From: Palaeococcus ferrophilus DSM 13482
GTDB lineage: Archaea; Methanobacteriota_B; Thermococci; Thermococcales; Thermococcaceae
Direction: 5' to 3'
Assembly: GCF_000966265.1 (NCBI RefSeq)
Contig: NZ_LANF01000009.1
Location: 124,001 to 188,000, forward strand
Length of the DNA: 64,000 nucleotides
A model generated the notes under the pieces. The model saw only the letters and a list, made by a program, of their open reading frames with translations, did no database searches and was not told the DNA's origin. Both the position numbers and the translations under genes were made by a program. Of the stretch, positions 1 through 64,000 are shown piece by piece. Each line of letters begins with the position of its first letter. Within the stretch, counting starts at the first letter, position 1.

Positions 1-370
1 GGGCGGCAAGAAGATAACCCTGAACTTCGCCCTCGCGAGGGAGAATGAGGCGGACGCTTCCGTGATAGCGGAGCACTTCCCGAGGGAGTACTTCCTCATC
101 AAGATAACGCCGCTCAACCCGACGGTCAGCACCCTCAAAAACAGGCTCACGAACGACGTTGACCTCGAGACGGGGCTGCCGAGGAGACACAGAAGGTTCG
201 TTGATGAGCTTAGGAGGCTCGGCTACGACGTCATAATCTCAGTCGGGGACACGAGGGAGAACCTCATCGGCTCGAACTGCGGCCAGTACATCCTGAGGTT
301 TTTGAAGGAGAGGCCCGAGCTAAGAGAAGCTTACACGTTCGCGAGGGGCTTTGAGTTCAGGGTGAGCTGA
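1..370 (+). CDS. Radical SAM protein, RlmN-like, C-terminal part
   Basis: This is the last 122 codons of a gene that begins before the window; the frame is open from base 2. The visible part runs through FLIKITPLNPT and ends with GDTRENLIGSNCGQY. In RlmN/Cfr RNA methyltransferases the C-terminal part has a similar proline-rich strand followed by a conserved ACGQ-type Cys that carries the methyl group, and NCGQ sits at the matching place here. The CxxxCxxC cluster would lie upstream and cannot be seen. An RNA C2-methyladenosine methyltransferase or a related archaeal radical SAM enzyme is inferred; the substrate is not determinable. Confidence 0.6.
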   Translation, partial: GGKKITLNFALARENEADASVIAEHFPREYFLIKITPLNPTVSTLKNRLTNDVDLETGLPRRHRRFVDELRRLGYDVIISVGDTRENLIGSNCGQYILRFLKERPELREAYTFARGFEFRVS

Positions 371-398
371 GGGGGGTGCCCCCTTTCGATTTATCGCC

Positions 399-2117
399 CT
401 AGTCTGGACCCGAGTCCCTAAACGCCCCCAGGACCCTCTCGAAAATCTCCCTTTCCTTTCCGCGCTTCTTCCTCGCGAGCCTCTCCACGATGAGCTCCGG
501 GGTGCTCCTTCCGAGCCTCCCGAACTTCGGCTGCCTGTCAACTATGAGGTTGAGCTTTTCATCCAGTCCCTTCGCCTCTACACCATCAACCCTCGCGAAG
601 GGGAGCTCCTTCTTGAGGTCTTCGCCCAGATGGGACACTATGACGACGTAGAAGCCCTTCTCGTGGGCTACTTTAAGCAGCTCGCCGATTATCTTGACGG
701 CGGCACCGGGTTCCGTTATCGCCTCGAACTCGTCTATGAGTATGAGTTTTCTCCCCTCGCCCTTGAGGGCACGAACGAACGAGCGTAGGGCAGTTTCAAA
801 CGCCCCCGCCCCGTAGGCACTCCTCTTTCTCCTGAAGAAGAAAATCTCATCCAGGGGCTCCACCACCGCTTTCTCCGCCGGCACGGGAAGCCCCATGTGC
901 GCGAGCACACTCACCTGCGTTATCAGCTCGAGCAGGGACGTCTTTCCACCGCTGTTCGCCCCCGTGAGTATGACAACCCTCTCGCCGGCGGTGCCCTCAA
1001 GCTCAAGGGCCCTCCCAACGGTATAGCTAACCGGCTGGGGGTTCCCTATGAAGAGGTGCCTTCCGTTAACGAACCCCACACCCTCGCCGAACTCGGGAAA
1101 AACAAACCCCTCCGTGAAGCGTCTGACCGCAAGGAGGAAGTCAAGCTCGTGAACCCTCGAGAGCTCCTTTCTGAGGGCGGGTATGTAGTTCCTGACCCTC
1201 TCAAGGATTTCCCTGCTCCTCATGTAGAGCTCAACCTTGAGCTGCCTCTCAAGCTCAGCCCTAAGCGCCTCCACCCTTTCGGGGGGGACGGCAAGGGGGT
1301 ATATCTCCTCCCGGGAGAAGAGCTCCACGCTCAATCCAAGCCTCTCGCTCAGCTCGTCCTCGGCCCTGTTTATCAGGTTCAATATCTCGTCCTCCATCCT
1401 GCCGAAGTGGGAGAAGATGGCCTCGTAGTTGCCCTCCTTGAGCTCGTTTAGGAACTCGAGCAGCTCCTTCCCGCTGAGCGTGAGGGAAAACCTCTCAAGC
1501 TTCTCCGAAATTTTCTCGTTGAGCTCGCGCTCCTTCTCCGCTACAAGTTCCTCAAGTCCGTCCAGAGCCGCTCTCTTCTCCATGACCTCCCTCAGGGGCT
1601 CCAGCTCGCGGAGGATTCTAACGGCAACGCTCTCCCTCCCCGTGAGCTTCCCTATGATAGCCAAAGCCCTTAGGGTTTCCCTGTTCTCCCAGAGGGGCAT
1701 TATGTAGAGCTCCGGGGCAACCTCGGCGGGGCTGAGCTCAACATCGAAGCCGTAGCCGACGGTGCTCAGCACGAGGGGATAGCCCTCCACCTCCTCAGGA
1801 TTCGTTGAAACGTCGCAGAGAGCCAGCTTTTCAGCGGCCTCAAGCTCTTCCCCGTCAACGAGAAGAACCCTGTCGTGGAGGTAGTCCCTGCGGAAGCGGA
1901 TCGGCCTGACCCTGGAGAGGTACTCCCCTATCTCCGGGCTTATCGTGGGGAGGTGCTCCCTGAGGTAGTTCCGCCTGCGGAGGAGCTCGCCAACATCGCC
2001 GGTTGGCTCGAATTTGTCCAGGAGGGGGGAGCTTCCTTCCAGCACTAACCTCTTCCTTATCTCCTCACGGATCGCACGGTATACCTCCCTTGCCTCGGGG
2101 TTGAGTTTGAGCGTCAT
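399..2117 (-). CDS. MutS-family DNA-binding ATPase (archaeal MutS2/MutS5-like)
   Basis: A 572-aa protein with the MutS layout: a helical lever/clamp region (residues about 1-340, strongly charged) and a C-terminal ABC-type ATPase. Walker A is TGANSGGKTSLLE near residue 385 and Walker B is LILIDEFEA near 457, followed by a serine/histidine-rich switch (VIVSHLGED). It lacks the N-terminal mismatch-recognition domain of MutS1 and shows no C-terminal Smr nuclease domain, so it fits the archaeal MutS2-like branch. Family members bind branched or damaged DNA; the actual role here is unknown. The frame is open 15 codons further upstream (to 2162), but the internal ATG followed by TLKLNPEAREV looks like the real N-terminus. 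Confidence 0.8.
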   Translation of the reverse strand: MTLKLNPEAREVYRAIREEIRKRLVLEGSSPLLDKFEPTGDVGELLRRRNYLREHLPTISPEIGEYLSRVRPIRFRRDYLHDRVLLVDGEELEAAEKLALCDVSTNPEEVEGYPLVLSTVGYGFDVELSPAEVAPELYIMPLWENRETLRALAIIGKLTGRESVAVRILRELEPLREVMEKRAALDGLEELVAEKERELNEKISEKLERFSLTLSGKELLEFLNELKEGNYEAIFSHFGRMEDEILNLINRAEDELSERLGLSVELFSREEIYPLAVPPERVEALRAELERQLKVELYMRSREILERVRNYIPALRKELSRVHELDFLLAVRRFTEGFVFPEFGEGVGFVNGRHLFIGNPQPVSYTVGRALELEGTAGERVVILTGANSGGKTSLLELITQVSVLAHMGLPVPAEKAVVEPLDEIFFFRRKRSAYGAGAFETALRSFVRALKGEGRKLILIDEFEAITEPGAAVKIIGELLKVAHEKGFYVVIVSHLGEDLKKELPFARVDGVEAKGLDEKLNLIVDRQPKFGRLGRSTPELIVERLARKKRGKEREIFERVLGAFRDSGPD

Positions 2118-2160
2118 CAAAGCTGAAACGGTGGTGGAGCTAAAAAACTTAGCGGAGGAC

Positions 2161-2171
2161 AAGGTTTAAAT
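2161..2171 (+). promoter_or_regulatory. TATA-like promoter element between the mutS-like and membrane protein genes
   Basis: The sequence around 2163-2170 reads GGTTTAAATG, a good archaeal TATA box about 38 bases before the ATG at 2204. It is nearly symmetric (TTTAAA), so it may also serve the divergent mutS-like gene. Seen in sequence; activity is inferred. Confidence 0.5.
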
Positions 2172-2203
2172 GCCCTTCACTCATTACGTTAACGGGTGTT
2201 AAA

Positions 2204-2692
2204 ATGCTGGTGGAGAGGCTTGTGAAACCGAGGTACCACTTCGTGCATATAAAGGCAGAGTTCGGGGAGGAATTCGTAGAGGGGCTCAGGAAAAGAAGCC
2301 TCGGCATGTTCAAGCTCGGCGAGACCACAACGGAGCTCGAGGTGGATGGGTTCCTCGCCTCCCCCGTGGGGAGCTGGCTTTACCTTGTGGAGGTTCCCTC
2401 GGGGAGGTTCCTCTTCTGGAGTGAGGGCCCCTTCTCAAACGGGGGAGATGTGTATCTCGTGCGGGACGAGGGCGCGCTCAAACGCCTTGTCATGGGGAGG
2501 GTTTCCAGGCTCAGGAGGGCGGTTATGGAGATACCCGTGCTCCTGATTCTCGCGGGGATATACTACATCATTCATGAGGAAGGAGGCCTCTGGGTACCCC
2601 TGTCCCTGCTCATGACCCTCGGACTGTGGAATGAGCTCGAAAAAATCACGAACTACGCGGTGCTCGGCTACCTCAGGAAGGGGGCTCTTTAA
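2204..2692 (+). CDS. Small membrane protein of unknown function
   Basis: A 162-aa protein that I do not recognise. A soluble N-terminal part (residues 1-105, mixed strand and charged segments) is followed by two hydrophobic segments, about 109-123 ([14 protein letters not shown]) and 128-142 ([14 protein letters not shown]), so it is probably anchored in the membrane by a hairpin. ATG at 2204 is preceded by GGGTGTTAAA. It stands alone with its own promoter and its 3' end overlaps the convergent moaC gene by 20 bases. It could be a membrane-anchored regulatory protein, but nothing in the sequence proves this. Confidence 0.65.
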
Positions 2693-3164
2693 CCTTCTCC
2701 ACCACGTGGATGCCCTCTATCCTCGTCACAGGGTACTGACCCCTCTCGTCCTTCTCCACCGCCTTGACCATGTCCCATATCGTCAGCAGGGCGACGCTTA
2801 CGCCGGTTAGGGCCTCCATCTCGACGCCCGTCTTGTACGTGGCGCGGACCTCGCAGGTGGCCTCGATGTAGTCATCGCCAAACTCGAAGGAGATATCCAC
2901 GCCGGTTAGCGGTATAGGGTGGCACAGGGGGATGAGTTCAGGCGTCCTCTTCACCGCGAGGATTCCGGCTATCTGTGCGGCCGCTATCACGTTACCCTTC
3001 TTCGTCTTTCCCGCTTTGATCAGCTCAATAGTCTCTGGCTTCAGCTTTATCCTGCCCTTTGCGACCGCCTTCCTAAAAACTTCTCCCTTGTGGCCGACCT
3101 CGACCATCTTAACGCCCTTCTCGTCAACGTGGGTTAGTTCCCTTCCCATCTCATCCACCACCAT
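2673..3164 (-). CDS. moaC: Cyclic pyranopterin monophosphate synthase MoaC
   Basis: A 163-aa MoaC, which converts 3',8-cyclo-7,8-dihydro-GTP to cyclic pyranopterin monophosphate in molybdopterin/tungstopterin cofactor synthesis. Thermococcales depend on this cofactor for tungsten aldehyde oxidoreductases. Family motifs are clear: LCHPIPLTG, the METAL-like [19 protein letters not shown], and the catalytic Asp/Lys pair in [11 protein letters not shown]. The frame opens at 3203, but ATG 3164 has a GGTGG site eight bases upstream and starts where family members start ([15 protein letters not shown]). It is transcribed away from the ABC exporter operon and convergent with the small membrane protein. 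Confidence 0.92.
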
Positions 3165-3227
3165 GTGTACGCCACCGGAGTATTTAAGGTTTTGAGCTCC
3201 CATGAATTTTACTTCCGATTAGTAATG

Positions 3228-3236
3228 TTTATAAAG
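3228..3236. promoter_or_regulatory. Shared symmetric TATA box of moaC and the ABC operon
   Basis: TTTATAAAG lies between two divergent genes and reads TTTATAAA on both strands. On the plus strand the expected transcript start is about 3257, just before GGGTGG and ATG 3268. On the minus strand it is about 3206, giving moaC a leader of about 40 bases. A single element serving both directions is inferred from spacing alone. Confidence 0.5.
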
Positions 3237-3267
3237 CCATTATGTTGAATTCAGAAGGGTGGAAAAG

Positions 3268-4200
3268 ATGGGAGCCGTTGGGAACATTGCATTGAAGGAG
3301 GTCTACGTTCAGCTCAGGACGAAGCGTTTCTACGTCATCCTGGCAATCTTCATCATCCTCTCCGTGGCCATGGTGCTCGTCATGAGGAAGGTGCTCCTCA
3401 GCATCCCGGAGATGGAAGAACTCTACAGGGGCGCGAGCCCCTTCAAGGTCATGCTAACGAGCTCATTCTCAAACGTCCTTCAGCTCCTCCTCCCCTTCCT
3501 CGGCGGGGCCATGGGTTACGACATAATAAACCGCGAACTCGAGGAGGGAACCATAAGGAGCCTCCTGAGCAAGCCTGTTTACAGGGACGAGGTGGTGAAC
3601 GGGAAGTTCCTGGGCTCGGCGGTAACTCTCTTCCTCGGCGTGACCATGTTCTACGTACTCACCATAGCCCTCGCACTGCTCCTCGGCGTGCCCGTTGGAG
3701 GGGATGACGCATTGGTGTTCCTCACTACAATGCCGTTCTCCCTCGTTTACACGCTCATATTCCTCGCCATTGGCATGCTCGTGTCAGCCCTCGTCAGAAA
3801 ACCCACAAACGCTCTCATATTAGTCATCGTGCTGATAATCTTCCTCCAGCTGGTGTACCCGATGGTGACGAGCCTCGTGGCCTTCGCCATCTACCATGAC
3901 GAGTTCATGGCATACGCAGAGAACCCAGGGAGCGCCGCGATACCGGAGGACTACTACAAAACGGTGATGAGGATGAACTACATCGTCCCCTCAACCCACT
4001 ACGGGGCCGTCGTGGGTGCCCTCCTCGGGGTGAAGATGGACTATACGAGTTTAAACTTCATGGAGGAGGGCATATTCGAGGAGCGTTCCATAACAGAAAG
4101 CTTAAGCCTTGTATGGCAGAATATTGTCACTATGGTCGTGATGCTGCTCCTCCCGTTCGCGGTCACGTACCTCCGCTTCATGAGGATGGATTTGAGGTGA
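3268..4200 (+). CDS. ABC-2 type transporter permease
   Basis: A 310-aa polytopic membrane protein with about six hydrophobic segments (first at residues about 20-40). The cytoplasmic loop after the second segment, EEGTIRSLLSKPVYRDEVVNGKF, is the signature of ABC-2 permeases of the ABC-type exporter/NosY class. GTG 3259 is also in frame, but ATG 3268 has GGGTGG at the right spacing. First gene of a four-gene operon with an ATPase, a surface protein and a second permease with the same loop motif, so a heteromeric exporter is likely. Substrate unknown. Confidence 0.85.
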   Translation: MGAVGNIALKEVYVQLRTKRFYVILAIFIILSVAMVLVMRKVLLSIPEMEELYRGASPFKVMLTSSFSNVLQLLLPFLGGAMGYDIINRELEEGTIRSLLSKPVYRDEVVNGKFLGSAVTLFLGVTMFYVLTIALALLLGVPVGGDDALVFLTTMPFSLVYTLIFLAIGMLVSALVRKPTNALILVIVLIIFLQLVYPMVTSLVAFAIYHDEFMAYAENPGSAAIPEDYYKTVMRMNYIVPSTHYGAVVGALLGVKMDYTSLNFMEEGIFEERSITESLSLVWQNIVTMVVMLLLPFAVTYLRFMRMDLR

Positions 4201-4204
4201 TGGC

Positions 4205-5122
4205 ATGTACGCGATAGAGATTGAAAACCTCACGAAATCCTACGGGGACTTCAAGGCCGTTGACGGCTTAAGCCTGAAAGTTGAAGATGGGATAACCTTC
4301 GGGTTCCTAGGGCCCAACGGAGCCGGAAAGACCACCACGATACTCAGCATGATCGGTCTCATAATCCCGGACTCCGGCGAGATAAGGATACTCGGAAGGG
4401 ACGTCTTCAAGGAGCCCGTGGAGGTTAAGAAGCGCATAGGCTACCTACCGGAGAACGCCACCATCTACGAGGAGCTTACCGCGTGGAAGAACCTCGACTT
4501 CTTCGCCAACTTCTTCAACTTCAGCAGGGCGGAGAAGGAGAAGCGCATAGAGGAACTCCTGAAGCTGGTTGGCCTCTGGGACGTCCGCTACAGAAAGGTC
4601 AAAACGTTCTCAAAGGGTATGAAGCAGCGTCTCCTCCTGGCCCAGACGCTTATAAACGACCCCGAGGTTTTAATCCTCGACGAGCCCACCAGCGGTCTCG
4701 ACCCGGAGGGCGCGTTCCTCGTTAAGAACATCGTCAGGGAGGAGAGGAAGAAAGGGAAGACGGTCTTCTTCTCAAGCCACATCCTGAGTGAGGTTGAAGA
4801 GCTCAGCGATAGGGTCGGAATCCTCGTGGGAGGGAAGCTCCGCGCCCTTGGCTCCCTTGAGGACATCAAGAGGCAGTTTATGGAGCTTGAAGGGTACGAG
4901 ATAACCGTGGAGGCGAAAGGGCCAATACCAGAGCTCGACCTTGAGGATGTCACGAGGATGGAGAGGGTCGCCGACAACAAGGTTATTATATTTGCAAAGG
5001 ATGATATTAGAGACCAGGTTTCGGAGCGGCTCTCAAAGATGGGCGTGCTCATAACACGCCTCGATGTGGAGGAGCCGAGCCTTGAGGACGTGTTCCTCAG
5101 GACCGTCTACAAAAGGGAGTGA
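4205..5122 (+). CDS. ABC transporter ATP-binding protein
   Basis: A 305-aa ABC ATPase that would power the flanking permeases. Walker A GPNGAGKTT is at residues 36-44, the signature FSKGMKQ at 135-141, Walker B VLILDEPTSGLD at 155-166, and the switch His lies in FFSSHILSE. The C-terminal 80 residues form the extra domain common in ABC-2 exporter ATPases. ATG 4205 is four bases after the previous stop with GGTGATGG upstream, so translation is probably coupled. The sequence is complete and has all catalytic motifs. Confidence 0.93.
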   Translation: MYAIEIENLTKSYGDFKAVDGLSLKVEDGITFGFLGPNGAGKTTTILSMIGLIIPDSGEIRILGRDVFKEPVEVKKRIGYLPENATIYEELTAWKNLDFFANFFNFSRAEKEKRIEELLKLVGLWDVRYRKVKTFSKGMKQRLLLAQTLINDPEVLILDEPTSGLDPEGAFLVKNIVREERKKGKTVFFSSHILSEVEELSDRVGILVGGKLRALGSLEDIKRQFMELEGYEITVEAKGPIPELDLEDVTRMERVADNKVIIFAKDDIRDQVSERLSKMGVLITRLDVEEPSLEDVFLRTVYKRE

Positions 5123-5131
5123 GGTGATAAA

Positions 5132-7312
5132 ATGAAGAGGCTTGCCCCAATAATAGGACTCATGCTTCTGCTCTCCATCGTGCCCACAGGTTCCGGAGAC
5201 GTCTGGGTTGAGGTGTTCTCAGGCAAGGTGAAGGTGGGGGAGACGCTGACGGTGGGGGATTACACCGTTAAGCTCCTCTTAGACCAGAGCTACCTGCCCT
5301 ACATCATGGTGAAGGAAAACGGAACGATACGGGCCCTGCAGAGGGCGAAGTTCGGGACGGAGGTTGAGGTCGGGAAGATGAAGGCCCTCCTTGGAAACGT
5401 TGACTCCTCCGAGGCCTTCATCGTGCTCTACTGGAAGCCATCGCTGGTAAGGGAGATAACCCCCGAGGTCGGGAAGAGCGAGTCCCTCGATGGCTACACA
5501 ATCAACTTCCTCAACGTGAGCGAGGAAAGCGTGGAGCTTGAGGTGAGGGACGTAACCGCCCACAGGTTCACGATTGAGAACGGAAGCGACGTTGAGTTCG
5601 GGCCCCTCGCCCTCGCCTACTCCAGCGGCCTTCTCAAGGTTTATGAAGCCAGGGTGGAGGTGAAGCGCGAGGAGAGCAGGGATTACGATGTTTTCTACAA
5701 GTTCAACGTGGTCTCCGCCAAGGAGGGAACCACTGTATCAATCCCCGTAACCGTGACCAACAACGCCGATGATAGGCTCACACTCCTCCTCGAAGTGGTG
5801 GCCAAGCCAGCTGGTTGGGACGTCACCTTCAAGGACGCACAGACCGGCTACGAGGTGAGCAGGATAACCCTTCTCCCAAAGGAGCAGGCCGTTCTAAAGC
5901 TCGACGTCGAGATACCACGCGGTGAGAGCGGCGAGAAGGTCGTGAGGTTCTCCGTGGGGGACGAGACGGGCGAGGTGAAGATAAACGTCGAAAAAGGGGA
6001 TGACCTCGAGGTCAGCGTGAGCGTTCTCTCAGTGGAGAGCGAGGCGGGAGAAAAGGTGATCTTCCCGATAGGGCTCACGAACTACGGCGACGATAGGGTG
6101 ATCACCCTCTCAGTTCTGAACAAGCCCTCCGACTGGGACGTCCACTTCGAGTACGAGGGGCAGAGGGTACGCTCCTTCGTCCTTCCGATGACGCCCGTGC
6201 AGAAAACCCTTACCCTCGTGGTTGCCTCACCCAGGAACGCCTCAATCGGTGAGTACCCGATAGACGTGGCCATAAACAACGGAACCTACGGATTTTCGGT
6301 GTTCGTGTACAAGACCCACGCCGGGGAGAAGGCGAAGCTCACCCTCCTCATCGCCGATGAGGACGGGAACCCGGTTCCAAGGGCCACCGTGCGCATCGGC
6401 GATGAGGTGCACACCGCGGACAGCAGCGGAACGGTGAAGCTCGAGCTGGATGGCGGAACGTACACCGTGAGGGTGGAGAAGGAGGGATACGAGGAACTCA
6501 CCGAGGAACTCACCCTCGAGGACGGGGAGAACGTCGAGAAGACCCTCACCCTCCAGAGGAAGGCCTACTACTTCACGGTCGAGCTTGAGAGCGACCACCT
6601 CTACACGGGCTTCGATTACCAGAGTCTCTACGGGGTTACTATAGTGAACAGGGGCAAGAACGACGACGAGTACTCCCTCGAGCTAAGGGGCCTCCCCCCG
6701 AGCTGGGCGGTGGATTTCATGAAGGACGTGCAGGGCAACATAGCAGTGAACAGCGTTAAAGTAGCCTCCGGGGAGTCCAAGACGGTGTACCTCAAGGTGG
6801 TTCCCGCCTATGATGCCGAAGTTGGGGTGTACAACGCCACGCTTGTCGTGAGGAGCTCAGCGGGGGAGAGCTTTGAGGAGCCCATTGAGGTTGAAATCAC
6901 CGGCTCGTACCAGATGAGCCTTGACCTCAGCAACTACCTCGTCTCTGTGAAGGCCGGGGAGTCCAAGAGCATACCGATAACCGTGAGGAACGATGGGGAT
7001 GCGCCCCTGACCAACGTCAGAATTGAAGTCCAGACTCCCGAGGGTTGGGAGGCGCAGGTGATGCCCGAGGGCGTCGCCAAGATAGAGCGCTATGATGCGG
7101 AGCGCTTCACCCTGACCCTGACTGTTCCTTCAACCGTGCCCGCAGGGGAGTACAGAATAACCCTGAAGGGCAAGGCAGACAAGACGGAAACGCAGACCGA
7201 GCTGAGTGTCAAGGTGCGCCAGAGTTCGAGCTCCGCCTACGTGGGACTCTTAATCCTAGTGGTGGCTTTCGGAGGGCTTATCCTCATGATGAGGCGCATA
7301 GGCAGGAGGTAG
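5132..7312 (+). CDS. Membrane-anchored surface protein with NEW3-type repeats, ABC operon
   Basis: A 726-aa exported protein: signal peptide at residues 1-22 (MLLLSIVPTGSG), several immunoglobulin-like beta domains, and a C-terminal membrane anchor (AYVGLLILVVAFGGLILM) followed by RRIGRR. Repeated motifs such as LTLLLEVVAKPAGWDVTF and LTLTVPSTVPAGEYRITLKG match the NPCBM-associated NEW3 fold, and a carboxypeptidase-regulatory/PEGA-like domain (DEDGNPVPRATVRI) lies near residue 405. It sits between the ATPase and the second permease, the usual place of a partner that receives or shapes the export path outside the membrane. A direct role in carbohydrate or protein handling is speculative. Confidence 0.8.
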   Translation: MKRLAPIIGLMLLLSIVPTGSGDVWVEVFSGKVKVGETLTVGDYTVKLLLDQSYLPYIMVKENGTIRALQRAKFGTEVEVGKMKALLGNVDSSEAFIVLYWKPSLVREITPEVGKSESLDGYTINFLNVSEESVELEVRDVTAHRFTIENGSDVEFGPLALAYSSGLLKVYEARVEVKREESRDYDVFYKFNVVSAKEGTTVSIPVTVTNNADDRLTLLLEVVAKPAGWDVTFKDAQTGYEVSRITLLPKEQAVLKLDVEIPRGESGEKVVRFSVGDETGEVKINVEKGDDLEVSVSVLSVESEAGEKVIFPIGLTNYGDDRVITLSVLNKPSDWDVHFEYEGQRVRSFVLPMTPVQKTLTLVVASPRNASIGEYPIDVAINNGTYGFSVFVYKTHAGEKAKLTLLIADEDGNPVPRATVRIGDEVHTADSSGTVKLELDGGTYTVRVEKEGYEELTEELTLEDGENVEKTLTLQRKAYYFTVELESDHLYTGFDYQSLYGVTIVNRGKNDDEYSLELRGLPPSWAVDFMKDVQGNIAVNSVKVASGESKTVYLKVVPAYDAEVGVYNATLVVRSSAGESFEEPIEVEITGSYQMSLDLSNYLVSVKAGESKSIPITVRNDGDAPLTNVRIEVQTPEGWEAQVMPEGVAKIERYDAERFTLTLTVPSTVPAGEYRITLKGKADKTETQTELSVKVRQSSSSAYVGLLILVVAFGGLILMMRRIGRR

Positions 7313-7316
7313 CCCC

Positions 7317-8306
7317 ATGGCGCCCGAACTCAACATCGCCCTCAAGGAGTTCTACGTAGCTGTGAGGAGCAAGAGGTTCATAGGCCTCCTCCTCTTTTAC
7401 GTTGTTTTAATCCTCCTCATCAACTACGCGGCAAGGGACGAGCTTCTAAACCTAGCGGGCAGCGTGAGCGTTGAGGACTTCGGCATGTACGGGGCGGAGG
7501 GGACGGTGGCGTTAACGCCGGTTTCCCTCTCGCTCATCGCCAACCTAACCATACTCAGCGTCTTTGGGGCGCTCATAGGGATATCCCTCGGGGCGGATAC
7601 CATCAACCGTGAGGTGGAGGAGGGAACCATAAAAGTCCTCCTCAGCAGGCCCGTTTACAGGGACCAGGTGATAAACGGGAAGTTCATCGGCAACGGACTG
7701 GCGCTGGCGCTAATAAGCATGATCGGTTTTGTGGTGTCCATTGCCTACCTCCTAATAATCGGGGCCCCCGTTGACGGTCCATCCATAGTTAGGGCCCTTC
7801 TAGCCTCTCTCCACACACTCCTCTACATGCTCACTTTTCTGAGCCTCGGGGTTCTCCTCTCGACGCTCATAAGGAAGGTCGAAACGGCGATCCTCGTGGC
7901 CATAATCCTCGCAATATTCCTCACGACGATATATCCCGTCGTGGTCAACGTAACGGCGGACAAAATTGCCGGAGAAATGCCCTACTGCCCGCCGAGGGTC
8001 GAGAGAGTGGAAACCCCCACGGGGCCGCATGAGATAACTGTTTCCTCCTACGACTGTCCCGCCATGAGGGAGTGGGAGAACAAGAGAAAAATGTGGCAGA
8101 GGCGCCTCTACCTCCTCATGCCGGGCCACCACTACGCCCAGCTGATATTGAGCGCCTTCGCGGGGGACGAGGGGCTGCAGGATTACCTCCCCATAGGGGA
8201 GGCGTTCCCACTGGGCTTCAACAGCCTTGCAATATTGCTCGTGGAGCTTATATTCCCCTTTAGTGTGGCCTACGCTCGCTTCATGACGAGCGACCTTAGG
8301 GGGTGA
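7317..8306 (+). CDS. ABC-2 type transporter permease (second)
   Basis: A 329-aa permease paralogous to the one at the start of the operon: NREVEEGTIKVLLSRPVYRDQVINGKF is nearly the same loop, and both proteins end in R-F-M-x-x-D-L-R. About six membrane segments. An external loop near residue 230 contains three Cys (CPPRVERV, SYDCPAM), which the first permease lacks. ATG 7317 follows AGGAGGT. The two permeases, one ATPase and the anchored protein would assemble as an A-B-type exporter. Confidence 0.85.
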   Translation: MAPELNIALKEFYVAVRSKRFIGLLLFYVVLILLINYAARDELLNLAGSVSVEDFGMYGAEGTVALTPVSLSLIANLTILSVFGALIGISLGADTINREVEEGTIKVLLSRPVYRDQVINGKFIGNGLALALISMIGFVVSIAYLLIIGAPVDGPSIVRALLASLHTLLYMLTFLSLGVLLSTLIRKVETAILVAIILAIFLTTIYPVVVNVTADKIAGEMPYCPPRVERVETPTGPHEITVSSYDCPAMREWENKRKMWQRRLYLLMPGHHYAQLILSAFAGDEGLQDYLPIGEAFPLGFNSLAILLVELIFPFSVAYARFMTSDLRG

Positions 8307-8311
8307 AGGGC

Positions 8312-11194
8312 TCAGCCCTTTGCAACCCCCATCGGCCTCATTCTCGCCACTAGATTCGCTATCCCCGCCTCGTGGACGGTGTTGACGACGTTGTCCACGC
8401 TCTTGTAGGCTCCTGGAGCCTCCTCGGCAACGACACGCTTGCTCGCGGCCCTCACGTATATGCCGCGCGTGGCCAGTTCACGCTCTATCTTCTCGCCCCT
8501 CCATGCCCTGGTTGCGGCGTGCCTGCTCATGAGCCTTCCGGCGCCGTGGCACGTGCTTCCAAAGGTCTCCCTCATGGAGCCCTCCGCTCCCGCCAAAACG
8601 TAGCTGGCAGTGCCCATCGAACCCGGGATCAGAACGGGCTGGCCGACGTCGCGGTAGGCCCTCGGGACATCGGGGTGGCCGGCCGGGAAGGCCCTTGTGG
8701 CGCCCTTCCTGTGGACGACCACCTTTACCTTCCTTCCGTCCACCTCGTGCTCTTCAACTTTGGCTATGTTGTGGGCGACGTCGTAGACGATCCCCATCTC
8801 CATGTCTTCAGCCTTCCTCCTGAAGACCTCCTCGAAGCTCTCCCTTACCCAGTGGGTTATCATCTGCCTGTTGGCCCAGGCGAAGTTTGCAGCAGCTTTC
8901 ATCGCGCTGAAATAGCGCTGCCCTTCCTCCGTCTGGAAGGGGACGCTGACCAGCTCCCTGTCAGGCCAAGGAACTCCGTACTTCCTGTTCGCCTTCTCCA
9001 TTATCCTGAGGTAGTCGCTCGCGACCTGGTGGCCGAGGCCGCGAGAGCCAGTGTGAACCATCACGACGACCTGTCCCTCGTAGAGGCCGTAGGCTTTCGC
9101 TATCTTCTCGTCGAAGACCTTGTCAACCACCTGAACCTCAAGGAAGTGGTTTCCTGAGCCGAGGGAACCGAGCTGAGGAGCACCGCGCTGCTTCGCCTTC
9201 TGGCTTACGGCGTTGGGATCGGCGCCCTCCATCCTTCCGCCCTCTTCGAGGTGCTCTAAATCCTCTTTCCAGCCGTAGCCGTTGTCTACCGCCCACTTGG
9301 CACCATCGGCGAGAACGTCGTCCAGCTGCGTCCAGTGGAGCCTCACGCGGCCCTTGCTACCCAGACCGGAGGGCACGTTCTTGAAGAGCGTGTCCACGAG
9401 CTGCTTGATGCGAGGCCTTACTTCCCTCTCGGTGAGGTTGGTTCTGATGAGCCTGACGCCGCAGTTGTGGACGACGACGCCGTTGGCTATGAAGTTGTGG
9501 GCTTTGTGATAGACGCCGATGTCGTAGAACCTGTCGTACTCTGGCCTAACGTGCTCCACTTTGACAACTTTTTCTGCGACAAAGCCGCCCTCGTAGCCCC
9601 TCTCTTTGGCGAACTCCTCGAAGGTCGGGAAGTCCTTTGGAACCCTCGGCTCTCTGTCCCCCTCGTAGATCGTCCTCTCGACGAAGCGCCTGTTCACCCT
9701 GCCCTTTACGGCCCCGTAGGCCTTGCCTATACTCCCGGTCTCAGCGTAAACCTTTCTGGCGGTCTCCATCGCCCGCTTTCTCTCATCCTTCACGCGCTCC
9801 TTGAACTTCAGGTAGGCGTAGGCAATAAGCCCCTTCGCCTTCTTCTCAATGTCGTACTCGTAGTTGACCTTACCCAGGAAGTTCCTGATGCTCTCCTCTC
9901 CAACGAGGGCCAGGCGGTAGGTAACGCCCTTCTTCGACTTTACCTTGTACACTGTGCTCTTAATTCCAAACTCTTCGAGGAGCCTGGCAACGTCGTTCAT
10001 GAACTCCAGCAGGCTCTCTTCAAGCGGCTCATCCCTGGACTGAGTCAGGTTTACCGGGAGCGGCGTCACTCCCTTGAACTCCACGATGCTCCCGTCCGCC
10101 GCGAAGAGCCCAGCCAAGAAGTTCCTCTTGACCCAGAGAGGTGCACCCATTATCCATTCAGGGACGCGGTAGCTCTCCTTTGTCTTGTCCCCGCGCGGCA
10201 TTCCAAGCTTCTCAAGCAGGAGGGCAAAGCTTCTGGATGCAACCCTCAGTTCCGCCGAAACGCTCTTGCCGCTGTATTGTCCGCTCACGGTCTCTATTCT
10301 GTAGTCCCTCTCGCGGACGTAGAGGCTGGCTCTGATGCCAAGGCTCTCAAGGTCTTTCTTAAGCTCCCTCAGCGTTTCTTCCTTTCCGTAGAAGCTCAGG
10401 GTGAGCCTTCCACCCATCTCGCCAAGATGACCATCGCCCAGGGCAAAGCCGAGTATCCTCGCGATTGTTCCAATCTTCGGGTCGTCCCACTGAAGCGGAA
10501 TAAGGTTCCTCTCGCGGAGGAACTTTACCACCTGAGGGTCCTCGTCTTCGAAGGCGCTCTCATCAAGTAGGATGCCTTTCTTCTCCCCGTAGGGGACGCC
10601 CTCGAATGGATAAACCAGGACGTAATCACCCTCCCTTATGTTTCCAAGGTAGACGTAGCCCTCCGGGGTTAGAACCGGATGATCCTCACTTCCCTCAACT
10701 ATAGTCCCGGTTTCCGTGACTATCCTAACGGCCTTCTCACCCTCTTCAACTTCCCTCTCGGCCACAAAAGCTATCCGTGAGAAGTCGTTGTGTCCCTCAT
10801 CCGTGTTGTAGATCCTAAGCCCCTGGAGCTTGAACTTCTGGGGCATCTCCTCAACTTTCAGCCAGTATCCGTGCTCCGTGAGGACTTTGGTGCCCGGGGC
10901 AAGGCAGTTGATGTCGTAGCCCACCCCTCCGGGGCTTATTACGCCCTCCTTTGCGTCAAAGGCGGCCACACCGCCGATTGGGAAGCCGTAGCCCTGATGT
11001 CCGTCCGGCATTACGATGGAGTACTTGTAAATGCCCGGGAGCATCGCGACGTTGGCCGCCTGCTCCAGCGTCCTGTCCTTCCTCATCTTCTCGATGAGCT
11101 GGTCATCGGCGTAGACCCTTCCGAGGACGCGCATCCTCTTATCGAACTTCGGTATCTCCCACCTTATTTTGTCTATCCTCTTCAGCGGAACCAT
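8312..11194 (-). CDS. rtcB: RNA-splicing ligase RtcB, interrupted by an intein
   Basis: A 960-aa precursor. Residues 1-96 and 578-960 are the RtcB exteins (479 aa when joined), a GTP- and Mn-dependent ligase that joins 2',3'-cyclic phosphate and 5'-OH RNA ends, as in tRNA splicing. Active-site elements include GYDIN-CGVRL (the metal-binding Cys), [32 protein letters not shown], and the guanylylation His in the [10 protein letters not shown] stretch. The intein sits exactly before the metal-binding Cys, so splicing is needed to restore the site. ATG 11194 follows GGTGAGG. It lies in one cluster with archease, its known activator. Confidence 0.97.
9464..10906 (-). other. Intein with LAGLIDADG homing endonuclease domain in RtcB
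   Basis: A 481-residue intein (precursor residues 97-577). It starts with Cys ([15 protein letters not shown]), has the block B motif [13 protein letters not shown], and ends with GVVVHN followed by Cys of the extein: a standard class 1 splice chemistry (Cys1, His-Asn, Cys+1). Two dodecapeptide endonuclease motifs are present, [12 protein letters not shown] (near intein residue 151) and [12 protein letters not shown] (near 263), each keeping its acidic residue, so the homing endonuclease may be active. Inteins at this RtcB position are known in Pyrococcus and Thermococcus. Confidence 0.95.
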
Positions 11195-11230
11195 ACCCTC
11201 ACCCCCTTCTTAGGTCACCCTAAAATTATT

Positions 11231-11638
11231 TTAAACTTTCGAGGGGTTCAGCCGTCTGTCCTTTGGGACGTAGTTCTTCACAACGCCGTTGACGGCCTTG
11301 CCCCCACCCAGCCAGTAGGGGCCGTGGTGGAGAATCACCCATGCGTTGCCCTCGAACTCCACGCTGATGTCCTCCCCTGAAAGCCAGCGCTTCGTGTCCT
11401 TCCAGGAAATTTCTATAACGTTCTTCGTCGCCTTTGGTCCCACCAGAAAGCTCCCCTCAATCGTGAGCCTTATGCCGTCGCTCTCAACCTTGCCGAAGTA
11501 CACACCCCCCTCCCCTTTAACCTCCCCCGGGCAACTCCCTTGGACGTAAACCTTTCGCTTGCCCTTAAATATGAACCCCACATCGGGCGCGTAGCCGTAG
11601 CCCTCTATCAGGAGCCTCCTCACGTCCTCAGGAGTCAT
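11231..11638 (-). CDS. Small PUA-like / RsmF C-terminal-like protein beside trm4
   Basis: A 135-aa beta-rich protein with a glycine-rich core (VYVQGSCPGEVKG, YFGKVESDGIRLTIEGSFL) and a tryptophan-rich end (GNAWVILHHGPYWLGGG). This pattern resembles the PUA-like domains attached to bacterial NSUN-type rRNA methylases such as RsmF. Here it is separate, but its start overlaps the 3' end of the Trm4 methyltransferase gene, so the two may act together, with this one giving RNA contacts. ATG 11638 has GGTGATGG just upstream; ATG 11644 is also possible. The family assignment rests on pattern only. Confidence 0.6.
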   Translation of the reverse strand: MTPEDVRRLLIEGYGYAPDVGFIFKGKRKVYVQGSCPGEVKGEGGVYFGKVESDGIRLTIEGSFLVGPKATKNVIEISWKDTKRWLSGEDISVEFEGNAWVILHHGPYWLGGGKAVNGVVKNYVPKDRRLNPSKV

Positions 11639-12569
11639 GGCCATCACCCGGCTTAACTATCTTTGCTATGAAGAACGCCTCCGTATCGTTGTCCTGGGGG
11701 TGGATGCGCAGGGCCTTTTTAATCTCTCCAGAGTAGCTCTTCCCCTCCCATTCGAGCACAGGCTCGGTGCCCTTCACGGGCAGGTCTATCCTCTCCAATC
11801 TCGCGTCCGTCTTCCGGAGGAGGTAATCAACAACCCCCTCGTTTTCGAGGGGGTCTATCGTACAGGTAGAGTAGACGAGCACCCCACCGGGCTTGAGGGC
11901 CCTGTAGGCGGCCCTTATGAGCTTCTTCTGGATGTTCGAGTATGTTATTACCTTCCTGAGCCTCCAGTCCGTGAGGAATTTAAATCTCTTCCTCACCATC
12001 CCCACGCTCGAACACGGCGCGTCGAGGAGTACCCTGTCGAACTTCCCCTCAAAGCGGCCGAAATGGAAACCGTCCTTCACCGTCACAATCGCGTTGAGGA
12101 CACCAAAGCGGTTGAGGTTGGCCAGCAGGATGTTGGCCCTCCACTTCTTCATGTCGTTCGCCACAAGACAGCCGGTGTTCCTCATGTACTGGGCTATCTG
12201 CGTGGTCTTTGCCCCAGGTGCCGCCGCCATGTCGAGGATAAGCTCTCCCTCCCGGGGCTCCAGAACTACGGGGGGAATCATGGAGCTGGCCTCCTGTGGA
12301 AAGACGAGGCCAAGGGAATACTCCACCATGGTGCCGAAATCACGGGTGTTTATGAAGAAGCCCTCACGCACCCAGGGTATCGGTTCGAGCTCGTACTCCT
12401 CCTCAAGGCGGGCCTTCACTATCTCCAGGGGCGCCTTCAGGGTGTTAATCCTTATGCTCTGGCGGAGCGGCCTAAGGGTGAACTCCCAGAACTCGTCCGA
12501 ATCGTCCAGGTTGGAATAGCGCTCATAGAATCCCCTGTTCATGTCCCTTACTTCATCCCTCGCACTCAT
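11628..12569 (-). CDS. tRNA (cytosine-5) methyltransferase, NSUN family (Trm4-like)
   Basis: A 313-aa SAM-dependent m5C RNA methyltransferase. The SAM site is MAAAPGAKTTQIAQYM, and both catalytic cysteines of the family are present, in DAPCSSVGM and in YSTCTIDPLENEG. In Pyrococcus abyssi the equivalent enzyme is encoded next to archease, which raises its specificity for tRNA; the same pair is adjacent here (archease ends nine bases upstream). ATG 12569 follows GAGGTGG. Length matches archaeal Trm4. No N-terminal PUA or NusB domain; the PUA-like partner may be the overlapping downstream gene. Confidence 0.92.
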   Translation of the reverse strand: MSARDEVRDMNRGFYERYSNLDDSDEFWEFTLRPLRQSIRINTLKAPLEIVKARLEEEYELEPIPWVREGFFINTRDFGTMVEYSLGLVFPQEASSMIPPVVLEPREGELILDMAAAPGAKTTQIAQYMRNTGCLVANDMKKWRANILLANLNRFGVLNAIVTVKDGFHFGRFEGKFDRVLLDAPCSSVGMVRKRFKFLTDWRLRKVITYSNIQKKLIRAAYRALKPGGVLVYSTCTIDPLENEGVVDYLLRKTDARLERIDLPVKGTEPVLEWEGKSYSGEIKKALRIHPQDNDTEAFFIAKIVKPGDGHDS

Positions 12570-12578
12570 GCAACCACC

Positions 12579-13007
12579 TCATATGTCTGGGACCAGCTGG
12601 GCCATCCACCTGCCGTCGGGGATTTTCTCTATCCTCATCTCGTGGTAGGTTATGGCTTTAACTTCCTCCTTCGGCCCGTGCTTCTCGTAGTCGAGAACCT
12701 CACCGCAGGCCCTGGCCCTGAGCCCGTAGCCCTCTTCGGTTTTTTCGATGTTCACTCTCACGTCGCCGAAGACGAGCCCCTCCATGTCGTGGAGAACCAG
12801 TAACTCCTCTAGGAAGCTGTAGAGAAGTGCCATCAGGTCTTCGCCCTCGACCTCAACTTCCCTGCACTCCCTAGGCTCGACCTTCCTCACGTCCACCATG
12901 ATGTCGAAGAGCGCCAGCGCAACTGCCTCAAAGGCCTCCTCCAGGGTCTCGCCGTAGCCGCGAATGCCTATGTCCGCGGTGTGCTCGTAGTGCTCCCATT
13001 CTCTCAC
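12579..13007 (-). CDS. Archease, activator of RtcB and Trm4
   Basis: A 142-aa archease. The diagnostic N-terminus [32 protein letters not shown] and the C-terminal [11 protein letters not shown] give the metal-binding Asp and His residues seen in archease structures. The protein speeds RtcB guanylylation and multiple turnover and tunes tRNA m5C methylation by Trm4. Start is GTG 13007 after GGAGGGTGGG. It is the first gene of a run archease-trm4-PUA-like-rtcB, all on the minus strand with gaps of less than 40 bases, so all three known partners are probably co-expressed. Confidence 0.95.
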
Positions 13008-13085
13008 AATCCCACCCTCCTCTCTGACGGGTTTATCTGAAGAGTTCAGCGATATTGGGAATTACACGAACCCTAGTCTCTCTGG

Positions 13086-13098
13086 AGAGAGGAACCTT
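13086..13098 (+). promoter_or_regulatory. TATA box of panB
   Basis: AACCTTATAAATTC at about 13085-13098 is a strong archaeal TATA box with a purine-rich element before it. The predicted transcript start is near 13120, leaving a leader of about 40 bases with GGTGGTGAC directly before ATG 13161. Confidence 0.6.
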
Positions 13099-13160
13099 AT
13101 AAATTCACCCCCAAGCGAAACCGTTAATTAGACCGCCGTCGAAATGATGCCGGTGGTGAC

Positions 13161-14015
13161 ATGAGGGAGATAACACCCAAGAAGATTATCGAGAGGAAGG
13201 GGAAGGAAAAGATAACCATGGTGACCGCTTACGATTACCCATCGGCTATGTTAGCTGACAAAGCCGGGATGGACATAGTGTTCGTTGGAGACTCGCTCGG
13301 GATGGTTGTATACGGCGAGCAAAACACGCTAAACGTCTCCATGGAGCAGATGGTCTTCCACACAAGGGCCGTGGCGAAGGCCGTGAAGAGGGCGCTCGTT
13401 TTAGCGGACATGCCCTTTGGGAGCTACGAGGTGAGCGTTGAGGAGGGCGTTAGGAACGCGATAAGACTGATCCAGGCTGGAGCTGATGCGGTAAAGATAG
13501 AGGGCGGCCATGACCACAGGGAGCTCGTGAGGAAGCTCGTCCGCATGGGGATTCCCGTTATGGGGCACACGGGCTTAACACCCCAGCGCTACCTCCGCCT
13601 AGGCGGCTACAGACTTATGGGCGAGAACGAGGAGGAGATAGAGGAAATCCTCCGCGATGCTAGGGCCCTTGAGAAGGCCGGGGCTTTTGCCGTCGTCCTT
13701 GAGTTCACGCTGGCTGACGTGGCGAAGCTCGTTACGGAGGAAATCTCCATCCCCACGATAGGCATAGGCTCCGGCCCATGGGTTGATGGGCAGGTTCTGG
13801 TGTGGCACGACCTCCTCGGCATATACGAAAACGTTCCGCCCTTCGTGAAAAAGTACGCGGACATAGGGGGAATGATAAGGCTCGCCCTCGAGAACTACCG
13901 CGAGGATGTCAAGGAGGGGAAGTTCCCGGGGAAGGGGCACTACTGGGAGTTCCTCGACAAGGACGACTTTAGAAAAAAGGCTCAGAGGGCCCTTGAGATG
14001 CTGGAAAAAGATTAA
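13161..14015 (+). CDS. panB: 3-methyl-2-oxobutanoate hydroxymethyltransferase PanB
   Basis: A 284-aa PanB, which transfers a hydroxymethyl group from methylene-tetrahydrofolate/pterin to ketoisovalerate, giving ketopantoate for coenzyme A. Motifs: [31 protein letters not shown] (Mg and substrate binding, including the Asp of VGDSL), [27 protein letters not shown] and the catalytic Glu in FAVVLEF. ATG 13161 follows GGTGGTGAC. It has its own promoter; the last four bases overlap the convergent transporter gene. Confidence 0.95.
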
Positions 14016-14854
14016 GCTCTCTTCTCACTCTTGGTTTTTGCCATCCCCAGAGTCCCCACCGTTATCATTAGAAAGCCCACGACGTGTGTGAGCATTAAAG
14101 TCTCACCCAGAGCAAGCGATAGGGCTATAGCAACTGCCGGTGCGGGCGTTATTATGACGGTGGCCTTCGAGAGGTTTATGCGCTTTATCGAGGCGTACCA
14201 GAGAACCTGCCCCAGGGCAATGATGGCCCCCTCCACGACGGCCAGGGGATGGAAATCGAGCCCGTTCCAGAGGGCGAGGAGGAGCAGGAGAAGTGCTCCA
14301 AAGGTGTTTCTGAGCGCCGCGATGGTAACCGCGTCGTAGGGGAGTGTCTTCGCTATAACGTGGCCAATCTGCCAGAAGAGGGGAACAAGGAGAAGGAGCA
14401 CATCCCCCTTCTCGGGCGTTATCATTCTACCGCCTGTAAGGACGAGTAGAAGGCCCAGGAGGGTCAGAAGGGCGTAGCCTACCGACCTCGTGGTTATGCG
14501 CTCGCGCAGAAAGAGATAGGAGAGGACGAACGAGTAAACCACCTCCGCACGCGTCAGGAGGGCGGCGTTTATCGCGGTGCTCATCCTCGCCCCGTAGGAG
14601 TACGCGAGGTAAGCCAGGGCCGTTCCGGAGAGACCCACCAAAAAGGCTTTCCCCACATCCCTCGGTGTCCACTGGGATCGGGAGCGGCGTTTTAGGAGCG
14701 GGGGCCAGAGGAGCAGGGAAGCAACGAGGGCCGAGAAGGCCGCAAAGCTCAGCGGATTTGATGGGTTTGTCTTTATCACCACAGGTTCGATGCCGTAAAT
14801 GAAGAGTCCCGCGAACGCAAAAACTGTGCCGAAGGTCTCCCCTTTTGACGTCAT
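14012..14854 (-). CDS. EamA/DMT-family transporter
   Basis: A 280-aa protein with ten hydrophobic segments in two repeated halves, as in drug/metabolite transporters (EamA fold). Conserved pieces include [49 protein letters not shown] in the first half and [33 protein letters not shown] in the second. The frame is open upstream to 14977, but that part overlaps the tRNA-Ser gene; ATG 14854 sits just downstream of a TATA-like CATTTAACG near 14875-14884, so transcripts may be nearly leaderless. ATG 14869 is an alternative. Substrate unknown. Confidence 0.82.
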
Positions 14855-14936
14855 GACATGGATTCGCATGGATACGTTAAATGCCTTTCCCCCGTTTGGT
14901 GTCGCGGGAGAATATGCTACGTTACAAGGGTTTTGG

Positions 14937-15020
14937 CGCCGGGGCAGGGATTTGAACCCTGGCGGGCTAACGCCCACGGACTCTCCAGGCCCGCGCCTTC
15001 CCTGGCTAGGCTACCCCGGC
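14937..15020 (-). tRNA. tRNA-Ser (anticodon GGA)
   Basis: An 84-nt class II tRNA. Acceptor stem GCCGGGG pairs with CCCCGGC; the discriminator is G, and CCA is encoded (14934-14936). The anticodon arm CGGGC-CTGGAGA-GTCCG gives anticodon GGA (Ser, UCC/UCU). The long variable arm (GGGCGTTAGCCC) and T arm CAGGG-TTCAAAT-CCCTG are clear. It is directly downstream of rps10 on the same strand and could be processed from that transcript. Confidence 0.96.
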
Positions 15021-15037
15021 GCTTAAAAAGGGGAGAA

Positions 15038-15346
15038 TCATGAGATGAGCTCAATCTCGATGGTGACATCCTCGGGAACGCGGATGCGCATGATCTGGCG
15101 CATGGCCCTCTCGTCGGCCTCTATGTCGATGAGCCTCTTGTGGACACGGAGCTCGAACTTGTCGAAGGTAGCGGTGCCCTCTCCATCGGGGCTCTTCCTG
15201 GTGGTTATCCTTATCCTCCTCGTCGGGAGGGGTATGGGACCGCTCATCCTGACTCCAGTCCTCTCTGCAATCTGCTTGACCTGGTTGGCGACCTCATCAA
15301 GTGAGCGAACATTGGTGCTCGCGAGTTTAATCCTTGCCTTTTGCAT
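15038..15346 (-). CDS. rps10: 30S ribosomal protein S10 (uS10)
   Basis: A 102-aa uS10 of the usual archaeal length, part of the 30S head. [21 protein letters not shown] at the start and [23 protein letters not shown] in the middle are diagnostic. ATG 15346 lies after GGGGTG. It follows the EF-1alpha gene with a 59-base gap, the conserved archaeal tuf-rps10 pair, and precedes tRNA-Ser. Confidence 0.98.
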
Positions 15347-15405
15347 CCTGGAACACCCCTTGAAGTTTTAGATTTTAAAAAGGGGAATTAAAGGAGAAAG
15401 GCCCT

Positions 15406-16692
15406 TCACTCGGCCTTCTGGATTGAGATGACCATACCGGCAGCGACGGTCTGGCCCATGTCACGGATGGCGAACCTGCCCATCTGCGGTATCTCCTTGA
15501 CCGGCTCGAGGACGAGCGGCTTGGTCGGCCTGAGGATGACGATGGCTGAGTCACCGGTCTTGATGAACTGCGGGTTCTGCTCAACGACGTTACCGGTCCT
15601 CGGGTCGAGCTTGGCGAGGAGCTCCTCGAACCTGACGGCAACCTGAGCGGTGTGGGCGTGGAGGACCGGGGTGTAGCCGATGGTGATGGCGGTCGGGTGG
15701 TTGAGGACGATGATCTGGGCCTTGAAGGTGTCCTTGGTCCTGATGACGGTCGGCGGAGTGTCGGTGTGTCCGGCAACGTCACCGCGCTTTATGTCGTTCT
15801 TACCGACACCACGGACGTTGAAACCGATGTTGTCACCCGGAAGGGCCTCGGGCATTGACTCGTGGTGCATCTCGATGCTCTTAACCTCACCCTGGATGGG
15901 CTTGTGGAAGATCGTTGAGGCCGGCTCGAAGATGACGACGTCACCGACCTTAAGCCTTCCGGTCTCGACACGGCCAACTGGGACGGTACCGACACCCTTG
16001 ATTGAGTAAACGTCCTGGATCGGGATGCGGAGCGGCTTGTCAACGGGCTTGGGCGGCTCCTGGAGCTTGTCAAGGGCCTCGACGAGGGTCGGGCCGTTGT
16101 ACCAGGGCATCTTGTCGCTCTTCTTGGCGACGTTGTCTCCCTCCCACGCGCTGATGGGTATGATCGGCACGTCCTTGTAGCCGAGCATCATGAGGAGCTT
16201 CTTGACCTGGTCGGCAACGGCCTTGAACTTCTTCTCGTCGTAGTTGACCATATCCATCTTGTTGACGGCCACGATCATCTGGCCGATACCGAGGGTCCTC
16301 GCAAGGAAAGCGTGCTCCTTGGTCTGGGGCATGACACCGTCGGTGACGGCAACGACGAGGACGGCCGCGTCGGCCTGGCTGGCACCGGTGATCATGTTCT
16401 TGACGAAGTCCCTGTGACCGGGAGCGTCAATGATGGTGAAGTACTTGTTGGGGGTCTCAAACTTCATGTGGGCAACGTCAATGGTGATACCCCTCTCCCT
16501 CTCTTCCTTGAGCCTGTCCATGACCCAGGCGAACTTGAAGGACTTACCCTTCTCACCCATCTGCTCGAACTTCTTGATGACCTGCTCCGGAATGTGGCCG
16601 GTCTCGAACATGAGCCTTCCGACGGTGGTGCTCTTTCCGTGGTCGACGTGTCCGATAAACACAATGTTAATGTGTGGCTTCTCCTTTGCCAT
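15406..16692 (-). CDS. tuf: Elongation factor 1-alpha
   Basis: A 428-aa aEF-1alpha, the GTPase that delivers aminoacyl-tRNA to the ribosome. G1 is GHVDHGKST (residues 14-22), G3 [16 protein letters not shown]4 NKMD, and G5 SAWEG; domains II and III follow ([20 protein letters not shown]). Complete, typical length. ATG 16692 follows GGAGGTGTGTTGAG. A strong TATA box lies about 50 bases upstream. Confidence 0.99.
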
Positions 16693-16737
16693 CTCAACAC
16701 ACCTCCAAATTTCTACCTAACCCTACTGATAGGGATG

Positions 16738-16751
16738 GCTTTTTAAATCTT
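16738..16751 (-). promoter_or_regulatory. TATA box of the EF-1alpha operon
   Basis: On the minus strand this reads AAGATTTAAAAAGCC, a strong BRE plus TATA element about 50 bases before the EF-1alpha ATG. The 172-base interval 16693-16864 also holds a second box for the divergent plus-strand gene (AGTTTAAAAAG at 16832-16842); the middle is GC-rich with a CTCTC...GAGAG inverted repeat (16766-16802) that could form a hairpin. Confidence 0.6.
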
Positions 16752-16873
16752 TCTGTAACCTCGGCTCTCTCCGGCAGGGAACCTGCCGCGGTTCGAGAGA
16801 GCCTCACGAGTCCACTCCAAACTACCAAAAAGAGTTTAAAAAGTTAACTCTAATTCCTCATGGGGTGATGTGG

Positions 16874-17632
16874 ATGAAGATTCTGAGTGTGGGGGATAAA
16901 ACGCTCGACGAGGCTCTCGGTGGAGGATTCCTTGAGGATACTGTCATGCTCCTCATATACGACTCTTATTCCTTAGGCTGGCTTTTGAGCTTCCACATAA
17001 TGAAAGAGAGAATCAAAGACGGTGACTTCGGCCTCTTCATGAACTACAACCTTCCCGTGAGCAGGCTGGGGCTGCGCATGAGGCTCCTTGGTATTGACAT
17101 GGAGGCGGAAGGCAAAAAAGGAAACCTGGCTATAGTGGACTTCTTCGGCTCCAGATACGGCATACGCTACGACCTCGACTACGTGTACCAGGTGGAGAAC
17201 TTCGATGCCCAGACGTACATCCCCAAGTTCCTTCAGGTTTACTCCCGCATCATAAAGGAGAAGATTGGGGACAAGCGGGCAGTGGGGGTTAACTTCACAA
17301 CGGACGGCATGGCCTTCGAGATTGGGGAGGACACCATAATACGCATACTGCGCAGCAACCTCGCCCACAAGGAGCAGGCCTACCTCACGAGCGCACCCGA
17401 GAGGAAGAGGCCCGTAAACATCCTGAACGTTAACAAGGATCGCGTGTCCCAGAGGTTCATAGCGTGGCTCACGGAACTTAGCGAGTACGTAATTGAGTTC
17501 TCCTCCAAGCCCGAGGGGAAGCCCTTCGGGGAGGAGGCAATGAACGTGATAAAGTCGCCGCTGGAGGCGTTTGAGCCCGCAACTTACGCATTCTCCATTA
17601 AGCACGGCAGAATAGTAATTCACAAAGAGTAG
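16874..17632 (+). CDS. RecA/KaiC-like protein with degenerate nucleotide site
   Basis: A 252-aa soluble protein. The N-terminus (LSVGDKTLDEALGGGFLEDTVMLLIYDSYS) aligns with the start of KaiC/RadA-type domains, where LDxxLGGGxxxG is followed by the P-loop; here the P-loop G-x4-GK-S/T is lost, so ATP binding is doubtful. The remaining segments (LAIVDFFGSRYGIRYDL, RAVGVNFTTDGMAFEIG) keep the alternating strand pattern of that fold. Members of this type are common in Thermococcales and have no assigned role; it could also belong to the Pyrococcus DUF257-type group. ATG 16874 is chosen because GGGGTGATG lies just upstream of it. Confidence 0.6.
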   Translation: MKILSVGDKTLDEALGGGFLEDTVMLLIYDSYSLGWLLSFHIMKERIKDGDFGLFMNYNLPVSRLGLRMRLLGIDMEAEGKKGNLAIVDFFGSRYGIRYDLDYVYQVENFDAQTYIPKFLQVYSRIIKEKIGDKRAVGVNFTTDGMAFEIGEDTIIRILRSNLAHKEQAYLTSAPERKRPVNILNVNKDRVSQRFIAWLTELSEYVIEFSSKPEGKPFGEEAMNVIKSPLEAFEPATYAFSIKHGRIVIHKE

Positions 17633-17647
17633 AAGAGAAACGCCCGC

Positions 17648-19846
17648 TCACTGCTGCGGGCAGACGTCCTTATCGGTCGGCGGGTTCGGGTCGAGACCCT
17701 TTCTCTGCCTTATCTGCCTTATTATGTTCGTGGCGAGCTCCCTCGGAACGCGCTTGAAGCCCGCGTGCTCGGTGCTCCAGAGGGCCTTACCGCTGGTGGC
17801 TCCCCTAAGGGCTCCAGCAAATCCAAACATCTCGGCCACGGGAGCCTCCGAGATGATGGTCATAACCTCTCCTTCCTGCTTCATGTCAATGAGCTGACCG
17901 CGCCTCTGGTTCATCTCCCTGCTGACGGCACCCATGTACTCGTAGGGCACGTTGATGATGACCTTCTGGTAGGGTTCGTAGAGCACGGGCTGGGCCTTCA
18001 TCATGGCGCAGTGGATGGCTCCCCTGATGGCTGGGTATATCTGGGCCGGACCGCGGTGGACGTTGTCCTCGTGAATCTTGGCGTCGTGAAGCCTTACCAT
18101 GACCTTCATGACGGGCTCCTTGGCGAGCGGACCCTCGTCCATCGCCATGTGGAAACCATCAACGAGGAGATCCATGACCTCGTTGAGGTACTGGAGACCC
18201 TTGGTGTTGTCGAGGAACATGTTGCCGTTGTAGACGTCAACTATACCCTTCGCAACCTCGTAGTCCATGCCGAGCTCGGCGAGCTTCTTTGCCACAGCTT
18301 TCGGGTCCTTGGGCCTGCCCTCGGGTATCTCGCCCTCGCGGATGGCCTGGTATATCTCATCTGGAAGCGGCTCGACGGTGATGTAGAACCTGTTGTGCTT
18401 GTTGGGTGACTTGCCCTCGACTATGGGGCTGCTCTTGCTTATGCTCTCGCGGTAGACCACTATCGGCTCCGAAACCTCGACGTCAATTCCCCAGTCCTCC
18501 CTGAGCTTGACGAGCTTGACCTCGAGGTGAAGCTCACCCATACCGCTGAGGAGGTGCTGGCCGGTCTCCTCGTCAATCTTGACGTGGAGCGTCGGGTCCT
18601 CCTTAGCGAGCTGTCTCAAAGCCTCGATGATCTTGGGGAGGTCCTTAACGTTCTTGGCCTCGATGGCGACGGTAACTACGGGCTCGCTCGTGTAGTGGAG
18701 GGCCTCGAAGGGCTCGATGAGCTCCTCGGCAACGGTCTCACCGGCCATAGCGTCCCTCAAACCGGTGACTGCGACGATGTTTCCAGCGGGGACTGCCTCC
18801 ATGTTGACCCTCTCGGGACCCATGTAGATACCGACCTGCTGTATCCTCGCCTTCCTCTTGGCGGTTATGAGGTGAACCTCCTGGCCGGTCTTGACGGTAC
18901 CGCTCCATACACGGCCGGTGGCAACCTCACCGGCGTGCTTGTCAATGATGATCTTGGTGACGACCATGACCATCTTGCCCTTGGGGTCGAGGTTGACCAT
19001 TGACTGACCTATCGGGGTGTCAACGTCTCCCCTCCAGAGGTGCGGGATCCTGTACTTCTGGGCCTCTATCGGGTTCGGGAGGTGCTTAACGACCATATCG
19101 AGAACGACGGTGTGGAGCGGGGCCTTCTTCCTGAGGGTCTTCAGGTCACCGGCGTTGGTGAGGTCTATGATGTCCTTGAAGGAAACGCCCGTCTTCTTCA
19201 TGTAGGGCACGCTGAGGGCCCAGTTGTAGTAAGCTGAACCGAAGGCGACGCTACCGTCGTTGACGTTGACGAGCCACTCGCTCCTGAACTCCTCGGGGGC
19301 GTAGCGCTTGATGAGCCTGTTAACCTCGGTGATGACCTTGACGAAGCGCTCCTGCATCTGCTGCGGGGTGAGCTTGAGCTCCTTGATGAGCCTATCCACC
19401 TTGTTGATGAAGAGAACCGGCTTAACATACTCCCTGAGGGCCTGCCTGAGAACGGTCTCGGTCTGGGGCATGACGCCCTCGACTGCATCAACGACGATGA
19501 TGGCACCGTCAATGGCCCTCATAGCCCTCGTAACGTCACCGCCGAAGTCAACGTGACCCGGGGTGTCGATGAGGTTGATGAGGTAGGTATCCCCTTCGTA
19601 CTCGTGTATCATCGAAACGTTGGCCGCGTTGATGGTGATACCCCTCGCCTGCTCCTGCTCGTCGAAGTCAAGGACGAGCTGCTTTCCGGCGAGCTCCTCG
19701 CTTATCATTCCAGCACCGGCGAGCAGGTTGTCGCTCAGCGTCGTCTTACCGTGGTCAATATGAGCGGCAATACCCATGTTCCTAATCCTCTCGGGCTGGG
19801 TCATGAGCTCCTTAATGTGCTTAACCATTTCTTCCCTTCTTCCCAT
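17648..19846 (-). CDS. fusA: Elongation factor 2
   Basis: A 732-aa archaeal EF-2, the translocase GTPase. G1 [13 protein letters not shown]3 [13 protein letters not shown]4 NKVDR; all five EF-G-like domains are present. The domain IV loop [15 protein letters not shown] carries the His that is turned into diphthamide. ATG 19846 is preferred over GTG 19849 because the GAGGTGATTT site fits either but family members start [11 protein letters not shown]. Its promoter (TTATAAA on the minus strand, 19903-19912) is about 60 bases upstream. It ends convergently, 15 bases from the RecA-like gene. Confidence 0.98.
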
Positions 19847-19849
19847 CAC

Positions 19850-20227
19850 AAATCACCTCAATTCTCTCGATGAGCTTGTTCATCCTTCACTCTAAAAGTC
19901 CGGTTATAAATCTTTCTCTAAAAGGGGCACTCTTCAGCAGAAGGCTGGGGAAAGTTTTGGTTTCCGAATCGCAATCCGGGATGAATGGGCATAAAGGTTC
20001 CCGGAGAATACTTCAAGCTACAGGCGGAACGCCCCCACGAACGGAACGTAAACCCAGAAATCAAGCGTCCACTGCATCAACCGTACCTCCGGATTAAACC
20101 TTCCCGCGTAAATTGTAAAATGCAACCATAGCGGCTCAAATATGAATCCAAAGGCATATATAATTTGGGAGCGCAGTAAGGAATGATAATCACTCTTCTT
20201 TAATCAATTCAGGATGGAGATGGTTCT
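19850..20227. promoter_or_regulatory. Divergent promoter region between EF-2 and the GMC oxidoreductase gene
   Basis: A 378-base gap. It holds the EF-2 promoter (minus-strand box GATTTATAACC at 19903-19913) and a plus-strand TATA box CATATATAAT at 20155-20164, about 65 bases before ATG 20228. No convincing ORF or RNA gene was seen in the roughly 220 bases between them. Confidence 0.55.
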
Positions 20228-21505
20228 ATGAAAAAGCACGCTGAGTATTTGGTTGTCGGTTCTGGCGCCGGTGGGGCCACCCTAGCGAGGGAGCTGAGCA
20301 GGGAGGGAAAGGAAGTTCTAATCGTTGAGGCTGGAAAGTACGAGGGGCACGTTGGGACTTTCAGGGACTCGCTCAGGTACTTCGACACAACCGGCTACAT
20401 GACCCCGAGGACTTCCAGGGAAGGGGTCATCCTCTGGAGGACGATAATGGCCGGAGGCTCGACGGTTGTCTCATGCGCCAACGGAACGCGCTGCCTACAG
20501 GAGGAGTTCAAGGATTTCGGGATAGAGCTGGAAGACGAGTTCAGGGAGGCAGAGAGGGAGATGAAGATAGCCCCCACGCCGAAGAGCCTTCTGTCCGATG
20601 CATCGCTGAGAATGCTCGACGTTTCGGCGCAGCTGGGCTACAAAATGGAGCCAATGCCGAAGTTCCTCGACTTTGCGAAGTGCATCCAGTGCGCCCAGTG
20701 CACGTTCGGCTGCCTTCAGAGCGCCAAATGGACGGCCCTCGACTACCTCAACGACGCGGTTTCACACGGTGCCGAGGTGCTCTACGGAACGGAAGTTAAG
20801 GAGGTCATTGCAGAGAACGGAAAGGTCTCTGGAGTCAGGGGGCGTGGAAAGAATGGATACGTGGAGATCGGGGCTGACAGCGTTATCCTAGCAGCGGGGG
20901 CGCTGGCCACACCGCTCATCCTCCAGAACTCCGAGGTGGAGAATGCAGGGGGCAACCTCTTCATTGACATATTCGTGAACGTCTACGGGAAAGCCGAGGG
21001 GCTGCACCAGACCAGGGAGCCGGCAATGGCGCTGGTAGACCACGAGTTCCACGACGAGAGGAGCTTCATCCTCTCCCCGTACATAAACACCAACAGGACC
21101 GTCAGGTTCATGGAGGCAGGCAGGAAGGGCTTCATGATGCCCACCGGCAAGCTCGTCGGTATGATGGTGAAGACCGCGGACGACTCCTCGGGCAGGGTCT
21201 ACCCGAACGGGGACGTATCGAAGGGAGTAACCAGCAACGACAGGAAGAGGATAGAGGACGGAGTTACCGTTGCCAAGGAGATACTGAATGGCATAGGTGC
21301 CCAATCCTTCGTCGTGTCCAAGCCGCAGGGGGCCCACGTCGGCGGAACCGCCGGTATCGGACGGGTCGTTGATGAGAACCTGGAGACGAAGATCAGAAAC
21401 CTCTACGTCTGCGACGCGAGCGTCCTCCCAAAGGCTCCGGGAATGCCCCCTATACTTACAATAGTCGCGCTGGCAAAGTGGCTCGGAAAAGCCCTCGCCC
21501 ACTGA
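20228..21505 (+). CDS. FAD-dependent GMC-type oxidoreductase with a four-Cys motif
   Basis: A 425-aa flavoenzyme. The N-terminal FAD-binding motif VVGSGAGGATLARELSREGKEVLIVEAG (residues about 8-35) and the C-terminal GMC block GAHVGGTAGIGR...NLYVCDASVLPKAPGMPPILTIVALA are clear. C152, C155, C158 and C162 form CIQCAQCTFGC (C-x2-C-x2-C-x3-C), a spacing typical of [4Fe-4S] ferredoxin-like sites and unusual for GMC alcohol or sugar oxidases. The enzyme may pass electrons from an alcohol-type substrate to a ferredoxin. Single gene with its own promoter; GGATGGAGATGG precedes the ATG. Substrate unknown. Confidence 0.82.
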   Translation: MKKHAEYLVVGSGAGGATLARELSREGKEVLIVEAGKYEGHVGTFRDSLRYFDTTGYMTPRTSREGVILWRTIMAGGSTVVSCANGTRCLQEEFKDFGIELEDEFREAEREMKIAPTPKSLLSDASLRMLDVSAQLGYKMEPMPKFLDFAKCIQCAQCTFGCLQSAKWTALDYLNDAVSHGAEVLYGTEVKEVIAENGKVSGVRGRGKNGYVEIGADSVILAAGALATPLILQNSEVENAGGNLFIDIFVNVYGKAEGLHQTREPAMALVDHEFHDERSFILSPYINTNRTVRFMEAGRKGFMMPTGKLVGMMVKTADDSSGRVYPNGDVSKGVTSNDRKRIEDGVTVAKEILNGIGAQSFVVSKPQGAHVGGTAGIGRVVDENLETKIRNLYVCDASVLPKAPGMPPILTIVALAKWLGKALAH

Positions 21506-21556
21506 CCTTTTAATTTTTTAGAAAAGCGGAAATGAGGGAGGAAAAGTCTCCAGCCC

Positions 21557-22207
21557 TCAGCGTGAGGACTGGGCAATCCTCTCAATCTCTTCCTTCCTGC
21601 TGTAGGCAAAGCTCTTGGTGTCCCTGTTGGCGGCCGCTATTATCTCCTCGGCCAGGGCCTCGGCGAAGCTGGTCTTGTTGCGGTAGCACTTGGCGCTGGC
21701 TCCGAGGGCGATGTTCTTGAGGGCTATGTCGAGACGCCTTATGGGTGAGACGTCAACGGCCATGTGGTAGCGGATTCCACCGAAAGCTATTGTGGTGGTG
21801 TCCTCCCTCGGGGCGGAGTTCTCGATGGCCCTGACGAGAACCTGGACAGGGTTCTGCTTGGTCCTGCGCTCGATGATTTCAAAGGCCTCCTTAACGTACT
21901 CGTAGACCTTAACCTTCTTGCTCATAAGTGAGCGGTGCTCTCTCCTCATGAAGTGGCCGCCGACCTTGTGGCCGCTTGAACCGCTCCTCATGAGCTTGTT
22001 GATCAGGCGCTCAACGATGTGGACGTTGGCCTTGCCGAAGGACTTCTTGGCGTGCCTTCCGTGGCTGTGGGGGACTATGATGGGTTTGAGGTTGATGTAG
22101 GGCTTGAGGGACGGGTCGGAAACCTCGACCTCCTCAACGCTCCACCTTCCGAAGAGCTTGACCTCCTTCGGCTGGTAAAATCTCTTCTGAATGCTCTCGA
22201 CCTTCAT
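21557..22207 (-). CDS. rps7: 30S ribosomal protein S7 (uS7)
   Basis: A 216-aa archaeal uS7 that organises the 3' domain of 16S rRNA. Recognised by [42 protein letters not shown] and the conserved C-terminal block [13 protein letters not shown]-like ([20 protein letters not shown]). ATG 22207 is chosen for the AAGGTGATGGCG site upstream; ATG 22213 is possible and would overlap the stop of rps12. Last gene of the rpo-ribosomal operon; a T-rich stretch follows near 21510. Confidence 0.97.
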
Positions 22208-22212
22208 CGCCA

Positions 22213-22656
22213 TCACCTTCTCGGCTTCTCCTTCCTTCCCTTGACGAGCTCCTTGAGGGAAACCCTGTTGACCTTGACGACCTTGTAGCGGATTCCCGGG
22301 ATATCACCGACTGGACCTCCCTTGGCACCACCGATTCCCTCAACGATGACCTCGTCGTGCTCGTCGATGTGGTTTATGGCACCGTCACCGGGGGTGAAGG
22401 CCGTGATGACCTTACCGTTCTTGATGAGCTGAACACGGACTGCCTTACGCATACCCGAGTTGGGCTGCTTAGCTTCAACCGCTATCTTCTCGAGGACTAT
22501 GCCCTTCGCCTGCGGGGCTCCCTCGAGCGGGTCGCTCTTGACCTTAAGGTTGAGAACGCGCCTCTTGTATGTTATGTCACTCCACCTGAACTTCTTCCTC
22601 TTGAGCTTGAGCTTCCTTCCGGCAAACTCTCCATACGGGGCTTTCTTACCTGCCAT
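22213..22656 (-). CDS. rps12: 30S ribosomal protein S12 (uS12)
   Basis: A 147-aa uS12, a decoding-site protein. [41 protein letters not shown] and [15 protein letters not shown] are the conserved blocks. ATG 22656 follows GAGGTGATGCTC. The gene starts 10 bases after nusA ends and overlaps rps7 in its upstream frame, so translation is probably coupled along the operon. Confidence 0.98.
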
Positions 22657-22666
22657 GAGCATCACC

Positions 22667-23104
22667 TCAAATTATAATCACGTCATGAATACCGTGGTGT
22701 CTCTCCATCAGGTCACGGACGAGGTTTATGGTCTGGCCGCCCCTGCCTATGGCCTTGGGCTTCTCCCTCGGGTTGACATCGAGGAGGGCGACCTTCTTGC
22801 CATCCTTCTTTTCCGTGATGTGGACTTTTTTAACCTTTACGTTGGCTATCCTATAAATGTTTCTGAGGAACTCCTCTGGGTTCTCTGAGAACTCGATGAG
22901 GTCAACGCTCTTTCCTATCATGTTCTGTATCTTCTTGACGTTCGCTCCCCTCTTACCGAGGGCGAGGCCCATCTCACCGTGCTTGACCACGAATATAAGC
23001 CTGCCCCTGGTCTGGTCTATGATGCAGTCGAGGGCAGTTGCCCCCGTCATGCTCTCGAAGAGGGCGATGTACCTTATCTGTTCGGTGTTGAGCTTGAGCG
23101 GCAT
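22667..23104 (-). CDS. nusA: NusA-like KH-domain transcription factor
   Basis: A 145-aa archaeal NusA, with two KH domains and no N-terminal or S1 domain as in bacteria. The first KH shows [12 protein letters not shown]-like [15 protein letters not shown] and the second [18 protein letters not shown]. It binds RNA and is linked to elongation and termination. The start (ATG 23104) overlaps the rpl30e stop by one base, as usual in this operon. Confidence 0.95.
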
Positions 23105-23409
23105 TATGCCTTACCCCCACCAAGGGCTAGGATTTTGCTCTCACCCGGCTCAATCACTGCGAGGGCTGCGACAACGAAGGGCTTACCGAGAACGGTGCCG
23201 AGCTCGACGCTGGTTCCCTCGAACACGTGGACAGGTATGTTGCTGAGCTTGGCGTAGTACTCTATGTCGTCCTTGACCTCCTTCGGGGCGTTCTTGGCGA
23301 CAACTATGAGCTTTGCACCGCCGATTTTCGCAAGCTGGACGGTTCTCTTTGAACCGATGACAACCTCGCCGGTCTCAATAGCCTTCCTAAGTTCGAATGC
23401 TATGTCCAT
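23104..23409 (-). CDS. rpl30e: 50S ribosomal protein L30e
   Basis: A 101-aa L30e of the L7Ae-like RNA-binding family. [29 protein letters not shown] and [19 protein letters not shown] are typical. ATG 23409 follows GGAGGTGTAGT. It lies between rpoA2 and nusA, the conserved archaeal order. Confidence 0.96.
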
Positions 23410-23426
23410 CAACTACACCTCCTCCT

Positions 23427-24620
23427 TCATTCTTCCTTTTTGACTGGGCGTATTGGAAGCTGCATTGTCAACTTAACCATTCCCGTTCCAAGCGGGACGG
23501 GCTGTCCTATGAGGACGTTTTCAACCACACCGTTGAGGGGGTCCATCTCTCCCCTCTCGGCGGCTTCGAATAGGTGTTGAGTGGTAATCTCGAAAGCGGC
23601 CCTTGCAAGGACGCTCGCCTTCTCACCAACCACACCGTGCCTTCCGATGGGCATGACTTTACCGCTCAGGGTCATCATATCCGCGACGAGCATTATGTGC
23701 CTCACATCAACCTCGAGACCCTGCTCCTCCATCGTGTTGACGATTTCCTCTATGATGGCGTTTCTGGCCGCTTCAATGCCGAGTACCTCCGCGATCTCGT
23801 GAATGTGGTTGGTCCTCGTCCTCGTCGGGTCAACGCCGGGGACCTTGAGCACCTGCTTGAGGTTTGAGCCTTCAGTATAAATTATGAACTCGTCCCCCTT
23901 GGGGGTAACGACGGTCTTGACGACACCGGAGAGACCTTTTAAGCGATGGCTTTTAACCTTTTCGGCAATCTTCCTCAGGTCAGAGAGCTTCTGGGCCTTC
24001 TTGGGGCGAACTATGAGGGTGTACCCCTCAAACTCAAACTCGGCGGTCTTGAAGGAACCCTTGAGCTTTTTCTGCACGTCTTCCATCGTGAGGCCGGCCT
24101 TCTCGAGCCTCTCGGGGTCTATCTCGATGATGACCTCCATGTTGAGGATGTCGGTGGTAACACTCTGGGCGAGGTTCATGACGGTGGTGCCCTCTATCTT
24201 TCTGGCCACCTCGTAGGCCTTCTCCTGGTCGTAGCGGTGCTCCTCATCGAGGTAAACCGTCATGATCGGCGTTGAGGGGTTCTTTCTCGCATCAACGATC
24301 TCGATGATTCTCGGGAGACCGAGGGTGACGTTAATCTCAGCGACACCGGCGTAGTGGAAGGTGTTGAGGGTCATCTGCGTTGAGGGCTCGCCTATTGACT
24401 GTGCCGCCACGGTTCCAACGGCCTCTCCGGGCTCTATGCGGGCCTTCTCGTACTCGTTAATGGCCTCCTCGATTATCGCGAGAACTTCCTTCTTTTTGAG
24501 CTTGTACTTCCTGTGGTACTCAATAATCCTCTCCGCGAGCTCCTCCCTCAAAGTGGGGGGGAGGATGGGGGCCTTCTCCTCCACGAGTTCGCGAATGGCT
24601 TTGTGTGTAAGGGACGCCAT
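23427..24620 (-). CDS. rpoA2: DNA-directed RNA polymerase subunit A''
   Basis: A 397-aa A'' subunit, equal to the C-terminal third of Rpb1/beta'. EPGEAVGTVAAQSIGEPSTQMTLNTFHYAG marks the trigger-loop region and DVRHIMLVADMMTLSGKVMPIGRHGV the cleft. ATG 24620 has GAGGTGAGTGAG upstream and gives the length common in Thermococcales. It overlaps the end of rpoA1 in the upstream frame. The two A subunits are split as in all Euryarchaeota of this group. Confidence 0.98.
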   Translation of the reverse strand: MASLTHKAIRELVEEKAPILPPTLREELAERIIEYHRKYKLKKKEVLAIIEEAINEYEKARIEPGEAVGTVAAQSIGEPSTQMTLNTFHYAGVAEINVTLGLPRIIEIVDARKNPSTPIMTVYLDEEHRYDQEKAYEVARKIEGTTVMNLAQSVTTDILNMEVIIEIDPERLEKAGLTMEDVQKKLKGSFKTAEFEFEGYTLIVRPKKAQKLSDLRKIAEKVKSHRLKGLSGVVKTVVTPKGDEFIIYTEGSNLKQVLKVPGVDPTRTRTNHIHEIAEVLGIEAARNAIIEEIVNTMEEQGLEVDVRHIMLVADMMTLSGKVMPIGRHGVVGEKASVLARAAFEITTQHLFEAAERGEMDPLNGVVENVLIGQPVPLGTGMVKLTMQLPIRPVKKEE

Positions 24621-24621
24621 C

Positions 24622-27339
24622 TCACTCACCTCTCATCTTCAACAGGGTTCTCACTATAACCCTATCAATGTTCATCGTCTTTCCTCCCCAGCTCCTAGAT
24701 GGGTCAATGCCGTCCTCACCGTACTGGAACTGCACTATGATGCCCGTTGGATCCCTGACCGTTCCGTCGTAGTCCACCTTGAGGTCCTGGAGCGCGTTTA
24801 TTAGACGGCGCTGCATGTAACCGCTCTGGGCCGTTCTAACTGCCGTATCAACGAGACCTTCCCTACCACCCATTGCGTGGAAGAAGTACTCCGTTGGGGT
24901 GAGACCGCTCTTGTAGGAGTTGACGACGAATCCCTTCGCCCTTGCGCTTAGATCACCGGACTTGAAGTGGCTCGTGACCCTGCCGCGGTAGCCGCGGTAG
25001 AGGCGCTTACCACGGATGGACTGCTGTCCGAGTATGGCCGCCATCTGGGCTATGTTGAGGATCTTACCCCTCGCTCCCGTTTTGGCCATTATGACGGCGG
25101 AGTTGTTCATACCGAGGTACTGGGAAGCGATGTCACCTGCCTGATCCCTCGCCTCTGCCAGCTTCTGCATGATAAGGTTCTCGAGGGTCTCCTCAAGCGT
25201 CTTACCGGGCAGCGGCTCAAGCTCGCCCCTCTGGTAGGCCTCTATGAGCTGGCCAACTCTCTCCTCGGCAACGCGCACTATCTCCCTTATCCTCTCTATG
25301 GCCTCCTGCGGAAGGTCCTCGTCCTCTATGGAGGTGGTGAAGCCCCTGTGGGTTATGACGTAGATGGCCAGCTTCGTGACCCTGTCAAGGAACTTCCTAC
25401 CCTCCTCCACGCCGTACTCCCTTATGATGAGGTCTAAGATCTTGCCGCCCTCCTTACCGTAGGCGCTCTTGTCTATCGCCCCGCTGAGCAGCTTCCCGTT
25501 CCTTATGTAAACGAAGCCGTCATCCGCGAGCTCCCTGACCTCATCGTCGCTGAGGACGAGCTTCTCCTCTATGGCCCTCTTCAGCTTCTCGCACTTCTCC
25601 TTGTCGGCACAGCCGAGCTTGTTCTCGTACCATATGGTGAAGTCCTTCGGGAGGAGCATGGAGAATATGGTCTTCCCGCTCCAGAGTTCCACGCCGTTCT
25701 CGACCTTGTCGGGCTCGGGAAGAGTCTCCACGTCAATGCCCGCGAAGGTCAGCATCTGCTCCACTTCAAGGCGGGTGAAGTAGGCCCCCTCGCGCGTGAG
25801 GAGGTAGCCTCCCGAGATGTGGTCCTGTATTCCTCCGATGATGGGGCCACCGAACCTCGGGGACATTATGTGGTACTGCACCTGCATGAGTATCATGGCT
25901 TCCGCCTGGGCCTCCTCGGTCTGCGGAACGTGGAGGTTCATCTCATCACCGTCGAAGTCGGCGTTGTAGGGCGGGCAGACCGCGAGGTTGAGGCGGAAGG
26001 TCCTGTAGGGCATCACCCTAACGCGGTGGGCCATGATGCTCATACGGTGAAGCGAGGGCTGGCGGTTGAAGAGCACTATGTCCCCATCCATGAGGTGCCT
26101 CTCGACGGTCCAGCCGATGTCGAGCATCTCAACTACCGCTTCCCTGTTGGTCTCCATGAGCCTTATTCTCCTTCCGAGGGGGTCGAGAACGTAGTTGGCA
26201 CCGGGGTACTTGTCGGGGCCGTTCATAACGAGCTTCTTGAGCTTCTCGTAGTTGAACTCCGTGACCTTCTCCGGAACGGTAAGCTCCATGGCGACTTTTA
26301 TGGGAACGCCGACCTCATTGATGCTTATCATGGGGTCGGGACTTATGACCGTACGGGCGGAGAAGTTGACACGCTTACCGCTTAGGTTGCCCCTGAAACG
26401 GCCCTCCTTACCCTTGAGCCTTTGGGAAAGGGTCTTGAGGGGCCTCCCGCTCTTGTGCTTGGCGGCGGGCACACCCACGGTCTCGTTGTTTATGTAGGTG
26501 GTGACGTGGTACTGGAGGAGGTCCCAGAGGTCCTCTATAATGAGCTGGGGCGCACCGGCCTCTATGTTCGTCTTGAGGCGATTGTTGATACGAATGATAT
26601 CAACGAGCTTGTGGGTGAGGTCGTCCTCCGCCCTGATACCGTTCTCGAGGGTGATGGAGGGCCTCGAGGTAACGGGCGGGACCGGGAGGACCGTGAGAAC
26701 CATCCACTCGGGCCTTGAGTTCTCGGGATGGAAGCCGAGGAGCTTGAGGTCCTTGTCGGGTATCTTCTCGAGCCTGTCGCGAACCTCGCTCGGCATCATC
26801 CTGTGCTTGTACTCGTTGCCCTCCTCGTCCTTCCTGTGCTCCCAGAAGATGGAAGGCTTCTCGAGCTTTATGGTGAACTGGGGCGCTCCGCAGTGGGGGC
26901 AGGTCTTCCTCTCCTTACCCTTCTTGTGTATCTCCTTGATGAGCTTGTTCCTGTCGGTTCTCCTGTCGCCTATAACCTCGAATTTGTTCATGTACTCCTC
27001 TATCTCCTCGTCCGTGAGGAGTATCCTTCCGCACTCGCGGCACGTGGTCTCGAGGGCGCGGAGTATGCTCTTGACGAAGCCTATATGGATGACGGGCCTT
27101 GCGAGCTCTATATGGCCGAAGTGACCGGGGCACTCCCCAGCGCGCGCTCCACAGGTCTCACAGCGAAGTCCCGGGTCAATGACGCCAAGGCGCTTGTCCA
27201 TGAGGCCGCCCTCTATGGGGTAGCCGTCGTCATCGTAAGTGTCTGGAACGGTTATCTCGGCGGCGCTCATCTTTCGTATTTCCTGGGGAGCGAGGATACC
27301 AAATTCAATATTACCTATGACCTTCTTCATGGAGTTCAT
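24622..27339 (-). CDS. rpoA1: DNA-directed RNA polymerase subunit A'
   Basis: A 905-aa A' subunit with the polymerase active site: NADFDGDEMNLHVPQ, where the three Asp bind catalytic Mg. Zinc-binding cysteines occur near the N-terminus (CETCGARAGECPGHFGH) and in CRECGRIL/CPHCGAPQ. The bridge helix GAKTGARGKILN-like stretch is KTGARGKILNIAQMAAILGQQ. ATG 27339 is placed by GGGTGTGAGAGCC; ATG 27330 (MKKVIGNIEFG) is also possible. Confidence 0.98.
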   Translation of the reverse strand: MNSMKKVIGNIEFGILAPQEIRKMSAAEITVPDTYDDDGYPIEGGLMDKRLGVIDPGLRCETCGARAGECPGHFGHIELARPVIHIGFVKSILRALETTCRECGRILLTDEEIEEYMNKFEVIGDRRTDRNKLIKEIHKKGKERKTCPHCGAPQFTIKLEKPSIFWEHRKDEEGNEYKHRMMPSEVRDRLEKIPDKDLKLLGFHPENSRPEWMVLTVLPVPPVTSRPSITLENGIRAEDDLTHKLVDIIRINNRLKTNIEAGAPQLIIEDLWDLLQYHVTTYINNETVGVPAAKHKSGRPLKTLSQRLKGKEGRFRGNLSGKRVNFSARTVISPDPMISINEVGVPIKVAMELTVPEKVTEFNYEKLKKLVMNGPDKYPGANYVLDPLGRRIRLMETNREAVVEMLDIGWTVERHLMDGDIVLFNRQPSLHRMSIMAHRVRVMPYRTFRLNLAVCPPYNADFDGDEMNLHVPQTEEAQAEAMILMQVQYHIMSPRFGGPIIGGIQDHISGGYLLTREGAYFTRLEVEQMLTFAGIDVETLPEPDKVENGVELWSGKTIFSMLLPKDFTIWYENKLGCADKEKCEKLKRAIEEKLVLSDDEVRELADDGFVYIRNGKLLSGAIDKSAYGKEGGKILDLIIREYGVEEGRKFLDRVTKLAIYVITHRGFTTSIEDEDLPQEAIERIREIVRVAEERVGQLIEAYQRGELEPLPGKTLEETLENLIMQKLAEARDQAGDIASQYLGMNNSAVIMAKTGARGKILNIAQMAAILGQQSIRGKRLYRGYRGRVTSHFKSGDLSARAKGFVVNSYKSGLTPTEYFFHAMGGREGLVDTAVRTAQSGYMQRRLINALQDLKVDYDGTVRDPTGIIVQFQYGEDGIDPSRSWGGKTMNIDRVIVRTLLKMRGE

Positions 27340-27344
27340 GGCTC

Positions 27345-30300
27345 TCACACCCTATCCTTCAATCTCAACCTCGGTCTTATCAACATGGCCTTGAGCTCGT
27401 CGAGGAGCAGTTTAAAGGCGTAGCTCATTTCGACCTTGCTTATCCTCTCTTCCTCGCCACAGACGGGGCAGTAGACCTTGCCCCTCTTCTTGTCGTCGAG
27501 TGCCAGGTGTCCGCAGCTCTCGCAGACCCATATTTCGCTCTTGTCGCTCTCTTCGAGGAGGCGCTCTATGAGGAGCATTGCCGCACCGTGGGCAACGAGC
27601 ACGTCACGTTCCATCTCACCGAACCTGAGACCACCTTCGCGGGCCCTACCCTCCGTGGGCTGCTTGGTGAGCACCTGAACCGGACCGCGTGAGCGCGCGT
27701 GCATCTTGTCAGCCACCATGTGGTGGAGCCTCTGGTAGTAGATGACGCCCACGAATATGTCCGCCTCGAGCCTCCTTCCAGTGATTCCGTCGTAGAGTAT
27801 CTCCTTACCGTTGTGCTTGAAGCCGAGCTCCTCCAGCTCCTTCCTGAGCTTCTCCTCGGGCTCTCCAATGAACGCGGTTCCATCAATGCGCCTTCCTTTC
27901 ATTGACGCCACTTTTCCACCTATGGCCTCAAGGAGCTGTCCGACGGTCATACGGCTCGGGATACCGTGCGGGTTGACGATGAGATCCGGAACAATTCCGT
28001 TCTCGCTCCAGGGCATGTCCTCCTGCGGGACGATGAGGCCTATAACACCCTTCTGACCGTGTCTTGAGGCAAACTTGTCCCCAATCTCGGGAATCCTGAG
28101 GTCCCTCACGGTAACCTTGACGAGCTTCGTTCCATCCCCGCTCTCGGTTATGATGACCTTGTCAACTATACCCCTCTCGCTCGGTCTCACCGCCTCGCTC
28201 GTCTCCCTGCGCTCCTGGAGGATTATTCCCCCGAGGCCGGTCTGTTCTTCAAGGAACCTTGGTGGGGAGGTTCTTCCAACTAGGACGTCCTTGCCGTTGA
28301 CCTTTGACTCGGGAAAGATTATACCATCCTCGTCGAGGTGCCTGTAGTACTGCTCACCGCGGTAGCCCCTGACCGTTGGGTCGGGAACCTCGAAGCGGTC
28401 CATCTGCCCTCCGAGGTACTTCTTCTCCTCCGCCTCGTAGGTTCTGAAGAAGCTTGACCTCGCGAGGCCGCGCTCTATGGAGGCCTTGTTCATTATGACG
28501 GCATCTTCCATGTTGTAGCCGCCGTAGCTGAGGACCGCAACCACGAAGTTCTGACCGGCCGGCCTCTCCTCGAAACCGACCGCACCCATAACGCGCGAGT
28601 TGACGAGCGGAACCTGCGGATAGTGCATGAGGTGACCGCGTGTATCAACCCTCAAACGGAAGTTTGCCCATCCAAGGCCGAGGCTCTGCTTGGCCATACC
28701 GGCACCGTAGGTGTTCCTCGGGGCGGCGTTGTGCTCCGGATAGGGAACGAGTGAAGCCGGGAGACCGAGTATCGCGGCGGGCATTATCTCGAGGTGGGTG
28801 TGCTCCTCCGTGACCTCCGAGGGCCAGAGGGCCACGTACGCGTTCTCCTCTTCCTCGGCATCGAGGTACTCAATGACGCCCAGTCTGACCAGGTCGTTCC
28901 AGCTGAGCTTTCCGCTCTTTATTCCCTCAACGTGCTCCCTGGTGAGCTTGGCCTTCCCGTTCTCGACTATGATGAGGGGCCTCCTGACCCTACCGTCGTC
29001 GGAGTTAACGTAAACTTCCTTAACGTCCTCGTAGTAGGCAACGTTTATTATGTCGCTGACCTTACCCGCGCGCCTCTCCGACTTAACGCGCTCAACCAGG
29101 GCCTTGCCGTCCTCTATAGTTCCTACGAGAACTCCGTTGAGGTAAACACGCCAGAGGTGCGGGTTGGGCCTCCTCTCCCTTATCGCCACCACGCCGAGCC
29201 TGCGGAGGTACTCGCGAACCTCCTCCTCGGGAACCGCGGTGGTTATCTGGGACATGAGTGAGAGGTTCTTGACCAGACCACAGTTGGGACCTTCCGGCGT
29301 TTCCGTCGGGCAGATTCTTCCCCAGTGGGTACCGTGTAAATCACGCGCCTCGAAGTGGGGCTGCTCCCTGCTCAGCGGAGAGGTAACGCGCCTGAGGTGG
29401 GAGAGCGTTGACATGTAGTTCGTCCTGTCGAGAAGCTGGCTGACACCGGTCCTTCCTCCCGGCCAGGCTCCCGTCGCCATCGCGTGCTCTATTCTCTCGC
29501 TCAAAACGTCGGGCCTCACGGAGTGTCTCACAAAGCGCTGGACGTTCTGGAAGACGTACTTGTCCCCCCTCCTCTGGTAGGTCTTGGTGAGCTGGTACTG
29601 CATGTCCTTGACGAGCTGACCAAAGGAAATCCTGAAGAGGTCCTTTAGAAGGTCACCCGCCAGCTTGAGCCTCTTGTTGGCGTAGTGATCCTTGTCGTCC
29701 TCGTTACGGAGGCCGAGCGAAAGCTCGAGAACCTTTAGGGCCATCATTCCAAGGTAGTAGGCCTTGTCAATCCTGTTCTCGGGGTCAACACCCATGTGCG
29801 GCAGGAGGTTGTTGTCTATGATGTGCTGGGCCCTTCTGAGCCTGTACTCCTTGGGCTGCCCCGGGAGGGCCTTCTTACCTATGAAGTCGAGGGCCTCCTC
29901 CTGGGTGTGGATTCCCATCTCGGCCGCATCGTCGAGGTTGTCGAAGAGCTCCTTCTGAATCTCCGGGTCGTCACTGACCGCCTCCACGATTTCCTTATCG
30001 CTCTCGAGACCGAGGGCGCGCATCACAACGACGAACTTCACAAGACCGGGCACGTTGGGCATAGAAACGTAGAGAAGGCCGTCCTTTCTCTTCTCAACCT
30101 GGATGAGGGCTCTATAACCGTGTCTGTATGAGAAGCACTTGGCCACGTAGCGGTTGTTCTTCTCGTCCCTTTCGACGAGGGTCTTGTTCGGGGCGAGGTC
30201 TTCGATAGAGACGATAACCCTCTCGGAACCGTTTATGATGAAGTATCCTCCCGGGTCCTTGGGGTCCTCCCCCACCTTCACAAGCTCCTCCTCGCTCATT

Positions 30301-30707
30301 CCGTTGAGCCTGCATGCCTTGGACTTGAGCATGATGGGGAGCTGGCCTATCCTGACCTCCACGCCCTCCTGCTCGATGCCGTTGACGACGGGTATCATCT
30401 CGAGGAAGAGCGGGGCCGCGTAGGTCAGGTTTCTTATGCGTGCGTCCATCGGGTAGAGGGGCTTCTTCTGACCCTGGGGTTCCTGGAACTCCGGTTCGCC
30501 TATCCTTATCCTTCCAAACTTGACCTCGAAGTTCGGGATGTCCGGCTTGACGCCCCCGAACTCATTTATGACCTCCTGGAGTCCACTCTCAAGGAAAGCG
30601 TTGTAGGAGTCAAGGTGCTGCCTTACAAGACCCTTTTCCTCCCAGTAATGCTCCATGACGTGCCAGAGGTCATCCGGATTAACCTCAACAAGTGTAGGAC
30701 CTCTCAT
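27345..30707 (-). CDS. rpoB: DNA-directed RNA polymerase subunit B
   Basis: A 1120-aa fused B subunit (not split into B' and B'' as in methanogens and halophiles). [63 protein letters not shown] and the C-terminal zinc site [23 protein letters not shown] are diagnostic. No intein. ATG 30707 is chosen because GGTGAG precedes the two adjacent ATGs. It follows rpoH directly. Confidence 0.98.
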
Positions 30708-30725
30708 CATCTCACCTCACCAGAA

Positions 30726-30975
30726 TCAATCCTCGATCACCAGGCGGTAGTAGTAGTACACGCCCGCGGTGGGACTCTTACGCTTAATCTCAATAACGTC
30801 CCCCGGCTCTGCACCAAGGGCCTGAACGGCCGGATCGCTGGCCTTTATCTGCGGTAGCTGAGAAAGCTTTATGCGGTACTTCTTGAGGAGTTCCTCCACT
30901 TCCTCCTCGCTCAGGACTCTATGCTCGGGAACCAGCTCGTGATCAAATATGCTAAACGTTTTTTTTCGCCGCCAC
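30726..30975 (-). CDS. rpoH: DNA-directed RNA polymerase subunit H, apparent +1 frameshift
   Basis: Reading the minus strand gives [51 protein letters not shown], the complete RpoH/Rpb5 C-terminal-type subunit. The start GTG-GCG-GCG at 30975 is followed by a run of eight A (30959-30966). As written, this frame ends at TAG five codons later; with seven A it reads [13 protein letters not shown] and gives an 82-aa protein, the normal family length. rpoH is essential, so a base-calling error or transcriptional slippage is far likelier than a true loss. First gene of the rpo operon. Confidence 0.88.
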
Positions 30976-31042
30976 AGAGAATTGCCCCCTTAATTTTTTT
31001 AGAATCATACGTGAACATGCTAACCCCAACCTTTTGCTTCGG

Positions 31043-31052
31043 GTATATAAGC
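31043..31052 (-). promoter_or_regulatory. TATA box of the rpo operon
   Basis: On the minus strand AAGCTTATATACCC gives a strong BRE/TATA element at 31043-31052; the predicted start near 31018 leaves a leader of about 43 bases before rpoH GTG 30975. A second minus-strand box GGCTTTTTAAAC (31102-31113) is further upstream. The rest of the 306-base gap 30976-31281 shows no gene. Confidence 0.6.
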
Positions 31053-31281
31053 TTTTCGTGAGGTAGTTTGGGTTTTTGCTTTATATTGCTTGCGTAAAGT
31101 TTAAAAAGCCGAAAAGAACGGAGGAGCGGCGCCAAACATAACATCAATGCCCATAAGTGTGCATAAAGGGGAATGGAGGGGAGCGCTATCATGGGCAGAG
31201 CTTGAGAATTAACTGGAACTTCAGGGTACTCCTGTCTCCCGGGGGAGCGTCCCTTGATGGCCAGAAGCAGTGGGGCATAGT

Positions 31282-31331
31282 AATTGTGGAGCCCCGGGCG
31301 GGATTTGAACCCGCGGCCTGCGGATTACAAG
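31282..31331. repeat. attL, 50-bp direct repeat (3' tRNA-Thr fragment)
   Basis: Identical over 50 bases to 56761-56810; the flanking bases differ on both sides (T versus C before, A versus T after). It covers the T arm, the acceptor 3' strand, CCA and five bases beyond, up to the anticodon loop. There is no tRNA 5' half on this side. Confidence 0.95.
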
Positions 31332-32165
31332 AGCGTCATCGCACTTAAAACGCTAAACGAAGTGTGGAACCATGAGAAAAAGGCTTTTTTGGAATGGCTT
31401 TCCCTCAAAATTGGCAGAGAAAGGACAGTGAAGGACTACTACAACGCGCTAAAGGTAATGTTCAAAGACTATGAAGTCAGGCCTACTAAAAAGAGTATCA
31501 AGAATGCTATTGACGCGCTCGGGAATAAGAAAAGGTACGTCTACGGCCTCAGGAACTTTCTGAAATATCTCACAGAAAAAGAACTCATCAACGAGGACTT
31601 CTCGAAAATGCTTCAAGGAGCAGCAAAAGCAAAGAAGAGCGGCGTGAGAGAAGTCCACCTCAACGACCACGAAATCACTGAGGCATGGCAGCATGTCAAA
31701 AACCGCCGCGAAGAGGCTCAGATGCTCTTCAAGGCGATGGTATTCTCAGGGATTCGCCTCGCGCAGCTCATCAGAATGTTCAAGACCTACGATCCGGCCA
31801 GGCTCCAGTTCCCGCTTGAGGGCATTGCTAGATACCCCATCAAGGACATATCTGAGGGTAAGAAAAAGGGCTTTTGGGCGTACTTCCCGGCCGACCTCGT
31901 GCCAGAACTAAGGAGATTTTCAGCGAAGGAAACGACAGCGTGGAAATGGGTTCGCTACGGGCGCGTTTCGGCAAACAGTATCAGGAAGTGGCACTACACC
32001 TTTTTGATACGGAAGGGCGTTCCTGCTGACCTCGCGGACTTCATTCAGGGGCGTGAGGCCGAAACGGTCGGAGCTCGGCACTACCTCAACAAGACGCTTC
32101 TCGCGGATGAGTGGTATTCCACGGTTGTTGATGACCTGAAGAAAGTCTTGGAGGGTGAAAAATGA
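31284..32165 (+). CDS. IntC, catalytic part of a split tyrosine recombinase
   Basis: The frame opens at TTG 31284 inside attL; the first 16 codons are the att-encoded peptide WSPGRDLNPRPADYK, followed by 277 residues unique to this side. They form the core-binding and catalytic domains of an archaeal tyrosine integrase: the first Arg in MVFSGIRLAQLIRMF, the His/Arg box in KWHYTFLIRKG, and the probable nucleophile Tyr in GARHYLNKTL. Joined in frame to intN at the right end it would make a 349-aa integrase. In the integrated state it has no proper start site, so it is probably silent and the integration is self-limiting. Confidence 0.9.
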   Translation: MWSPGRDLNPRPADYKSVIALKTLNEVWNHEKKAFLEWLSLKIGRERTVKDYYNALKVMFKDYEVRPTKKSIKNAIDALGNKKRYVYGLRNFLKYLTEKELINEDFSKMLQGAAKAKKSGVREVHLNDHEITEAWQHVKNRREEAQMLFKAMVFSGIRLAQLIRMFKTYDPARLQFPLEGIARYPIKDISEGKKKGFWAYFPADLVPELRRFSAKETTAWKWVRYGRVSANSIRKWHYTFLIRKGVPADLADFIQGREAETVGARHYLNKTLLADEWYSTVVDDLKKVLEGEK

Positions 32166-32473
32166 TTCCTGAAGAGCTTCTCAATGAATTGATAGCCCTT
32201 GTCCTTGTGGGCCTCATTGCCCTGTACTTCGTCAGACTGTTCTATGACGCAGTATTTCGCCCCTGGCGCCTCGTTGAGGAGCAGCTTCGGGAGATCGAGA
32301 TGCACATAGAGACGCTCAAGAAGGGCGGAAAGAGGGCAAAACTCCACAGCTGGCTTTCCATGCCGGCCTGGCGTGGTGATATTGAGCGTCATCTGGAATT
32401 CCTCCTCGGCCTCCGCGAGCTAAAACGGGCCGAGTTGGAGCTTCTTGAAAAGCTGAGAGGTGGGGAAGAATGA
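32162..32473 (+). CDS. Small membrane protein with charged tail
   Basis: A 103-aa protein that I do not recognise. One N-terminal membrane segment (residues about 8-27, LIALVLVGLIALYFVRLFY) is followed by a highly charged, helical, probably cytoplasmic tail with coiled-coil character (EEQLREIEMHIETLKKG, ELKRAELELLEKLRGGEE). ATG overlaps the intC stop (ATGA), so it would be in one transcription unit with the integrase in the circular form. Confidence 0.65.
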   Translation: MIPEELLNELIALVLVGLIALYFVRLFYDAVFRPWRLVEEQLREIEMHIETLKKGGKRAKLHSWLSMPAWRGDIERHLEFLLGLRELKRAELELLEKLRGGEE

Positions 32474-32610
32474 ATCCTATCGCGATAGTTTGGGCTTTTG
32501 TGGGTGGAGCGTTCGCGGTAGTGCTCTCCGCGTTGGCTTATGATGCGCTTGCAGCCTGGTGGGAGGCTCGCAAGTGGGCCTCGAAATATGAAAAAGTCCT
32601 GAAAAGATGA
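32470..32610 (+). CDS. Very small membrane protein
   Basis: A 46-aa ORF with a start (ATG 32470) that overlaps the previous stop (ATGA) and GGTGGGGAAG just upstream. One membrane segment (IAIVWAFVGGAFAVVLSALAY) and a basic C-terminus (ARKWASKYEKVLKR). Coupled position and a good ribosome site support it as real. No function can be given. Confidence 0.55.
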   Translation: MNPIAIVWAFVGGAFAVVLSALAYDALAAWWEARKWASKYEKVLKR

Positions 32611-32626
32611 GGGGGTGAGCGGAGGA

Positions 32627-32794
32627 ATGGCCCGGGAAAAGCTGAATGGTACTGGTTCGTATGTTTGGGGCTTTAGCATTGATAGAGAGACTCATTATAT
32701 GATCAAAGAGTTATCACAGAAGCTTGGTCTGAAAAACGAGTCTGCAGTTGTCAGACTCGCAGTCAGAAAGCTCTACATGGACATCAAGGCTTAA
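32627..32794 (+). CDS. Ribbon-helix-helix DNA-binding protein
   Basis: A 55-aa protein with the ribbon-helix-helix pattern: a beta strand YVWGFSIDRE, helix A HYMIKELSQKLGL, the turn KNES and helix B AVVRLAVRKLYMD. Such CopG/Arc-type proteins bind operators as dimers and often control copy number or integrase genes on archaeal plasmids. ATG 32627 follows GGGGGTGAGCGGAGG. It ends the short integrase-side gene run. Confidence 0.72.
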   Translation: MAREKLNGTGSYVWGFSIDRETHYMIKELSQKLGLKNESAVVRLAVRKLYMDIKA

Positions 32795-32840
32795 TTTTTG
32801 CGAACCTTTCTCATCTCTTTCGCATCTCCTTTTCGAGGAT

Positions 32841-33006
32841 TCTTAAATATCACAATCGTATTCTCTATTTTGGGCACCTTCGGGCCTTCCTCCGCTCAAA
32901 TCACTTCTCTCAAATTCACAGCGAGGCTGAGGCCGTAGGGAGAGGGCTCTGATGAAACCCGAAGGCCGATGAGGCCGCCGAACAAACCCTCCGGAGGGAT
33001 GTGGAT
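32841..33006 (+). promoter_or_regulatory. Promoter and long leader of the envelope-protein operon
   Basis: TCTTAAATAT at 32841-32850 is a TATA box; the predicted start near 32875 leaves a leader of about 130 bases, long for this organism. CCTTCGGG (32877-32884) can pair with CCCGAAGG (32958-32965), and GGCCGATGAGGCC follows directly. The leader ends in GGAGGGAT before GTG 33007. A structured, possibly regulatory 5' UTR is inferred. Confidence 0.45.
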
Positions 33007-34779
33007 GTGAGGTTTCGGAAAAAGCTGGCTGGCTTGGTAGTGATTGCTATTTTCCTCGCGGCCCTGGCGGGCACGGCAAGCGCCGCAAGCCTCGATTTGC
33101 CGAAGTGGGTCATCGTTCCAGAGGATGCTACAAATTTCAGCGACGTGACGCTGTTCTGTGGGCTGGACGCGTATGATGCGAGCACGAACACGACGCCGTG
33201 CTATTATCAAGGCTCGGTAGTGAATGCGACGATAACATTCAATACAACGAGCAACTACCCGAAGCTTGTTTCTGGAAAAATCTTGAACGCGTTCAAGTTC
33301 AGTGGAAACACTGGTGAAGCAGTGTCGGTTGATTCGTTTAGTGTTCAGGAAATGACAAAAATGACAGTCGTAGCTTGGGTCTACTTGGATTCAGCCCCCA
33401 ACACAAGAAGGGCGATAATTCAACACGGGGCGAATATATGGGCAGTATATGCATATTCAAACGGTTGGGGGCTTGTTTACAAGAATGACACAGCAGGTTT
33501 GGAGAAAAAATACTCTGTGAGTGTCACATGGCAGGTAGGCAGGTGGTACATGCTCGGGATGGTATTTGACAGTGGAACAATTGAGTTTTATATGGACGGG
33601 GAGTTGGTATCAACGCAAACAGCAGAAGACACGCATATTCCAGCGTACGCGGGACAGCTCTCAATTGGTTCATATTGGAAGGGGTTAGAGGCATCTCTCC
33701 CGGGCAAGATTGACGAAGTACGCTTCTATGAGAATGTTGCCCTCTCCCCTGACGAAATCAAGCTTCTCTATCTTGCCGGTCGCAAGAAGCTCTCCGAACC
33801 CGCCAACTTCCGCCAGATCTTCAGCCCGCTCATGGACCTCACGAGGGACAGGGCGACCTTCTACGCCGGCCTCGAAGTCTCGACAAGCGACCCGAGCGGC
33901 TACGTGCCCGTGCCAGAGTCGGCGGTCAACATGAGCATCACGAGCGCCGAGAAGCTCCAGAGCGACTACACGAATGCCCCATTTTACTATCAGGGCCACT
34001 ACTGGTACCGCGCCGACAAGATCCAGTTCAACCTGCCGATCCAGTTTGAGACCGTCCGCACAAATGGCGACTTCGATGACGTCATAATACTTGATGAGGA
34101 TCAGAAGACATATGTCTATGAGCGCGAGTTCAAGGTCACGAACCCCACTGCCGCGAAGTTGAACATTGTCTATTCTCTCGACCCGACCGAGCTCGGCTTT
34201 TCCGTGCTCCAGTATCCAGAATTCGAGCTGGACGGGGTCCGTATGGTCTCTTGGAGACCCGATGAGAACTCAAGCGAGCTCTACCTCATCCGCACCGACA
34301 CCCTTGACCCTGGCGAAATCTCAACGCACTGGATCAAGAGCATCTGGACTCTTGGGAAGGAGGAGCTGAACTTCCCGGCGAAGCTCGAGGACTTTAGAAA
34401 CATCCTCGACTGGCAGACGGCCCAAAAGATGGCAGAGAATGCCGTGAAAGGAAAAGCGGACACTTGGGTCAGGGTCATCAAGATCTCAAGCAATGCTGAC
34501 GTCTCAAACGTGACGATATACGTGCCCTTGAAGGACGTCGAGGACGTGGATGACGTAGTCGAGGCCGTCGCCTTAACCGGCTCAAGGGCGACCTTGCAAG
34601 TCGAGGAGCTTGACGATGGCACCATCGCCGTCAAGGTTCCAGCTGATGCCTTCGTGAGCGGTGAGGCTGAGATCAAGGTCTTCTACAACAAGGAGACGAG
34701 CTGGTGGAAGAGCATCCTTGACAGGATTATGGGCATGGTCAAGATGATCAAGAGCTTTTTCGGCTTTGGAGGTGGCTGA
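33007..34779 (+). CDS. Secreted LamG-domain protein
   Basis: A 590-aa exported protein. The signal peptide (AGLVVIAIFLAALAGTASA) is followed by a concanavalin/LamG-like domain at residues about 60-250, recognised by MTVVAWVYLD, LGMVFDSGTIEFYMDGELV and the typical end GKIDEVRFYENVALSPDEI. The C-terminal 330 residues are beta-rich and unassigned. The last 25 residues (WWKSILDRIMGMVKMIKSFFGFGGG) form an amphipathic or membrane-associated helix, which may hold the protein at the cell surface. GTG 33007 fits the GGAGGGAT site better than GTG 33001. First gene of the envelope block; a binding role for surface glycans is possible. Confidence 0.75.
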   Translation: MRFRKKLAGLVVIAIFLAALAGTASAASLDLPKWVIVPEDATNFSDVTLFCGLDAYDASTNTTPCYYQGSVVNATITFNTTSNYPKLVSGKILNAFKFSGNTGEAVSVDSFSVQEMTKMTVVAWVYLDSAPNTRRAIIQHGANIWAVYAYSNGWGLVYKNDTAGLEKKYSVSVTWQVGRWYMLGMVFDSGTIEFYMDGELVSTQTAEDTHIPAYAGQLSIGSYWKGLEASLPGKIDEVRFYENVALSPDEIKLLYLAGRKKLSEPANFRQIFSPLMDLTRDRATFYAGLEVSTSDPSGYVPVPESAVNMSITSAEKLQSDYTNAPFYYQGHYWYRADKIQFNLPIQFETVRTNGDFDDVIILDEDQKTYVYEREFKVTNPTAAKLNIVYSLDPTELGFSVLQYPEFELDGVRMVSWRPDENSSELYLIRTDTLDPGEISTHWIKSIWTLGKEELNFPAKLEDFRNILDWQTAQKMAENAVKGKADTWVRVIKISSNADVSNVTIYVPLKDVEDVDDVVEAVALTGSRATLQVEELDDGTIAVKVPADAFVSGEAEIKVFYNKETSWWKSILDRIMGMVKMIKSFFGFGGG

Positions 34780-34826
34780 CTCGGTTGTTTGCGCCACCGT
34801 GATAACGCGCATGAGGTGATTGAGAA

Positions 34827-36161
34827 ATGAGGTGGAGGAAAACTCTCGGCCTGCTGGCCGTTTTCCTGGTTGTGTTTTCCGTCTTTGCCGTAGTGAGGGC
34901 AGCAACAATTACAGAGACCGAGTGGGAGAACGCCATTGTTGATCCAGGAATTGAGCTAATAGCCGGCACAAACGCCACCCTCAATGCCACAATACTAACC
35001 TCAAGCGGCGACCCCTTTGCCCTTAGCAGCTACACGAACGCCGACACGCTTGAGGTTACCGCGAAATTCGTAGATGAGTATGGAAACGCCTTGGACATGG
35101 ATGGGGACAGCGTTGCAGATGTTTATACTCTCACGAACACAAGCACTCCGGGCCTCTGGACTGGAACGATCACTGTCGGCAACGTGACTCCTGGCGAGTA
35201 CACCCTCAAGATTGAGGCCCTCGCCAAGAACAGCACCGCCAACACTATCGTTGACAATGCGACGCTCGAAATGAGCGTCTGGATCGCCGGCGGCCCGTAT
35301 TGGGTTGCCGTTGCTGACATCAAGGACGGCGACACGGTCGAGATTGGAAGCCTTAGCTTCACCATACGCGGCCTGAGCGATCTCGGAGCAATCCTCGACC
35401 TCGGAAACCTGAGCACCACCACGATCACGGACGATGACCGCGATGGCATCTTTGCCTGGAAGAACGACGTCACGAGCGATGGCGTTGATGACTGGATTGT
35501 CTTCGCAAAGAGCGACGATGACAGCGACAGATACGTGCTCATGGTCTACTCCAGCGATGCAAACCTCCTCGACGACTTCAACCTTGAGGACAAGTTCGAG
35601 GTTAGGAGCGACGACGGAAGGGTCAAGTTCACGAACAAGGTCTTCAAGGATCTCAACAATTACAAGGCGTATGTCGTTTGGGATGAGAGCCTTCTCGCCA
35701 AGCTCGGAATTAAGGCTGTTGATTATTACATCATCCCACTCCAGGGCCGCGACCACTGGAGAGAAGGATGGGGGAACGTCGAGAGGACTGACGTGAAGGT
35801 CGTCAAAAGGACCACCTACCTGTGGGGCCTCATGGGTGGCGAGGAAGAGGTCTACAGCGGCAACATATTCAACAAGAACGTGAACATTGACAACCTCATA
35901 AACGTCTTTGGAAAGTGGGTCGGCAATGCGGCATACTTCGGAAGCGGGCTGTGGGAGATCAGGAAGGGTCTCGGCGACATCACAATCCCAAGCAGCTACA
36001 GCCTCAAGGAAAGGAGCCTCAACGAGCTCTCTGTCAGCTCCGAGGACTTCAGAGGCTTCAACCCTGTCCTGAATCCGAGCGGAAAGGGCCTCTTCAAGCC
36101 AAGCCTCGACTGGAGAAGCATCCTCGGCCTTGACGAGGACGAGGACTCTACAAGCTCTTGA
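34827..36161 (+). CDS. Secreted beta-rich protein (copy 1 of two paralogs)
   Basis: A 444-aa exported protein: signal peptide LGLLAVFLVVFSVFAVVRA, then an Ig-like domain (SSGDPFALSSYTNADTLEVTAKFVDEYGNALD) with many N-x-S/T sites, a Asp-rich stretch with calcium-site character (ITDDDRDGIFAW, DGDSVADV) and a C-terminal region rich in aromatic residues. It is clearly paralogous to the protein at 48558-49901: SSGDPF, VDxYGNALD, IKALAKNST, LSDLG, DYYI-PL/PYKGR and VKIVKRTT are shared. No known domain beyond the Ig-like part. It may be a surface or filament subunit of the element. Confidence 0.7.
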   Translation: MRWRKTLGLLAVFLVVFSVFAVVRAATITETEWENAIVDPGIELIAGTNATLNATILTSSGDPFALSSYTNADTLEVTAKFVDEYGNALDMDGDSVADVYTLTNTSTPGLWTGTITVGNVTPGEYTLKIEALAKNSTANTIVDNATLEMSVWIAGGPYWVAVADIKDGDTVEIGSLSFTIRGLSDLGAILDLGNLSTTTITDDDRDGIFAWKNDVTSDGVDDWIVFAKSDDDSDRYVLMVYSSDANLLDDFNLEDKFEVRSDDGRVKFTNKVFKDLNNYKAYVVWDESLLAKLGIKAVDYYIIPLQGRDHWREGWGNVERTDVKVVKRTTYLWGLMGGEEEVYSGNIFNKNVNIDNLINVFGKWVGNAAYFGSGLWEIRKGLGDITIPSSYSLKERSLNELSVSSEDFRGFNPVLNPSGKGLFKPSLDWRSILGLDEDEDSTSS

Positions 36162-36175
36162 AGGGGGCCTGATCC

Positions 36176-37750
36176 ATGAGGGCCCTTCCAGCGACTTTCA
36201 TTATCTTCATTGTCCTTCTTTCTTCCTTCAGTGTTGCAGTAGCTGACAGCAGCTTCAACGAGACCATCAGCACGCCTGCCTTGGAGATGCCTTCTCTCAC
36301 GATTTCAGATTACGTGAACAAAGCTCTCATCACGCTCAAGGCCTGGCGTTTCGACAGCACCGGCCTAATTGAGACTAACACGGGAATCTACGTTGATAAA
36401 AGGTTTTGGGACTGGCTTTCAGGCTCAATCCAAGAGAGCGCCAACCTCACCGACACGGCCCTCAAATGGGCTCAGGTGTTCAACCAGAAGGTTCAGAACG
36501 ATGAACCAATCCAGTGGATCTTTATCACCTGGACAAAGCCGAACGAGAGGCTCAAGGAAGCCCTTGAAGCCCTCGGAGCTGAGGTGCTTTACGTTGACGA
36601 CGACATCAATGCCATCTCGCTCAAGGCGAAGCCCTCGCTCATCAAGAACCTCGTATATTCACAGGCATTCGACTTTGATTATCGCTTCTACATCCGCGAG
36701 GTCTGGCCCGACCTCTACGTCGAGACCGGCCCCACGATCTTGGAGAATGAGACCACATTCACTCCGGCTAACGTGACAATTACCCCTGAACAGGTTTCCG
36801 GCGCAATCTGGAATATCAAGCTCGTTAAGGCTGACCTCGCCTGGAGTAAGGAGGGCATAACAGGCAAGGGCGTCACGGTCGCGGTTCTTGATACCGGTGT
36901 GGACTGTGACCACGTGATGCTCCAGGGAGCTTGTGTGGGCTTTGAGAACTTTGTAACTGACGAGCCTGCCAAAGATTTGAACGGTCATGGAACCCACGTC
37001 GCCGGTATCATCGCAGGGAGGCCTACCAAAGTCACGTGGGAAGGAAAGCAGGTTTATGTGAGTGGTGTCGCTCCAGAGGCAAACATCCTCGCAGTCAAGG
37101 TTCTTGGCCAGAACGGCGGCGGCACGATGACGCAGATCATCCAGGGCCTCGACTATGTTGTCGAGTGGAAGAAAAAGCACCCCGGCGAGCCGATAGTTAT
37201 CAGCATGTCCCTTGGAAGTCCGTTCGGCTCTCCACGCGACCCGATGGTACAGAAGGTCGAGCAGATCATCAGGGAGGAGCACATTCCTGCGATTATTGCC
37301 GCAGGGAATGAGTTCGCAGTCATAGATTCTCCAGGACTTGCTTCGGGAGCCATTACAGTGGCTGCGGTGGATAGGGACATGAAAGTGGCGGACTTCAGCG
37401 GAAAGGGGCCGGGCCTAAACATCTACGACATCAAACCCGACATCGCCGCACCAGGAGTGAAAATCCTCTCTGCAAAAGCAGGAACAAAGAACGAGTTCAT
37501 CGCAATGTCGGGAACCAGCATGGCTACTCCACATGTGAGCGGTGTCGTGGCGCTGATTTTGCAGAAGCATGGCGATTTGACTCCAGAGACGATCAAACTC
37601 ATTCTCGAAAAGACGGCCTACCCCTTGGATGGCATTGACGCCCTGCCAACGTGGTCAGGAGCCGGAGTGGTTGATGCCTACGCCGCGGTCAAAGCCGAAC
37701 CAAATGAAGCTGGAGGACTCATCGACTTCCTCAGGAGGTTGCTCGGATGA
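36176..37750 (+). CDS. Subtilisin-like serine protease
   Basis: A 524-aa secreted subtilase. Signal peptide at 1-24, a propeptide of about 180 residues, then the catalytic domain with all parts: Asp in VAVLDTGVDCDHV, His in DLNGHGTHVAGIIAG, oxyanion Asn in IIAAGNEF, Ser in SGTSMATPHVSGVVAL. Compared with host pyrolysin or Tk-subtilisin it lacks C-terminal beta-jelly-roll domains. Its place inside the block of secreted proteins suggests that it matures or releases a partner on the cell surface, or helps breach the S-layer. ATG 36176 follows AAGGGGGCCTGATCC. Confidence 0.92.
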   Translation: MRALPATFIIFIVLLSSFSVAVADSSFNETISTPALEMPSLTISDYVNKALITLKAWRFDSTGLIETNTGIYVDKRFWDWLSGSIQESANLTDTALKWAQVFNQKVQNDEPIQWIFITWTKPNERLKEALEALGAEVLYVDDDINAISLKAKPSLIKNLVYSQAFDFDYRFYIREVWPDLYVETGPTILENETTFTPANVTITPEQVSGAIWNIKLVKADLAWSKEGITGKGVTVAVLDTGVDCDHVMLQGACVGFENFVTDEPAKDLNGHGTHVAGIIAGRPTKVTWEGKQVYVSGVAPEANILAVKVLGQNGGGTMTQIIQGLDYVVEWKKKHPGEPIVISMSLGSPFGSPRDPMVQKVEQIIREEHIPAIIAAGNEFAVIDSPGLASGAITVAAVDRDMKVADFSGKGPGLNIYDIKPDIAAPGVKILSAKAGTKNEFIAMSGTSMATPHVSGVVALILQKHGDLTPETIKLILEKTAYPLDGIDALPTWSGAGVVDAYAAVKAEPNEAGGLIDFLRRLLG

Positions 37751-37893
37751 AGAAGTTCATTATCTTCCTCCTGATTATCCTCCTCTTCACGCTCTTCCTA
37801 GTCGGCGTGCAGAAGTTCCTAGAGAACGTGAGCCTTGCAATAGCAATCGCCCTCGTGCTCCGCATCGTGGATGAGTATGTGGATGGTGATTAA
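37747..37893 (+). CDS. Very small membrane protein
   Basis: A 48-aa ORF whose ATG overlaps the stop of the protease gene (ATGA). Nearly all of the N-terminal half is hydrophobic (FIIFLLIILLFTLFLVGV) and a second shorter segment (SLAIAIALVLRIV) follows. Good coupling and codon pattern support it. Role unknown; it may be a subunit or chaperone of the envelope complex. Confidence 0.6.
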   Translation: MKKFIIFLLIILLFTLFLVGVQKFLENVSLAIAIALVLRIVDEYVDGD

Positions 37894-37894
37894 C

Positions 37895-38148
37895 ATGTTC
37901 GGCCTCGAAGACCTTCCGTTTCCAGTCAAGCTCATCATTGCAATTATCTTCGACGTAGTTGACGCACTAAATTGGCTTCCAGGCAGTGACGTGGTTGAAA
38001 TGCCCATCGGGGGGCGATTGCATACCTGCTGACCGACAACGTCGGAGCGATGGCAGCAGGAGCGGCGGATGGAATCCTTCCCGCACCAATCGACTTCATT
38101 CCAACAACAACCGCCCTCGTGCTCGCGGACCATATGGGGTGGCTCTGA
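37895..38148 (+). CDS. Small membrane protein, apparent -1 frameshift
   Basis: ATG 37895 has GGTGATTAAC upstream and gives FGLEDLPFPVKLIIAIIFDVVDALNWLPG, a hydrophobic protein, up to a run of six G (38009-38014). As written the frame then stops at TGA 38034. With seven G the frame continues as GGAIAYLLTDNVGAMAAGAADG...VLADHMGWL to TGA 38148, an 84-aa protein with two membrane segments. The downstream part has no start of its own, so one missing base in the G run is the simplest reading. It may be a sequencing error or a recent mutation. Confidence 0.6.
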
Positions 38149-38189
38149 GCGCTTTCTTTTTTCTCAATTCAACGTGAGAGGTGAGAAAA

Positions 38190-38573
38190 ATGGGGCTGCT
38201 CGCGATCATATTCCTCGTATTCATCATCACGTTTGCACTCGCGACGATGTGGTATTCCAGCGGTGAGGCTGCGTTCTTCCTAACTCTCGGCATAGTGGGC
38301 CTCGTCTTCTTTTGGGATCTCTCGTCCAACGGAGGCCAGTTCCTAGCCACACCAATCATCATGATCGGTGACTGGCTCGGCATCAGGCTCTGGACGGCGC
38401 TCTTCCTCTTCCTGACGACCTTAGGTGGCTATGTTTTCGGAAATTGGGGCAAAGCAATCGTCTTCCTCGTGCTGGCATTGATCATCCTTTACGCCCTCGG
38501 CCTCCTCGGACCGATAGCGAGCGGCGACCTGAGCGCGATCAAGCAGGCCGTCCAAGTCGGAGGTGGTGGGTGA
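38190..38573 (+). CDS. Polytopic membrane protein
   Basis: A 127-aa protein with four hydrophobic segments (residues about 2-20, 28-45, 66-84, 88-106) and a short glycine-ending tail. ATG 38190 follows GAGAGGTGAGAAAA. It is coupled to the next gene (TGATG overlap). I do not recognise a family; the compact four-helix design is compatible with a small pore or anchor component of the envelope block. Confidence 0.65.
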   Translation: MGLLAIIFLVFIITFALATMWYSSGEAAFFLTLGIVGLVFFWDLSSNGGQFLATPIIMIGDWLGIRLWTALFLFLTTLGGYVFGNWGKAIVFLVLALIILYALGLLGPIASGDLSAIKQAVQVGGGG

Positions 38574-39289
38574 TGTACAATCCCTCCCTCGCCGCCGCGA
38601 CCTCACAGGCAGTCATGCTGAGCGTCTTTGTCGTAGTAGCGGCGTTCTTTGCTTACTTCGTCACCTCCAGAAGGGCCGACGTATTTGGAGCCATCCTGCT
38701 CATGCTCCTCGCCGTATTCCTCGCAAAGAACTACTATTATCTCGTCTACGCCGCCGGTGCGATGCTCGTCCTTGCTACTGTGGCTTATATCACCAGCTAT
38801 GATGAAGGGACAGTATCAGGGGCGCTGTTTTGGGCCGGAATCGGCCTCTTCGCCTCGCTCATGATATTCTACGTCATGCCCGAAACAATCAAGATGGGGC
38901 AGGATCAGGCATTCATCTACATCGTGCTCGTCCCGAGCTTCCTCATTGTCCTTATTTCGGACTGGAAAGGAAAATTCAACTTCGAGTGGGAGAACGCGCT
39001 CGCCATCCTTGCTCCAGTCTTCTTCGCCCTGGCATTTGTCAGCATGGTGGGGGTATCACACATCATTTGGGGAGCGGCGATCATGCTCTTTGCTGTCATA
39101 CTCGAATACCTCAATGCAGGATTTGTCTCGACGGTGGCTTTCGTCAGTGGCTTCATCATCTGGCTCGACGATGTTGTCGGATATTCGCTTTACCCTGACC
39201 ACGGAAACCTGGCAGCATTACACCTCCTTGGCCCAATAGGAGCGGGCCTCGTACTCATCTACATATACTTACTCGTGTGGGGTGATTGA
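38573..39289 (+). CDS. Polytopic membrane protein, about eight segments
   Basis: A 238-aa protein made almost entirely of hydrophobic helices (about eight), with short loops and charged positions near DWKGKFNFEWEN and WLDDVVGYSLYPDHGN. ATG 38573 overlaps the previous stop by one base. The frame is open upstream to 38444 but that part overlaps the preceding gene and has no ribosome site. It is the largest integral membrane protein of the element and the natural candidate for the membrane channel of a transfer machine; this is by position only, as VirB6-like similarity cannot be shown. Confidence 0.65.
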   Translation: MYNPSLAAATSQAVMLSVFVVVAAFFAYFVTSRRADVFGAILLMLLAVFLAKNYYYLVYAAGAMLVLATVAYITSYDEGTVSGALFWAGIGLFASLMIFYVMPETIKMGQDQAFIYIVLVPSFLIVLISDWKGKFNFEWENALAILAPVFFALAFVSMVGVSHIIWGAAIMLFAVILEYLNAGFVSTVAFVSGFIIWLDDVVGYSLYPDHGNLAALHLLGPIGAGLVLIYIYLLVWGD

Positions 39290-39290
39290 A

Positions 39291-39974
39291 GTGAGAAAGA
39301 AAGCTCTCGCTCTAGTGTTTATTTTGATTTTAGCCGCTCCAGCCGTCTCGGCCCTGAGCCTGAAGGACCTACTCAAAGGGAGCATGGACGCAGCCCTCGA
39401 CCTGTTCAAAAGAGAAATCTCACCAATAGACGGCTACAAATGCGTCAGCAAAGCCGAATCCATCATCCTTGAAGGGGCGCACTGGTATAATCCCGATTAT
39501 TACATCTACGCCGAAAATGCAACCGTGGAGTTCTCATGGTGGATTCCAAGGCACGTTGACGTCAAAGCAAAGGCATATAGGGTTTATTTTGGCCTCTTTG
39601 CCCTCCAGGTTGAGGAAAACGACGACATCTGGTGGACGTGGTGGAGACCCTATGGAAGCAAAGGGCCAGGACTCGGAGCCTTTTGGGTCAGCGGTTTCGA
39701 CTGGAAGAGAAGTGGAGTCAGCGAGGCAAAGAAGGCGTGCATCGCCTATGATCTGCCAAAGAGCGAGGACATCCTGAGCCTCGACTACGAGAACATGACC
39801 ATCCTCGAAAACGGAACCGTGCAGATCGTTCTTGAGAACGGGACAGAGCTCTTCAGGGACTTTGATGAGGTTTTCAAGATTAAAGAGATCAGAACGGGAA
39901 GTTTTGAGTTCAAGCACCTGATTGGGCCGCTCTATCTTGTTAGGAAGAAAGATGAGGAAGGAGGTGAAGAGTGA
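39291..39974 (+). CDS. Secreted protein of unknown function
   Basis: A 227-aa exported protein: signal peptide KALALVFILILAAPAVSA, then a soluble domain with tryptophan-rich segments (EFSWWIPRHVDV, DDIWWTWWRPYG) and two Cys (YKCVSK, KKACIAY) that could form a disulfide. GTG 39291 has GGGGTGATT upstream; GTG 39282 is also in frame but lies inside the site. No family recognised. Confidence 0.62.
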   Translation: MRKKALALVFILILAAPAVSALSLKDLLKGSMDAALDLFKREISPIDGYKCVSKAESIILEGAHWYNPDYYIYAENATVEFSWWIPRHVDVKAKAYRVYFGLFALQVEENDDIWWTWWRPYGSKGPGLGAFWVSGFDWKRSGVSEAKKACIAYDLPKSEDILSLDYENMTILENGTVQIVLENGTELFRDFDEVFKIKEIRTGSFEFKHLIGPLYLVRKKDEEGGEE

Positions 39975-40273
39975 TGGATATAAAGAGGGGTCTGATTCTA
40001 TCCGCCCTGTATGCTGTGCCGTTTTGGATAATTGCAGGACCTCCAGCGAGTGACATTGGACACGCCATACTGATTCCAATATACGTCGCAATCAGCTTCA
40101 TACTCGCCGGCATCGTGATGGTGGTTGGCGCAAAGTTCTTCGACCTCGACATAATACCGTGGGGGCTCATTATTCTCGCCAGCCCGCTGTTTGCAGTGCC
40201 CTTCACTCTGATTCCAGGGCTCTGGTACGTGCCGGCGGCGGTGATTTTCGTCATCGGGCTGATAGGGGGGTAA
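39974..40273 (+). CDS. Small membrane protein, three segments
   Basis: A 99-aa protein with hydrophobic segments near residues 10-27, 34-54 and 62-95. ATG 39974 overlaps the stop of the previous gene (TGATG) and has GGAGGTGAAGAG before it. Function unknown; part of the contiguous membrane-protein run. Confidence 0.6.
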   Translation: MDIKRGLILSALYAVPFWIIAGPPASDIGHAILIPIYVAISFILAGIVMVVGAKFFDLDIIPWGLIILASPLFAVPFTLIPGLWYVPAAVIFVIGLIGG

Positions 40274-40276
40274 GCT

Positions 40277-40429
40277 ATGGACGAGGTTACCAAGCTTGAA
40301 CGCATGCTCGAGGTCAACAGGGCGCTTAAGGAGAGGTTTGCACGGGAGGAAGCCCGCATCCTGCGCCTCCTCAAGCAGGCAAAGCAAGCAAAGATGAAAG
40401 GGGTGAATGAGCGTGGAACCCGCGCCTGA
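40277..40429 (+). CDS. Small helical charged protein
   Basis: A 50-aa ORF, strongly charged and helical (KLERMLEVNRALKERFAREEARILRLLKQAKQAKMK), with an even mix of acidic and basic residues typical of a short coiled coil. It begins four bases after the previous stop and overlaps the next gene by 23 bases. Supported by position and composition only. Confidence 0.5.
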   Translation: MDEVTKLERMLEVNRALKERFAREEARILRLLKQAKQAKMKGVNERGTRA

Positions 40430-41318
40430 GGTCAGAGAAGACATCCGCGCCGAGCTCGCGGCGAAGGTCGAGGGGAAAGAAAGCCAGAAAAGCAGGGTAC
40501 TCAAGCTCACACTAATCGGCATTGGCGCCGGCGCAGTCGCTGGCCTCGTGATGCTCGCCTTTCCAGGGTTCTACGACACGCTCGTCCAGGTACACGAAAG
40601 CCTGGCCGCGCCTAGATATTCATTCTATGTATTAATCGGTAGCATCCTCTTCGTCGAGTTCATGAGGGCGACTTGGGTCGAGTCGGCGAAAGCCCGCTCA
40701 AAGAGGCTCATCCCGCTCACATCACCCGAAATGGAAATTTGGGTCAAGGAAAAGCCGCTCCTCGGCCTCAAGTTCCCGTTCACGAGCAGGGAAGTCAAGA
40801 GCCGCAAGATAAAGCCCCACATTGTGGAAACGGAGTTGGGCTGGCGCGTGTATCCGAACAAGTCCCTCCTCTCGCCACAGTGGGACGGTGAGATCTACTT
40901 CATCCCGTATGATTCAATACATGGCTACGGCAACACGAGGGTCATCAGCGCCAGGAAACCAAGCCAACCAACTTACTACGAGACCGACCCCGTGACCGGT
41001 GAGGCCATTCCGGTCTACGTGTGGGAGCCCATAGATTTGGGCGAGGAAAAGTACATGAGAGCGCAGAAGGAAATCGCCTACCTCCAGGCCGAGAACCGCA
41101 TCCTCCAGGAATACGCTGCCAGGGGCTACGAGCTGGCCAAGACCATTAGCCAAATTCCGCAGGAGTTCTTCGAGGAACTCTCCAACAGAGGCTTCGAGAA
41201 GGCGAAGCAGATCCTCGACATTATGGGCAAGGGCTTCTTCAGCGAAGTCGGGAAGATCAAGAAGGAAGAGATCTCCGCCATTTTGGAAGCAATCAAGAAA
41301 GACCGCGAGGCCTGGTGA
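40407..41318 (+). CDS. Membrane protein with large cytoplasmic domain
   Basis: A 303-aa protein: short charged N-terminus, two membrane segments (residues about 32-52, LTLIGIGAGAVAGLVMLAF, and 70-87, YSFYVLIGSILFVEFM), then about 215 cytoplasmic residues. This part has a beta region (WRVYPNKSLLSPQWDGEIYFIPYDS) and a C-terminal coiled coil (EEKYMRAQKEIAYLQAENRILQEYAA). The design suits a membrane dock for the downstream ATPase. ATG 40407 follows GGGGTGA. No family recognised. Confidence 0.65.
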   Translation: MSVEPAPEVREDIRAELAAKVEGKESQKSRVLKLTLIGIGAGAVAGLVMLAFPGFYDTLVQVHESLAAPRYSFYVLIGSILFVEFMRATWVESAKARSKRLIPLTSPEMEIWVKEKPLLGLKFPFTSREVKSRKIKPHIVETELGWRVYPNKSLLSPQWDGEIYFIPYDSIHGYGNTRVISARKPSQPTYYETDPVTGEAIPVYVWEPIDLGEEKYMRAQKEIAYLQAENRILQEYAARGYELAKTISQIPQEFFEELSNRGFEKAKQILDIMGKGFFSEVGKIKKEEISAILEAIKKDREAW

Positions 41319-41344
41319 CTCTTTCGTTTTTCAATTTCCGCCGT

Positions 41345-41480
41345 GAAAGGGGCCGGACGTGAGTAGGGGTTCCGAAAGCGTCCGCCCCCACGGCAACGTC
41401 GGCCCGTGTGGGCCAAAAGGGCCGCGAGGTGATCAAGTCAAAGGCTGGCTTGATGGAGTGAAGGCCACACATCACGGGAA
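41345..41480 (+). ncRNA. Candidate structured RNA or leader upstream of the wHTH gene
   Basis: The 192-base gap 41319-41510 is GC-rich and has nested complementary segments. GGCCG (41351-41355) can pair with CGGCC (41400-41404), enclosing GGACG (41355-41359) with CGTCC (41379-41383). Further on, GTGAT (41429-41433) can pair with ATCAC (41471-41475), enclosing ATCAAG (41432-41437) with CTTGAT (41449-41454). No ORF fits. It could be a structured 5' leader or an independent RNA; pairing was found by eye and no covariation is available. Confidence 0.4.
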
Positions 41481-41510
41481 TCGAGCATTGGAGTCGGGGG
41501 AGGTGAAAAT

Positions 41511-42056
41511 GTGGCGAACGGGTTAGTCCTAAGTAGGTTTGAGTATATCTCCCGTTTGAAGGCCGAAGCGGCCGAGGATGGGGAAGCCAAGTACCTAGAC
41601 CTCGCTCTTTCTCTCATGGAAAAGGCGACACAGCTTGAGGAGGAGATGGAAAAAGTCCCTGGCATTTACAAGGAGAAAAAGCTCGAAATTGCACTTTCCA
41701 CGATAGAGCAGTACAAGCAGGCAAACGAGCTCCTCATCAAGGCGATTTTGGTTGGCGAGAGTGCAGAGATGGCATTGAGAAAGCTCGAAAGGATGCTGAG
41801 TTCAAGAGCGACGCTGAGGACGAAGATTATCGCAGTCCTCTACGGTGAGACCGAACCAGTAGGCCCCTCCGAGCTCGCCGAGCGCTTCGGCATCTCGGCA
41901 CAGGCAGTACATCAGGCACTCCAGGAGCTCGACAAGCTTAAGGTCGTAGAGAAGGACGAGAAAGGCCACTACAAGCTCCGTGACGGCGTGATGGACGAGG
42001 TGTTTCGGCTTCTCTGGCAGAGCGTTGCAGAGCTCAAGGCGAGGGGAGGCGTATGA
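41511..42056 (+). CDS. Coiled-coil protein with C-terminal winged helix
   Basis: A 181-aa protein. The first 110 residues are helical and charged with coiled-coil character; residues about 105-165 form a winged helix-turn-helix (PVGPSELAERFGISAQAVHQALQELDKLKVVEKDEKGHYKL). Probably a DNA-binding regulator or an adaptor that brings DNA to the ATPase encoded next to it; the two genes overlap by four bases (ATGA). Start is GTG 41511 after GGGGGAGGTGAAAAT. Confidence 0.72.
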   Translation: MANGLVLSRFEYISRLKAEAAEDGEAKYLDLALSLMEKATQLEEEMEKVPGIYKEKKLEIALSTIEQYKQANELLIKAILVGESAEMALRKLERMLSSRATLRTKIIAVLYGETEPVGPSELAERFGISAQAVHQALQELDKLKVVEKDEKGHYKLRDGVMDEVFRLLWQSVAELKARGGV

Positions 42057-43306
42057 TGAGTGCATATCTCGACCGCTTCGTCGTCCAGCCGCAGGAAATC
42101 AAAATCGACCAGCCAAGAACTCATGCCGTGGGAATTACCCGAGGCAGGAATTTCGTTTACGTGTCCGCCGACATGGTGCATCGCTATATCTCCGGCCAGA
42201 CTAACGCAGGGAAAACCACCCTTGCACAGACGCTCATGGAAGTTGACTTCCTCCGTGGGCGAAAAGTCGTCGAGATAGAGCCTGCCCTTGAGGCGAAGAA
42301 CGAGAGAGCCTTCATGAATTTGCCAAACGATGACGATGTAATGCTCGAGGTCCTCAACAAGTACTTCCACCTTGAGCCAAGACCCTTCAAGGCCATCGTA
42401 TACTCTCCAGCGACGCGGAAGTACAGGGCTTTCATGAAGAACGACGAGGGGATCCGCTCGAAGTTCTACAAGTCGCTCAAAATCACCGAGCCCGACGTTG
42501 TAGACCTCATCCCGGCCATTTTCCCTGGTGGATCCATTGAAAGGCTCATCATCAACAAGGCATATAAGAAATACACTGAAGAGATCCGGCCAAAGAGGAA
42601 AGAGCGCTCTATATCAGAATTCCTGGAAGTCTTCGAGGAGGTCGGAAAAGAGGCAAACTTCAGCAGCTTCACCCTGCTCAAGCTCGAATACATAGCGAGC
42701 GTCCTCCACAGCAACGGAGAGTACAAAATAGATGAAATACTCAAGAAAAAAGACGAGATCAGCGTTTTCACGTTCACTTTCATAAGGGACCCGCTCGAAA
42801 GGTACCTGTGGGCCATGGCCATTCTCAACATTATCTATGACAGATGGGAGTATCTCAAGCGGAAAGAAGATATTCTGAGCTTCTATGTAGCCGATGCCCA
42901 TCTGCTCGCACCAAAGAAGAAGAAAGACATGATCGACACCCTCGCCAGGTACCAGGAGCGCATGAAACAGAACTTGCAAGTCTACTCAAGAATCTCGCGA
43001 GGAAAAGGGCTATTGTGGACATTTGACAGTCAGGAATTCGACGACCTTGACGATGTCGTGGTTGCACAGTGCCAAGAGAGGTTCATCAAACGCATGAGGA
43101 ACCGGGAAGTTGCCGACAGGCTGAAGCTCGACCACACAGAGCTGCGGAGGCTCGACAAGAAGTTCGCATACTTCGATGATGGCTACATGGTCAAGAAAAT
43201 CCTCGTCAGGCCACCCATGAGCCGGAAGGCCCGCTCCGGAGAATTTCTTCCGATACACTTCATCAAGGAATACGAGAGGTGGGAGAATGAGGAAGCGAAT
43301 TATTAG
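42053..43306 (+). CDS. P-loop ATPase, HerA/FtsK/VirB4-like
   Basis: A 417-aa ATPase with Walker A ISGQTNAGKTTLAQTL at residues about 45-60. A hydrophobic strand ending in Asp, ILSFYVADAHLLAP near residue 280, is the likely Walker B, though it has DA in place of the usual DE/DD. RGKGLLWTFDSQEFDDL resembles the sensor strand of HerA/FtsK proteins (hhhhTQxPxxL). Such ATPases pump DNA or energise conjugation and packaging. No membrane segment, so it would dock on a membrane partner, and it lies between two candidates (40407 and 43287). ATPases of this type are a conserved part of the pT26-2-like elements, as I recall. Confidence 0.75.
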   Translation: MMSAYLDRFVVQPQEIKIDQPRTHAVGITRGRNFVYVSADMVHRYISGQTNAGKTTLAQTLMEVDFLRGRKVVEIEPALEAKNERAFMNLPNDDDVMLEVLNKYFHLEPRPFKAIVYSPATRKYRAFMKNDEGIRSKFYKSLKITEPDVVDLIPAIFPGGSIERLIINKAYKKYTEEIRPKRKERSISEFLEVFEEVGKEANFSSFTLLKLEYIASVLHSNGEYKIDEILKKKDEISVFTFTFIRDPLERYLWAMAILNIIYDRWEYLKRKEDILSFYVADAHLLAPKKKKDMIDTLARYQERMKQNLQVYSRISRGKGLLWTFDSQEFDDLDDVVVAQCQERFIKRMRNREVADRLKLDHTELRRLDKKFAYFDDGYMVKKILVRPPMSRKARSGEFLPIHFIKEYERWENEEANY

Positions 43307-44411
43307 TGTCTTACTCATAATAATATATATAGGAATATTGGAAAGCGCTGCGGCCATGAGTCAAACATTGAAACTCGATATTAGCAGTGAGGTATATATT
43401 GATAACATGCTCATCACAATAGATAAGAACAAACTCGACAACCGCACCGCCGCGATTATTGATTACCAGAACAGAACCTACCTCGTTTGGGAAAATGAAA
43501 ACATGACAATCGCAAATTACACAATCAAAGTTACCCCGTTCAAGGACTACGTTTACCTCGTGGTTTCCGCGCCCTTCAAATTCACCATTCGCTATCCAGT
43601 AGAAGAAAACCAAACCTCCACAAACACCACCGTCGCCAATCAAACGAGCTCAAATCAAACGGTCATCCCAAACACCACCACGCCGGCTCCTGGACCTGCT
43701 AACCTTACAGCAAATTATACATGCTCCAGCGTCGAGGAGTGTCAAAGAATCATCGACCAGCTCGAGGCAGAGCTCGAAAAGGAGAAACAGGAAAAAGCCG
43801 CGCTTGAGCGACAGATACAGTATCTCAAGCAGCAACTGAATCTCACAGAGCTCGAAAAGCAACAGTATGAGCAGCAAATCAAAATACTCGAGCAGGCCCT
43901 CGAGGAGAAGAACAAGCGCATACGTGAATTAGAGAGACAGATCGAGGAACTGCAGGCGCAGCAGTGGAGTTGGGAAACCTTCCGCGAGAAGAGCGAGGAA
44001 CAGTACCTTCTCTGGACGCCATACCTCTTCCCGGCCGTGTTAGGAAGCCTCGTCGTATACTATCGCAGATACAAGCGGACGAAGAAGTACGCCGAGGTCA
44101 TGATAGACCAGAAGGCCAGGGAGCTGAAAGAGGAGCTCCTGAGTGAGTACCTAAAGAAGGACATCCTGAGGGCCAAGATCGAGACCATCGTTGATGATCC
44201 GAACCTCCTCGTAATCCTGAGGACCATCATCCCGCAGCTGACCGGCTCGAGCGAGATCACGAAAGGTGACATCCTGAACATCGACATCGACCAGGTCGCC
44301 GAGCTCGCGAGAAAGAAGTTCCTGCTGAAGGAGAACCGCGTTGAATACCTGAAGAAGAAGCTCGCCGAACTCAAAGAGCAGATAAAGGAGGAGGTGGGCG
44401 AAGATGTTTGA
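43287..44411 (+). CDS. Exported coiled-coil protein with membrane anchor
   Basis: A 374-aa protein with an N-terminal signal or anchor (IISVLLIIIYIGILESAAA), an external beta domain, a linker with many N-glycosylation sequons (residues about 105-140), and a long coiled coil (about 150-225, ECQRIIDQLEAELEKEKQEK onward). A membrane segment (LFPAVLGSLVVYYR, about 245-260) and a charged cytoplasmic tail follow. An external stalk joined to a cytoplasmic domain suits a transfer-apparatus spanning protein. ATG 43287 lies 20 bases inside the ATPase gene, which points to coupled translation and a direct partnership. Confidence 0.7.
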   Translation: MRKRIISVLLIIIYIGILESAAAMSQTLKLDISSEVYIDNMLITIDKNKLDNRTAAIIDYQNRTYLVWENENMTIANYTIKVTPFKDYVYLVVSAPFKFTIRYPVEENQTSTNTTVANQTSSNQTVIPNTTTPAPGPANLTANYTCSSVEECQRIIDQLEAELEKEKQEKAALERQIQYLKQQLNLTELEKQQYEQQIKILEQALEEKNKRIRELERQIEELQAQQWSWETFREKSEEQYLLWTPYLFPAVLGSLVVYYRRYKRTKKYAEVMIDQKARELKEELLSEYLKKDILRAKIETIVDDPNLLVILRTIIPQLTGSSEITKGDILNIDIDQVAELARKKFLLKENRVEYLKKKLAELKEQIKEEVGEDV

Positions 44412-44676
44412 ATGGTTCTTCTTCCTTTCCCTTGCTTTGAGCGGCTGGCTAATCTACGAGATCACAAAAGACAAAGTGAGGGGCTACGGCAGATATTGGG
44501 TCACGATGAACGTCGAGGGCGACGCGGACCGGCTCGAGTACCTCATCAAGCAACTCGCCAAGGACCAGAAGATCAAGATTCGCAGTTTCAAAATCAGCGC
44601 CGAAAAGCCTTCCAAGCCGAAGAGGAAAAAGTTTTTTGGACGAACCACTAAAAAAGAAGAGGTGGGTCCCAAATGA
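44404..44676 (+). CDS. Small membrane-anchored basic protein
   Basis: A 90-aa protein: one N-terminal membrane segment (FFFLSLALSGWLIYEI), a short alpha/beta domain (YWVTMNVEGDADRLEYLIKQLAKD), and a very basic tail (KPSKPKRKKFFGRTTKK) that could bind nucleic acid or phospholipid. Overlaps the genes on both sides by a few bases. Unknown family. Confidence 0.6.
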   Translation: MFEWFFFLSLALSGWLIYEITKDKVRGYGRYWVTMNVEGDADRLEYLIKQLAKDQKIKIRSFKISAEKPSKPKRKKFFGRTTKKEEVGPK

Positions 44677-46106
44677 AACGGCTTGCCACCCTCCTAATCT
44701 TTCTCCTCGCCGGCGCGATGGTGCCGGCCGGGATGGTGATAGCTGAACAGCAGCCCGTGACAACCCTCCAAGTTGTAGCCAGTCAGACCTGGACGAAGGA
44801 GATTCCAGGAGCAGTTGTGAACTGGACTGGTACATTTGACTACTCAAAAGAAGACGGGTGGGAAGCGGCTTTTGCAGTCTACTTCACAGAAACGGGCAAC
44901 ACTCACGGGGTCGCGGCAACTGAGAAAGGCTTCGTTGACGCAGACGGGAAATACATCTGGTTCCTAAAGAACGTCCAGACTGAGGACAATCCAGAAAATA
45001 AGGAACTCGGGCTCCTTGAAAGCTGGCACGAGCTCGTCGTGAAGTTCATCGACCCCCTAAGCGGGAAAGTCATCATAGACAACGAATTCAACGGCGAAAC
45101 CTACACCCTCTATGTTGGAGATGAAATAGACATCTCGGAAGAGCTCGCCGATGCCTGGCAGGAGAAAACCATTCTCGAGCTGAAGGGCATAAATACCGGG
45201 CTCTTCGGCTCCAAGGCCGTCCTCGTACTCCACCACATCACCGCCATGAGCGGAACCGTGGAAGTCTATCCAAATCCAGGAAATCCGGCCGGGACAGAGC
45301 TCGGAGAAGGAGCACCTGCCCCGGCAGAGAACCAAACAGAACCCACTCCGAAAATCCCACATCTCAACCCGAGCACGCCAACGGCCGTGATAATAGTCGG
45401 TGAGCACGCGGCAGGAGCCGATGTGGCAGCGGGAGCAAAGGTTGGAATAGCTGTTCAGAAGTGGATTGACATCATCAAAGACAAGACAGCAGGAGAAGCA
45501 GCCAGGACATTCCTCGGGCCTCTTGGGCCTGCGATAACCAAAGCAACCATGGCTCCAGTCCAGAACCTCAACGCCGATGCCATGCTCGACACCGAAGTTA
45601 CTGACCCTGAGAACCTTGCCCTTGTTGTGTACTCTGTTGGAGGGCCAGCAGCCAACCAGTACTCCGCCATGCTCAACAACCGCACGGATCTCCCCGTGAG
45701 ATTCGTGAAAGAGGACGGCAGATGGTACCTTGTCAGCAAAACCGGTGAGCGGTGGAGCGGCAGCTATGGTGTTATCATGCTAATTCCAGCATCTAAAGAC
45801 GCCTACGAACTGAAGATGAACCTCATGAGCGGCAAGTTTAAAATTATGGATGTGCTTGTTGCAGGTCTCGACAGATGGGGAACCTACGCCGCCTGCGAAC
45901 TCCTCCAGGGCGAGTTCCTCAAGCCTATCAGCGGCATGAAGCCCGATGCAGACCTAATGACAGTGATTACACTACAAACACAGGTTCTTACAATGTTTGC
46001 GGACCCATTCAGCATTTTCGAGGTTGGCCCCGACCCAACAAAAGTGCCAATAACCGCCATCATCGTGGATAAAAATGGAAAAATAGTGAAAGTACTCGTT
46101 GGTTAG
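44673..46106 (+). CDS. Large secreted protein, last of the envelope block
   Basis: A 477-aa exported protein: signal peptide LLIFLLAGAMVPAGMVIA, a beta-rich first half (VNWTGTFDYSKEDGWEAAFAVYF), a proline-rich linker with sequons near residue 215-235 (APAPAENQTEPTPKIPHLNPS), and a second domain with TAVIIVGEHAAGADVAAGAK and ENLALVVYSVGGPAANQYSAML. The last motif resembles the S-layer/copper-amine-oxidase-like peptides used by archaea to state conservation of surface proteins, but no family can be assigned. ATG overlaps the previous stop (ATGA). A T-rich terminator follows. Confidence 0.68.
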   Translation: MKRLATLLIFLLAGAMVPAGMVIAEQQPVTTLQVVASQTWTKEIPGAVVNWTGTFDYSKEDGWEAAFAVYFTETGNTHGVAATEKGFVDADGKYIWFLKNVQTEDNPENKELGLLESWHELVVKFIDPLSGKVIIDNEFNGETYTLYVGDEIDISEELADAWQEKTILELKGINTGLFGSKAVLVLHHITAMSGTVEVYPNPGNPAGTELGEGAPAPAENQTEPTPKIPHLNPSTPTAVIIVGEHAAGADVAAGAKVGIAVQKWIDIIKDKTAGEAARTFLGPLGPAITKATMAPVQNLNADAMLDTEVTDPENLALVVYSVGGPAANQYSAMLNNRTDLPVRFVKEDGRWYLVSKTGERWSGSYGVIMLIPASKDAYELKMNLMSGKFKIMDVLVAGLDRWGTYAACELLQGEFLKPISGMKPDADLMTVITLQTQVLTMFADPFSIFEVGPDPTKVPITAIIVDKNGKIVKVLVG

Positions 46107-46126
46107 TTCTTTACTCTTTTTTAGTT
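46107..46126 (+). terminator. T-rich transcription terminator
   Basis: The 20 bases right after the stop contain TTCTTT and CTCTTTTTTAG, a T-rich tract typical of archaeal intrinsic termination. It marks the end of the long envelope operon. Confidence 0.5.
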
Positions 46127-46194
46127 GAGTGCAATCTCAACCCATGCAAAAAGTATTTCAAGTTACCCCTCCCAAAGATTGAGAGGTGAGAGCT

Positions 46195-46383
46195 ATGAGT
46201 GATGGGGATGATGCATTCATCCAAATCTTTTTGGTAGTATTCTTCGCAATCCTTCTAATGTTCATAGGGCGCACAGTAGGTGGGCCACTTGGAGAAATTT
46301 TTAGTAATGTTGGCTTTTTAATAGCCTCCACGGTGCTCTTGGGGATAGCCATTGTCATCTTAATTCTGGTGTTACGTGAGTGA
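46195..46383 (+). CDS. Small membrane protein, two segments
   Basis: A 62-aa protein with an acidic start (MSDGDDAF) and two membrane segments (IFLVVFFAILLMFIGRTVG and LIASTVLLGIAIVILILVL). ATG 46195 follows GAGAGGTGAGAGCT. It has its own spacing from the operon terminator and ends just before the decayed patch. Function unknown. Confidence 0.6.
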   Translation: MSDGDDAFIQIFLVVFFAILLMFIGRTVGGPLGEIFSNVGFLIASTVLLGIAIVILILVLRE

Positions 46384-46474
46384 CCACACTATCTTTACAG
46401 ACAGGGTCTCATGAAGAGTTAGACCACCCCTGATGTAATCTACCCCACAGAGCGGTTTACACAACCCCTGTCGG

Positions 46475-46775
46475 CTACTCCCATAACGGAGAATCACCAG
46501 CTACCTTCATCAAAATACTCAAAGCACCGTTCACATCAGCGTTTATCTTGTACATTGGAACTTCCTCAAATAGACTACTTCAATATCTTTCGGCACAATG
46601 GATGCATTGGCACGAGACGGCACCACAAGGATTTTTCTTACAATCTTAACATTGGCTCCCGCAAGGTTCCTCGCATACCCATTGATCTGACTAATGCGCT
46701 CTTCAGTGACTTTACAAACAGCCTTAACCTCAACTATAACTCGCTCTATGCCCCCTCTAACGGGTGACGAAGGAG
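46475..46775 (-). pseudogene. Gene remnants: TnpB C-terminus and an unidentified fragment
   Basis: On the minus strand 46555-46475 reads YKINADVNGALSILMKVAG and then stops. NADxNGAxxIL is the conserved C-terminal motif of IS200/IS605 TnpB nucleases. Upstream of it, 46775-46556 is open in another frame and reads GIERVIVEVKAVCKVTEER, then RNLAGANVKIVRKILVVPSR, like the end of a nuclease-type or ATPase-type protein, without a start. Both are broken pieces. The 516-base gap 46384-46899 holds no intact gene; its last 100 bases are an AT-rich promoter region. Confidence 0.6.
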
Positions 46776-46899
46776 CAGGATTAGCTACTGTAAGGTCTTA
46801 CTCTTCTGTGCACATTTTATAAATTCTAGAAAACCTTAAATATTTAATTTAAAAACTTAGAACTGAGAGAGAAAACAATTGATTTAAGGGGGGAGACAT

Positions 46900-47422
46900 A
46901 TGAGAAAACGAGAGCTCATCTTATACTACTTAATTAAAAGGTTCTACGAAATATATAAGCACCCCCTCGAAGGTCGTAAAAAAACTTCAAAAGTTAATAT
47001 TCTTAGTCGAGCATTTTGACTTGGATACGAGCAGAATAGTTCCTTCTTCTGGAATCACAGGATATAAGTTTAAAATTTGGTATTATGGCCCATATTCAAG
47101 TGATCTCAAAGAGGATACCGATAATTTAGTAAAAGAGGGCGTACTAAACGAGGACGTTAAATATCTCGATGACTTTTTGTACACAGATGAATCCCCCAAG
47201 AGACTGTATCTCTATTCCCCGAAAACTAAGATCAGAATTGAAAATAAGCTTGATAGGCAAACTATCCAAAAGATCGACAAAATACTAGAAAAATTTGGTA
47301 CCCAATCTCCATATGAGCTGGAGAAAACAGTGTCAAGCCTGCTGAATCTAGATCCTCTGAAAAAGCTGGAAGTGTGGGGGAAGTCATTAGATGAGTACAT
47401 CTCGTCCTCAAATACTAATTAA
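46900..47422 (+). CDS. YwgA-like protein, apparent +1 frameshift
   Basis: ATG 46900 (after GGGGGGAGACAT) opens MRKRELILYYLIKRFYEIYK and then meets a run of seven A (46978-46984). As written it stops at TGA 47017; with six A it continues as RKKLQKLIFLVEHFDLDTSR into the frame that runs to 47422, giving a 173-aa protein. RKKLQKLxFL and the following YYGPYSSDLKEDTDNLVKEG match the YwgA/DUF4065-like group seen in phage-associated and toxin-antitoxin settings. Base composition is much more AT-rich than the element's other genes. It overlaps the next gene by 32 bases. Confidence 0.6.
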
Positions 47423-48161
47423 ACAGAATAAACCATTACCCATTAATACCCCCTCTGGTGTTGCTAATGCGACGATAATCCCCAAGTCTAGAAAAAAGAG
47501 ATTATTAGAAACTATATGGGATCGGCTGGAGAGGGTTCCAGCAGACACACTTGAGAAACTGTTCTATATCTCCTGCAATCCTTCATCATTAGATTCAAGA
47601 CAAAAAAAGAAAATAAAAGATTATTCAAAGTCTGCACACAAAAAATTGGGTCTAGGACATAGTTGGGGCCCCAAAGAATTAGAAAAACTTGGAGATGCCT
47701 CATCTTTGTTTTCACTGATCTTGGCGAACAGTTTATCTAATGATTTGGCTGGACTTTCAATTATATCAGAACCTGAAATCGATATTGGGGGCCAAATAGA
47801 ATTTGACTATGCTATTGGAGTACATAATGGCCCCCATTTTAACTTGTTCCTACTTGCGGAATTAAAACGGTTCTCATCAGATAACAATCTGTATGAAGAT
47901 GTTAAGAAGGCGTTTAATAAATTTACAGAACTCCACAACGCAGGAGTGTATAGCTCTTTTCTTCTTCATCTGCATCTTAGTGAAGAACTCGAAAAAAAAG
48001 CTAAGACAATAAGGATAATAAAAGCTGCTGAAAATTTGTGGGAAAGATTATCAAACAAAAACAATTCGAAGTTGTATATTGTAATAACTAAATCCCCATA
48101 TAATACCTTTGTTAAAGATTTACGAGAGTTAACAACCATCATAGATAAATCTAAATTCTAA
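47391..48161 (+). CDS. Putative nuclease-like protein paired with the YwgA-like gene
   Basis: A 256-aa AT-rich gene. No family is certain, but SEPEIDIGGQIEFDYAIGV followed by NLFLLAELKRF has the D-(X)n-E-x-K arrangement of PD-(D/E)XK nucleases (Asp in EFDYAI, then ELK). The C-terminal half is helical and basic. ATG 47391 lies 32 bases inside the YwgA-like gene, an overlap typical of two-gene defence or toxin-antitoxin units. The pair was probably acquired separately from the rest of the element. Confidence 0.5.
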   Translation: MSTSRPQILIKQNKPLPINTPSGVANATIIPKSRKKRLLETIWDRLERVPADTLEKLFYISCNPSSLDSRQKKKIKDYSKSAHKKLGLGHSWGPKELEKLGDASSLFSLILANSLSNDLAGLSIISEPEIDIGGQIEFDYAIGVHNGPHFNLFLLAELKRFSSDNNLYEDVKKAFNKFTELHNAGVYSSFLLHLHLSEELEKKAKTIRIIKAAENLWERLSNKNNSKLYIVITKSPYNTFVKDLRELTTIIDKSKF

Positions 48162-48557
48162 AGATTTCAGAAGGAGTTGGCCAAAACAGTTGCTTAACGG
48201 TAAACCTTATTTACTTAATATTTACTTATAAGCCGCAAACACCAAACTAAGTATAGTGGTGGGGAGCACAGGAGGCGCAAGCTGAATACTACCAAACAAT
48301 GTGTTCCACCTCTTCTTTTTGACCAAACTTTTACGCTTAAAATGTTCTTATTCGCTTATAACTTCCAACTAAGAGATTTTCTCGAATTCGGTTATAAACC
48401 CGATTCATCAAAATCAATTTGTGTTATGTGGGGGTAGTATGGTGTCCACAGAGAGGAGCATGACATGGAAAAGAGGCCTTCAGAATGCCCCTTCTAAAGA
48501 CTCACCCTCCTATCCCTTGCTTTTTTTTACAAAAGAAAAACCCCGGGGGAATTGAGA
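48162..48557 (+). promoter_or_regulatory. 396-base gap with a decayed leader copy and a promoter
   Basis: It begins with a TATA-like ACTTATAAG, the operator-like ACACCA-N12-TGGTGG (48239-48262) and the ribosome site AGGAGGCGCAAGC (48270-48282). All three match the leader of the AbrB-like gene at 51577, but here a TGA follows instead of ATG, so the gene behind it is gone. A second box GGTTATAAAC near 48390-48399 may drive the gene at 48558, with a leader of about 135 bases. No ORF seen. Confidence 0.5.
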
Positions 48558-49901
48558 ATGAAAAAACGGGAGGTACGCCTAAAAAAGATGGTAAGCCTGT
48601 CTTTGTTTTTTGTGATGGTGGTAATGTTAGCGACAACTAACAACGTCCAAAGCGCGACGGTAACAATGCGGGGTACACCTGAAAGTGAAGGACTTGTTCT
48701 AGTGTCCAACTCGACCACAGAGGTAACGTTTTCCGTGATTAGCAGCTCGGGAGATCCCTTCACCTTGGCTACATTCCCAACTGCCGACATGATAACTGTT
48801 ACAGCTGAGCTCGTGGATGATTACGGAAACGCTCTCGACATTGATAACGACGGTATCGCCGACATATGGAACTGCATAGAAGATCCAGACGTACCAGGTC
48901 TTTGGAAGGCCAACATAACTATTGGAGTGGATTCTGAACCCGGCATATACCTCCTGAAAATCAAAGCCCTCGCAAAGAACAGTACCACTGACGAAATCAT
49001 TGACCAAGGGAACCTAACAGTGGAGACCCTGATACTTGGGGGTCAATACGCCATCCAGTTCTTCAATGTAAAAGAGGATGACCGCTTTGAGTTAGGTTCC
49101 CTCGATATCAGAATAGGGGCCTTAAGTGATCTCGGAAGTATCGTTAGCATTGGAGACATAACCGACACACTAACACTGAGAGATAACAACGCTGATGGGG
49201 TTTGGGGTCAGCGGATTGACGTAAACAACGATGGAAGCATTGACGGGTGGTTGACCTTCATCCAGAACGGAGACAATTATGATATGATACTCTTCACAAA
49301 CAACCAGAGCCTGATCGACTCCCTAATGCCAGAAGAGTCCTTCAAAATCCGCGGGGATGAAATTACTTTCAGAAACAGACTTCTCCGCGAGACTCGGGAT
49401 TATCGTCACTTCAACTACTACACTCAAATCCTGTGGGATAACAGCTTTTGGGCCAATGCCGGCCTAAAGGCGACGGACTACTATATCGTCCCGTACAAGG
49501 GGAGAGAAAACTGGAAGATTACGCAATTCTCTAACGGCAGGATCCTTTCAGCAGTTATGAGAGTGAAGATTGTCAAGAGAACCACGATTCTAGGACTCTT
49601 CACAAGAGAAGAGGTCCCACTTGACGGCAACATTTGGACGACTAACACAAAGAGAGTTGATGAACTATCTCTACAACCAAGAGCTATCCTCTGGAGCTGG
49701 TACCCATCAGCAGGATACGGCGTCATCTGGAAGGCCGCGGTTGATATAACCGCCACAAAGGGGTACAGCATAAAACAGAAACAGGACTACAACGTCGAGT
49801 TCAGAGGAGATAACCCGCTCGACGGTCTAAACTGGCTGAGCCGCCAACTGAGTAAGGACCATGTAGATTGGTGGAAACTTCTCGGAGGTGATGAGGAATG
49901 A
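48558..49901 (+). CDS. Secreted beta-rich protein (copy 2 of two paralogs)
   Basis: A 447-aa paralog of the protein at 34827-36161, with the same order of parts: signal peptide (VSLSLFFVMVVMLATTNNVQS), Ig-like region (SSSGDPFTLATFPTADMITV, VDDYGNALDIDNDG), LKIKALAKNSTTDEII, the Asp/Asn-rich loops (DNNADGVWGQRIDVNNDGS) and a Trp-rich end. Identity is partial and codon use is more AT-rich, so this is an old divergence or an import from a related element and not a recent copy. ATG 48558 is chosen over TTG 48552. It is followed by two coupled membrane genes, forming a small second envelope operon. Confidence 0.7.
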   Translation: MKKREVRLKKMVSLSLFFVMVVMLATTNNVQSATVTMRGTPESEGLVLVSNSTTEVTFSVISSSGDPFTLATFPTADMITVTAELVDDYGNALDIDNDGIADIWNCIEDPDVPGLWKANITIGVDSEPGIYLLKIKALAKNSTTDEIIDQGNLTVETLILGGQYAIQFFNVKEDDRFELGSLDIRIGALSDLGSIVSIGDITDTLTLRDNNADGVWGQRIDVNNDGSIDGWLTFIQNGDNYDMILFTNNQSLIDSLMPEESFKIRGDEITFRNRLLRETRDYRHFNYYTQILWDNSFWANAGLKATDYYIVPYKGRENWKITQFSNGRILSAVMRVKIVKRTTILGLFTREEVPLDGNIWTTNTKRVDELSLQPRAILWSWYPSAGYGVIWKAAVDITATKGYSIKQKQDYNVEFRGDNPLDGLNWLSRQLSKDHVDWWKLLGGDEE

Positions 49902-50332
49902 TAGACCCCACTCCAGTCGTTACCTACCTCCACCAGGTTTCTTCGAAAATCTTCCCTTACCTTCCAGGGGAAGTTACAGCGCAGTCCGGAATATTAACCA
50001 TCATCTGGTGGATCTCCTTAGCAGTAGCCCTATTCTACGTCTGGAGGGAAAGCTACATCTTAGAATTCATAGTGTACTGGCTACACCTGCTCTTTTGGGG
50101 CATGGTTGCAATAGTAACAATCCTACCTTTTGCCATCTTCGCCATAGTATTCCCACCACTGCTCCTACCCCTCATCGGAGTGGCCATATTCATCATTTCC
50201 AAGTACAGAGCACAACTAACAGGAAACTGGCCAATAGCGCTAATATGGACAATAGCAGTAGCAATCGGATCCATAATAGGGCCGATAGTTGATGCTTGGT
50301 TCTACGTGCACTATGCTCCAGGTGAGTACTAA
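49898..50332 (+). CDS. Polytopic membrane protein
   Basis: A 144-aa protein with four hydrophobic segments (residues about 28-45, 54-72, 76-92, 105-125). ATG 49898 overlaps the stop of the secreted paralog gene (ATGA). It occupies the same place relative to copy 2 that the small membrane genes hold after copy 1. Unknown family. Confidence 0.62.
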   Translation: MIDPTPVVTYLHQVSSKIFPYLPGEVTAQSGILTIIWWISLAVALFYVWRESYILEFIVYWLHLLFWGMVAIVTILPFAIFAIVFPPLLLPLIGVAIFIISKYRAQLTGNWPIALIWTIAVAIGSIIGPIVDAWFYVHYAPGEY

Positions 50333-50463
50333 TGAACACTAGAAGGACTCTACGACGTTGGGCTCTAACGGTTCTCCTTTACATCTTCTACACCCTGCTA
50401 TGGATCGTCACCAACGTACAAAAGATCCTGGAAAAGAAAGAGACTCATTTTTCAAGAAATTAA
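50332..50463 (+). CDS. Very small membrane protein
   Basis: A 43-aa ORF whose ATG overlaps the previous stop by one base. One hydrophobic segment (ALTVLLYIFYTLLWIVTNV) flanked by basic residues. It resembles in design the 48-aa protein at 37747, which follows the protease in the first operon. Ends three bases before the convergent lipoprotein gene. Confidence 0.5.
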   Translation: MNTRRTLRRWALTVLLYIFYTLLWIVTNVQKILEKKETHFSRN

Positions 50464-50466
50464 AAA

Positions 50467-51414
50467 TTAAGAACCAAGAACATTCGTCTTAATCTCGCTT
50501 TCCATTGAATTAAACGGAATCCTAACCACCTCCAAATCCCCAATCCTGAAAACGAAATAATACTGGACCACAACTTTCGTCTTTTCCCCATTCTTCAAGT
50601 GGCTGACCCACCAATTATCCAGCTTTCCATTTTCGATAATAGTGTTCATGTCAAAAGTAGCAGTGCTCTGTGGCGGAATCAAAGCGGACTTCTCCTCCTC
50701 GCCCTCACCAACCTTGATATCATTCATATATACCTCATAAGCAATTCCCGAAACAGCCACAGGAAGAAGCTTATTCGTATTATACAGCACCACCGTGTGA
50801 GATATCTGAGTATACCCCTCCTCAACACTGTCCAACCTGGACGTAACATTAGCATAAAGCCGTATAGAAGCTAACTTCAAATCAATATCAATTGGCACAT
50901 TCTTGAACTGAAGTCCGCTGAGAATATCAGTTTTCACAGTGCTTCTCTGCTCAAACGGCCACTCAAAATCAGTAACCTTCAAGTCAAAAGTTATGGATCC
51001 CTTCAAGAGAACATCAGTCTTCTCCCCATTCCTGAGATGGGAAACCCACCACTTGGGAATCTTCGTGTTGTCAATCTTTGTTAACAGAACTATGGTAGTG
51101 TTTGCCTTCGGTTGAAGGCTCGCAGGCCCCACATTCTTGCCCGCACCCATATCAACACCATTCATGTAGAGATGCACTGAGATGTTCTTTATGGGTATTG
51201 GAATAGAATTTGGATTGGAAACTACAATCTCAGTAATGACCTCCGAAGTGGTTGGGGTTATCTCGCCCCACCTATGGGAGACACTGAGAATCTGAGGCTT
51301 AAGAGTCTCGACCTTCTCCCCGATTTTCTCCTTAACGTTCCCTGATCCAATGCAGCCACTCGCCAAGCTAACTACCAAAAGCATTAAAACCCCGACAGCA
51401 AGCAGCTTTCTCAT
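50467..51414 (-). CDS. Lipoprotein with two LEA14/WHy-like domains
   Basis: A 315-aa protein and the only clear minus-strand gene inside the element. The signal ends in a lipobox-like VSLASGC, so it is probably lipid-anchored outside. Two tandem LEA14 (WHy) domains follow; each carries the same signature, IPKWWVSHLRNGEKT and LDNWWVSHLKNGEKT, about 140 residues apart. Such proteins occur in many Thermococcales and have a water-stress-protein fold with no proven function. ATG 51414 follows GGGGGAGAAGTC. Opposite strand and composition mark it as cargo. Confidence 0.8.
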   Translation of the reverse strand: MRKLLAVGVLMLLVVSLASGCIGSGNVKEKIGEKVETLKPQILSVSHRWGEITPTTSEVITEIVVSNPNSIPIPIKNISVHLYMNGVDMGAGKNVGPASLQPKANTTIVLLTKIDNTKIPKWWVSHLRNGEKTDVLLKGSITFDLKVTDFEWPFEQRSTVKTDILSGLQFKNVPIDIDLKLASIRLYANVTSRLDSVEEGYTQISHTVVLYNTNKLLPVAVSGIAYEVYMNDIKVGEGEEEKSALIPPQSTATFDMNTIIENGKLDNWWVSHLKNGEKTKVVVQYYFVFRIGDLEVVRIPFNSMESEIKTNVLGS

Positions 51415-51524
51415 GACTTCTCCCCCCATTAACTAATTTTCAATAAACCCCCTTTACCCTGAGGAATATTAATCTTTCGCTACAATATCAAAGTTCAGAG
51501 CACGAAAATCATTTTATACTCATA

Positions 51525-51548
51525 ACACCAAACATAGTCGGGTGGTGT
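51525..51548. promoter_or_regulatory. Inverted-repeat operator of the AbrB-like gene
   Basis: ACACCA (51525-51530), a 12-base spacer, then TGGTGT (51543-51548): a perfect 6-bp inverted repeat just downstream of a TATA-like TTTATACT and overlapping the expected transcript start. The same arrangement with one change (TGGTGG) is at 48239-48262. Probable binding site of the AbrB-like protein encoded right after it. Confidence 0.55.
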
Positions 51549-51576
51549 GAGCACTTAAAGATCAGGAGGCGCAAGC

Positions 51577-51996
51577 ATGACAGAAGAGCCAGGGACCATC
51601 GAGCCACTAGCGAAATTCCACGCAAAAGTTTACGTTAAAGGACGGATTAGAATAATCAGTAACGAACGGGACTTTCTCGGGTTATCGGACGGAGATATTG
51701 TTAAATTGATCATCCGGACCCTCGATGAGAATAAACATCCGGTGCACCGGGCATATTTCGAGGGCATGTTAGTTTCTGGAGGCAATGTCACAATTCCCAA
51801 AGAACTCATAAATAAGCTCGGGATTAAAAAAGGGGATGTTGTGGAAGTCCTCATGATAGGTTATCAGAAACTGCATGAGATTATCCCCGAAGAACACTAC
51901 ATCTTGCTTAAACAGTACAGTTCTGGAAAGTTCAAACTCATCTCCGCTGCTGAAGAAAAACAATTGCTTGAGACTCTTACTTCTACTCTTTATTGA
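51577..51996 (+). CDS. AbrB/SpoVT-like transcription regulator
   Basis: A 139-aa protein with two swapped-hairpin DNA-binding motifs: VYVKGRIRIISNERDFLGLSDGDIVKL and MLVSGGNVTIPKELINKLGIKKGDVVEVL. Each has the AbrB pattern of a strand, x-I-P-x-x-L-x-x-x-L-G-I-K-x-G-D and a strand. A single chain with both would act without needing a partner subunit. ATG 51577 follows AGGAGGCGCAAGC. It is probably self-regulated through the inverted repeat in its leader. Confidence 0.75.
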   Translation: MTEEPGTIEPLAKFHAKVYVKGRIRIISNERDFLGLSDGDIVKLIIRTLDENKHPVHRAYFEGMLVSGGNVTIPKELINKLGIKKGDVVEVLMIGYQKLHEIIPEEHYILLKQYSSGKFKLISAAEEKQLLETLTSTLY

Positions 51997-52333
51997 ACAG
52001 CGAATTATATATATCTATAATTAATTCTTTAGAAAGAAGAAAGAAGAGAAGAGAAAAGTAATGTTTAGACCTCTCAGAAAGCCGGAATTTTGAAAAGTCA
52101 AATGTGATATCATTAATTCATAGTGATTAAAACTTTAGTTAGTAAAGTTGATGAATTAATTATCGCTATAAATAAATAATTCACCGCATTCCAAAACTGC
52201 TTTCGGATAACATATTCGATGTATTGTTCTGTTCAAGAACTTTGTTCAACTGGATTCATTAGTCCACGAAAGGTTTTTATAGTTTGGAACAAGAAATTTG
52301 TTCGAACAAAAATCTTGGCCTATGGTGATAAAG
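51997..52333 (+). promoter_or_regulatory. AT-rich region with repeated TTGTTC sites and promoter
   Basis: No gene in 337 bases. The left half is very AT-rich, with a purine run at 52031-52060. The right half has repeated half-sites: TTGTTC at 52224 and 52242, the palindrome GTTCAAGAAC (52231-52240), and GAACAA-N5-TTGTTC (52287-52303). The last sits directly after the TATA box GTTTTTATAG (52273-52282), where a repressor would block transcription. AT-rich DNA with iterated sites also fits a replication origin, but no replication gene is recognised next to it. Confidence 0.5.
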
Positions 52334-52513
52334 ATGGGAAGAGGGCGGCCTCGTAAGTATGGACCTGTGAAGCGAATTGGTTTCGAGCTACCCTATGAGA
52401 AGTATCTGGAAATGGACCGTGTTAGGGACGGCAAAACGTGGGCCGAGTTCTTCACCGACTTGTTTGAGTTCGCGAAAGCGCATGGCAAGTTCTCACAGGT
52501 TCAGGAGGTCTAA
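52334..52513 (+). CDS. Small DNA-binding protein, first gene of the right-hand operon
   Basis: A 59-aa protein with an AT-hook-like start (GRGRPRKYG) and a ribbon-helix-helix-like core (KRIGFELPYEKYLEMDRVRDGKTWAEFFTDLFEF). ATG 52334 is preceded by GGTGAT; upstream in-frame starts overlap the predicted operator. It probably represses its own operon through the TTGTTC/GAACAA sites. Confidence 0.65.
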   Translation: MGRGRPRKYGPVKRIGFELPYEKYLEMDRVRDGKTWAEFFTDLFEFAKAHGKFSQVQEV

Positions 52514-52515
52514 AG

Positions 52516-53181
52516 ATGGCAAGAAGAGGAGCCCCGAAGAGGCGCAAGGAACCCGTGGAGGAATGGCTCATCAGGTTAGAAGTCAGTTATGCCCGCAAGT
52601 TCGACGAGATGAGGGGCTCCCGCTCGAGGCCAGAGTTTCTGAAGAACCTTCTCGATGCAGCAACAATCGGAAATGTTGCCATGGTCCTCCGCGAGCGCGA
52701 TGAGTACAAGGCCGAGGCTGAGAAATGGCGGAAAGCCTACGAGACATCTGAATCAAAGAACCTCCGTCTCGAGCAAGAGGTTGAGAAGCTCCGCCTCATC
52801 AAACAGGTTCTCGAAGAAGAGAACCGCCAGCTCAAGGCGGAGAACGCGGAGCTGAGGAAGCAGCTGAAGATGAGTGCTCGCGAGCGCCGTGCTGAGGACT
52901 TCAAGCAGGAGCTCTACGAGGTCATTGACCGTTACGGCAGGAACGGCAGGATAAAGATGGTTGATCTCCTGAAGCGGCTTGGCTATTCTTCCGACCTCAT
53001 GAAGCGCGCAAAGACCCTCCTCGAGGAGTGGTTCGTGGAGGAGGACAATGTGCTCGTCTCGCAGGACCTTGGCCTCGTGGTGGAGAAGGATCCCCACTTT
53101 GGTGAGCTTGCTTGGGTGGTGAAGCGTATCGACTCCTTTCGTTCCCCAAAAGGAGTGATGGGGGTTGTGGCAGATGTCTGA
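52516..53181 (+). CDS. RHH, coiled-coil and winged-helix protein
   Basis: A 221-aa protein. The N-terminus (VEEWLIRLEVSYARKFDEMRG, SRPEFLKNLLDAA) resembles a ribbon-helix-helix unit. Residues about 60-120 are a strong coiled coil with a leucine heptad (LEQEVEKLRLIKQVLEEENRQL, then LKAENAELRKQLK). Residues about 130-215 look like a winged helix (YGRNGRIKMVDLLKRLGYSSDLMKRAKTLLEEWFV). Three basic nucleic-acid-binding elements suggest a DNA-organising or replication-initiation protein of the element. ATG two bases after the previous stop. Confidence 0.65.
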   Translation: MARRGAPKRRKEPVEEWLIRLEVSYARKFDEMRGSRSRPEFLKNLLDAATIGNVAMVLRERDEYKAEAEKWRKAYETSESKNLRLEQEVEKLRLIKQVLEEENRQLKAENAELRKQLKMSARERRAEDFKQELYEVIDRYGRNGRIKMVDLLKRLGYSSDLMKRAKTLLEEWFVEEDNVLVSQDLGLVVEKDPHFGELAWVVKRIDSFRSPKGVMGVVADV

Positions 53182-53311
53182 GCCTGGCTATTTGGAGGAG
53201 TTGTTGGAGATGCTGGAGAGTCCAGACGAGGAAGAGCGTTGGCTGGCTATGGGGTTGCTTGACGACCTCGAAGAGGATCTGTTCATAGAGCGGAGTTGGA
53301 GGGGTATTTGA
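53174..53311 (+). CDS. Very small acidic protein
   Basis: A 45-aa ORF with about 14 Glu/Asp (EPGYLEELLEMLESPDEEERW, GLLDDLEEDL), overlapping both neighbours. Very acidic small proteins on mobile elements sometimes mimic DNA, as in anti-restriction proteins; this is only a possibility here. Position within tightly coupled genes supports it as coding. Confidence 0.5.
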   Translation: MSEPGYLEELLEMLESPDEEERWLAMGLLDDLEEDLFIERSWRGI

Positions 53312-53547
53312 TGACCGCCGAGGCAGAGTTTTGGAGTTTCGTCGCTCGGGAGCGGGCGGCGTCCATGGAGCAGCCCGCGGAAGTCCCCACTTTGCTCGAG
53401 TACATCGAGCGCGAGCTCCGCGTGGCCCGCGATACCGCATTCCGCCTGACCGTCAGCAGGGCGAAGGGCGCGGAGTACTGGACGGGCTACGCGGACGCGC
53501 TTGAGGACTTGATGAAGAAGATTGAGAGAAGGGAGGTGAGGGCATGA
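53311..53547 (+). CDS. Small helical protein of unknown function
   Basis: A 78-aa soluble, helical protein (FWSFVARERAASMEQPAEV, EYIERELRVARDTAFRLTVSR). ATG 53311 overlaps the previous stop (TGATG); an upstream TTG is unlikely. High GC and codon pattern typical of the element. No family recognised. Confidence 0.55.
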   Translation: MTAEAEFWSFVARERAASMEQPAEVPTLLEYIERELRVARDTAFRLTVSRAKGAEYWTGYADALEDLMKKIERREVRA

Positions 53548-53726
53548 AGTGGAAGGTACGTGTTGCAGGGTATAAGGACTGGCATATTCGTCCTCTCGGA
53601 GGGCTTGGAGTTGTAGAAGGAGAGGAAGTGCAGGAAGTCATAGAAGTAGAGGCTGAAGACCGCTTTGAGGCGGCAGAGCTTGCAGAGAAGGAGTTCGAGA
53701 AGAAGGTTACTTTTTCGATGAGGTAG
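53544..53726 (+). CDS. Small protein, paralog pair member 1
   Basis: A 60-aa protein (MKWKVRVAGYKDW at the start, FEAAELAEKEFEKKVTF at the end) with a strand-helix pattern, similar to the next gene (MRWKVYFQYDAGDY, AEEAVERVKRKLREEFG). ATG 53544 overlaps the previous stop (ATGA). A single beta-alpha-beta unit; function unknown. Confidence 0.55.
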   Translation: MKWKVRVAGYKDWHIRPLGGLGVVEGEEVQEVIEVEAEDRFEAAELAEKEFEKKVTFSMR

Positions 53727-53757
53727 TGTGGGCGGAGCCGGTGGAGGAGGGTCGCCC

Positions 53758-53937
53758 ATGAGGTGGAAGGTGTATTTTCAGTACGATGCGGGGGACTATA
53801 TTGCAAAAGGGTGGTTTGCCCCCCGTGCAGAGAGGGCAGAAGAGGCTGTTGAGAGGGTCAAGAGAAAGCTGAGAGAGGAGTTTGGGATTGAAAAGCCCCT
53901 GATAACAAAAGTGCGCCCTGTGGGGGGTCGCTCATGA
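53758..53937 (+). CDS. Small protein, paralog pair member 2
   Basis: A 59-aa protein related to the preceding one: both start with a basic M-R/K-W-K-V strand and continue into an amphipathic helix. ATG 53758 is chosen because GGAGGAGGG is right upstream. Overlaps the next gene by four bases. Confidence 0.55.
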   Translation: MRWKVYFQYDAGDYIAKGWFAPRAERAEEAVERVKRKLREEFGIEKPLITKVRPVGGRS

Positions 53938-54425
53938 GCGAGGCGGCAGTCCAGGCGAAGTCTTTCCACGGCTATGATTTCCCCCTCTCAGCTTTTCCAA
54001 ACCAGCCGCGTTTCCTACCGCCGGAGGAGTGGCATGAGGTCACGAGGGAGGCGAGGGTGGAGCTTGAACCGCCGCTTGAGCTCGCAGAGTGGGATGACTC
54101 TATACCAGTTGTCTTCAAGAGGTACCGCGGCATGCGCCCGCCTGCGGAGCTTGCCGAGTGGATTGGGAAGCGGAAGAAAAAGCTCGTCTTCCGTTATGGC
54201 CCAAGCAAGGAGTTCCACCGCTACAATACCCTCCGCTATGCAATGCAGTGGAACTTTTACGCGGGTAGGATGGGGGACGCGCACCGGTTCGTGGTTCTCT
54301 TCGTCGAGTGGGTTCTCCCACGCGTGGGGTACTACTTCAGGAGCGTGGCGCGGGTGATGGTTGTGACTGTATCGCCCGAGGAGGTACACACCAGGATTGT
54401 CGCAGGGGGTGAGTTCCCGTGGTGA
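53934..54425 (+). CDS. Unknown basic protein in the dpdA-like operon
   Basis: A 163-aa protein, unrecognised. Proline- and aromatic-rich N-terminal half (FHGYDFPLSAFPNQPRFLPPEEW, LAEWDDSIPVVFKRYRGMRPP), and a more hydrophobic end (DAHRFVVLFVEWVLPRVGYYF). Not clearly a membrane protein. ATG 53934 overlaps the previous stop, and the stop overlaps the GTG of the zinc-ribbon gene, so it is translated with them. Confidence 0.55.
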   Translation: MSEAAVQAKSFHGYDFPLSAFPNQPRFLPPEEWHEVTREARVELEPPLELAEWDDSIPVVFKRYRGMRPPAELAEWIGKRKKKLVFRYGPSKEFHRYNTLRYAMQWNFYAGRMGDAHRFVVLFVEWVLPRVGYYFRSVARVMVVTVSPEEVHTRIVAGGEFPW

Positions 54426-54592
54426 CTGATTTCGTGCCTGCCTCTGACCTCTATGTTCGCATGCGCTGCCCTCGTTGCGGGGCGGTGGTGAAGGGGAAGC
54501 GGGGCTCGCCCCTCTACTGCCGCCGTTGCGGCGCGCTCCTCGACATGGACGGGCATCTTATCATGGTGATCCACGAGGTGGAGGGGTTCTGA
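54422..54592 (+). CDS. Small zinc-ribbon protein
   Basis: A 56-aa protein with two CxxC knuckles, RCPRCG and YCRRCG, 12 residues apart, a classic zinc ribbon. GTG 54422 overlaps the previous stop, and TGATG joins it to the DpdA-like gene. Since the DpdA-like protein lacks the zinc site of classical tRNA-guanine transglycosylases, this small protein may supply a DNA- or RNA-binding part; that is a guess from position. Confidence 0.65.
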   Translation: MTDFVPASDLYVRMRCPRCGAVVKGKRGSPLYCRRCGALLDMDGHLIMVIHEVEGF

Positions 54593-55377
54593 TGGTCGAG
54601 CTGTTCTTTTTCGGCGTTGGCGAGGGATCATCAAGGAAAGCGATAGAAAGCTTTGCTCCTCGCAAGTTCAACGTCATGATCAATTACGCCAGCGCGGTCA
54701 AGCCGGTTCCAAAAAACGTCAACAAGCTCTTCATCGACAGTGGGGGCTATAGCTTCTTCTTCAAGCTCAGAGAGTATCCTGATCCGCACGAGAAGTATCT
54801 TGAATTCGTGCTGAAAAAGAACGCGGACTTCTTCGCGAACAGAGACTATCCATGCGAGCCAGAGGTTCTCCGCCAGACTTGCCGCACCGTCATGGAGAAC
54901 CAGCTCAAGACTATCGAGAATCAAATCGCAATACAGGATCTCATTGAGGATCAGTATCCTGAGCTGAAAGACCGCTTCGTCGCAGTGGTCCAGGGATGGA
55001 CGCTCGACGACTACCTGCGCATGCTCGATGAGATGAAAAGTCAGGGGCTTCTCACGAGGCTAATTGGTATTGGTTCAGTCTGCAGGCGTGGGCAGGAAAA
55101 ACAGATTCGGCGCATTATCACTGCTCTTCGTGCAGAGCTCCCGCGTAAGTACGGGCTACATGCTTTTGGGGTGAAGTTCAGCGCTCTGAAGTACAAAGAC
55201 GTGTGGGACGCGTTATACTCGGCAGATAGCCTCGCGTACAGGTATGGCATTGACAGAGTCAAGGATCCGCGGCCGATTCCAGAACAGATCAAAGAATCTC
55301 TTGCGAAGTGGATCAGCCGGCTTGATGCCCTCGCGACGACCCACTCAAATCAGCTGAGCCTCATGGAGGTGATATGA
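54592..55377 (+). CDS. DpdA-like deazapurine DNA transglycosylase (TGT fold)
   Basis: A 261-aa protein with the pattern of the DpdA/TGT superfamily, which swaps guanine for a 7-deazaguanine base. LFIDSGGYSFF (residues 46-56) equals the TGT DSGGFQ active-site motif, VVQGWTLDDYLRML (132-145) and LIGIGSVCRRG (157-167) are typical of phage and genomic-island DpdA, HAFGVK lies at 190-195, and YSADSLAYRY (209-218) holds the probable nucleophile Asp212. The C-terminal zinc site of tRNA enzymes is absent, which fits the DNA-acting branch. The precursor (preQ0 or a relative) could come from the host archaeosine pathway. ATG 54592 overlaps the zinc-ribbon stop; the next gene is a predicted nuclease. 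Confidence 0.78.
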   Translation: MVELFFFGVGEGSSRKAIESFAPRKFNVMINYASAVKPVPKNVNKLFIDSGGYSFFFKLREYPDPHEKYLEFVLKKNADFFANRDYPCEPEVLRQTCRTVMENQLKTIENQIAIQDLIEDQYPELKDRFVAVVQGWTLDDYLRMLDEMKSQGLLTRLIGIGSVCRRGQEKQIRRIITALRAELPRKYGLHAFGVKFSALKYKDVWDALYSADSLAYRYGIDRVKDPRPIPEQIKESLAKWISRLDALATTHSNQLSLMEVI

Positions 55378-55916
55378 TGGCCTCACGGACTGCTTTCGTC
55401 TATGATTCCTCTCTTCCTCTCCACCAGCTTGAGACGTTCTTCATTCGCCACAGCAAGGACGTCTTCAACCGGCTGGAGTTCAGCCGCGCCCTCGAAGCGG
55501 CCAGGGCGCTCTCTGATCAAAAGCACTTCGTGAAGGTCATGGACATTGACGCGCTCGTGGTCGTGGATAACGTCATCAGGGCGGGCTTTGAGATCAAGAC
55601 GCTCCGGGAGAGCGTGGTGAACTACCGCGACGCTAACGGGTGGTATGTGAAGGTGAACGGCACTCAGTACAAGACTTACATGGATTTCGTAGCAAAGACG
55701 GGCATTGATGTCTATTACCTCATTCGCGTGCAGGGCTGGAGTGGGGTTTATTTCTACTTGTGGAGCGTCAAGCGGGCGCCGGTTCGCTTTGAGTGGCTTG
55801 GGAGCAGGGAGCACGAGACTTATGACTACTATGCTCTCATCAGGCGGGAGAAGGTGGCGAAGCTCGATGAGGAAGAGCTCGCGAAAACACTCAGAGACAT
55901 TCTACTCGGGAGGTGA
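55377..55916 (+). CDS. Predicted PD-(D/E)XK nuclease next to the DpdA-like gene
   Basis: A 179-aa protein. FVKVMDIDALVVVDNVIRAGFEIKTLRESV fits the PD-(D/E)XK core: Asp56/Asp58, then Glu72-Ile-Lys74 (E-x-K) after a hydrophobic strand. VYYLIRVQGWSGVYFYLWSV follows as the usual next strands. It could be a restriction-type enzyme cutting unmodified DNA, a Holliday-junction resolvase, or a repair nuclease. ATG 55377 has GGAGGTGAT upstream; it overlaps the DpdA-like stop by one base. Direct coupling supports a joint role with DNA modification. Confidence 0.62.
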   Translation: MASRTAFVYDSSLPLHQLETFFIRHSKDVFNRLEFSRALEAARALSDQKHFVKVMDIDALVVVDNVIRAGFEIKTLRESVVNYRDANGWYVKVNGTQYKTYMDFVAKTGIDVYYLIRVQGWSGVYFYLWSVKRAPVRFEWLGSREHETYDYYALIRREKVAKLDEEELAKTLRDILLGR

Positions 55917-55923
55917 CGGGGCG

Positions 55924-56135
55924 ATGACTCTTAATTTTCATACGAAAGTTAACAGCGATAATAACAGCATCGCGTTATTATCATTTTTCCCAAACTATCT
56001 TTCGCCGACAATCAAGGGTATTCGCCGGAAAACCGGGGATAATATACACCACCCGTACCTATTCCCCCCAACTCCCGAAGCGTCCTGGACGGTGAAAAAT
56101 ATGAATGTTGTAAACGAAATAATAGGGGTGGTATA
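55924..56135 (+). promoter_or_regulatory. Promoter/operator region with a 9-bp inverted repeat
   Basis: GATAATAAC (55957-55965), an 8-base spacer, and GTTATTATC (55974-55982) form a perfect inverted repeat. A TATA-like GATAATATAC lies near 56038-56047, in position to drive the gene at 56136. A 70-codon frame (ATG 55924 to 56136) crosses the region, but its composition (runs of Asn, Ile, Pro; no family) and the symmetric elements speak against coding. Probably the control site of the wHTH gene. Confidence 0.5.
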
Positions 56136-56489
56136 ATGCCACGCAAACGGAAGTTTCCCGACTATGTTTCGATCCGAGTTCCCGTATACCAACCGCCGAA
56201 CAGCGTTCTCGAACTCCTCTTCGATGGCAAGACTCTAGAGATAGCCAAGAGGGTCATCACATACCTCAAGCAGAACGGCGGCCTCTTCAAAGATGAGTAT
56301 CAGGAGGCCCTCGGCGTGGACGGTGCTGATAAGGTCATATACTTCAGAGTCATGAAGAAGCTCCTGGCCCTCGGCATGGTGAGGGAGGATGCTGGAGTGT
56401 ACAAGCTGGACGAGCGCTTCTCTGAAAGAATGGAAAACTTGGCCAAGATGTGGAAGTTCGAGATTGGCAAAGTCGCTGAGCTCTGGTGA
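56136..56489 (+). CDS. Winged-helix DNA-binding protein
   Basis: A 117-aa protein with a basic start (PRKRKFPDY) and a winged helix-turn-helix (LEIAKRVITYLKQNGGLFKDEYQEAL then DKVIYFRVMKKLLALGMVREDAGVYKL). It probably regulates the integrase gene directly downstream or its own promoter. ATG 56136 follows GGGGTGGTATA. Confidence 0.72.
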   Translation: MPRKRKFPDYVSIRVPVYQPPNSVLELLFDGKTLEIAKRVITYLKQNGGLFKDEYQEALGVDGADKVIYFRVMKKLLALGMVREDAGVYKLDERFSERMENLAKMWKFEIGKVAELW

Positions 56490-56547
56490 TGCCTCATGAC
56501 CGCAATGGCTATATCCAGTCCGCAGTTAGTATTTCAGTGTAGTCACA

Positions 56548-56566
56548 TGTGGCCACGTGTGGCCAC
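56548..56566. repeat. Two TGTGGCCAC direct repeats upstream of intN
   Basis: TGTGGCCAC at 56548-56556 and again at 56558-56566, one base apart (10-bp period, about one helical turn); each contains the palindrome GTGGCCAC. They lie 29 bases before intN ATG 56595 and overlap the expected promoter region, so they are probably an operator for a regulator on the element, perhaps the wHTH protein. Confidence 0.5.
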
Positions 56567-56594
56567 ACAATATTGGGCGGAGGAGGGCATTGAA

Positions 56595-56831
56595 ATGGCT
56601 AAAAGAAAGCCTAAAAGAGCACGTATACCAATCCATATTACGCTGAGTCCGCAGGTCATCGAACTCATGGATAAGGCCACTTATAACAGGAGCCGTTACA
56701 TAGAAGACGCCATTCTAATGAGGCTTTCACACGAGGGACGGTTTTTCAAAAGCGAAGGACAATTGTGGAGCCCCGGGCGGGATTTGAACCCGCGGCCTGC
56801 GGATTACAAGTCCGCCGCCCCGCCAGGCTAG
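56595..56831 (+). CDS. IntN, N-terminal part of the split integrase
   Basis: ATG 56595 follows GGAGGAGGG. The first 55 residues contain a basic start (AKRKPKRARIP) and a ribbon-helix-helix-like unit (IHITLSPQVIELMDKATYNRSRYIEDAIL). The att-encoded peptide WSPGRDLNPRPADYK comes next, ending at base 56810, and the frame then runs into the tRNA and stops at 56831. After excision residue 72 would be followed directly by the intC part. The fused 349-aa enzyme has an RHH domain before the recombinase, which may bind att or its own promoter. Confidence 0.85.
   Translation: MAKRKPKRARIPIHITLSPQVIELMDKATYNRSRYIEDAILMRLSHEGRFFKSEGQLWSPGRDLNPRPADYKSAAPPG
56761..56810. repeat. attR, 50-bp direct repeat within tRNA-Thr
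   Basis: Identical to attL (31282-31331). On this side it continues into the complete tRNA-Thr gene (5' half at 56811-56842), so the tRNA stays functional after integration. Confidence 0.95.
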
Positions 56832-56842
56832 GCTACCGGGGC
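56769..56842 (-). tRNA. tRNA-Thr (anticodon TGT), integration target
   Basis: A 74-nt tRNA. Acceptor GCCCCGG pairs with CCGGGGC; discriminator U as usual for archaeal tRNA-Thr; CCA encoded at 56766-56768. Anticodon arm CGGAC-TTGTAAT-CCG region gives loop CTTGTAA with anticodon TGT (ACA codon). T arm GCGGG-TTCAAAT-CCCGC. The 3' part is attR. Confidence 0.95.
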
Positions 56843-56886
56843 ACCCGATGAGAAAGAGAGGAGAAGCGTATATAAAATTTTCGCAG

Positions 56887-57750
56887 CTAAAGGTGCTCCT
56901 CCAGGAACTTCTTCACCCTGGCCTTCCACTCTCCGGGGCGGGAGTTGAGCGTCCTGACGTGGGCCGCATCCGTGACCCATAACTCCACTGTGGGGTTTAT
57001 CCTCCTGTTGCGCTCGTAGAACTCCCCCACTTCCTCAACCTTAACGAGCGGGTCCTTTTCTCCTGCTATGAGGAGGAGGGGCTTCCTGACCTTGTCGGCG
57101 TACTCTATCGGGTGGACTTCCTTTCCGCCGCTGAAGAGCTTCGTTAAGGGCTTAACGAAGATGTAGAGCCACTCCGGTAGTTTAGCGAAGTACTTCAAAC
57201 CGCGCGCCCCGGTCCTGTCGAGATTCATCGGCGGACTGTCAGCGACGCCGCAGCAGACCTCTGGAATTTCTGCAAGCGAGCGGATTGTCACCATAGCGCC
57301 CATCGAGAAGCCGATGAGTCCGATTTTGCTCGCTTTCTCTGGGTGGTTCTCCCCCAACCACCTAACGGCCGCCTTGATATCGAGCAGCTCCCTATCCCCC
57401 ACCGTCGTGTACTTACCCTCGCTCTTTCCGTGGGCGCGGAAGTCAAAGACGAGGACGTTGTAGCCCTCCTTCAGGAGGAACTCCACAGTCGGCTTCATGT
57501 AGAGCGAATACCACCTGCTCGCGGTGTAACCGTGGAGGGGTATGACGGTTTTATCGCTCCCGTTGTCAATCCACCAGCCGCTCAGCTTAAGGCCGTCTTC
57601 CGTTTCGAAGGTTACGTCCTCGTAGTCGAAGCCGAGGTCCTTCGGCGTCCACTCCTCGATCAACCTCGGGGGTTTCACCATCTTGTAGGCGACGAAGACA
57701 AGGAACGCGATAAAGACGAAGACTACAACCAGGATAACCTGCCATATCAT
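56887..57750 (-). CDS. Membrane-anchored alpha/beta hydrolase
   Basis: A 287-aa esterase/lysophospholipase-like enzyme. An N-terminal membrane segment (WQVILVVVFVFIAFLVFVAY) is followed by the alpha/beta hydrolase fold: oxyanion HGYTASR, nucleophile elbow GFSMG (Ser), acid in AGEKDPLV (Asp) and His in AAHVRTL. The active site probably faces the cytoplasm or outside depending on anchor orientation. Its start overlaps the stop of the HEPN gene by four bases, and it reads towards the tRNA. Substrate unknown. Confidence 0.85.
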   Translation of the reverse strand: MIWQVILVVVFVFIAFLVFVAYKMVKPPRLIEEWTPKDLGFDYEDVTFETEDGLKLSGWWIDNGSDKTVIPLHGYTASRWYSLYMKPTVEFLLKEGYNVLVFDFRAHGKSEGKYTTVGDRELLDIKAAVRWLGENHPEKASKIGLIGFSMGAMVTIRSLAEIPEVCCGVADSPPMNLDRTGARGLKYFAKLPEWLYIFVKPLTKLFSGGKEVHPIEYADKVRKPLLLIAGEKDPLVKVEEVGEFYERNRRINPTVELWVTDAAHVRTLNSRPGEWKARVKKFLEEHL

Positions 57751-58094
57751 TCTTCTCCCTCCAACTCCTTTAAGATTTCCTTAAATCTCCCCTCAAGGGG
57801 AGGGAGGTCTTTAACAATGGTTACCCACACAATCTCCGGGTTGATTCCAAAATATCCGTGGATGACCCTGTCCCGCATCGCGGCCATTGCCCTCCAGGGT
57901 ACGTCAGGATACTTCTCCCGTATCTCCTTGGGAACACCCTTGGAAGCTTCACCTATGATTTCGATGCACCTGAGAACCGCATATATCGTCTTTTCATCTT
58001 TCACGAAATCTTGGAGGCTCATTCCTTCTGTAAACTCCCTAGCCTTTCTGATGTTTTCCAGTATGTCACGGATATAGAGGCGGTAGTCCCTCAT
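57747..58094 (-). CDS. HEPN toxin, HepT-like (DUF86)
   Basis: A 115-aa HepT-family protein. The RX4HXY motif, RDRVIHGY, marks the HEPN ribonuclease site; the helical frame (RLYIRDILENIRKAREFTEG, CIEIIGEASKGVPKEIREKYP) is typical. In known pairs MntA AMPylates or otherwise blocks HepT, so this is a type VII toxin-antitoxin module. It overlaps the partner gene by four bases. Confidence 0.9.
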   Translation of the reverse strand: MRDYRLYIRDILENIRKAREFTEGMSLQDFVKDEKTIYAVLRCIEIIGEASKGVPKEIREKYPDVPWRAMAAMRDRVIHGYFGINPEIVWVTIVKDLPPLEGRFKEILKELEGEE

Positions 58095-58384
58095 ATCTTA
58101 ATGGCCTCCTTTGAAACGCTCTCCCAGAGCTCTTTTCTGAGTGACTTTTTTGGTATAAGATCAACTTTTACTCCAAGAAGGTCTGAAAGTTCCGTCTGAA
58201 GTTTTGCGATCGTGAGGAGTCCAACTGGCTCTTTGAACTCCACGAGGATATCAACGTCGCTGGATTCTCCTGCCTCCTCCCTAGCGTAGGAACCAAAGAT
58301 CTCAATATCAATGACACCATATTTTTCTTCAAGCTCTCTCCTGTGATCCTTTAATATTGAGATGATTTCGGGGAGGGCTTTCAT
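58091..58384 (-). CDS. MNT-type minimal nucleotidyltransferase antitoxin
   Basis: A 97-aa nucleotidyltransferase. GSYAREEAGESSDVDILVEF contains the GSx10DxD active site, with both Asp kept, so it should be catalytically active. It is the cognate partner of the HEPN protein encoded directly after it. ATG 58384 follows TTGGTGAGACC; a further upstream in-frame start is less likely. Confidence 0.9.
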   Translation of the reverse strand: MKALPEIISILKDHRRELEEKYGVIDIEIFGSYAREEAGESSDVDILVEFKEPVGLLTIAKLQTELSDLLGVKVDLIPKKSLRKELWESVSKEAIKI

Positions 58385-58415
58385 AGGTCTCACCAAAAAA
58401 GATGGAAAAAATAAT

Positions 58416-59675
58416 TTATTTAACCTTTCTCACCTCGAGCTCCCTCATGCTCCATATCAGGGGCATCGCGAGGAACACAAGGATTGCCCCCACTGGGAAG
58501 AGGATGCGGTAGTTGCCGCCCGCGAGGTCAACTATGGCCCCACCGATAGTACCCGCCAGCAGAACGGGGATTGACTTGGTGGCCTCGTAGACACCGTAGT
58601 ACCTGCCCGTAAAGGCCTCCCTCTCAAACCTGGTGAGGAGGTCACCCACCACGGGGTAAGAGGCCGCTATGAGGGCCCCCCATCCAATTCCGGCTATGAG
58701 GAGTGCCGCGTAGATTTGTCCCTCCGTGTGGATGAACCACCCCCACAGGAGGGGGAGGGCGAAGATAAAACCGCCCAGGATTATGCTGAGCCTCCTTCCC
58801 ACCTTATCGTAGATGTAGCCTCCGGGGAGTGAACCTATGAGGACGGCAACGTTGAAGAGGGCCATGAGGTAAAGGCCCATCGAGGTCACCGCGTCAATGT
58901 TCTCAGGGGTTGCGCTGCCCTTCAGGATGAACGCTATAATACCATAAAGGAATATGGCTATGAACTCGAAGCTCATCCACCACAGGATCTGGGCCGTGTA
59001 GAACTTCAGGAAGTCCCGCGTGGTGAATATGCTCCTAACGTACTCCCCAAGGGTCTCGTTTTCCTCTATCTCCGGTGCTTCCGGCTCTCTGACCCTGTAA
59101 TACACGAAGGCCGCCGCAAGGAATAGGAATAGCGCCGTGAGTCCGAAGGGGCCGATGTAGTCCTTCCCGTACTTCGCGACGAGGAAGCCCCCAAGACCGA
59201 AGAGGAAGAGGTTGCCCGCCCATTCGAGGAGCGTTATAACTCCGCTGGCCTTTCCGCGCTGGCCGCTTTCAACGGTATCGGGCATCAGGGCCCTGAACTG
59301 CGCGGTGTAGAGGTGGAGCGAGAAGTAAAGGAAGCCAAGGGCAAGAGCAAAGCCCCAGAGGGGGGCGCCCATCCTGTAGGAAGTCCATATCATGAGCGTC
59401 GCAAGGGCCGCGAGTATTCCGCCCAGGAAAATGAAGGGCCTCCTTCTGCCGTGGCGTGATTTTATGGTGTCGCTGTAGTACCCGAGGAGCGGCGGGACCA
59501 GTAAGCCTATAAAGCCCTCGAGGGCCAGAATACTTCCCTTAACAAAGGCGGAACTGGTGTAGTCGGAGAGCAGCGGGAAGGAGAACCCCTTGTTGAGGGC
59601 CCATCCCATGCTCCTGCTAAATCCGAGGATTGCCAGACCGAGAACGACACCCCAGTTGAATCCCTTTCTCTCCAT
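58416..59675 (-). CDS. MFS transporter
   Basis: A 419-aa protein with 12 hydrophobic segments and the MFS loop motifs GYYSDTIKSRHGRRRPFI (between segments 2 and 3) and YDKVGRRLSIILGG (between 8 and 9). Closest in pattern to the SLC45/GPH-like sugar transporters. ATG 59675 is chosen for GGGGGTGAAACA upstream; the open frame extends further but overlaps the neighbouring gene. It is coupled in tandem with a second MFS protein that differs in sequence. Substrate unknown. Confidence 0.85.
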   Translation of the reverse strand: MERKGFNWGVVLGLAILGFSRSMGWALNKGFSFPLLSDYTSSAFVKGSILALEGFIGLLVPPLLGYYSDTIKSRHGRRRPFIFLGGILAALATLMIWTSYRMGAPLWGFALALGFLYFSLHLYTAQFRALMPDTVESGQRGKASGVITLLEWAGNLFLFGLGGFLVAKYGKDYIGPFGLTALFLFLAAAFVYYRVREPEAPEIEENETLGEYVRSIFTTRDFLKFYTAQILWWMSFEFIAIFLYGIIAFILKGSATPENIDAVTSMGLYLMALFNVAVLIGSLPGGYIYDKVGRRLSIILGGFIFALPLLWGWFIHTEGQIYAALLIAGIGWGALIAASYPVVGDLLTRFEREAFTGRYYGVYEATKSIPVLLAGTIGGAIVDLAGGNYRILFPVGAILVFLAMPLIWSMRELEVRKVK

Positions 59676-59733
59676 TGTTTCACCCCCATTTTCGAGCCGT
59701 TGATTTTCAGGGTAAATCAAAGAAGGGAGGGGC

Positions 59734-61056
59734 TCAATCCATGTCAGGTACGTAGTCGAGGGCATCCCCTTTGACCCCGACTATGTCACCCCTCCTGACG
59801 AACTGCATCGTCACCGCCGAGAGGATGAAGAACGTTACCGCGAAGGGCAGGAGCGTTTTGTATCCGATAACATCGAGGAAGGCTCCCGCCAAAGGTGGAG
59901 CCACAAGGTTTGCCGCCTGGCTGAAGAAGTAGTAGAGTCCCGTGTAGCCACCGAGCTTCTCCTCCGTCGTCATGTCCACGACCATGGGAAGGGAGTTGAC
60001 GTTCACTAGCGCCCAGCCGACGCCGCCGAAGAAGAAGAGCACCATGAACTTGAGCACTACTGGATCCGTCAGAGAGCTGCTTCCCGGCTTTGAGGCCTCT
60101 CCAAGGAGGTAAGCGAGGAGCATGACCGCACTCACCATTACAAGCCCAGTTGTAATCGTCTTCTTCCTCCCTATCCTTCCCCCTATGAGGCCCGCTGGAA
60201 TCGCGAAGAGCATGAAGCTGAGGGAAACGACACCCATCAGGAAGGCCCCCGTGCTCTCCTCGATGCCGAGGTGATACTTCGCGTAGCTCGTGAAGAAGGT
60301 CTCTATGGAGTTGAAGGCAATGAACCAGAGGAATATTGAAAGCAGAATGAAGAACAGGCTCCTCTCGTGGCTCGCGAACACATCCTTCAGATTTTCCTTC
60401 AACTCGCCGAAGCTCTTGTGCGATGTCTCGGAGAGAAGCTTCCTCAGATTGATCCTCTCCCCCGGAACGCGGTACTCCTCCGGCTCGGGAACGAAGAGAA
60501 CCACGAGGAGGTTGGCGAGCAGCATCACAGCAGCCCCGGCAAAGAACGGATAGGCGTAGTTCATGTCGTAAAGCACCTTACCTCCGAAGTACGCCAAAAG
60601 CGCCCCAATACCACCCATGAAGTTTATTACACCGTTGGCCTGGCTCCTCTTCTCGCTCGGCGTTATGTCGGGCATGAAGGCGATGACGGGTGAGCGGAAG
60701 AGCGCCATGAAGAAGTTCATGAAGATTATGGTGCCCATGAACAGGGCCAGACTTCCGTACTCCCTCGCCACAGGAATGAGCGCGAACATCAGTGCGGCTG
60801 AGGGCGCACCAAGCAGGATGTAGGGCTTTCTTCGCCCAAGGCGTGTCCTCGTTTTGTCGCTTAGGGCCCCCAGGAACGGGAGGAGCAGAACGGCGAAGAG
60901 GTTGTCAATGGTCATGACGAAGCCCGTCACCGTGCGGCTCATTTTGAACGTATCCTGAAGGAAAATCGGTATGTACGCGTTGTAGAGGGACCATATGATG
61001 CTTATCCCAAAGAAACCGAAACCGAGCAAGAATATGCGGCTGTACTTGAACTCCAT
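59734..61056 (-). CDS. MFS transporter (second, GPH/SLC45-like)
   Basis: A 440-aa protein with 12 membrane segments. GALSDKTRTRLGRRKPYILLGAP and the central LIGGRIGRKKTITTG are the MFS loops; the architecture again suggests a sugar or glycoside/cation symporter. ATG 61056 lies after GGTGGTGGGGTGG. The two transporters and the divergent glycerophosphodiester genes may belong to one metabolic region, but no shared regulator is seen. Confidence 0.85.
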   Translation of the reverse strand: MEFKYSRIFLLGFGFFGISIIWSLYNAYIPIFLQDTFKMSRTVTGFVMTIDNLFAVLLLPFLGALSDKTRTRLGRRKPYILLGAPSAALMFALIPVAREYGSLALFMGTIIFMNFFMALFRSPVIAFMPDITPSEKRSQANGVINFMGGIGALLAYFGGKVLYDMNYAYPFFAGAAVMLLANLLVVLFVPEPEEYRVPGERINLRKLLSETSHKSFGELKENLKDVFASHERSLFFILLSIFLWFIAFNSIETFFTSYAKYHLGIEESTGAFLMGVVSLSFMLFAIPAGLIGGRIGRKKTITTGLVMVSAVMLLAYLLGEASKPGSSSLTDPVVLKFMVLFFFGGVGWALVNVNSLPMVVDMTTEEKLGGYTGLYYFFSQAANLVAPPLAGAFLDVIGYKTLLPFAVTFFILSAVTMQFVRRGDIVGVKGDALDYVPDMD

Positions 61057-61143
61057 AGTTTTACCACCCCACCACCACTAAGTGCACCAATGTCCTTAAT
61101 TGGACGCTTTCTTTTTAAGGATTTGTGAACATTGTATTTCAGT

Positions 61144-61857
61144 ATGAGAGCGCTCATATTTGGACATGCAGGCATCAGGGGCGGTCTTGAGAACACGCTC
61201 CCTGCCTTCGGGAGGGCCCTCAGATACGCGGACGGGATAGAGTTTGACGTTAGAACCACGGGCGATGGGAAGCTCGTAACCCACCACGACCCGGGTTTCC
61301 ATGCCAACGGGAACTTCCAGCGCCTAAGGGAGATGAGCCTCGCAGAGCTGAGGAGGCTTCACCCGAACGGGGGGATAATACCGCAGGTTGATTACGTATT
61401 CAGAGCTTTTCCCAATGCGCTGTTCAACGCCGACGTCAAGGAGGTTGAAACGGTTGATGCCCTTCTAAATGCTGCGGGAAGGTACAAGGCCATTGAAAGA
61501 ACGGTTTTTTCCTCGGAGAGGCCCGAAATCATCGAAGGGCTCCTCCGCGAGTGCCCGGACTGCAGGGTCGGCTTCTCGATAGTCGGCTACCGCTCCCTCT
61601 CATGGATTCCACGGCTGAAGGGCCTCTACTCACTCCACGTTCCGATAGACGGCCTCTCCTACGTGGGGTACGGGGCGTTCACGACGCTCCTGCGCGCCTT
61701 CAGAAAGCGCGACCTTAAGATATACCTCTGGAACCACGCCATGGACGAGCTCCGCTGGGTCCCCAGGCTTCTACCCTTCGTTGATGCGGTTATCTCCGAT
61801 GACCCCGCACGACTGAGAAAGGTTTTTACGGGATTGGGGGGCAAAGTATTGGGGTGA
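61144..61857 (+). CDS. Glycerophosphodiester phosphodiesterase family protein (divergent)
   Basis: A 237-aa GDPD-like protein. The fold motifs are visible ([30 protein letters not shown]), but the first motif is FGHAGIRGG where canonical enzymes have GHRG; the catalytic Arg is therefore replaced by Ala, though a nearby Arg (IRGG) might compensate. Activity is uncertain. ATG 61144 follows TTTCAGT; no strong ribosome site, so it may be leaderless. The next gene is a canonical GDPD and overlaps it by four bases. Confidence 0.8.
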
Positions 61858-62606
61858 TCGTGTTGGCGGATAAGAGAATCTTCGTGCTCGGCCACAGGGG
61901 CTACTCGGCGAAGTATCCCGAGAACACCCTCCTTGCCTTTAGGAAGGCCATCGAGGCAGGCGCCGATGGCGTTGAGCTCGACGTCTGGCTCACGAGGGAT
62001 GGTGAGGTCGTGGTGATCCACGATGAGACCGTTGACAGAACGAGCAACGGGAGCGGTAAGGTCAAGGAGATGACGCTCGATGAGCTCAAGTCCCTGGACT
62101 TCGGAAACGGGGAGAGAATCCCGACGCTGGAGGAGGTCTTCGAGGCCCTTCCCGAGGATGCCATAATCAACGTCGAGCTCAAGGATGCTGACGCCGCCGA
62201 GAAGGCCGCGGACATCATCAAAAGCCACAACCCGTCGAGGGTCATTGTATCATCCTTCCTCATAGATGCTCTGCGGGAGTACAGGAAGTACGATAGGGAG
62301 ACCAGAATGGGGCTCCTCATCGACAGGGAGAAAGTCCTCTCACAGCTTCCGGCCCTCATCGGGGAGCTGTCCCTCTGGTCCATCAACCCTCCGATCGATG
62401 CGATGGCTCTCCTCGGCGTGGAGAAGACTGTCGGTGCTCTCCAGATGGCCAAAGGAGCTGGTCTTAAGGTCGTTCTCTGGTCATTGAACGACGAGAGCTA
62501 CTACGCCAACGACAACCTCGTTAGGCTCGGCGGGCTCTTTGATGGAGTGATAGTCAACGACGTTGAGCGGATGGTTGATTACTTAAGGAAGCTCGGACTC
62601 AGGTGA
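61854..62606 (+). CDS. Glycerophosphodiester phosphodiesterase
   Basis: A 250-aa GDPD with all family motifs: [47 protein letters not shown], and INVELKD. It hydrolyses glycerophosphodiesters to glycerol phosphate and an alcohol. The start is uncertain: GTG 61854, GTG 61860 and TTG 61863 are all in frame near GGGGTGAT; the last has the best spacing. Downstream of it glycerol kinase begins after 57 bases, so the two may handle glycerol and glycerol phosphate from lipid or exogenous sources. Confidence 0.93.
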
Positions 62607-62663
62607 GCTTCACCGAATCTCTAATATACCCCCTTAGCCATTTTTTGTCTTTGGTGACCATCA

Positions 62664-64000
62664 ATGGAGAAGTTCATCCTATCTCTCGACGAGGGAACCA
62701 CCTCGGCGAGGGCAATAATCTTCGACAGGGAGAGCAACATCCACGGAATAGGCCAGTACGAGTTTCCCCAGCACTACCCAAAGCCGGGATGGGTCGAGCA
62801 CAATCCAGAGGAGATATGGGACGCTCAGCTCAGGGCGATAAAGACCGCAATTGAGAGGGCTAAAATCGAGCCGAGCCAGATAGCGGCCATTGGAGTCACC
62901 AACCAGCGCGAGACGACGCTCGTGTGGGACAGAGAGGGAAGGCCCCTCCACAACGCCATAGTCTGGCAGTGCAGGAGAACGGCCGAGATGGTGGAGGAGA
63001 TAAAGCGCGAGTACGGGACGGTGATAAAGGAGAAGACGGGCCTCGTTCCCGATGCCTACTTCTCGGCCTCAAAGCTCAAATGGCTCCTCGACAACGTTCC
63101 GGGTTTGAGGGCAAAGGCCGAGAAAGGCGAGGTGATGTTCGGAACGGTGGATACCTTCCTCATCTACCGCTTAACTGGACAGCACGTTACTGACTACTCC
63201 AACGCCTCGAGGACGATGCTCTTCAACATAAAGAGGCTCGACTGGGACGATGAGCTCCTCGAGCTCTTCGGCATACCCGAGGCCATCCTCCCGGAGGTTA
63301 AGGAATCCAGCGAAATCTACGGCCACACGAGGAGGGAGCTCCTCGGCGCGGAAATCCCGGTGAGCGGAGACGCCGGAGACCAGCAGGCCGCCCTCTTTGG
63401 ACAGGCCGCCTTCGAGACGGGAATGGTCAAGGCCACCTACGGCACCGGAAGCTTCATCCTTGCCAATACCGGTAAGATGGTACGCTTCTCCGAAAACCTC
63501 CTCACAACGATAGCGTGGGGTCTCAACGGAAGGGTAAACTACGCCCTTGAGGGGAGCGTCTTCGTAACCGGAGCCGCCGTCCAGTGGCTCAGGGACGGAA
63601 TAAAGATAATCAAGCACGCCTCCGAGACGGAGGAGCTCGCCAGGAAGCTTGAGAGCAACGAGGGGGTTTACTTCGTCCCGGCCTTCGTCGGCCTTGGAGC
63701 GCCCTACTGGGACCAGTTCGCGCGCGGGCTGATAATCGGCATAACCCGCGGCACCGGCAGGGAGCACCTCGCGAGGGCCACGCTTGAGGCGATAGCGTAT
63801 CTCACGAGGGACGTCGTCGAGGAGATGGAGAAGCTCGTTGGAATAAAGGAGCTCCGCGTTGATGGAGGGGCCACTTCAAACGACTTCCTGATGGGCTTCC
63901 AGGCGGACATACTCAACAGGCGCGTCGTGAGGCCCGTCGTGAAGGAGACGACGGCACTGGGTGCGGCCTACCTCGCTGGACTGGCCGTGGATTATTGGGA
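62664..64000 (+). CDS. glpK: Glycerol kinase, 3' part cut by window end
   Basis: 445 codons are visible and the frame is open to the last base. [17 protein letters not shown] (ATP site), [43 protein letters not shown] and [20 protein letters not shown] are the FGGY-kinase glycerol kinase blocks. The enzyme makes sn-glycerol 3-phosphate from glycerol and ATP. ATG 62664 follows TTTGGTGACCATCA, and TAATATAC near 62620 is the TATA box. Full proteins have about 495 residues. Confidence 0.96.

Follow-up and report, generated by a model that had tools for sequence, protein, structure and literature searches.

A block of 16 co-directional genes in the window (the whole stretch of 64,000 nucleotides from Palaeococcus ferrophilus DSM 13482 that was analysed) is the module that is also carried by the plasmid pAMT11 and by TKV1 of T. 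kodakarensis; as a block it is thus not new. We read it tentatively as the part of a TKV1/pAMT11-type integrative plasmid that supplies envelope proteins and a motor, and that may move the DNA of the element across the cell envelope. To this reading, which is based on sequence comparison, we give somewhat less than an even chance. Within the module, a stalk protein has a homologue in the pT26-2 plasmid family, and a covarying RNA hairpin is inherited together with the genes that surround it.

The module is part of an element of 25.5 kb (31282-56810) which is integrated in a tRNA-Thr gene of this Thermococcaceae genome, as is evident from the presence of both direct repeats, one of them inside the tRNA gene, and a split integrase (Table 1). 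Integration sites could be confirmed for five of the eight module-bearing elements. These occupy five different tRNA genes (Thr, Arg, Tyr, Phe, Val) with repeats of 40-55 bp, and so the module has been integrated independently. Plasmid families of the Thermococcales have been named after their replication protein (PMC6972569). As the pAMT11-type Rep (DUF7845, Rep-Arvir) had no tblastn match in the window element, nor in the other integrated elements, we class the window element by its TKV1/pAMT11-type module and leave it outside the replication family of pAMT11. A pAMT11-type MCM was likewise not found in the window element and its g05 gene is frameshifted, so that this copy may not be fully active.

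Table 1. Features of the integrated element, with positions counted from the first letter of the window.
Feature	Position	Strand	Basis
attL, exact 50-bp direct repeat with 3' half of tRNA-Thr(TGT)	31282-31331		identical to 56761-56810
C-terminal part of SSV-type tyrosine integrase, split by integration	31284-32165	+	PF16795 E 2e-50; 48% identity to pT26-2 integrase
g01, secreted LamG-domain protein, 592 aa	33001-34779	+	PF13385 E 5e-23; orthologues 57-72%
g02, secreted surface protein, 444 aa	34827-36161	+	orthologues 48-88%; paralogue at 48552
g03, secreted subtilisin-family protease, 524 aa	36176-37750	+	PF00082 E 4e-58; orthologues 66-95%
g04, membrane peptide, 48 aa	37747-37893	+	orthologues 63-98%, all elements
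g05, small membrane protein, ~85 aa, frameshifted in window	37895-38148	+	intact orthologues 85-91 aa; second half in another frame here
g07, polytopic membrane protein, 130 aa	38181-38573	+	hydropathy; orthologues 32-98%
g08, polytopic membrane protein, ~8 TM helices, 239 aa	38570-39289	+	hydropathy; orthologues 39-92%
g09, secreted protein, 230 aa	39282-39974	+	signal peptide by hydropathy; orthologues 43-57%
g10, polytopic membrane protein, 100 aa	39971-40273	+	orthology, hydropathy
g11, basic protein, 50 aa	40277-40429	+	orthologues in three other elements
g12, membrane protein, 303 aa, large conserved C-terminal domain, motor-cassette member	40407-41318	+	orthologues 58-88%; co-inherited with RNA and ATPase
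Complete noncoding leader, 192 bp, with two further hairpins	41319-41510	+	only large gap in block
Structured RNA hairpin, 5x4 AGUA/GAA internal loop	41340-41394	+	covariation, covariance-model searches, shuffles z -3.4 to -6.0
g13, winged-helix (wHTH) protein, 181 aa	41511-42056	+	PF12802 above cut-off; 4-bp overlap with ATPase gene
g14, HerA/FtsK-superfamily ATPase (weakly assigned), 417 aa	42053-43306	+	Walker A GQTNAGKTT, conserved C-terminal motifs; DUF87 in 2 of 8 orthologues; hhalign HerA 85.7%
g15, stalk: signal peptide, beta head, coiled coil, one TM helix, cytoplasmic tail	43287-44411	+	homologue of t26-13p
g16, 90-aa protein, hydrophobic N-terminus	44404-44676	+	orthologues 66-81%
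g17, secreted protein with S-layer outer domain	44673-46106	+	S_layer_C PF05124 in 8 of 8 orthologues
g18, g02 paralogue, in 4 of 8 elements	48552-49901	+	orthology
N-terminal part of split integrase, runs into attR	56496-56831	+	ORF reads into tRNA repeat
attR, exact 50-bp repeat within tRNA-Thr(TGT) at 56766-56842 (-)	56761-56810		identical to attL

The earlier note had described a tight run of co-directional genes for secreted and membrane proteins, and this is borne out: the 16 genes (33001-46106, the small ones called by orthology) keep their order in seven other elements. The parts that it named are real as well: polytopic membrane proteins, the subtilisin, a P-loop ATPase and a protein that combines a signal peptide with a coiled coil. 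The LamG domain of g01 and the S_layer_C domain of g17 had escaped it. Its end point at 46383 has to be corrected, as the last gene stops at 46106. Genes had been called overlapping, and indeed they overlap or are separated by at most ~54 bp, with a single exception of 192 bp (41319-41510), in which a structured RNA had been missed.

Gene content and order are conserved from the LamG protein through to the S-layer protein in eight elements, the free plasmid pAMT11 (GQ254849) and seven integrated ones including that of the window. One of the latter, in a genome that is very probably that of T. kodakarensis, is found at the position expected for TKV1. Gene by gene, pAMT11 and TKV1 have the same module in the same order, while pAMT11 differs from the window element in having a Rep and in its variable region. 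The ATPase is present in 7 of the 94 sampled genomes of the family and absent from all further genomes sampled in the phylum. Where synonymous change is unsaturated, so that the ratio can be estimated, pairwise dN/dS is 0.02-0.34 and the block is under purifying selection. Together with the orthologues found in the same order in seven other elements, this argues that the block is not a chance assembly. The transfer or secretion reading had been made to depend on conservation of the block in related elements, and with eight such elements it is not refuted on this count. It had also been made to depend on the genes not being homologous to unrelated host surface proteins. Here, host-like domains do occur (S_layer_C, the stalk head), and they represent sharing of domains, not wholesale identity. 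The elements are mosaics in which every gene has its own similarity pattern.

When 94 genomes were searched at the DNA level, many near-exact matches of 31-41 bp came up. From the CRISPR arrays around these matches 296 spacers were extracted, 21 of which match the compared elements (three of them hit only pT26-2 or pGE2); since the loci were picked for matching the module, this count is not an estimate of a rate. Spacers from many Thermococcaceae genomes match g01, g03, g08, g12, g13, g14 and g17, while none matches the 38 kb of host flank in the window and shuffled spacers do not match at all. Several genomes also have repeated DNA matches of 42-48 bp within the protease and ATPase-cassette genes; these were left out of the spacer count, as those examined are not surrounded by an array. 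The module-bearing element is targeted by CRISPR and behaves as foreign DNA.

This bears on the possibility that the module is a surface or protein-secretion system of benefit to the host, whose task would be to alter the S-layer or to export proteins, and which would persist as an aid to the host and not for moving DNA. The S-layer domain of g17 and the subtilisin would suit such a role. The g15 head has a weak match (best E 4e-9) in the N-terminal part of a host exoprotein of ~740 aa whose gene lies next to that of an ABC transporter. In addition, expression of the TKV region and growth defects upon deletion of TKV2 and TKV3 have been described (PMC6972569, PMC8155482). However, the patchy distribution (7 of 94 genomes), the mosaic exchange, the CRISPR targeting and the presence on a free plasmid all point to the function of a mobile element, and we consider a host system unlikely.

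The putative motor, g14, can be assigned only weakly to the HerA/FtsK superfamily. Walker A, the Walker B region and the C-terminal motor motifs are found, but the glutamate of Walker B is replaced by alanine: all orthologues have Asp-Ala where t26-14p, the ATPase of pT26-2, has Asp-Glu. Catalysis by g14 may therefore be unusual. In profile comparison (hhalign), g14 is similar over its full length to t26-14p (83%) and as strongly to host HerA (85.7%), so that its likeness to these ATPases is at the level of the superfamily, and a special tie between g14 and t26-14p is unproven from the ATPase alone. From the HerA (DUF87) helicase-translocases, with which it has the superfamily and the C-terminal motor motifs in common, g14 differs in its Asp-Ala and in its operon context. 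Relatives of g14 were not found in phage and viral-contig collections. Structures predicted from three-sequence alignments were uninformative (pLDDT 37 for g14, 52 for g12), and no convincing fold match to the g12 prediction was obtained.

A divergent type IV secretion system (T4SS) for conjugation, homologous to VirB4/VirD4 machines, might be suspected from the HerA/FtsK-superfamily ATPase and from its weak, sub-threshold similarity to TraD/AAA_10. The earlier note had suggested a comparison with type IV secretion parts, and this turned out negative: there is a single, divergent and weakly assignable ATPase with no VirB4/VirD4 pair, no pilin or relaxase is matched in the element, and no other part of a T4SS was recognised. 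The conjugative Thermococcus plasmid pT33-3, in contrast, uses VirB4-like plus VirD4-like proteins (PMC12857230), and with pT33-3-type and Sulfolobales conjugative plasmids the module has in common only a presumed way of working, archaeal plasmid transfer by a HerA/VirB4-class motor. We have thus rejected the simple T4SS reading, and descent from VirB4/VirD4 machines is highly improbable. As to the relaxase, pAMT11 has been typed as non-mobilizable; known archaeal conjugative plasmids also have no recognised relaxase. What stands of the transfer or secretion module proposed earlier is a DNA-transfer apparatus unlike the known T4SS, which is the best reading of the conserved block, if a tentative one.

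According to Badel et al. 2019 (PMC6972569), proteins conserved in the pT26-2 family resemble none outside it. Upon profile comparison, however, g15 matches the core protein t26-13p (hhalign 99.6%). The extracellular head domains were also compared alone to rule out a coiled-coil artefact, and the match persists (98.9%, score 92.6); the highest scores of the controls were 20.2 for 60 column-shuffled profiles and 18.9 for a reversed profile. No other module protein credibly matched the t26-13p head. Both proteins are predicted to consist of a signal peptide, head, coiled coil, TM helix and tail, and in both plasmid families the stalk gene adjoins that of the ATPase, in opposite order. We conclude from the profiles that g15 is homologous to t26-13p, and this relationship appears to be new. 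Further likenesses to pT26-2 are the similar integrase and an AbrB-like gene. The window element nevertheless differs from that family: among its seven core genes (t26-5p, 6p, 7p, 11p, 13p, 14p, 15p) only t26-13p has a clear homologue here, t26-14p is alike at the level of the superfamily, and the remaining compared core genes have no profile-level match to the module.

The strongest competitor of DNA transfer, itself rather unlikely, is packaging in the manner of vesicles or enveloped viruses. The module would build plasmid-carrying vesicles that display its surface proteins, with the ATPase loading the DNA, as has been proposed for pR1SE-like plasmids or pleolipoviruses. The many membrane and secreted proteins are consistent with this, and so is the lack of a recognised icosahedral capsid: as the earlier note had stated, neither a pilin nor a capsid is seen, no major capsid protein being recognised by PHROGs or Pfam, which divergent capsids could escape. 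The same idea has been raised for pT26-2 (PMC6972569), pAMT11 and pleolipovirus SNJ2 have related Rep proteins (PMC13107129), and DNA can be carried by Thermococcus vesicles. Yet PHROGs yielded no structural protein of vesicles or pleolipoviruses beyond the LamG domain and the protease, and the ATPase is unmatched in the phage and viral collections.

Among the mosaic elements, some genes of the module keep company. Pairwise identities of g13 and g14 correlate closely over the eight elements (rho 0.81), in contrast to those of g14 and the overlapping g15 (0.03). In the seven RNA-bearing elements, identity of the noncoding gap follows that of g12 (0.74), g13 (0.84) and g14 (0.80) and not that of g15 (-0.10); significance is reached with no gene beyond g12, g13 and g14 (permutation p 0.004-0.013, uncorrected for 12 tests). 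Adjacency contributes to these correlations. Yet the correlation drops abruptly between g14 and g15, and this points to exchange of g12, the RNA, g13 and g14 as a unit, independently of the other genes, which appears not to have been described before.

The hairpin in this gap folds alike in seven elements (z -3.4 to -6.0, with no shuffled sequence equally stable), and a covariance model with three similar sequences as its basis recovers the other four (E 1e-10 to 3e-5). Of the aligned cells at paired positions, 98.5% are paired, and 12 of the 19 pairs show changes on both sides. The covariation score is 0.689, compared to 0.187 for shuffled alignments and at most 0.104 for slid ones; when the 5' arm is taken from one element and the 3' arm from a divergent one, the hybrid as a rule folds far less well. 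Among the 94 genomes, the model matches seven, once each and always at this position, which corresponds to all seven integrated elements. The free plasmid pAMT11 is devoid of this hairpin (hairpin 1) but has hairpin 2. Upstream of the pT26-2 ATPase gene, no comparable structured RNA was seen by eye in single-sequence folds. Near its apex, the hairpin has a 5x4 internal loop in which AGUA faces GAA, as in the sarcin-ricin consensus. Loops of 5x4 are the usual form of that motif (PMC8450098). By sequence and loop size, the hairpin thus fits the sarcin-ricin-type (bulged-G) RNAs; it differs in that the hairpin hosting the putative motif is a new one, which belongs to no family in an Rfam 15 covariance-model search. 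The apical pattern matches exactly in six cases (none in the reversed control); an IMG/VR match to the loop pattern was dismissed, being in an unrelated phage contig. The covarying hairpin appears to be previously undescribed and, among the 94 genomes, is confined to elements of this kind.

Could the hairpin act as single-stranded DNA, for example as an origin of transfer or packaging? DNA hairpins also yield covariation, and a position beside a DNA-binding protein and a DNA motor would suit a recognition site. However, there are G-U pairs on the coding strand and the model scores much weaker on the reverse strand, by which RNA is favoured over DNA, and the 5x4 AGUA/GAA loop is an RNA motif. 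We regard a DNA role as improbable. The candidate RNA is most likely a cis-acting leader that controls expression of g13 and g14, at the level of translation or transcription, which is the simplest role. Very doubtful is a part for the RNA in the motor cassette itself, for example as a scaffold or substrate selector for the wHTH protein and the ATPase, which would resemble the role of a packaging RNA.

If the module transfers DNA, the winged-helix protein g13 would bind the DNA of the element and pass it to g14. For g14, two docking points are proposed, g12 at the membrane and the tail that the stalk g15 extends into the cytoplasm. The polytopic proteins, g07, g08 and g10 among them, might form a channel for the DNA, and the coiled coil and beta head of g15 would extend toward the S-layer. 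There, g17 with its S-layer domain, the subtilisin g03 and the LamG or surface proteins g01, g02 and g18 might remodel the S-layer and contact another cell.

In weighing this reading, we note on its side that the superfamily of the ATPase comprises DNA translocases; that the order is retained in eight elements including a free plasmid, with independent tRNA sites, CRISPR targeting and low dN/dS; and that the stalk head matches t26-13p, stalk and ATPase are neighbours in both families, and the RNA tracks g12-g14 and not g15. On the other side are the unmatched relaxase, pilin and VirB4/VirD4 pair, the Asp-Ala of g14, the lack of a pAMT11-type Rep or MCM, the frameshift in g05, and surface proteins which would be no less suited to adhesion or to a part in vesicles or virions. 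We rank DNA transfer first, followed by vesicle or virus-like packaging and then by a host surface or secretion system.

For most archaeal plasmids, the route from cell to cell is an unsolved question, on which this module bears. The stalk homology connects two Thermococcales plasmid families that have been treated as separate, and it reduces what has to be searched to a small core common to both, the stalk and a HerA-class ATPase. It is unusual for a structured RNA to be linked solely to an operon for a DNA translocase in mobile elements, and the co-inheritance of this RNA with a membrane protein, a wHTH protein and an ATPase provides a concrete hypothesis for the motor. As TKV1 resides in the genetically tractable T. 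kodakarensis, both the idea of transfer and the RNA are directly testable. If the RNA were a working part of the motor, this would be an RNA-assisted DNA-transfer machine with a stalk-plus-motor core common to two archaeal plasmid families.

Residues 281-282 of g14, the HerA/FtsK-type ATPase of the module, are Asp-Ala and invariant in all eight orthologues, whereas the related t26-14p ATPases have an invariant Asp-Glu (Walker B) at this position. By comparison with intact orthologues, the small membrane gene g05 carries a frameshift, which may represent decay or an assembly error.

Upstream of g13, a short leader ORF with a GTG start and about 10 codons is possible. It overlaps hairpin 3 of the noncoding leader and is preceded by a GAGGTGA motif, which is kept in 8 of 8 elements.

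In the host, an ABC transporter gene adjoins that of a conserved exoprotein some 740 aa long (loci L088, L091-L095), the N-terminal domain of which is similar to the head of the stalk protein g15.

Features of the integrated element
Feature	Window position	Strand	Match
g05, frameshifted	37895-38148		
Candidate leader ORF	within 41400-41500		
g14	42053-43306		
Low-GC insertion	46107-48485		
SocA/Panacea-type antitoxin gene	47021-47422		
Partner gene of unknown kind	47391-48161		
Lipoprotein with LEA_2 domains	50467-51429	-	PF03168
DpdA-like protein	54475-55377	+	PF23859, E 1.5e-21
Matches for a Holliday junction resolvase and a transcriptional regulator	55374-55916 and 56136-56489		PHROG families

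The low-GC insertion separates g17 (S-layer-domain secreted protein) from g18, and the antitoxin gene within it likely forms a toxin-antitoxin pair with its overlapping partner. Copies of the LEA_2 lipoprotein (54% identical) and of the DpdA-like protein (83%) occur in elements G093 and G071, respectively. The DpdA-like protein suggests that the element could perform 7-deazapurine DNA modification or evade restriction.

Follow-up and report, generated by a model that had tools for sequence, protein, structure and literature searches.

The right end of a mobile element in Palaeococcus ferrophilus DSM 13482 carries a gene for a DpdA-like transglycosylase between genes for a zinc ribbon and a predicted nuclease, which raises the question of what this enzyme does there and whether its neighbours are its partners. 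A preliminary description of the window (the 64,000-nucleotide stretch of contig NZ_LANF01000009.1 analysed here) placed these genes in a compact mobile-element operon at 52334-55916 and proposed that modifier, zinc ribbon and nuclease form a new minimal set. The features described for the operon are present, but its extent was drawn too small: the operon is the right-hand end of a plasmid, 25.5 kb long (31282-56810), that has integrated into the chromosome.

The mobile-element setting was borne out by an exact 50 bp attachment repeat (left copy 31282..31331, right copy 56761..56810), by a tRNA-Thr (TGT) gene on the reverse strand (56766..56842) that is the integration target, and by a split SSV-type (type I) integrase. 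The C-terminal part of the integrase, int(C) (31284..32165; PF16795, 2.3e-50), and the N-terminal part, int(N) (56595..56828), both lie on the forward strand and form a single 349-aa ORF when joined across the att repeat. The split integrase and tRNA target initially suggested the pT26-2 family, which is defined by its own core region (ATPase t26-14p). This assignment was ruled out by the core ATPase of the element (42053..43306, forward strand), which found no match in two genomes taken as pT26-2 carriers (G020 and G066; P. horikoshii PHV1 and T. gammatolerans TGV1). By this ATPase, a pAMT11/TKV1-type marker that is 58.9% identical to its pAMT11 counterpart (GQ254849), and by a gene set held in common, including a left half with subtilisin and surface-protein genes, the element is an integrated plasmid of the pAMT11/TKV1 type. 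In contrast to the element, pAMT11 has a serine recombinase and lacks both DpdA and a nuclease of the family encoded at 55377.

A conserved right-end module, encoded on the forward strand, begins with an AbrB/MazE-type DNA-binding protein (51577..51996; PF04014, 9.1e-8) that has homologs at the equivalent position in most loci compared. It continues with a small putative DNA-binding protein of 71 aa that is conserved with the module (52298..52513) and a 221-aa coiled-coil protein (52516..53181; 76% identical in genome G068). An HTH protein (56136..56489; phrog_32591, 2.7e-66) is conserved between the nuclease/DpdA genes and the integrase.

The gene at 54592..55377 (forward strand) encodes a lone DpdA-family transglycosylase of 261 aa, and the motifs FIDSGGY, VVQGW, GIGSVCRRG and SADS, from which its identity had first been read, were all found in the ORF. 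A profile search placed the protein inside the DpdA family (Pfam PF23859, E = 9.5e-22, 77.7 bits, with the cut-off at 27, which other Thermococcaceae copies also pass) and matched it to phrog_1279 (1.8e-28), and its match to the TGT family PF01702 (E = 0.097, 12.2 bits) fell below the cut-off of 26.3. The protein also scored far below the canonical DpdA equivalog NF041059 (15.5 against 200 bits), which counts against the function proposed below, and its match to the PADLOC DpdA model (E = 0.012) was too weak to be called. Sequence searches of solved structures returned no TGT match for this protein and no nuclease match for the product of the 55377 gene, so that a comparison of folds was required. 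The AlphaFold model of the transglycosylase (pLDDT 93.5) has the TGT-type TIM-barrel fold, its Foldseek matches in the PDB being TGTs and the DNA preQ0 insertase DpdA of crystal structure 7ui4 (E about 5e-8, TMq about 0.6). The resemblance to 7ui4 is one of fold (TMq 0.62), whereas sequence identity is 13% and the 7ui4 chain has 413 residues rather than 261.

The active site is intact. Residues D49, D85, Q134-G135, H190 and D212, assigned as catalytic, are invariant in 36 homologs; hhalign to the archaeosine transglycosylase of the host (arcTGT) pairs D49-SG, Q134-G, H190-x-F-G and D212-S, and D85 is paired with the same enzyme by a BLASTP piece (DYPCEP/DIPTPP). A conserved histidine, at position 196 of DpdA, is the criterion that marks DpdA rather than DpdA2, and the invariant H190 is a candidate for its counterpart. 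The gene is under selection (dN/dS 0.05-0.08), with homologs 93, 89, 84 and 67% identical in other Thermococcaceae; together with the PF23859 and phrog_1279 matches, these observations identify it as more than a chance ORF.

As noted in the preliminary description, the protein lacks the zinc site of the tRNA enzymes, having only three cysteines (88, 97 and 164) and no CxC..CxxC..H arrangement. Zinc-site loss as a general hallmark of DpdA was ruled out, since an alignment revealed that most bacterial-phage relatives retain a C..H..C..C motif that is absent from the archaeal ones. Judged from this alignment, the missing site is a trait of the archaeal clade. We list the absence of the bacterial-phage motif from the P. 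ferrophilus protein among the observations against our functional interpretation.

DpdA was found in 6/94 Thermococcaceae genomes, and its relatives also occur on a T. nautili plasmid, on haloarchaeal plasmids and on virus contigs, all forming one group. No preQ0-pathway Pfam family was present in 87 ORFs around 13 related loci; within this archaeal clade, DpdA is a lone mobile cassette without adjacent preQ0-synthesis genes. At the DNA level there was no similarity to dpdA in phages, and the only match among plasmids covered 466 bp of dpdA from T. nautili. The gene downstream of the latter (P0004) does not resemble the nuclease, and none of 61 genomes contained a relative of it. A tblastn search with the 261-aa protein found no halovirus, and the DpdA of HRTV-29 is not a close relative, provided that its record was among those searched.

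Among element proteins scanned against Pfam, no dpdB-K partner or preQ0 gene was found, and the host encodes QueC and QueD homologs together with arcTGT; it had been suggested that the partners were missing and that the element might borrow preQ0 from the archaeosine route, and the host appears able to supply it. Borrowing of preQ0 from the host is not a new idea, having been put forward both for phage DpdAs that stand alone (PMC6884629) and for HRTV-29 (PMC8651126).

Given the preQ0 genes of the host, the likeliest function is anti-restriction modification that draws on host preQ0. The gene would be an accessory of integrated Thermococcales plasmids encoding a minimal TIM-barrel base-exchange enzyme, which would draw on the preQ0 that the host produces for its archaeosine tRNA and put it into DNA in place of guanine. 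Plasmid DNA would then contain some 2'-deoxy-7-deazaguanine and be harder to cut for restriction enzymes of the host or of a recipient, and the PD-(D/E)XK neighbour would be a general plasmid DNA-processing nuclease resembling a Holliday junction resolvase. We regard this explanation as a whole, in which the neighbours are not dedicated partners, as probable; DNA is most likely the substrate, preQ0 the base and protection the benefit. In phage CAjan, insertion of 7-deazaguanine requires DpdA, and phage DNA gains protection from such modifications (PMC6884629); in T. kodakarensis, restriction systems are a strong barrier to the entry of plasmids (PMC13385129). Counting against the explanation, the lone DpdAs put to the test produced at most slight modification, with dADG at about 0.02% of G for Salmonella phage 7-11 and none for Mycobacterium phage Orion, although the host of Orion makes no preQ0 (PMC6884629). 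A further point against it is that Thermococcales have modification-dependent (McrBC-type) systems, to which modified DNA could fall victim.

The neighbours invite a different reading, in which DpdA marks the DNA of the element and the PD-(D/E)XK protein cuts unmarked competitors in the manner of a restriction-modification system. Translational coupling is as described, the start of dpdA overlapping in a TGATG the stop of the 57-aa zinc ribbon gene (54419..54592, forward strand, start at 54419 or 54422) and its own stop overlapping the ATG at 55377 of the nuclease gene (55377..55916, forward strand). The PD-(D/E)XK character of the latter product was also upheld (D57xD59...E73xK75...Q98, invariant in 14 sequences). 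A nuclease of this family adjoins DpdA in 5/6 DpdA-bearing Thermococcaceae genomes against an occurrence of 20/94 overall (p~0.0015 by hand arithmetic that ignores kinship), and two genes after the DpdA of a Salinibaculum plasmid there is a weak NucS-like match. Against these points, 15 of the 20 genomes with the nuclease have no DpdA, and a restriction enzyme would do harm there for want of protection; gene order varies between loci (Zn-DpdA-Nuc, Nuc-DpdA and Zn-Nuc-DpdA); in genome G084 a DpdA that is 93% identical adjoins a nuclease that is only 37% identical; and no such nuclease lies beside DpdA in genome G088, on the T. nautili plasmid or on the closest virus contigs (L063 and L065). The constant linkage and co-inheritance of modifier and nuclease that define a restriction-modification system were thus not observed, and we consider such a pair improbable. 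The same homolog survey ruled out the proposed three-gene system, as the order is not kept and the zinc ribbon pairs elsewhere with the nuclease without DpdA: its close homologs, which within the family occur in just two further genomes (G102 and G017), adjoin the nuclease in both and the DpdA cluster in one. The zinc ribbon accompanies the nuclease only occasionally, and neither protein is specifically partnered with DpdA. The nuclease is a common plasmid gene with a full-length match (3.5e-27) to the Holliday junction resolvase family PHROG 27407, which 14/14 plasmid copies match; this likeness is known from sequence and from a predicted model of moderate confidence (pLDDT 75), for which Foldseek gave Hjc as the best resemblance (best E 3.1e-3). 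The family was not found in the phages or viral contigs searched, and an alignment-based scan of genome contigs returned two nuclease loci. In Thermococcales plasmids the nuclease belongs to the general make-up of the module at the integrase end, usually without DpdA, and the two genes may merely occupy a common accessory slot adjoining the integrase.

Alternatively, the protein could be a TGT-fold enzyme that has diverged to act on RNA or tRNA, or on another base, its effect then falling on the translation or tRNA of the host and not on DNA. The structural matches include tRNA enzymes in addition to 7ui4, and functional divergence of lone DpdAs is possible (PMC6884629), but the better match to the DpdA than to the TGT profile, the lack of a zinc motif and of the C-terminal extension found in the 580-aa host arcTGT, the presence of that arcTGT in the host already and the location of the relatives examined on phages and plasmids make this unlikely. 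Still less probable is a passenger without present activity: the gene stands alone and one tested phage with a lone DpdA had no modification, yet the invariant active site and low dN/dS argue against a bystander.

The preferred reading, a lone DpdA fed by host preQ0, has its nearest known counterparts in the singleton phage DpdAs (group 3 of Hutinet et al. 2019, PMC6884629), such as those of Mycobacterium phage Orion and Salmonella phage 7-11. These DpdAs likewise come from mobile genomes devoid of preQ0/G+ synthesis genes and are expected to depend on 7-deazaguanine of the host, and the mycobacteriophage relatives belong to the same PF23859 and PHROG 1279 families. Orion showed no modification, and its host makes no preQ0 (PMC6884629), whereas archaeal hosts are expected to make preQ0 for archaeosine; the archaeal proteins also form their own group and lack the C..H..C..C motif, and the P. 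ferrophilus gene is carried by a plasmid rather than a phage. The archaeal tailed virus HRTV-29 (PMC8651126) similarly has DpdA only, with a proposed hijack of host preQ0, and differs in being a virus of halophiles. It is conceivable, at somewhat less than even chances, that an archaeal clade of minimal zinc-less DpdAs, carried by plasmids and viruses in Thermococcales, haloarchaea and Methanofastidiosa, draws on the pool of archaeosine precursor maintained by archaea for their tRNA, a single gene writing 7-deazaguanine into mobile DNA.

The locus is easily taken for a new modification-nuclease system, an attractive reading that our analysis does not support. Should the enzyme be active, a single gene would suffice for hypermodification of archaeal plasmid DNA, since the base is already produced in the host for use in tRNAs, and this would explain the recurrence of lone DpdAs on archaeal plasmids and viruses. 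A direct test is possible in the genetically tractable T. kodakarensis, where restriction limits plasmid entry, and in Thermococcales the activity would amount to DNA hypermodification at hyperthermophilic temperatures.

The 261-aa product of the gene at 54592-55377 was assigned to the DpdA family on the basis of its match to Pfam PF23859 (9.5e-22; score 77.7 bits, cut-off 27), compared with just 0.097 for the tRNA-guanine transglycosylase (TGT) profile PF01702; it also matched PHROG 1279 (1.8e-28) and did not reach the canonical DpdA models of either NCBIfam or PADLOC. An AlphaFold model built from an input alignment of 36 sequences (pLDDT 93.5) matched tRNA-guanine transglycosylases in the PDB together with the DNA preQ0 insertase DpdA (7ui4; E 5e-8, TMq 0.62). 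Residues D49, D85, Q134, G135, H190 and D212 were invariant; in a profile alignment with the host archaeosine tRNA enzyme (arcTGT), D49, Q134, H190 and D212 fell on its DSG, QG, HxFG and DSA motifs, and D85-YPCEP paired with DIPTPP in a short BLASTP piece. The preliminary description of a DpdA-type transglycosylase is therefore borne out by profile, fold and invariant catalytic residues. It was also right about the missing zinc site of the tRNA enzyme, which was found neither in this protein nor in the other archaeal copies; a C..H..C..C motif is kept by most of the bacterial-phage relatives. dN/dS was 0.05-0.07 against three close copies and 0.08 against a more distant copy for which dS was near saturation, values that indicate strong purifying selection on this protein. 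The gene is real, and its explanation is ordinary but can be tested.

The gene lies in an integrated element of approximately 25.5 kb within a Thermococcaceae genome (window G000:C9:124001-188000), bounded by two copies of an exact 50-bp repeat, the left at 31282-31331 and the right at 56761-56810; a tRNA-Thr gene (56766-56842) overlaps the right one. Joining the ends in silico fused int(N) at the right end and int(C) at the left (PF16795, 2.3e-50) into a single 349-aa integrase ORF, the pattern that a split integrase of the SSV type should give. We assigned the element to the pAMT11/TKV1 kind because its left half encodes a core ATPase with 58.9% identity to plasmid pAMT11, a subtilisin-family protease (36176-37750; PF00082, 4.4e-58) also annotated on pAMT11, and surface-type proteins. 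In a genome taken as T. kodakarensis the ATPase has a 47% match near 73 kb, at the presumed TKV1; the pT26-2 kind was rejected, as genomes taken to carry PHV1 and TGV1 gave no match to it. The right-end module (51577-56828; AbrB, small DNA-binding, nuclease, HTH and int(N)) is common to elements whose left halves seem to be pAMT11/TKV1 in some and pT26-2 in others, suggesting module exchange between plasmid families. A 39% GC island within the element (47021-48161, + strand) encodes a SocA/Panacea-type antitoxin-domain protein (PF13274, 3e-6) overlapped by a 256-aa protein whose EFDY...LLAELKRF stretch resembles another PD-(D/E)XK site; these two may form a toxin-antitoxin or defence pair. A HEPN-MNT type toxin-antitoxin pair lies just beyond the element (57747-58396, - strand; HepT-like, PF01934, 3.8e-31; nucleotidyltransferase, PF01909, 2.9e-19).

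In line with the coupling previously described, dpdA shares TGATG overlaps with a zinc ribbon gene (54419-54592) and a PD-(D/E)XK nuclease gene (55377-55916). All 14 nuclease copies matched PHROG 27407 ('Holliday junction resolvase') and share invariant D57xD59, E73xK75 and Q98, and a moderate model (pLDDT 75) was nearest to Hjc resolvases. The three genes had been proposed to form one system of modifier, zinc ribbon and nuclease. This was not supported, because gene order varies, closely related DpdA proteins accompany divergent nucleases, and the nuclease often occurs without DpdA. Among 94 Thermococcaceae genomes the nuclease was found in 20 and PF23859 in six, five of which had both, adjoining each other as Zn-DpdA-Nuc (the window), DpdA-Nuc (G084), Nuc-DpdA (G009 and G083) or Zn-Nuc-DpdA (G102); the sixth, G088, has a different gene in the nuclease position. 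Identities to the window were 93% for DpdA and 37% for the nuclease in G084, and 84% and 73% in G009, while G069 and G020 have nucleases 71-73% identical with DpdA absent beside them. Close homologs of the zinc ribbon were confined to G102 and G017; in G017, which has no DpdA, it lies upstream of an apparent distant member of the same nuclease family. Order, identity and the zinc ribbon data thus mark zinc ribbon and nuclease as the steadier companions and DpdA as a mobile addition. For the excess of adjacency (five of six DpdA genomes; p about 0.0015 by hand arithmetic, uncorrected), the best explanation is that both genes use one accessory slot at the integrase end, although functional interplay of DpdA with any member of the nuclease family is conceivable. 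In the G009 element a Cas4/PDDEXK_1-type nuclease (L015:17445-18107; PF12705, 1.4e-8) immediately precedes the Hjc-like nuclease and DpdA.

Relatives of this DpdA occur both on plasmids, at 55% on one of 103 kb from T. nautili and at 30-42% on those of haloarchaea, and on viruses, at 37% in one from Methanofastidiosa and at up to 65% on virus contigs from metagenomes. In a midpoint-rooted tree the archaeal-type copies formed a single group separate from bacterial phages. No preQ0-synthesis family was matched by any of 87 ORFs around 13 such loci; DNA methylases and a Thoeris inhibitor (Tad6) were each found at single loci, a counter-defence setting. On a Salinibaculum plasmid (L055:3980-6876) DpdA precedes two proteins, one GINS51-like (PF22090, 4.9e-8) and one giving a weak NucS C-terminal match. 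A DpdA relative on a Streptomyces plasmid (L062:2761-4814) is followed by a PAPS-reductase-family protein. The host encodes homologs of QueC (1.3e-60), QueD (1.3e-27) and arcTGT (1e-92).

The gene adds a new representative, from an archaeal plasmid, to the lone DpdAs, a recognised group with mixed outcomes: phage 7-11 contains a trace of dADG, and no modification was found in Orion, which infects a host lacking the preQ0 pathway (PMC6884629). For phages the insertion step is supported by published work, in which insertion requires DpdA and the modified bases shield the DNA (PMC6884629); that a lone archaeal DpdA hijacks preQ0 from its host, similar to our reading, has already been proposed for HRTV-29 (PMC8651126). 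The analysis showed the family, fold, active site, selection, occurrence on different elements and host preQ0 supply; the DNA substrate, base and benefit are inferred. Restriction matters to plasmid entry in T. kodakarensis (PMC13385129), and this DpdA probably inserts host-made preQ0 into DNA, a modification that would blunt restriction.
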